17,218 bases of DNA, from contig CAMBHH010000062.1 of NCBI GenBank assembly GCA_945866505.1, positions 1-17,218 of the forward strand, given 5' to 3'. This document shows positions 1-17,218 of the stretch, piece after piece (the first letter of the stretch is position 1; every line of letters begins with the position of its first letter). Source of the stretch: Flavobacterium psychrophilum (GTDB taxonomy: Bacteria; Bacteroidota; Bacteroidia; Flavobacteriales; Flavobacteriaceae). The position numbers were made by a program, and so were the translations under genes. The notes under the pieces are model-generated. The model had not been told where the DNA came from. It saw nothing but the letters and a program-made list of their open reading frames with translations, and did not search any database.

Positions 1-686
1 TTTACTTGCTTTTTGGTTTCCAAAGCATTGGCAAACGAAGGCGTTTCGGTAATTTTCAATCGAATATAAAACCCAACTACCACCAATAACGAACTAGCAA
101 TAAATGGAATTCTCCAGCCGAAATCAAAAAACTGCTCTTCAGTCAATAAATCACTCAACAAAAGGAAAGTTCCTCCGGATAATAGTAGTCCAATTGGAGC
201 ACCCAATTGCGGAAACATTCCGTACCAAGCGCGTTTTCCTGGAGGTGCATTTTCGATAGCCAACAAAACAGTACCACCCCATTCGCCACCCAAACCCAAA
301 CCTTGACCAAAACGACAAAGCATTAATAACAAAGGCGCAACAATTCCAATACTATGATAAGTAGGTAATAATCCAATGGCAACCGTAGAAATTCCCATCG
401 TTAATAAAGCCGCAACCAAGGTCGCTTTACGACCAATTTTGTCTCCAAAATGCCCAAAAACGGCAGAACCAATTGGACGTGCAAAAAAAGCTATCGAAAA
501 AGTAGCCAACGATTCAATTGTTGAAGTAGTTGCATCTGAACCCGGAAAAAACAATTGCGGAAATACTAAAACCGCAGCATTGGCATAAATATAAAAATCG
601 AAAAATTCAATGGTTGTGCCTATTAAGCTGCCAAAAAGTACATGTCCCAAGGAATTTACTTTTGCAGGATTGGAATTATTTTTCAT
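1..686 (-). CDS. MFS transporter, metabolite:H+ symporter type (partial, C-terminus outside window)
   Basis: An inner-membrane carrier of the major facilitator superfamily, probably a proton symporter for a small metabolite such as an organic acid or osmolyte; the substrate cannot be read from the sequence. I translated the minus strand from ATG at 686-684. The 228 visible residues show alternating hydrophobic helices, the MFS loop motif GHFGDKIGRK at residues 78-87, and a GQGLGLGGEWGG stretch near 128-139 that is typical of the MHS family (ProP, ShiA and YhjE relatives). The N-terminus (GTTIEFFDFYIY) also fits that family. About half of a usual 430-450-residue protein is present and the ORF runs off the left edge without a stop. 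It is divergent from bshC across about 100 bp that holds a perfect inverted repeat. Confidence 0.88.
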   Translation of the reverse strand, partial: MKNNSNPAKVNSLGHVLFGSLIGTTIEFFDFYIYANAAVLVFPQLFFPGSDATTSTIESLATFSIAFFARPIGSAVFGHFGDKIGRKATLVAALLTMGISTVAIGLLPTYHSIGIVAPLLLMLCRFGQGLGLGGEWGGTVLLAIENAPPGKRAWYGMFPQLGAPIGLLLSGGTFLLLSDLLTEEQFFDFGWRIPFIASSLLVVVGFYIRLKITETPSFANALETKKQV

Positions 687-713
687 ATCTCATTAATAAT
701 ATTTCTATAAAAA

Positions 714-776
714 TGATGCTAATTTTCGAAACTTGCAACTATTTAGTTCCAATAATTTTTCACTAAATTAGCATCA
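714..776. promoter_or_regulatory. Divergent control region with 12-bp inverted repeat
   Basis: TGATGCTAATTT at 714-725 is repeated exactly in inverted orientation at 765-776, with 39 bp between the arms. The region separates the divergent MFS transporter and bshC genes. On each strand the same 12-mer points toward the gene it precedes. In the plus direction the copy continues as TAATTTTC, one base from the Bacteroidetes -7 consensus TAnnTTTG. In the minus direction it continues as TAATTTAG, which is a weaker match. It could be a pair of mirrored promoter boxes or a two-site operator. The repeat is seen directly; the role is inferred. Confidence 0.5.
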
Positions 777-789
777 AATAAACTTCAAT

Positions 790-2415
790 ATGCCAACAGA
801 CTGTATTAGCTATCAAAATTCAGGATATTTCTCTCCTTTAATGACCGATTACTTAGAGCAAAAATCGAATTTACAGTCACTTTACAATCGGTTTCCAAGC
901 CTTGGAAATTTTGAAGCACAAATTATTGAAAAAAAAATCAATTTCAATAGCAATGGCAATGTCAATACCAATTTCAATGGCAATGAAAAAAGAAAATTAT
1001 TAGTTTCTGCACTCGAAAAGCAATATTCTCAAATACATGCTTCTGAAAAAACTTTAAACAATATCAAACTTTTAAACGATTCGAATACTTTCACAATTAC
1101 AACCGGTCATCAACTGAATTTGTTTTCTGGACCTTTGTATTTCTTGTATAAAATTATTTCGACGATTAATCTGACCAAAGAACTAAAAGAAAATTATCCA
1201 GAAAATAATTTTGTACCTATTTATTGGATGGCAACTGAAGACCACGATTTTGACGAAATAAATTACTTCAATTTCAATGGACGAAAGTTTCGTTGGAACG
1301 CAGAAAGTTCAGGTCCCGTTGGACGATTATCTACAGAAGGTTTAGCTGATTTTTTTGAAGTTTTCGCTCAAGAATTAGGATCAGGAAAAAATGCCGAAGC
1401 CATAAAAAGACTCTTTCAAGAATCCTATTTGAATCATTCTAATTTGGCGGATGCAACTCGTTTCTTAGCCAACGAACTTTTTGGCGAATACGGTTTGGTG
1501 ATTCTCGACGCCGATAATCCAGATCTAAAACGAACTTTTATACCTTATATAAAGGAAGAATTAACAAAGCAAACGTCGCATTTAAAAGTCAGTGAAACCA
1601 TTGAGGAATTAAAAAATTACACCATTCAAGTCAATCCTAGGGAAATTAATTTGTTTTATATGGAAGACAATTTGCGGGAACGAATCATTTTAGAAAATGG
1701 AATTTATAAAGTAAACAATACTACAACAGCCTTCTCAGAAAATGAAATTTTAGAATTAGTAGAAAGCCATCCCGAAAAATTCAGTCCCAACGTGATTATG
1801 CGTCCGCTGTACCAAGAAGTGATTTTGCCTAATTTATGCTACATTGGCGGGGGCGGAGAAATTGCGTACTGGTTAGAACTAAAGTCTTTTTTCGATGCTG
1901 TGAAAGTTACTTTCCCGATACTTCTACTTCGTAATTCAGTACTATTGGCAACCGAAAAACAGGTCAAAAAAGCGGACAAATTACGACTGTCTTGGTCCGA
2001 TTTATTTATGAAACAAAATGAATTGATAAACCTAAAAACTAAGGAATTATCAAAATTCCCAATTGATTTTTCAATTCACAAAGAACATTTACAAAAACAA
2101 TTTGAATCACTATTTGAAATTGCCAACAAAACGGATAAATCTTTTCTTGGGGCAGTAAAAGCTCAGGAAGCCAAACAAATAAAAGGTTTAGAAAATTTAG
2201 AAAAACGTTTGCTAAAAGCCCAAAAAAGGAACTATTCAGAAACTTTAGAGCGAATTACCAATTTGCAAAATGAACTGTTTCCCAATAGAAGTCTTCAAGA
2301 ACGCCAAACTAATTTTTCGGAAATTTATTTGGAAAATGGAGTGCGTTTTATTCCTCAATTATGCAATCAACTCAAACCTTTAGATTTTAACTTTGAAATT
2401 TGTTTTGTTTCGTGA
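790..2415 (+). CDS. bshC: Bacillithiol biosynthesis cysteine-adding enzyme BshC
   Basis: Putative cysteine ligase for the last step of bacillithiol synthesis: it joins cysteine to glucosaminyl malate, giving the low-molecular-weight thiol that replaces glutathione in Firmicutes and many Bacteroidetes. The 541 residues match the usual family length. Recognisable BshC blocks include TTGHQLNLFSGPLYFLYK (about residues 100-117), YWMATEDHDFDEIN (about 145-158), GEYGLVILDADNPDLKR (about 233-249) and MRPLYQEVILPNLCYIGGGG (about 337-356), followed by a coiled-coil-prone C-terminal stretch rich in Lys, Glu and Leu. The start is the first ATG after the divergent region. Residues 50-66 are an Asn-rich insertion encoded by a hexanucleotide repeat. 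No partner gene (bshA or bshB) is in the window. Confidence 0.95.
   Translation: MPTDCISYQNSGYFSPLMTDYLEQKSNLQSLYNRFPSLGNFEAQIIEKKINFNSNGNVNTNFNGNEKRKLLVSALEKQYSQIHASEKTLNNIKLLNDSNTFTITTGHQLNLFSGPLYFLYKIISTINLTKELKENYPENNFVPIYWMATEDHDFDEINYFNFNGRKFRWNAESSGPVGRLSTEGLADFFEVFAQELGSGKNAEAIKRLFQESYLNHSNLADATRFLANELFGEYGLVILDADNPDLKRTFIPYIKEELTKQTSHLKVSETIEELKNYTIQVNPREINLFYMEDNLRERIILENGIYKVNNTTTAFSENEILELVESHPEKFSPNVIMRPLYQEVILPNLCYIGGGGEIAYWLELKSFFDAVKVTFPILLLRNSVLLATEKQVKKADKLRLSWSDLFMKQNELINLKTKELSKFPIDFSIHKEHLQKQFESLFEIANKTDKSFLGAVKAQEAKQIKGLENLEKRLLKAQKRNYSETLERITNLQNELFPNRSLQERQTNFSEIYLENGVRFIPQLCNQLKPLDFNFEICFVS
938..985 (+). repeat. In-frame hexanucleotide tandem repeat in bshC
   Basis: Eight consecutive 6-base units of the form NCAATN (for example TCAATA, GCAATG, CCAATT) occupy exactly 48 bp. 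They encode an alternating Asn-X dipeptide run at about BshC residues 50-66. Because the period is two codons, gain or loss of units by slippage would keep the reading frame. Purity is partial: GCAATG occurs three times and TCAATA twice. Confidence 0.85.
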
Positions 2416-2479
2416 AGAGAAATTAATTAACATTCTTTAATAAATTGCTGATTAGATAAAATCAATCCATAAAAAAGTA

Positions 2480-2487
2480 TATTTTTG
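2480..2487 (+). promoter_or_regulatory. -7 promoter box for ndk
   Basis: TATTTTTG matches the Bacteroidetes sigma-ABfr -7 consensus TAnnTTTG and lies 25 nt upstream of the ndk ATG. I see no TTG at the expected -33 spacing, so only half of the promoter is supported. The leader is nearly pure A, as is common in this phylum, and has no Shine-Dalgarno sequence. Confidence 0.5.
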
Positions 2488-2512
2488 CTAAAAATTTAAA
2501 AAAACAAAAAAA

Positions 2513-2932
2513 ATGGCAACTAATAGAACTTTTACAATGATTAAGCCCGATGCTGTCGAAAACGGACACATTGGAAATATTTTAGCAATGATAACCAATG
2601 CTGGTTTCAAAATCGTTTCATTGAAACTAACACAATTAACTGTAGCTGATGCTCAAGAATTTTATTCCGTTCACGCTGCAAGACCTTTCTATGGCGAATT
2701 AGTAGAATTTATGTCAAGCGGACCAATTGTGGCTGCCATTCTTGAAAAAGAAAATGCCGTTGCCGATTTCAGAACTTTGATTGGAGCAACAAATCCAGCC
2801 GATGCTGCTGAAGGAACCATCAGAAAAGCTTATGCCACTTCGATGGGGAAAAATGCAGTTCACGGTTCTGACAGTGATGAAAATGCAGCTATCGAAGGTG
2901 ATTTTCATTTTGCAGGAAGAGAGCAATTCTAG
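2513..2932 (+). CDS. ndk: Nucleoside diphosphate kinase
   Basis: A cytoplasmic enzyme that transfers the gamma phosphate from ATP to nucleoside diphosphates through a phosphohistidine, balancing the (d)NTP pools. The 139-residue length is normal. The N-terminus ([19 protein letters not shown]) carries the conserved lysine of the family in MIKPDA. The active-site signature NAVHGSDS is present, with the catalytic histidine at residue 117. It is monocistronic as far as can be seen: a -7 box stands upstream, a strong palindromic terminator follows at 2992-3027, and the next gene is convergent. A degenerate heptamer array begins on the first base of its stop codon. Confidence 0.97.
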
Positions 2933-2971
2933 ATTTATGATTTAAGAGTAACGATTTTTGAATTAAGATTT
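2930..2971. repeat. Degenerate heptamer array 1 (ndk 3' end)
   Basis: Six 7-base units in perfect register, loosely nnGATTT (TAGATTT, ATGATTT and AAGATTT among them; the third and fifth units are diverged). The first unit contains the ndk stop codon TAG. The array lies between the stop codon and the terminator hairpin. Confidence 0.55.
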
Positions 2972-2991
2972 AAAAAATCCCACAAAACAGA

Positions 2992-3027
2992 AAATCCGGT
3001 TTCAAAATTTTGAAACTGGATTTTTTT
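2992..3027. terminator. Rho-independent terminator between ndk and DUF721
   Basis: Inverted repeat with 16-nt arms at 2992-3007 and 3008-3023. The only imperfection is one G-T wobble, and the centre is AAAATTTT, so the effective loop is a few bases. A run of T follows on the plus strand (3021-3027) and a T-rich stretch follows on the minus strand. It probably ends both ndk and the convergent lipoprotein/DUF721 operon. Confidence 0.85.
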
Positions 3028-3042
3028 ATATGGTATTGAAAA

Positions 3043-3084
3043 AATCAGCAATCAAACATCGTTAATCAGCAATCTGAAATCATT
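3043..3084. repeat. Degenerate heptamer array 2 (DUF721 3' end)
   Basis: Six 7-base units in perfect register, consensus AATCnnn (AATCAGC twice, AATCAAA, AATCTGA, AATCATT; the third unit is CATCGTT). The last unit overlaps the first two bases of the minus-strand DUF721 stop codon at 3083-3085. The array therefore sits immediately 3' of that gene. Confidence 0.65.
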
Positions 3085-3379
3085 ACCTCAAAACAACATC
3101 CTTTATCACTTCGCGTCTCAATTCTTCATTGATCATAGCGACAATTTTCGATTTGCCGTGGGTTAATTCTTCTCTCAAAACTGCCGAAGAAAGTTCTACA
3201 TAAAGAGTACTGCCTTTCAAAACCACATTTTTAGTATAATGATTTACACCATTTCCCATCAGGTTTTTCCATGCTTCTCGCACATCGATTTGATCCATCC
3301 CGGGTTGCAATTTGTTGGCTTGGATAATGTGCTTCAAAACATCGCCAACCGTACTTTGATTATTTAGTCTTTTTGCCAT
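3083..3379 (-). CDS. DUF721 (DciA-like) protein
   Basis: A small 98-residue protein of the DUF721 family, which includes DciA, the loader of the replicative helicase DnaB in bacteria that lack DnaC. Whether the Bacteroidetes members load helicase is an inference from the family. The ATG at 3379-3377 (MAKRLNNQSTVGDVL) is preferred over the GTG directly upstream because it is a standard start. Recognisable parts are the GDVLKHII helix, the REAWKNLMG block (about residues 34-42) and a C-terminal strand-helix section (LYVELSSAVLREEL). It overlaps the upstream lipoprotein gene by about 20 nt, which suggests translational coupling. It is convergent with ndk. Confidence 0.85.
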   Translation of the reverse strand: MAKRLNNQSTVGDVLKHIIQANKLQPGMDQIDVREAWKNLMGNGVNHYTKNVVLKGSTLYVELSSAVLREELTHGKSKIVAMINEELRREVIKDVVLR

Positions 3380-3803
3380 CACCTAAAATGTTTATTGAGG
3401 TTGCTTTTTTGTAATGGTATTGCTTTCTTTCAGAGTTTTCAAAAACCATCTTTTCATTGGAAATCGAAATCAATTCCTCCGACCATTTGGCATATGAAGT
3501 AACATAATCAAAAAACACCTTATCGTTATCAATCCTTACTTTAAAACTTTCGTGAGTATCGTTTACAATGAAAGTACCATCTAATTGCGGCATGACTTTT
3601 TTTCGGAAACCACTATTATTTTTGTCCATTTCAAAATAATCATAACTTTCGTTTATGCTGTAATTTTTGTCTTCTCCGTCTTCAAAAACCACTTTCTCAA
3701 TTTCCCAATATCCATTGATTTTGGCAATATCCTCCGTTTTAATCCTTTGCTGACAAGAGACAAAAAGAAAGGAAACAAATAAAAATCCAACTATACTTCT
3801 CAT
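3360..3803 (-). CDS. Small putative lipoprotein of unknown function
   Basis: I do not recognise the family. From ATG at 3803-3801 the product is 147 residues, beginning with a hydrophobic signal peptide (MRSIVGFLFVSFLFVSC) whose FVSC lipobox predicts cleavage before Cys17 and lipid anchoring. The mature part is polar with alternating strands (YWEIEKVVFEDG, DGTFIVNDTHESFKVRI, DNDKVFFDYV), which resembles the lipocalin-like small lipoproteins common in Flavobacteria. The open frame extends upstream to an ATG at 3887, but that extension would translate the palindromic repeat element and would displace the signal peptide, so I reject it. Its 3' end overlaps DUF721, forming a two-gene operon. Confidence 0.75.
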   Translation of the reverse strand: MRSIVGFLFVSFLFVSCQQRIKTEDIAKINGYWEIEKVVFEDGEDKNYSINESYDYFEMDKNNSGFRKKVMPQLDGTFIVNDTHESFKVRIDNDKVFFDYVTSYAKWSEELISISNEKMVFENSERKQYHYKKATSINILGDGKKTK

Positions 3804-3817
3804 AAATTTTGTTTTTT

Positions 3818-3898
3818 GGGGAGCTACTTCCTGCTGTTCACTATATCTTTTGTGGCGAACACCGCCACAAAAGTATGCCGCTCCCATCAGGGCTAGGG
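3818..3898. repeat. Nested palindromic intergenic element (REP/MITE-like)
   Basis: The core is a perfect 11-bp inverted repeat, CTTTTGTGGCG at 3847-3857 and its complement at 3863-3873, with a 5-nt loop. It is nested within a second inverted pair, GGGAGC at 3819-3824 and GCTCCC at 3880-3885. The element is strikingly more GC-rich than its surroundings. It lies in the 5' leader of the lipoprotein operon. From memory, similar units (an AGCCC...GAGCGGCAT flank, a variable stem-loop, then a flank ending in GGA...GCTCC) recur in intergenic regions of Flavobacterium genomes. I could not check that here. Confidence 0.75.
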
Positions 3899-3910
3899 TT
3901 TTGCTATCAA

Positions 3911-3938
3911 AAGATATTTTCTATCTTCGACAAAGTTA
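3911..3938 (-). promoter_or_regulatory. Promoter and small inverted repeat for the lipoprotein/DUF721 operon
   Basis: On the minus strand TAACTTTG (3938-3931) is a perfect TAnnTTTG box. A TTG lies 14 bp further upstream (3955-3953), shorter than the usual 17-23. Just downstream, at the expected transcript start, is AAGATA-TTTTC-TATCTT (3911-3927), a perfect inverted repeat with 6-bp arms that could be an operator or a 5' hairpin. The leader would then contain the whole palindromic element at 3818-3898. Confidence 0.55.
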
Positions 3939-3996
3939 CTCTTATTAAATTCCAAAGAAAACAAAAAATAAAAAAAACTCATTAAACTATTTCTAC

Positions 3997-4004
3997 TATT
4001 TTTG
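3997..4004 (+). promoter_or_regulatory. -7 promoter box for serine hydrolase
   Basis: TATTTTTG matches TAnnTTTG and ends 29 nt before the ATG of the serine hydrolase. No TTG is found at the expected -33 distance. The divergent lipoprotein promoter lies about 60 bp away. Confidence 0.5.
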
Positions 4005-4033
4005 GTCTTATCTCCAATAAAAATCGTAACGCC

Positions 4034-5101
4034 ATGTCAAAAATTTATATCCTACTTAGTCTTTTTTTGTTAGCCAGCTGTAGTTCAAATAATCCGGATA
4101 TAAGTCCATCACCAGAAGAAGCAATGTATTTCCCACCCAAAACTGGCGAAGTTTGGGAAACAAAATCTATTGCTGATTTGGGTTGGAAACAAAATGCAGT
4201 GCAACCTCTTTTAGATTATTTAGCACTCAAAAACACAAAAGGGTTTATCATTTTGGTGAATGGAAGAATGGTTATGGAGAATTATTTCAACGGACATTCT
4301 GCTTCAACGGGATGGTATTGGGCAAGTGCTGGAAAAACATTAACAGCAACAATGACAGGAATTGCACAAGAAGAAGGATTAATCAACATCAACAATAAAG
4401 TGTCAGATTATATTGGAATTGGTTGGACAAGTATGCCAATTGCTAAAGAAAATCTAATAACCAACAAACATTTATTAACAATGACTTCTGGCATCGAAGA
4501 TATTGCCAATGGTGATGCTGTAGATCCAGCAAGTCTTACTTACAAAGGTGATGCAGGAACACGTTGGGCTTATCACAATGTTTATGTAAAATTGCAAGAT
4601 GTCATTGCCAAAGCTAGTGGACAAAACTGGTCAAATTATTTCAATACAAAACTGAAAGATAAAATCGGAATGACTGGAACTTGGATACAAATAGAGAACA
4701 ATAGCGTGTATTGGAGCACTTCTCGGAGTATGGCGCGTTTTGGACTATTAACCCTCAACAAAGGAAAATGGGAAAATACTACTATTTTGAATGAAGCCTA
4801 TTGGAATGAAGCCACGAATACTTCTCAAAACATCAATTTGGGATACGGTTATTTGTGGTGGCTGAATGGGAAAGCGAGTTATCATTTGCCGCAATCTCAA
4901 CTTCAATTTAAAGGAAGTTTAATTCCTACCGGTTCAAATGACATGTTTATGGCTTTGGGGAAAAATGACCAAAAAATATACGTGATTCCTAGCAAAAAAA
5001 TGGTTGTAATTCGAATGGGAGAAGCTGCCGACAATGTTAATCTAGCTTTATCTGATTTTGACAATGTGCTTTGGCAAAAAATAAATGCCTTGTATCAATA
5101 A
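4034..5101 (+). CDS. Lipid-anchored serine hydrolase, class C beta-lactamase family
   Basis: A penicillin-binding-protein/beta-lactamase-fold hydrolase of 355 residues, probably an esterase or peptidase rather than an antibiotic-resistance enzyme. The N-terminus is a lipoprotein signal (LLASC, lipid on Cys16), placing it in the periplasm or outer membrane. The nucleophile motif SxxK is S98-A-G-K101, the second motif YxN is Y180-H-N182, and the C-terminal block (about 306-332) with IYVIPSKKMVVIRMG matches the usual GQ...VPS..LVVVR region of the family. I do not see a canonical KTG/HTG triad. The gene ends only 6 bp from the stop of the convergent small membrane protein. The substrate is unknown. 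Confidence 0.88.
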   Translation: MSKIYILLSLFLLASCSSNNPDISPSPEEAMYFPPKTGEVWETKSIADLGWKQNAVQPLLDYLALKNTKGFIILVNGRMVMENYFNGHSASTGWYWASAGKTLTATMTGIAQEEGLININNKVSDYIGIGWTSMPIAKENLITNKHLLTMTSGIEDIANGDAVDPASLTYKGDAGTRWAYHNVYVKLQDVIAKASGQNWSNYFNTKLKDKIGMTGTWIQIENNSVYWSTSRSMARFGLLTLNKGKWENTTILNEAYWNEATNTSQNINLGYGYLWWLNGKASYHLPQSQLQFKGSLIPTGSNDMFMALGKNDQKIYVIPSKKMVVIRMGEAADNVNLALSDFDNVLWQKINALYQ

Positions 5102-5107
5102 AAAATA

Positions 5108-5278
5108 CTATTTTCTATTAGTTCCTTTAAAAAAACCAATAATAAAAAAAACAGCCCCTAAAAACAAACAAATGTAATAAAGAGGAATGTTTTGATCTCG
5201 CACAACATTGGATAATACAAATGCAATAATACTTGCAAAATAGAAATAAATCGGTTTAATGTTCTTATAAAAACTCAC
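5108..5278 (-). CDS. Small two-helix membrane protein downstream of ftsY
   Basis: A 56-residue product read from GTG at 5278-5276, the only plausible start in the frame. It begins 7 bp after the ftsY stop codon. There are two hydrophobic segments, about residues 9-26 (PIYFYFASIIAFVLSNVV) and 32-50 (PLYYICLFLGAVFFIIGFF). A short polar loop (RDQN) joins them and a basic tail (KGTNRK) follows, as expected of a small inner-membrane protein. Codon use and the tight spacing to ftsY support a real gene co-transcribed with it. No function is known to me. The non-ATG start and short length make it easy to overlook. Confidence 0.72.
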   Translation of the reverse strand: MSFYKNIKPIYFYFASIIAFVLSNVVRDQNIPLYYICLFLGAVFFIIGFFKGTNRK

Positions 5279-5285
5279 AAGACTA

Positions 5286-6239
5286 TTATTTAAAAAAACT
5301 ATCTACAAACTCATATTTATTGAAGACTTGTAAATCTTCAATTCCTTCTCCTACTCCAATATATTTCACTGGAATCTGGAATTGATCAGAAATCCCAATA
5401 ACCACTCCACCTTTGGCAGTTCCATCAAGTTTTGTGACTGCCAGTGATGTCACTTCGGTGGCAGCAGTAAATTGTTTAGCTTGTTCGAAAGCGTTTTGTC
5501 CTGTCGAACCATCAATAACCAGTAGGACATCATGTGGAGCATCGCCAACAACTTTTTGCATTACCCGTTTTACTTTGGTCAATTCGTTCATCAAATTGAT
5601 TTTATTATGCAAACGGCCTGCTGTATCAATAATAACAATATCGGCATTTTGAGCAACTGCTGATTGCAAAGTATCAAAAGCTACAGAAGCTGGATCGCTA
5701 CCCATATTTTGCCTTACTATGGGAACACCAACTCTATCCGCCCAAATTTGCAATTGATCGATTGCTGCGGCACGAAAAGTATCGGCTGCACCTAGAACTA
5801 CTTTATATCCACCTTTTTTGAATTGATAAGCGAGTTTACCAATGGTAGTTGTTTTTCCAACACCGTTTACACCAACAACCATCAAAACATAAGGTTTTGT
5901 AGTATTTGGAATTACAAATTCAGTAGCTTCTCCAGAATTCGTTTCCGAAAGCAAACCTGCAATTTCTTCCCGAAGAATTTGATTGAGTTCTCCAGTTCCA
6001 AGGAATTTATCCTCGGAAACACGCTTTTCTATTCGGGTGATAATTTTTAGCGTTGTATTTACTCCAACATCCGAAGAAACTAGTATTTCTTCGAGATTGT
6101 CTAAAACCTCATCATCAACTTTAGATTTTCCAGCAACGGCTTTGGTTAACTTGGAAAAAAAAGAAGTTTTTGATTTCTCTAATCCTTTGTCAAGTGACTC
6201 TTTTTTATCGGAAGAAAATAATTTTTTAAAAAAACTCAT
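5286..6239 (-). CDS. ftsY: Signal recognition particle receptor FtsY
   Basis: The SRP receptor GTPase that docks ribosome-SRP complexes at the inner membrane for co-translational insertion. The 317 residues comprise a short lysine-rich N-terminus, the N domain (about 25-105) and the G domain. G1 is GVNGVGKTTT (123-132), followed by the insertion-box sequence DTFRAAAIDQLQIWADR (153-169), DTAGR (205-209), TKLDGTAKGG (269-278) and the C-terminal GVGEGIEDLQVF. The long acidic A domain of the E. coli protein is absent, as in other Bacteroidetes. It follows the ribosomal-protein block on the same strand but is separated by a terminator and a heptamer repeat, so it probably has its own promoter. Confidence 0.97.
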   Translation of the reverse strand: MSFFKKLFSSDKKESLDKGLEKSKTSFFSKLTKAVAGKSKVDDEVLDNLEEILVSSDVGVNTTLKIITRIEKRVSEDKFLGTGELNQILREEIAGLLSETNSGEATEFVIPNTTKPYVLMVVGVNGVGKTTTIGKLAYQFKKGGYKVVLGAADTFRAAAIDQLQIWADRVGVPIVRQNMGSDPASVAFDTLQSAVAQNADIVIIDTAGRLHNKINLMNELTKVKRVMQKVVGDAPHDVLLVIDGSTGQNAFEQAKQFTAATEVTSLAVTKLDGTAKGGVVIGISDQFQIPVKYIGVGEGIEDLQVFNKYEFVDSFFK

Positions 6240-6250
6240 GATATTAAAAA

Positions 6251-6285
6251 AGTTAGAAGTTAGAAGTTAGAAGTTGGAAGTTAGG
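6251..6285. repeat. Heptamer array 3 (ftsY 5' leader)
   Basis: Five tandem 7-base units: AGTTAGA three times, then AGTTGGA and AGTTAGG. The last unit runs into a small palindrome TTAGG-AATG-CCTAA (6281-6294). The array is 11 bp upstream of the ftsY ATG. It is the purest array in the window, so it is either the youngest or the most recently homogenised. Confidence 0.9.
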
Positions 6286-6378
6286 AATGCCTAATTCTTA
6301 TTATCATTAATACAAAATCTATAATGTTTTAGTTTAAAAAATAATGATTTACAACTAACCATAAACGAACAAGATAGG

Positions 6379-6386
6379 CAAATATA
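6379..6386 (-). promoter_or_regulatory. Possible -7 box for ftsY
   Basis: On the minus strand TATATTTG is a perfect TAnnTTTG box, immediately after the terminator of the ribosomal-protein operon. It would give a leader of about 130 nt containing heptamer array 3. No -33 TTG is present, since that position falls within the terminator stem. Confidence 0.45.
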
Positions 6387-6394
6387 GAAAATAA

Positions 6395-6424
6395 AAAAGC
6401 TACTTCCGAATGAAAGTAGCTTTT
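6395..6424 (-). terminator. Rho-independent terminator of the rpmB-rpmG-DUF4295 operon
   Basis: Perfect 11-bp inverted repeat, AAAAGCTACTT at 6395-6405 and its complement at 6414-6424, with an 8-nt loop. On the minus strand it is followed by a run of T. It lies about 20 nt after the DUF4295 stop codon. Confidence 0.88.
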
Positions 6425-6444
6425 CTATTTAGTGCGATAGTTAA

Positions 6445-6597
6445 TTATTTCTTTTTCAAGAATTCATCAACTGCTTCAGGAGTCATTATAGATTCTACGA
6501 ATGTATATGCACCAGTTTTAGGAGATTTTACCATTTTGATGGCTTTTGATAATCTCTTAGAAGATGTCTGTAAGGATGCTACGGTTTTCTTTGCCAT
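6445..6597 (-). CDS. DUF4295 family protein
   Basis: A 50-residue basic protein (MAKKTVASLQTSSKRLSKAI..., ending in FLKKK) read from ATG at 6597. It matches the Bacteroidetes-specific DUF4295 family, which is nearly always encoded directly after rpmB and rpmG. Its size, strong positive charge and constant linkage to two large-subunit proteins suggest a ribosome-associated protein; that role is an inference. Spacing to rpmG is 75 bp and the operon terminator follows. Confidence 0.88.
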   Translation of the reverse strand: MAKKTVASLQTSSKRLSKAIKMVKSPKTGAYTFVESIMTPEAVDEFLKKK

Positions 6598-6672
6598 GAC
6601 TAATAATGTGTTTTTTGTATTTTAATAAAGTCTTCAAATGTTAGTTTTTGAAATAATCACTAAAATCTCTAA

Positions 6673-6861
6673 TTATTTAATTTCTTTGTGAACAGTTACT
6701 CGTTTCAAAATTGGATTAAATTTTTTAATCTCTAATCTGTCTGGAGTATTTTTTTTGTTCTTTGTTGTAATGTATCTTGAAGTTCCTGCAACACCAGTTG
6801 TTTTGTGTTCAGTACATTCTAAAATTACTTGGATTCTATTTCCTTTTGCTTTCTTTGCCAT
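6673..6861 (-). CDS. rpmG: 50S ribosomal protein L33
   Basis: A large-subunit ribosomal protein of 62 residues. The sequence ([20 protein letters not shown]..., [20 protein letters not shown]) matches L33. Only one cysteine remains where zinc-binding L33 proteins have paired CxxC motifs, so this is the zinc-independent form. It is the second gene of the rpmB-rpmG-DUF4295 operon, 23 bp after rpmB. Confidence 0.96.
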
Positions 6862-6884
6862 CTTGATGTATTTTTAGGAATGGA

Positions 6885-7121
6885 TTATTTAATAAATCCG
6901 CCTGCTTGTGCTTTTTTCAAAACTGCAGCGATTCCATTTTTATTAATTGTTTTTACCGTAGATGCAGCTACTCTTAGAGTAATCCATCTATCTTCTTCTG
7001 GAAGATAAAAACGCTTTTTAACTAAGTTAACAGAAAATTTTCTCTTAGTTTTATTCATAGCGTGAGAAACGTTATTTCCTACCATCGCTCTTTTACCTGT
7101 AAGGTCGCAAACTCTTGACAT
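6885..7121 (-). CDS. rpmB: 50S ribosomal protein L28
   Basis: A large-subunit ribosomal protein of 78 residues. The N-terminus ([27 protein letters not shown]) and the central block ([18 protein letters not shown]) are typical of Bacteroidetes L28. First gene of a three-gene operon with rpmG and DUF4295. A promoter candidate with both -33 and -7 elements lies 36-66 bp upstream. Confidence 0.97.
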
Positions 7122-7156
7122 TATCTTATCTTTTATCGTTATTCAAATCGAGGGTG

Positions 7157-7187
7157 CAAAGAAAAGAAAAATAAACGGATGAAGCAA
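7157..7187 (-). promoter_or_regulatory. Promoter candidate for rpmB operon
   Basis: On the minus strand TTG (7187-7185) is followed after 20 bp by TTTCTTTG (7164-7157), a seven-of-eight match to the -7 box TAnnTTTG. Both spacing and context fit the Bacteroidetes housekeeping promoter. It is in the 73-bp gap between cinA and rpmB, so the ribosomal genes can be expressed independently of cinA. Confidence 0.6.
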
Positions 7188-7194
7188 AAAATTA

Positions 7195-8445
7195 TTATAG
7201 ATTTTTTAAAATTTCTTTTCGCAACATTTCTAAACTCTTTACGACCGCTCTATCTATCACTTTTTCACGAGGTTGACCAAAATTAAACGCTTCGACTAGT
7301 ACTTGATTTGGGGTTGCCAATGCAATAAATATCGACCCAACCTCGGCGTCTGAATCGCCTTTCAATGGCCCAGCATTCCCAGTTGTGGCAATGGCATAGT
7401 CTGATTTCATTAACTTTTGGATGCTTATCGCCATTTGCTTAGCCACTTCTGCACTGACAACCGAATGTTCATTGATTAAATCTTCAGAAATTCCTAAAAT
7501 CGATATTTTTGTTATAGTTGCATAGGAAACAATACTGCCTTTAAAATAATTTGAAGCTCCTGCGACTGAGGTCAAAACCTGAGCAATTTTTCCTCCCGTA
7601 CAACTTTCGGCGGTAGAAATGGTTTTGTTTTGTTTGGTCAAAAGTCGGGCGACTACAATTTCAAGGCTTTCATCATCATCAAAACCTACAATACTGTCTC
7701 CAAGTATTTTAGATAACGAAATCACATTTTCGGAAATGGAATTCTGTAGAAATTCTTTATCCGTTCCTCGAGCTGAAAGGCGCAATCGTACTCGACCTGG
7801 ACTTGGTAAATAGGCTAATTTTATAAAATCGGGTAAATTATTTTCCCAATTCTCAATCGTTTCTGCCAATAAACTTTCACCGATTCCATAAGTTAAAACG
7901 GTTTTATGAATAATGAAAGGTCGTTCATACTCGGTAACAATTTTAGGTATAATTTCGTTTTCGACTATATATTTCATTTCAAATGGAACCCCTGGAAGCG
8001 AAATAAAGACGGTGTTTTCTTTTTTCATCCACATCCCTGGTGCTGTTCCCACTTGGTTGTGTAGTACCGTGCATTTTGACGGAACTAAGGCTTGATCTTT
8101 GTTTATTTGCGTTATCTGACGCTTATAAAACCCTTCGATTAATTGCGTAACGTGCTTGAGAACGTCTTGGTTTACAACCAGTTCATCATCAAAATAATCG
8201 CAGAAAGTTTTCTTGGTAATATCGTCTTTTGTAGGGCCAAGTCCACCAGTAATGATAACCAAGTCTACTTTGTTTTGAAATTTTTCAAAGGTACTTAGAA
8301 TGTGTTGCTTGTTGTCACTAATGGAAATCATTTCGTGTATTTCGACACCAATTCTGTCTAATGATTTGGCAATAAATCCCGAATTTGAATCAACAATTTG
8401 CCCAATTAAAATTTCGTCGCCAATAGTAATTATGGATGCTTTCAT
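7195..8445 (-). CDS. cinA: CinA: competence/damage-inducible protein A, NMN amidohydrolase
   Basis: A cytoplasmic two-domain protein of 416 residues, full length for the family. The N-terminal MoCF-like domain (COG1058, about 1-170) contains the [10 protein letters not shown] motif at 66-75 and SLPGVPFEM near 149-157; in studied homologues it acts as an ADP-ribose pyrophosphatase. The C-terminal PncC domain (about 260-416) has the STAESCTGG motif at 277-285 and TTGNAGP near 355, and deamidates nicotinamide mononucleotide for NAD salvage. The isoleucine usual in TGIAGP is Asn here. It is the last gene of the exonuclease-FAH-HPt-CinA cluster and ends 73 bp before rpmB. Confidence 0.95.
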
Positions 8446-8449
8446 TTGA

Positions 8450-8498
8450 GGTTGGAAGGGGGAAGATAGAAGTGGGACGTTGGAAACTGCAAACTGAA
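8450..8498. repeat. Degenerate heptamer array 4 (HPt 3' end)
   Basis: Seven 7-base units fill exactly 49 bp in perfect register (GGTTGGA, AGATAGA, AGTGGGA, CGTTGGA and AACTGCA among them; most end in GA). The array nearly fills the gap between the HPt stop codon (8502) and the cinA start (8445). It is more diverged than array 3, but its units look related to AGTTAGA and AGTTGGA. Confidence 0.7.
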
Positions 8499-8501
8499 AA
8501 A

Positions 8502-8846
8502 TTATAAATCGAAATCTTTTCTTAATTCCTTAATTGCATCTTTTACTTGCTGCTTGACGCTCTTGAATGTTTCTTTTATTTCCTTCTTTTCGCCTTCGAT
8601 TTTTGTCCACGCTTCAATTTGAAGAATTTCTTCGAAAGCTACTTTTAAACCCAATAAATCTAAGGAAGGTTTTACTTTGTGAGCGTAAGAATAAGCGTGT
8701 TTATGATCCTTTTTTTTAATTCCTTCTTTGATTTCTGCGATATCATCGGGAATTTCTGTAACAAATAACGTTACTATTTGCAGGACAAATTCTGGATCGT
8801 TATCTGAAAGTGCGTACACTTTTGCTAGGTTATAATGTAGTGCCAT
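8502..8846 (-). CDS. HPt (histidine phosphotransfer) domain protein
   Basis: A stand-alone 114-residue phosphotransfer protein that would relay a phosphoryl group between a hybrid histidine kinase and a response regulator. The HPt signature [14 protein letters not shown] contains the phosphoacceptor His56 and the following Lys and Pro-Ser. The rest is helical, with a charged C-terminus. No kinase or regulator gene is in the window, so it is an orphan relay component. Its ATG follows the FAH stop codon with no gap (TAAATG), indicating coupled translation. Its link to FAH and CinA is one of co-expression; the biological reason is not evident. Confidence 0.87.
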
Positions 8847-9458
8847 TTATTTTATTTGTATGCTAAATAATTTATTTCCTTCTAAAAAGCCTTCTAAAAT
8901 GTCTTCAGACTTTACAACCGCAACGCCTTCTGGTGTTCCTGTAAAGATAATATCTCCAATTTTTAACGTGAAATATTGTGAAACATAAGAAATTAGCTCA
9001 TCAATATTCCATAACATAAAATTGGCACTACCTTTTTGAACCGTTTTGCTGTTGTTCGTCAATTCAAAAGTAATATATTCTAATGAATTAAATTGACTTT
9101 TTGGCAAAAAATCGCCTATCACTGCAGAACCATCAAACGATTTCGCTTTTTCCCAAGGCAATCCTTTGGATTTTAATTCATTCTGCAAATCTCGAGCAGT
9201 AAAATCTATACCCACACTAATTTCGTCATAATATTTATGAGCAAACTTGGTATCGATATATTTTCCCACTTTGTTTATCTTGACAATAAGTTCTATTTCG
9301 TGATGAATATCATTCGAGAATTCTGGAATCACAAAAGGATGTTGTTTCAACAAAACCGCAGAATCGGGTTTCATAAAAATTACCGGTTCCGATGGTCTTT
9401 CGTTTTTTAATTCCTCGATATGCTTGGCATAATTCCTGCCGATGCAGATTATCTTCAT
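8847..9458 (-). CDS. Fumarylacetoacetate hydrolase family protein (acylpyruvase-like)
   Basis: A 203-residue FAH-fold enzyme of the small FAHD1/YcgM type, which hydrolyse acylpyruvates or decarboxylate oxaloacetate in the cytoplasm. It starts with IICIGRNYAKHIEEL, has the metal-binding IHHEIEL block (Glu54 and Glu56) and GIDFTARDLQ (Asp85), then KSFDGSAVIGDFLP (107-120) and the FTGTPEGV motif near the C-terminus. I chose the ATG at 9458. A GTG at 9506 is in frame, but it would translate a tandem repeat (Pro/Lys/Thr/Asn-rich) before the conserved start. It abuts the HPt gene downstream and lies 69 bp after the exonuclease. Confidence 0.9.
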   Translation of the reverse strand: MKIICIGRNYAKHIEELKNERPSEPVIFMKPDSAVLLKQHPFVIPEFSNDIHHEIELIVKINKVGKYIDTKFAHKYYDEISVGIDFTARDLQNELKSKGLPWEKAKSFDGSAVIGDFLPKSQFNSLEYITFELTNNSKTVQKGSANFMLWNIDELISYVSQYFTLKIGDIIFTGTPEGVAVVKSEDILEGFLEGNKLFSIQIK

Positions 9459-9463
9459 AATTG

Positions 9464-9531
9464 GGGTTTTGGGTCTTGGGTTCTGGGTTTTGGGAATTCC
9501 TTTCACCCAATACCTAAAACCTAATGCCTAT
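9464..9531. repeat. Heptamer array 5: opposed G-rich and C-rich halves, hairpin and G-quadruplex motif
   Basis: On the plus strand five GGG runs recur every 7 bases (9464-9494, unit GGGTTTT and variants). A second set of four heptamers follows at 9504-9531 in the complementary sense (CACCCAA, TACCTAA, AACCTAA, TGCCTAT). The halves can pair: 9476-9494 with 9506-9524 gives a 19-bp stem with three mismatches and an 11-nt loop. The second half covers the exonuclease stop codon, and the first ends 5 nt before the FAH start. The G-rich strand meets the G3-N4 pattern for a quadruplex. Confidence 0.85.
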
Positions 9532-10298
9532 TTTGTGTTTAATTTCCTCAATTTTATGGCCGTCAAAACTTTCTTCGTATATAAAGGAAAATCAGCATTT
9601 TGAATCCAACTGAAATAGCCAGGTTCGTTTTCTAATACAACATCAACTTTGACTCCTTTGTGTTTTCCAAAAGTAAAAATTTCATTGTTATCCTTATCAA
9701 AAGCAATCATTCCAGCAAAATCGGCTATTTTTTTTCTAGTGGTAAATTCTGAAAGTGATTTTATATCGTTTTGCAAATCGGGATAACGCTCTAATTGGGC
9801 TTTCATAATTTCGTAAGTTGCCATCGTATCGGCTTCGGCAGAATGGGCATTTTCGAGACTTTGACCACAATAAAATTTCAAAGCTGCGCTCAATGTTCGT
9901 TCTTCTTTTTTGTGAAAAATGGTTTGAACATCTACAGAAACACGGTTTTTCATGTCGAAATCTACTCCAGCGCGAAGCAATTCTTCTGCCAATAATGGAA
10001 TATCAAAACGATCAGAATTGTATCCAGCCAAATCAGAATCTTTAATCATATTGTAAACTTGCGAGGCCAATTCCTTGAATGTAGGTTCGTTAGCTACTTT
10101 TTCGTCTGTAATTCCGTGAACTAACGTGGTCTGATATGGAATTGGTATAGTGGGATTAACCAACCAAGTTTTACTTTCTTTATTTCCGTTTGGAAAAACT
10201 TTGAAGATTGCAATTTCAACAATTCGATCTTTGGCAACATCAATTCCGGTAGTTTCTAGGTCGAAAAAGCAAATTGGTTTATTAAGTTTGAGCTCCAT
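9528..10298 (-). CDS. DnaQ-like 3'-5' exonuclease (exodeoxyribonuclease X type)
   Basis: A DEDDh-family exonuclease of 256 residues. Exo I is FFDLETTG (Asp13, Glu15), Exo II is GYNSDRFDIPLL (Asp99) and Exo III is HSAEAD (His152, Asp157), so all the catalytic residues are present. The C-terminal extension (FGKHKGVKVDVVLENEPGYFSWI, in part) is the small domain seen at the end of exodeoxyribonuclease X-type proteins. It probably acts in DNA repair or DNA end trimming; it is not the polymerase III epsilon subunit judging by the extra C-terminal domain. It has its own -7 box and an upstream palindrome, and it begins a cluster with FAH, HPt and cinA. Confidence 0.93.
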   Translation of the reverse strand: MELKLNKPICFFDLETTGIDVAKDRIVEIAIFKVFPNGNKESKTWLVNPTIPIPYQTTLVHGITDEKVANEPTFKELASQVYNMIKDSDLAGYNSDRFDIPLLAEELLRAGVDFDMKNRVSVDVQTIFHKKEERTLSAALKFYCGQSLENAHSAEADTMATYEIMKAQLERYPDLQNDIKSLSEFTTRKKIADFAGMIAFDKDNNEIFTFGKHKGVKVDVVLENEPGYFSWIQNADFPLYTKKVLTAIKLRKLNTK

Positions 10299-10316
10299 TT
10301 TTTTATTTTAGAATGA

Positions 10317-10345
10317 CAAATATATCTTTTTGAACATATAGTTCA
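10317..10345 (-). promoter_or_regulatory. Promoter and palindromic operator candidate for the exonuclease cluster
   Basis: On the minus strand TATATTTG (10324-10317) is a perfect TAnnTTTG box 19 nt upstream of the exonuclease ATG. No TTG is found at -33. Within the spacer lies the perfect palindrome TGAACATATAGTTCA (10331-10345; 5-bp arms, 5-nt centre), well placed for a repressor that blocks polymerase. Confidence 0.6.
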
Positions 10346-10379
10346 TCGATTATTTTAAAAAGTTTTAGACAAAAATCAA

Positions 10380-10410
10380 AAACCCGACAAGTTAGAAAAC
10401 AGTCGGGTTT
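10380..10410 (-). terminator. Rho-independent terminator of the E2 gene
   Basis: Perfect 9-bp GC-rich stem, AAACCCGAC at 10380-10388 and GTCGGGTTT at 10402-10410, with a 13-nt loop. On the minus strand it is followed by T-rich sequence. It lies about 20 nt after the E2 stop codon. Confidence 0.88.
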
Positions 10411-10430
10411 GTCTTCGATTTTATAATTCA

Positions 10431-11738
10431 TTAAAAATTTCTATTCACATCAAATGCTTCTAGATATTCTGCAACGCGTTTTACAAAACTTCCTCCTAAA
10501 GCACCATCAACAACACGATGGTCGTAGCTGTGCGAAAGGAACATTTTTTGGCGAATGCCAATAAAATCTCCTTCGGGAGTTTCGATTACGGCTGGCACTT
10601 TTCTGATTGCTCCAAGTGCCAAAATCCCAACTTGGGGCTGATTGATAATTGGTGTTCCAAAAACACTACCAAAAGTCCCCACATTCGTGACTGTATATGT
10701 TCCACCTGTGGTATCGTCTGGTTTTAGTTTTCCTGCTTTGGCTCTTCCTCCTAAATCATTTACGGCTTTTGCCATGCCTACTAAATTGAGTTGGTCGGCA
10801 TTTTTAATAACGGGAACAATTAAATTTCCGTTGGGCAACGAAGCTGCCATTCCAAGGTTGATATTTTTTCTTTTGATGATCGTTTCACCATCAACAGAAA
10901 TATTCATCATCGGGAAATCTTTCAAAGCTTTAGCAACAGCCTCCATAAAAATTGGAGTGTACGTTAGCTTCTCTCCTTCTCTATTTTCGAAAGCAGTTTT
11001 TACCTTATCTCTCCATTTTACAATATTGGTCACATCGACTTCAATGAACGACTGAACGTGCGCCGAAGTATGAACCGAAGCGATCATATAGCCCGAAATC
11101 AACTTGCGCATTCTATCCATTTCGATGATTTCATCACCACCGTTTAAAGATGTGGTTATGGGTTGTGGGTGATGAGTTATGGGTTGCGGCGGTGCAACTG
11201 ATTTTGGTGCTTCAACTACAATTGGTGCAACAACACCTCTAGTTTTTATATAATTTAAAACATCTTCTTTGGTAACTCTTCCGTCTTTTCCTGAACCAAG
11301 AATATTCTCTAATTCTTCAAGAGAAATTCCTTCTTCTTTAGCAATATTTTTTACTAAAGGCGAATAGAATTTTTCAGAATCTGAAAAGTTTGTTGGAGTG
11401 GTTACGGTATCTTTGGCAACTTCAATTGTCTTTTCAATCACAGCAACTTCATCAGGAACAACAACTTCTTGTTTAGAAATAGCTATAACTGAATCAACTT
11501 CGGTTTCGATAATTGCAATGGTTTGACCCACTTGAACCAAATCATCTTTACCAAACAATTGTTCTACTAAAATCCCCGAAACTTCGCTGGGCAGTTCACT
11601 ATCGACTTTGTCAGTGGCAACTTCAAGCACAGCTTCATCGGCTTCGATATTTTCACCCACTTGTTTCAACCAATTTGTAATAGTTGCTTCTGCTACGCTT
11701 TCTCCCATTTTTGGAAGTTTCAATTCAAATCTTGCCAT
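10431..11738 (-). CDS. 2-oxoacid dehydrogenase complex E2 (dihydrolipoamide acyltransferase), probably branched-chain type
   Basis: The lipoylated acyltransferase core of a 2-oxoacid dehydrogenase complex, 435 residues, cytoplasmic. Domains in order: one lipoyl domain (1-80, DEAVLEVATDKVDSELPSE with the lipoyl lysine at 44); a linker; a peripheral-subunit-binding domain (about 125-165, SPLVKNIAKEEGISLEEL); a second linker; and the catalytic domain (about 205-435) with DHRVVDGALGG (His407, Asp411). A single lipoyl domain and the GTFGSVFGTPIINQPQVGIL block resemble branched-chain E2 enzymes, but substrate assignment is uncertain because E1 and E3 genes are not in the window. The second linker is encoded by a heptamer repeat. 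It is flanked by a promoter box and a terminator, so it is probably transcribed alone. Confidence 0.93.
   Translation of the reverse strand: MARFELKLPKMGESVAEATITNWLKQVGENIEADEAVLEVATDKVDSELPSEVSGILVEQLFGKDDLVQVGQTIAIIETEVDSVIAISKQEVVVPDEVAVIEKTIEVAKDTVTTPTNFSDSEKFYSPLVKNIAKEEGISLEELENILGSGKDGRVTKEDVLNYIKTRGVVAPIVVEAPKSVAPPQPITHHPQPITTSLNGGDEIIEMDRMRKLISGYMIASVHTSAHVQSFIEVDVTNIVKWRDKVKTAFENREGEKLTYTPIFMEAVAKALKDFPMMNISVDGETIIKRKNINLGMAASLPNGNLIVPVIKNADQLNLVGMAKAVNDLGGRAKAGKLKPDDTTGGTYTVTNVGTFGSVFGTPIINQPQVGILALGAIRKVPAVIETPEGDFIGIRQKMFLSHSYDHRVVDGALGGSFVKRVAEYLEAFDVNRNF
11152..11186. repeat. Heptamer array 6, inside the E2 linker
   Basis: Five 7-base units in register on the plus strand (GTGGTTA, TGGGTTG, TGGGTGA, TGAGTTA, TGGGTTG). 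The coding strand reads them as Pro-Gln-Pro-Ile-Thr-type repeats (PQPITHH then PQPITTS), because three heptamers equal seven codons. The array falls in the flexible linker between the subunit-binding and catalytic domains. Its units closely resemble those of array 5 (GGGTTTT). Confidence 0.8.
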
Positions 11739-11775
11739 AGTATTAACCTAAAAGGTGATTTTGATTATATGAATG

Positions 11776-11783
11776 CAAAATTA
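11776..11783 (-). promoter_or_regulatory. -7 promoter box for E2
   Basis: On the minus strand TAATTTTG matches TAnnTTTG and ends 37 nt before the E2 ATG. I do not see a TTG at the expected -33 distance. Confidence 0.5.
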
Positions 11784-11826
11784 GTGATTATTTTTAGTTT
11801 TAGGCTGATAATTGATGGTTTTTGGA

Positions 11827-11868
11827 CAAATCAAAAATCAGAAATCTGATGCCCAAATTCTTAAATCT
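11827..11868. repeat. Degenerate heptamer array 7 (glycosyltransferase 3' end)
   Basis: Six 7-base units in register (CAAATCA, AAAATCA, GAAATCT, then one diverged unit, then AAATTCT and TAAATCT). The array spans the glycosyltransferase stop codon (11863-11861 on the minus strand) and extends into the intergenic gap before E2. Its AATCA/AATCT core resembles array 2. Confidence 0.6.
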
Positions 11869-12994
11869 CGATGACTTCACCTCGATCAAAACTGCTGTTA
11901 CTACCCAGCATATAATAAGAAGATTTTGGGATAATTTTAAAGGTAAATTTTTTGTTTTTATTTGTTTCAAAAGCTTCGATTATTGTCTTAAAATCGAGAT
12001 GATTTTGGTCGAAAATAATTTCGGCAGCTAAATTTTCTATAAACGATTTCGCGCTATCTTGCCTTTTAACAGGCTTTTTCAATTGAATTTCTAATTTCTC
12101 TCGCAAAATTTCATTGCTTGAAACAAGAATGTAATTTTCTGGATTTGATTTTGGTTTTGGTTTCCATTGAAAAAGTTTTGCAACGGAAAAAAATACAATT
12201 CCCATCTTCATAAACCACGTAAATAAGAAAGATACTCGAAAATGTTTTCTAAAGAAAAAATTCATCGCTTGTTGATTGCGTTTCATATAGATTCCGTCTT
12301 TAACTGTGCTTTCTCCTTTGTAATGTATAATTGAAGTTTCGTGAAAATAATAATTTGATTTACCTTTTTTCAACGCCATATAGGATAAATCAATATCGTC
12401 TGAATACATAAAACAATCCTCGTCAAAACCTCCAATTTCATTATACAAATCATGTTTCATAAACATAAATGCACCAACTAGAATATCCACTTTTCCAGAT
12501 TCGCTTTCGGATAAATGTTGAGCATAATATTTTCCAAAAGCCATTGGAAATATTTTATACAAACCTGTTATTTTGGTAAAAGCTACAAAAGGTGTTGGAG
12601 TTCCGCGCTTGCTTTCGGGTAGAAAATTCCCTGTTCCGTCAATAAGTTTACATCCGACAATTCCTAAATCATTTTGCTTTTTGGCGAAAGCCATCACTTT
12701 CTTAAAAGTATCTTCGGCCACAACTGTATCTGGATTGAGGATGCAAATGTATTCTCCTTGTGCTTGGCTTACACCAATATTATTCCCTTTCGGGAAACCC
12801 TCATTTTCCTTATTTTCGATAAGTTTTACGTTTGGAAAACGCTGCTTCATCATTGCACAACTATAGTCTTGAGAATTGTTGTCGACTACAATAATTTCAG
12901 CATCGATATTTTGCAAGGCATTTTGAACACTTAGAACGCAAAGTTCCAAGAAATACCGCACGTTGTAATTGAGAATGATTACGGATAGTTGCAT
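11861..12994 (-). CDS. Glycosyltransferase family 2 protein
   Basis: A sugar transferase of 377 residues with a GT-A fold, probably adding a sugar such as rhamnose to a surface polysaccharide or lipid-linked glycan at the inner membrane. The N-terminus LSVIILNYNVRYFLELC is the canonical GT2 opening; VVDNNSQD (Asp38) and LNPDT (NPD at 87-89) hold the nucleotide-sugar and metal site; GGFDEDCFMYSDDIDLSYMA (188-207) is the acceptor-side ED/DD block. A hydrophobic helix at about 253-275 suggests membrane attachment, and the C-terminal 100 residues are not recognised. A near-ideal promoter ends at the start codon itself. No other polysaccharide genes are adjacent. Confidence 0.93.
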   Translation of the reverse strand: MQLSVIILNYNVRYFLELCVLSVQNALQNIDAEIIVVDNNSQDYSCAMMKQRFPNVKLIENKENEGFPKGNNIGVSQAQGEYICILNPDTVVAEDTFKKVMAFAKKQNDLGIVGCKLIDGTGNFLPESKRGTPTPFVAFTKITGLYKIFPMAFGKYYAQHLSESESGKVDILVGAFMFMKHDLYNEIGGFDEDCFMYSDDIDLSYMALKKGKSNYYFHETSIIHYKGESTVKDGIYMKRNQQAMNFFFRKHFRVSFLFTWFMKMGIVFFSVAKLFQWKPKPKSNPENYILVSSNEILREKLEIQLKKPVKRQDSAKSFIENLAAEIIFDQNHLDFKTIIEAFETNKNKKFTFKIIPKSSYYMLGSNSSFDRGEVIEI

Positions 12995-12998
12995 AGGA

Positions 12999-13028
12999 CA
13001 AATATAATTGAAAAATAGAATATGTCAA
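12999..13028 (-). promoter_or_regulatory. Full promoter of the glycosyltransferase gene
   Basis: On the minus strand TTG (13028-13026), a 19-bp spacer and TATATTTG (13006-12999) form an ideal match to the Bacteroidetes promoter TTG-N(17-23)-TAnnTTTG. Only four bases separate the -7 box from the ATG at 12994, so transcription would start at or next to the start codon and the mRNA would be leaderless or nearly so. Confidence 0.75.
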
Positions 13029-13560
13029 CAGTTCCTTTTTTGAAAATATTGACAAAATAAGGGCTTCAAATTAATACCATTTGGTAATGCCTCTTATAAA
13101 GTGCGCGTTACAACGTAAAAATATTTTTCCAGTAATGGTTTCTTTAATCCATCAGTTAATATACAAATTCAATTAAAGGGTATATATCTGCATTTTTTAT
13201 GATTGCTCACTAACTTGTTTTTAGGGTATAATTATAAGGTTAAGATTCATCTGTTTTGGATATACTTGTTATAATTTAATTTTAAATGTATGAATTTCAT
13301 AATTTATTACTTAATTAAATATGAATATAATTTTTATTAATAACATATAATATTATCACGAATTTTATGATTTTATGAATTTTGGATGAATTTATAAATA
13401 TTTATATCGTTTTCGTTGAAAAAATAATAGGCATAATGATTAATTTACCTCTACATTACTACAACAAATGCCGTATTTTGCATTATATCCATTTAGTCTT
13501 TAATAAATTGCGAAATTAATAAGGCCGTATATAATCAGTAAACTTTAGGTTTTTCATAAA

Positions 13561-13603
13561 TGATGTTGTAAAAACAGCATTTGTATTGTTTTTATATACA
13601 TCA
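13561..13603 (+). promoter_or_regulatory. Imperfect hairpin upstream of the secreted-protein gene
   Basis: TGATGT (13561-13566) pairs with ACATCA (13598-13603), and AAAAACA (13570-13576) pairs with TGTTTTT (13587-13593). They are separated by a small internal loop, with a 10-nt terminal loop. It lies about 60 nt before the ATG and about 30 nt before the -7 box, so it would act as DNA (operator) rather than RNA unless transcription starts further upstream. Confidence 0.4.
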
Positions 13604-13631
13604 GTGTAAAACTGCGGTATAAAATTTCTAG

Positions 13632-13639
13632 TAGATTTG
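13632..13639 (+). promoter_or_regulatory. -7 promoter box of the secreted-protein gene
   Basis: TAGATTTG matches TAnnTTTG exactly and ends 25 nt before the ATG. A CTG rather than TTG occurs 17 bp upstream of the box. No Shine-Dalgarno sequence precedes the ATG. Confidence 0.55.
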
Positions 13640-13664
13640 AAACATAACTTAAAATAAACATTCT

Positions 13665-16600
13665 ATGAAAAAATTTTTTTTACTCTTTTTCTTAATGACT
13701 ATTTCATTAGGACAATCGCAAACGCTAAGATTAGGTTTTGAATCTGGCGAGTCTGGATATGCATTAGACAACTTTGGTGGTTTTGCAATTCAACCAGTAG
13801 AAGCTGGAACCGGATCGAATACCTCAATGGTATTACCTATCATTGCTAATCCTACAGGAGAACCTTGGCAAGGTACAAATTTTGTTTTAACAACACCTGT
13901 GGAGTTAATAGCAAGTAAAACAATGACTATTGATGTTCTTTCTTCTGTACCTGTTACTTTTTTAATGAAAGTGAATACTGGAACAGGTCCTGAAGCTGCA
14001 GCTCAAGCATCTCACAATGGTGATGGAACTTGGCAGACAATTTCTTTCACCTTCAATACTTCATTGGATGGAAAGGCTGCTACGGCGAATGGTGTATACA
14101 ATAATATGGTTATACACCCATTCTTCCCTTTTAATGGATCGGCAAGCGCAAGAACATTTTATATTGATAATTTAAGAGGTCCTGGTGTAACTCCTCCACC
14201 AAGTAGCTGTACTAATGGTATACAAGATGGAACTGAAACAGGTATAGATTGTGGTGGTACATGTTCTCCATGTCCTCCTCCAGCTCCATCTGTAGCTGCA
14301 GCCAATCCTACAAATGCTTCTGCAGATGTTATTTCTGTTTTTAGTGGTGCTTATACTGATGTGGCTGGAACTAATTTTTATCCAAATTGGGGTCAAAATA
14401 CACAGTATGCGCAATATAGCGCAGCTGGAAATGCTACTTTACGTTATTCAAATTTAAACTATCAGGGTATTACTTTTGCTTCTCCAGTGGATGGGGCTGC
14501 TATGACAACGCTTCACTTTGATATTTGGACAGCTGATTGTACCTCATTTCAAATGTTTGTGCTTGACGGATCTAATCCTGAAGAGCAAGTTACTGTAACC
14601 CCTACTTTAAGTGGTTGGAACAGTTATGACATTCCATTATCATCTTATCCAAACTTAACTAAATCTAACCTTAGAGAATTTAAGATTGTCGGAAATGGTA
14701 CTGTTTATTTAGATAATATTTATTTCTGGAAAGTTCCTGCAGGTACCAACACATATTATGCTGATACCGATGGTGATGGATATGGTGCAGGTGCTGCAAC
14801 TTTATCTACTGCCGTAACACCTCCAACAGGGTTTTCTGTAAACAACACAGATTGTAATAATAACAATGCAGCTGTTTATCCTGGAGCAACTGAAATTGCA
14901 GATGGTTTAGACAATGACTGCGACGGCAAAGTAGATGAAGGATTTCCTCCTAGTACAGCTGCGCCAACCCCTCCAGCAAGAAACGCTTGGGATGTAGTAT
15001 CTATATTTAGTGGGGCTTATTCTAATGTAGCCTTAGACGAACTTCCTACATCATGGTCAGGATTAAATTCTCCTTTTTCAGTTGAAACAATTGGTGGAAA
15101 TCCAACTTGGAAATTTGATGGTGAATTCTTAGGTATGGTTACTAATTATGCAAATGGTATTGATTTAACTCAAATGACTACTATGCACATTGATTATTGG
15201 ACTCCTGATGCCAAAATTATGATTGCCAAAATTGTGAACACTATTGATGGTGTATCAGAAGGACTTACTATTGTTCAAGATCCAGTTGTAACTGGTACAT
15301 GGAGAAGTGTCGATATTCCAATGTCTGCATTTGGAGGATCAGTAAATAAATCTAAAATTACACAGATTTTATTAGACCCACAATTAGGTGGTTCTACTGT
15401 ATATGTTGACAACTTTTATTTCTACAGACCTGAAACTGGTGCTCCTTCTGCAACTTTAGGTGCTTTTACAGTTCCTGCTAAAGTAATTGGTGATGCTAGT
15501 TTTAGCTTAAGCGCTCCATCTACTAACAGTGCTGGTGCATTTACTTACACTAGTAGTAATGAAGCAGTTGCTACAATTTCTGGTACAACTGTAACTATTG
15601 TAGGTGCTGGTTCAACTATTATTACAGTGACACAAGCTGCTGCAGGAGGTTTTGGTGTTGCAAGCACTACTGCTACCTTAGTAGTTTCATTGGGTACTGC
15701 TGCTACAACACCTACTATTCCAGGTGATAGAGTATTGTCAATTTTTAGTGGTGCTGACGGTTATGCTAATGTTGCAGGTACTCAATTTTATCCTAATTGG
15801 GGACAATCTACTCAATATGCTTTAGAAAGTATTGCTGGAAACCCAACTCTTAGATATTCTAATCTTAACTATCAAGGAATTCAATTGGGTTCAGTAATTG
15901 ATATATCTTCTTATGATTCTATTCATTTAGACATCTATGGTGCTGGAACTTCATCAGTAAATTTTAGAGTGATAAACCAAGTAGGCGGCGCTGGAAGTTC
16001 AGATGTTGCAAGAGAAGCAAATACAACAATTACACTTAATCCAGGTTGGAATTCAGTTGTTATTCCTGTATCATCACTTACAACAATTAATCCAGATTTT
16101 GAATTAAATAGAGTAGGACAATTAATGTTTGTAGGTTCAGGAACCATTTATGTAGATAACATCTTTTTCTCAAAAGCCGTACCAACAGCAGTTGCTCCAA
16201 CTGTAAGTGATATTTCTTTTTGTAAAGGTTTGGCATCTGCTTTAACTGCAACACCATCAGGCACTAACCCGTTAAGATGGTTTACAGTTGCAACAGGTGG
16301 TACAGCTTCATTAGTTGCTCCAATTCCAACAGCTACTAAAACTTATTATGTAGCGCAAGTAATGTCGAATGGTACAATTAGTCCAAGAGCAGCATTAGTT
16401 GCAACGATTGTTCCACTTCCAACAGAAGTTATTGGAACAATTACAAGTAACACAGCGGGAACAACAGCAGGTACATTTGCAGCAGCCACTTTAGCGGTTG
16501 GTCCATTTGTAGGAACTGCAACAACAGTTTCTTATAGAGTACCAGCATTTGTAGGAGCTAATTCTTACTTATGGACTGTACCAGCAGGTGTTAGAATTGT

Positions 16601-17218
16601 TGGACAAGCCGAAGGAGTAAGAACAGTAACTCAAACAGGTGCCAATGGCAACGTTTTAAACGTTAATTATAGCGGTATTGCAGCAGGAATAGGTTCAGTG
16701 GGAGCTATAACAGTTCAAGCGCAAAATGCTAATGGTTGTAACGGAACAGCAAAATCTGTAACGATATCAAAAGTATTGCCAACAGCGCCAACAGCAATTA
16801 AAATGACCGACCTTTCGTTGCCAACACCTATAAGTGGTATCCCAACAGCGGTGACATCATTTGCAAAATATATGGGTACAAATACAGTGTTAACACTAAC
16901 AGCAACCCCATCGGCGACAGCAACTTCTTACCAATGGGATCTACCGGCAGGAGTAAACCAATTATCAGGAGGAACAACCAATGTAATCACAGTTAATTTT
17001 GCTGGAGTTACAAGTGCAAACACAGATAATTTTACTACAGCAGCTGGCATATCAACAAATGTATTAAGAATAGGCGTAAAAGCGGTAAACGGGGTAGGAG
17101 TTTCAACAACTTCTAATACTGCCCTTGTAAATCCAACCACTACATCTACAGCAAAATTATTGACATTGACCGCAGTACGACCAGCCGCACCAACATTAAA
17201 AATGTTTGATATGGCAGT
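13665..17218 (+). CDS. Giant modular secreted protein with CBM-like, MopE and Ig/PKD-like domains (partial, 3' end outside window)
   Basis: At least 1184 residues, open to the right edge. A Sec signal peptide (MKKFFLLFFLMTISLGQSQ) predicts export. Domains in order: a jelly-roll-like domain (about 21-175); a cysteine motif of the NG...ETGIDCGG type (Cys182-Cys203); CBM-like copy 1 (221-357); a MopE-type motif with DTDGDGYG and DNDCDGKVDEG (364-426); CBM-like copy 2 (443-588); a Big_2-like domain (about 594-676); CBM-like copy 3 (688-837); an Ig-like domain starting FCKG (about 842-920); and two PKD-like domains around Trp970 and Trp1091. This layout fits a large cell-surface adhesin or polysaccharide-binding protein. 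A C-terminal type IX sorting signal is expected but lies outside the window. No catalytic domain is recognised in the visible part. Threonine codons shift from mostly ACT to mostly ACA after about 16200. Confidence 0.88.
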   Translation, partial: MKKFFLLFFLMTISLGQSQTLRLGFESGESGYALDNFGGFAIQPVEAGTGSNTSMVLPIIANPTGEPWQGTNFVLTTPVELIASKTMTIDVLSSVPVTFLMKVNTGTGPEAAAQASHNGDGTWQTISFTFNTSLDGKAATANGVYNNMVIHPFFPFNGSASARTFYIDNLRGPGVTPPPSSCTNGIQDGTETGIDCGGTCSPCPPPAPSVAAANPTNASADVISVFSGAYTDVAGTNFYPNWGQNTQYAQYSAAGNATLRYSNLNYQGITFASPVDGAAMTTLHFDIWTADCTSFQMFVLDGSNPEEQVTVTPTLSGWNSYDIPLSSYPNLTKSNLREFKIVGNGTVYLDNIYFWKVPAGTNTYYADTDGDGYGAGAATLSTAVTPPTGFSVNNTDCNNNNAAVYPGATEIADGLDNDCDGKVDEGFPPSTAAPTPPARNAWDVVSIFSGAYSNVALDELPTSWSGLNSPFSVETIGGNPTWKFDGEFLGMVTNYANGIDLTQMTTMHIDYWTPDAKIMIAKIVNTIDGVSEGLTIVQDPVVTGTWRSVDIPMSAFGGSVNKSKITQILLDPQLGGSTVYVDNFYFYRPETGAPSATLGAFTVPAKVIGDASFSLSAPSTNSAGAFTYTSSNEAVATISGTTVTIVGAGSTIITVTQAAAGGFGVASTTATLVVSLGTAATTPTIPGDRVLSIFSGADGYANVAGTQFYPNWGQSTQYALESIAGNPTLRYSNLNYQGIQLGSVIDISSYDSIHLDIYGAGTSSVNFRVINQVGGAGSSDVAREANTTITLNPGWNSVVIPVSSLTTINPDFELNRVGQLMFVGSGTIYVDNIFFSKAVPTAVAPTVSDISFCKGLASALTATPSGTNPLRWFTVATGGTASLVAPIPTATKTYYVAQVMSNGTISPRAALVATIVPLPTEVIGTITSNTAGTTAGTFAAATLAVGPFVGTATTVSYRVPAFVGANSYLWTVPAGVRIVGQAEGVRTVTQTGANGNVLNVNYSGIAAGIGSVGAITVQAQNANGCNGTAKSVTISKVLPTAPTAIKMTDLSLPTPISGIPTAVTSFAKYMGTNTVLTLTATPSATATSYQWDLPAGVNQLSGGTTNVITVNFAGVTSANTDNFTTAAGISTNVLRIGVKAVNGVGVSTTSNTALVNPTTTSTAKLLTLTAVRPAAPTLKMFDMA
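14325..16175 (+). repeat. Three copies of a carbohydrate-binding-like domain
   Basis: The copies cover nt 14325-14735, 14991-15428 and 15726-16175 (residues 221-357, 443-588 and 688-837). Each begins with D-x-(V/I/L)-(I/L/V)-S-(I/V)-F-S-G-A and ends with (Y)(L/V)DN(I/F)(Y/F)F. Copies 1 and 3 are closest: both contain FYPNWGQ and LRYSNLNYQGI. Copy 2 lacks these and reads DELPTSWSG and KFDGEFLGM instead, so it is an older or functionally different duplicate. The hydrophobic and aromatic pattern suggests a beta-sandwich. Confidence 0.85.

Follow-up and report, generated by a model that had tools for sequence, protein, structure and literature searches.

Degenerate arrays of seven-base (at times eight-base) units sit just inside gene ends in Flavobacterium, usually with their G-containing strand pointing into the gap, and many of them are the arms of hairpins. 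These arrays may well be single or paired arms of dispersed, multi-family intergenic repeats that are copied as DNA and kept as useful hairpins. Our analysis centered on a 17,218-nucleotide stretch of Flavobacterium psychrophilum DNA (the window) together with 80 relatives, a sample of 81 loci all from one neighbourhood, with one genome per species in the comparison. Gene calls were the longest ORFs, with a 90-aa minimum, which makes gene starts approximate, and arrays were counted by threshold, so weak arrays are missed; related sequences are not independent. The nine neighbour genes scanned belong to housekeeping-type or general families. The window contains the following features:

2513-2932: ndk ORF (Pfam NDK)
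2932-2973, + strand: GATT-family arm starting in the ndk stop codon, G-type strand into the gap
2990-3027, no strand: terminator-like hairpin, read by eye, between convergent ndk and DciA/DUF721, with both arms flanking
3043-3084, - strand: second GATT-family arm, GATTAAC included, directly 3' of the DciA/DUF721 stop and pairable with 2932-2973
6250-6284, + strand: single AAGTTAG heptamer arm, 10 nt from the ftsY start, G-type strand into the gap
8445-8509, + strand: degenerate heptamer arm filling the HPt/cinA gap from the HPt stop to the cinA start
9461-9494, + strand: GGGTTTT-type arm adjoining the FAH-hydrolase start codon (9458, chosen start)
9505-9530, - strand: partner of the preceding arm, ACCTAAT-type when read on the + strand, in contact with the exonuclease stop (9528-9530)
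11154-11185, + strand: heptamer array in the dihydrolipoamide acyltransferase gene, within its variable linker
11828-11868, - strand: GATT-type arm at the glycosyltransferase stop (11861), with an over-threshold segment at 11828-11849

The original prediction had named at least seven arrays in this stretch, and period-7 segments were found at most of those sites, with scores of 24.2 (6250-6282), 17.0 (8445-8509), 16.9 (9461-9494), 12.8 (11154-11185), 11.0 (11828-11849), 10.9 (9505-9530) and 10.4 (2932-2973). The list needed revision at 3043-3084, which fell below the period-7 threshold (only period 14 scored, at 8.5), and at 9464-9531, which is a pair of inverted arms: one adjoins the exonuclease stop, and the other lies 2 nt away from ATG 9458, taken by us as the FAH start (the ORF list instead begins FAH at GTG 9506). 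Calling the 7-base period strict was an overstatement, as several arrays are degenerate; Tandem Repeats Finder reported neither 3043-3084 nor 8450-8498. The unit order in 3043-3084 (GATTTCA GATTGCT GATTAAC GATGTTT GATTGCT) makes it a member of the GATT family. The claim that five arrays contact stop codons was correct, with the ORF list placing these stops at 2932 (ndk), 3083 (DUF721/DciA), 8502 (HPt), 9528 (exonuclease) and 11861 (glycosyltransferase). The acyltransferase gene carried a period-7 or period-8 array (threshold 9) in none of the 38 Flavobacterium-titled orthologs checked. Two weaker period-7 segments, at 3958-3975 and 2379-2402, lie beyond the earlier list.

Across the 81 loci, intergenic period-7 arrays numbered 110, 66 and 32 at three thresholds, compared with 18, 0 and 0 in one dinucleotide shuffle, and period-8 arrays numbered 78, 33 and 13, compared with 22, 2 and 0. 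Periods 4 to 6 and 9 to 12 were near the shuffled level; periods 14 and 16 were raised because they are multiples of 7 and 8, and periods 13 (37 observed vs 13 shuffled, 13 vs 1) and 15 (28 vs 11, 5 vs 0) were moderately up. The predicted excess, tested here on relatives, was therefore borne out in that period 7 far exceeds period 6, but period 8 is in excess as well. Scanning 200 kb of E. coli K-12 returned 0 arrays. Twenty more genomes from the phylum (349 kb) gave 16 period-7 arrays vs 0 shuffled and 3 period-8 arrays vs 0; period-7 arrays occurred in 4 of these 20 sequences, a sample that includes three contigs of 2-4 kb. Taken alone, some arrays of the window (3043-3084, 2932-2973) are weak, as chance low complexity or a scanning artefact would have it, but the shuffled controls, the empty E. 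coli scan and reversed patterns with 0 matches refute this explanation, to which we assign a negligible probability.

Arrays were concentrated at gene boundaries. When compared with random placement inside the same gaps, 98 of 186 arrays lay within 5 nt of a gene end (stop or start) where 40.1 +/- 4.5 were expected, and 70 of the 186 lay within 5 nt of a stop codon where 25.7 +/- 4.0 were expected (maximum 38 in 1000 placements), although these permutations ignore kinship of the sequences. The enrichment near stop codons that had been proposed was thus recovered, but the tie covers gene ends including starts and not stops alone. Together with the period-7 excess, this placement upholds the earlier view of a recurrent process at gene ends, not chance. 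The G-containing strand ran into the gap in 75 of 93 arrays on the stop side and 50 of 58 on the start side. Occupancy was gap-specific, at 28 of 43 for the exonuclease/FAH-hydrolase gap and 1 of 40 for the HPt/cinA gap (Fisher 3e-10, ignoring kinship).

Each arm is built of degenerate units that combine a conserved core of 4-5 nt with 2-3 variable bases, and families unrelated in sequence coexist in Flavobacterium: GATTnnn, CAGTnn(n), CTNAGnnn, and GTTTAAA-, GGGTTTT- and AAGTTAG-like units. Among 116 period-7 arrays the consensus units were of many kinds, the commonest of the 60/62 kinds listed being AGATTTT, with 16. The GATTAAC unit, which has preferred neighbour units, occurred once in 23 of 38 GATT arrays, was missing from 15 and was never present twice; units dealt at random, kinship ignored, would place two copies in 4.4 arrays, and 0.05% of deals yielded no such array. 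The GATT core pattern, searched in 12 whole genomes, had 35, 18, 15 and 11 matches in the four with the most (reversed pattern, 0), and CTNAG x3 gave 151 and 99 in two genomes (control, 0). We dropped a GATTT x3 pattern that matched in 9 of 10 genomes: its reverse also resembles a repeat, so that the reversed control found matches as well (as many as 27 + 38 in a single genome). Across the phylum, the CTNAG family matched in 9 of 61 genomes, with high counts (151, 203 and 41) in 3, but the reversed control also matched in 9 of 61, once 18-fold, and a phylum-wide spread of this family was rejected. Period 7 as such spreads wider in the phylum than the CTNAG family. Conservation of core over spacer within individual arrays is suggestive only (p<0.05 in 26 of 121, median p 0.21); in orthologous CTNAG hairpins, cores are kept while spacers drift.

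Many arrays form hairpin arms, as exemplified in the window by the gaps 2930-3085 (z -6.65 for the fold of the whole gap, partly owed to the terminator-like hairpin) and 9459-9530 (z -3.14). A similar terminator-like hairpin was present in most of the orthologous DUF721/ndk gaps of relatives that were compared. The reverse-complement partner scored better than the direct one in 38 and worse in 14 of 56 gaps, and beat all 20 shuffles in 26 of the 56; in 21 of 60 gaps an arm's own partner ranked among the best 10% of arms (binomial p 1.6e-7). Taken across all gaps with arrays, arms of one gap did not score higher with each other than arms of different gaps did (medians of 9.0, 11.5 and 7.0 vs means of 8.8, 9.4 and 8.9; Wilcoxon p 0.11, 0.07 and 0.46). 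Many arrays are single-armed, including three in the window: 6250-6284 had no partner arm and 8445-8509 no hairpin in the predicted fold, and no partner arm was seen for 11828-11868. For the hairpin with the best sampling, variable bases in the complementary arms covary in one register, left spacer 2 equalling right spacer 1 in 11 of 27 (3.5 expected) and left spacer 3 equalling right spacer 2 in 9 of 23 (1.6 expected), by a permutation that ignores kinship.

Sense RNA from the exonuclease/FAH gap was the more stable in 25 of 29 and 14 of 18 cases, and CTNAG hairpins held 56 G-U vs 25 A-C mismatches. General selection on the RNA sense was not supported: over 82 tandem array gaps the sense RNA was more stable in 37 and less so in 44, and the G-U to A-C counts in tandem array gaps (94 vs 68) resembled those in array-free control gaps, which were no lower (109 vs 78). 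The test on convergent gaps, where a sense strand is undefined, gave p 0.048, which shows how noisy it is. Four GGG runs, indicative of G-quadruplex potential, were found in 0 of 62 arms.

The exonuclease/FAH gap holds a hairpin in most of the species sampled, although the family differs. On a tree of the flanking coding DNA (51 distinct rows), parsimony counted 16 changes between an octamer hairpin (CTNAGnnn) and a heptamer hairpin (CAGT), at least 11 of them forced by supported branches; shuffled family labels gave 16.1 changes, and family at this gap therefore carries no kinship signal. The gap is replaced between two species that are 94.3% identical (L031 and L033), yet each of eight windows tested, reaching as far as 700 nt on each side, still shows 93-97% identity between the flanks, and no other locus in the comparison is closer to either. 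On the strength of these flanks we rejected homologous recombination through flanking DNA as the source of the swapped gap; the family changes here without sign of flanking DNA exchange. The 94% identical pair F. sp. YO12 and F. plurextorum offers a dated natural experiment on the mechanism and on the functional equivalence of families. By eye, an apparent CTNAG remnant lies in the loop of three CAGT hairpins (L011, L031 and L127), and two gaps (L005 and L025) show different families at their two edges.

We infer both a copying mechanism and a function for these arrays. Families would spread as DNA copies and settle in gaps, with gene ends bounding them; whole-unit slippage and palindrome-templated copying would lengthen the arms and keep them complementary. 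Certain gaps would keep their arms because a hairpin between cistrons or at a 3' end is of use there. REP hairpins in E. coli protect or insulate the upstream message, and protection or insulation is the likeliest use here too, one that any family could serve. Slippage probably extends some arrays, and to that extent the earlier suggestion of slippage stands: perfect GATTTTA runs of 9-10 units exist. A purely local origin, in which 7- or 8-nt polymerase slippage gives birth to arrays in place at insertion-tolerant gene ends, drift follows, and recurring cores reflect the few kinds on offer in AT-rich sequence, would also suit the many different units found within single genomes and the lower conservation of array gaps (median identity 0.71, n 10, vs 0.93 for other gaps, n 51, in a comparison of sister species). 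We consider it unlikely, given that GATTAAC is never repeated within an array and has preferred neighbours, that one degenerate core has 99-151 genomic matches against 0 for its reversed control, that arms covary, and that a whole hairpin is exchanged for an unrelated one; the GATT data already point to a unit order common to same-family arms at unlinked sites.

Preservation of CTNAG cores while spacers drift, gap-specific occupancy and the heptamer binding by CspB cited in MacGregor 2015 (PMC4679880) would all be expected if unit cores bound the subunits of a cold-shock or S1-type protein that contacts 7-8 nt of nucleic acid, at the DNA or RNA level. Such regulatory sites seem improbable in view of a core that differs fully at one site between sister species, the lack of a general sense-strand signature and the many families per genome. 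A further possibility is that an unrecognised process in Bacteroidota installs one-family 7/8-mer arms, G-strand inward, at both gap edges, overwriting hairpins and leaving genes untouched. This reading is speculative and we doubt it; if true, the wide seven-base repeat excess would go back to a system dedicated to DNA synthesis or copying, one that sets arms around whatever occupies the middle of a gap. In an end-addition reading, a gap opens, a telomerase-like reverse transcriptase or terminal synthesis extends the 3' ends on its two sides, and the ends are rejoined; this predicts one-family arrays at both edges, with the G-strand inward, around a retained middle. Polarity at both kinds of gene end, arms around a retained centre (the terminator-like hairpin in DUF721/ndk, the apparent CTNAG remnant in CAGT loops), replacement without flank exchange and the existence of a bacterial reverse transcriptase that makes tandem repeats (DRT10, PMC12632851) agree with end addition. 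We nonetheless rate it as very improbable, because degenerate spacers and a single fixed GATTAAC are unlike copies of one short template, a single break would not leave a retained centre, and the L005 and L025 edges differ in family.

Searches of open-licence papers on heptamers, palindromes and repeats in Flavobacterium or Bacteroidetes turned up no account of these families. REP/BIME elements are dispersed extragenic palindromes beside gene ends, associated with RAYTs (PMC3733652), and the Flavobacterium arrays resemble them in their many dispersed extragenic palindromic copies per genome. However, the Flavobacterium arms are periodic and long, and REP tags are rare at their feet (GTAG 3/62, 1.5 shuffled; CGTC 1/62, 0.2; GGAG 2/62, 0.7). 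In a search for a copying enzyme, we examined 20 of 35 Y1_Tnp matches (11 genomes), and no core-family array lay closer than 1.4 kb, with one at 1.4 kb (L188). REP/RAYT membership is therefore not supported by tags or by Y1 transposase association at these 20 loci. Three Y1_Tnp loci show other period-7/8 segments at 0.5-1.3 kb. Two Flavobacterium species appear in a table row of genomes scanned for REPs (PMC12306157), and overlap of those REPs with the present families is possible. The bacterial enzyme DRT10 makes short tandem-repeat DNA but serves only as an analogy: a template directs its repeats (9 nt in one system), and the available excerpts of that article do not describe integration (PMC12632851).

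TAACTGA repeats occur in marine Beggiatoaceae, cyanobacteria and a few Bacteroidetes, in intergenic positions mostly near gene ends; gaps of Gramella, A. sublithincola and Elizabethkingia contain other heptamers, there are sister species whose gaps lack repeats, and cold-shock or S1-type protein binding was suggested (MacGregor 2015, PMC4679880). They consist of one exact unit, mostly just upstream of starts and in one orientation, and the excerpted text reports neither the hairpin pairing nor the family exchange seen in Flavobacterium (PMC4679880). The Flavobacterium arrays, in contrast, draw on units of many kinds and use both gene ends. Long simple sequence repeats reportedly show a heptamer excess (Mrazek 2007). 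In the SPADE survey, heptamers were the most abundant intergenic tandem repeat in many prokaryotes, their cause unexplained (PMC6344855). Such surveys, as excerpted, treat tandem repeats as such, whereas degenerate arms, polarity, pairing and turnover are the Flavobacterium features; degenerate arms may escape exact-repeat searches, and the repeated family turnover at one site offers a handle on the unexplained abundance of heptamers in bacteria.

The cyanobacterial heptamers (STRR elements) first offered as a precedent are a loose one, and the GGGAATC heptamers of Xanthomonas are closer. Rehm 2015 (PMC4692102) described intergenic GGGAATC / GGGGA(T/C)T heptamers with conserved and degenerate positions in Xanthomonas and Nostoc, their G-rich strand being sense after stops and antisense before starts; the arrays are rare between divergent genes (7-8%), with 70 and 75 inverted pairs in two Xanthomonas genomes. 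The Flavobacterium arrays match these in gene-end placement and G-strand polarity and, in part of the gaps only, in inverted pairing. They differ in having many families, octamers too, where the Rehm type, as excerpted, has one G-quadruplex-forming unit, as well as in the ordered unit inside arms and same-site family replacement. Intergenic heptamers, their polarity and their inverted pairing are thus already published for Xanthomonas and Nostoc, and, relative to these accounts, what is new is the degenerate, multi-family, interchangeable form.

The stretch is Flavobacterium chromosome, since its FtsY is closest to the FtsY proteins of F. soyangense (96%), MAG UBA5153 (95%) and MAG BC.034 (95%); all genome-scale tests were run on relatives' genomes. 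The genes beside its arrays are ndk, DciA/DUF721, ftsY and cinA, together with those for an Hpt-domain protein (HPt), an FAA-hydrolase-family protein (FAH), an exonuclease (exo), a 2-oxoacid dehydrogenase acyltransferase (E2) and a family-2 glycosyltransferase (GT), and gaps are named here by the genes on either side. Three other features were observed:

929-996, within ORF 790-2415: period-6/12/18 repeat with no relation to the heptamers
3823-3898, minus strand: Flavo-1 RNA (Rfam, 67 bits), a structured RNA of flavobacteria, overlapping ORF 3360-3887 at the ORF's 5' end
13665-17216, plus strand: first part of a long ORF (1184 aa or more) that continues past the window end

Period-7 scoring recovered the segments of the original prediction, which listed seven heptanucleotide arrays, except that 9464-9531 resolved into two segments and 3043-3084 alone fell below threshold. 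Across 81 loci around ftsY (the window and 80 relatives' loci, 1.59 Mb), with one dinucleotide shuffle as control, intergenic period-7 segments numbered 110, 66 and 32 at three thresholds compared with 18, 0 and 0 after shuffling, and period-8 segments 78, 33 and 13 compared with 22, 2 and 0. Counts in the same intergenic DNA were about equal to the shuffle for periods 4-6 and 9-12, raised for 14 and 16 as multiples, and moderately raised for 13 and 15. When each intergenic array was assigned one best period, 116 fell to period 7 and 41 to period 8, with 5-11 each for periods 5, 6, 9, 10, 11 and 12. In F. laiguense and F. petrolei, with 400 kb scanned per genome, there were 25 and 15 period-7 segments, and 2 and 5 of period 8, against 0.3 in the control in every case; 200 kb of E. 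coli K-12 gave none. Twenty further genomes of the phylum (349 kb) yielded 16 segments of period 7 and 3 of period 8, both against 0, built of units quite unlike those of the Flavobacterium loci. Grouping by genus, which covered 65 of the 80 relatives' loci, placed 67 arrays in Flavobacterium (33/44 loci) and 12 in Kordia (3/3), one in two Formosa loci, three in eight single loci of other genera (all in one locus), and none in the 3, 3 and 2 loci of Winogradskyella, Psychroserpens and Myroides. One locus, L036, lies on a contig titled as a Bifidobacterium breve MAG; its FtsY is 90% identical to the window's, and it is probably a mislabelled or contaminated bin.

The arrays crowd gene ends. A gene end lay within 5 nt of 98 of 186 arrays, where random placement of the same arrays into the same gaps gave 40.1 +/- 4.5, and the predicted association with stop codons, originally noted for five arrays, extended to the wider sample (70/186 within 5 nt, 25.7 +/- 4.0 by random placement). 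By gap type, arrays were present in 102/1083 tandem, 40/289 convergent and 10/342 divergent gaps. Polarity was scored for the 151 arrays that lie at most 40 nt from a gene end and whose G and C counts are unequal: the G-richer strand ran away from the gene and into the gap in 75/93 arrays at stops and in 50/58 at starts. The 30-nt ends of array-free gaps had the same G skew at 460/1043 stops and 856/1216 starts; as array-free start ends show it too, the start-side bias is partly general. Stop-side polarity in F. petrolei taken alone was 6/11.

Slippage by itself does not account for the unit order. We collected 42 distinct GATT arrays (GATTnnn units with a fixed unit, GATTAAC), and counted GATTAAC in the 38 that have five or more units: it occurred once in 23, was missing from 15 and never occurred twice, whereas random dealing of the same units gave 4.4 arrays with a double occurrence, and 0.05% of deals gave no such array. 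The next unit after GATTAAC was GATTTTT in 11 cases (4.6 expected) and the unit before it GATTGAA in 4 (0.7 expected), and this order appears in both ndk-gap arms of the window, one of them imperfect (GAGTAAC). The sequence GATTNNNGATTAACGATTNNNGATT was matched in 10 of 12 genomes, 35 times in F. laiguense, and three successive CTNAG units 151 and 99 times in two sister genomes; each reversed control gave 0 matches. GATT and CTNAG arrays are therefore families and not slippage alone, while slippage operates too, as perfect repeats (GATTTTA x 9-10, for instance) indicate.

Many arrays face an inverted partner arm. Arrays occurred in 56 of 459 gaps of F. laiguense and F. petrolei. Likeness between the array and the rest of its gap was higher for the reverse complement than for the direct sequence in 38 of the 56 and lower in 14, and the reverse-complement likeness beat all 20 shuffles in 26. 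When right-hand arms from the other array gaps of the same genomes served as comparison, the true partner ranked in the top 10% in 21/60 gaps (p 1.6e-7) and best in 10, and median scores for own and other-gap arms were alike over the 60. Clear hairpins thus make up perhaps a third to a half of array gaps, the remainder being single arms. Tandem gaps with arrays had a median folding z of -3.0 (n=82), compared with -1.8 in array-free ones (n=164). The window holds both forms:

2930-3085: two-armed gap, z -6.65, terminator-like hairpin included
9459-9530: two-armed gap, z -3.14
6250, 8445 and 11828: single arms

In DUF721-ndk gaps, the arms flank a terminator-like hairpin common to sister species. 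Also beside ndk, at L031 13267-13374, is an inverted-repeat pair (ACCATATAAGTAATGTAA...) whose interior differs from that of the sister locus L033; it looks like an insertion-element remnant.

Particular gaps are favored, and at one of them the family differs between loci. Among Flavobacterium-titled loci, arrays occupied the exo-FAH gap in 28/43, DUF721-ndk in 13/27, E2-exo in 5/37, GT-E2 in 2/37 and HPt-cinA in 1/40, although the last is also tandem and larger than exo-FAH (median 198 nt vs 87). Exo-FAH families include GGGTTTT (window and L001), CAGT heptamers (CAGT7), CTNAG octamers (CTNAG8), GGAAGTC and GTTTGTA. On a tree of flanking coding DNA with 51 distinct rows (31 CTNAG8, 20 CAGT7), the two labels require 16 changes, at least 11 of which supported branches force; shuffled labels cost 16.1, so hairpin family carries no kinship signal. 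A 72-row tree, with some genomes present twice, has a clade of 54 that includes 51 CTNAG8 or CAGT7 rows, the other three being L033/L126 (one genome twice, CTNAG-like but missed by the rule) and one short gap.

Exchange is visible between close relatives. F. sp. YO12 (L031) shares 94.3% identity with F. plurextorum (L033) across 20 kb, yet the exo-FAH gap is wholly replaced between them from stop to start. A large imported tract is excluded as the cause, because the flanks are 93-97% identical in 8/8 tested windows and mutually nearest. L065 and L079 (91%) underwent the same exchange. Over 61 syntenic gaps of the sister genomes G011 and G012, median identity was 0.71 in 10 array gaps vs 0.93 in the other 51, with values below 0.6 in 4/10 and 7/51. 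By eye, the loop of the CAGT hairpins in L011, L031 and L127 holds an apparent CTNAG remnant, and L016 a stretch resembling one, inverted. A second swapped gap, in the G011-G012 pair (G011:C6 68902-68972, in L158), has a CTNAG hairpin in one genome and a CACGAATT-type plus CTTTGNGNC-type repeat in the other. One of the sisters L065 (14191-14315) and L079 carries a (TCTAAAA)n array that in the other is partly replaced by the short palindrome CCCGATAGCTATCGGG, also present in the exo-FAH gap of L067.

The CTNAGnnn octamer hairpin, present at exo-FAH in many species, allowed the arms to be compared. In 27 such hairpins, the variable triplets agreed between arms in a single register: by a permutation that disregards kinship of species, left spacer 2 equaled right spacer 1 in 11/27 (3.5 expected, p 0.0005) and left spacer 3 equaled right spacer 2 in 9/23 (1.6 expected, p 0.001), each with five triplet kinds. 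The remaining seven registers were at or close to expectation (best p 0.027). Five kinds of matching triplet mean that paired change happened repeatedly, and therefore that the arms evolve together, through either selection for pairing or palindrome-templated correction. At exo-FAH, sense RNA was stabler than antisense in 25/29 octamer and 14/18 CAGT hairpins, and CTNAG hairpins had 56 G-U vs 25 A-C. The 82 tandem array gaps showed no general sense excess (stabler in 37, less stable in 44), and their excess of G-U over A-C was no greater than in control gaps.

Distribution, pairing, the ordered unit and exchange are direct observations. On the best reading, the arrays would be families of palindromic repeats, dispersed and with periodic arms, which are copied from site to site and whose arms are lengthened and kept matching by slippage and palindrome-templated synthesis; the copying route and the reason for 7 and 8 are presumptive. 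Hairpins may be retained at particular gaps through being useful there whatever their sequence, a function we infer. No core-family array lay within 1.4 kb of a Y1-transposase gene at 20 examined loci (35 matches in total), and REP tags were rare at arm feet.

Related heptamers have been reported. One survey (PMC6344855) terms the heptamer excess unexplained, and MacGregor 2015 (PMC4679880) describes repeats of TAACTGA and notes that gaps in Bacteroidetes hold other heptamers as well. For GGGAATC heptamers, the same polarity and inverted pairs are in print in Rehm 2015 (PMC4692102), and the Flavobacterium arrays are like them in sharing both strand polarity and inverted pairing.
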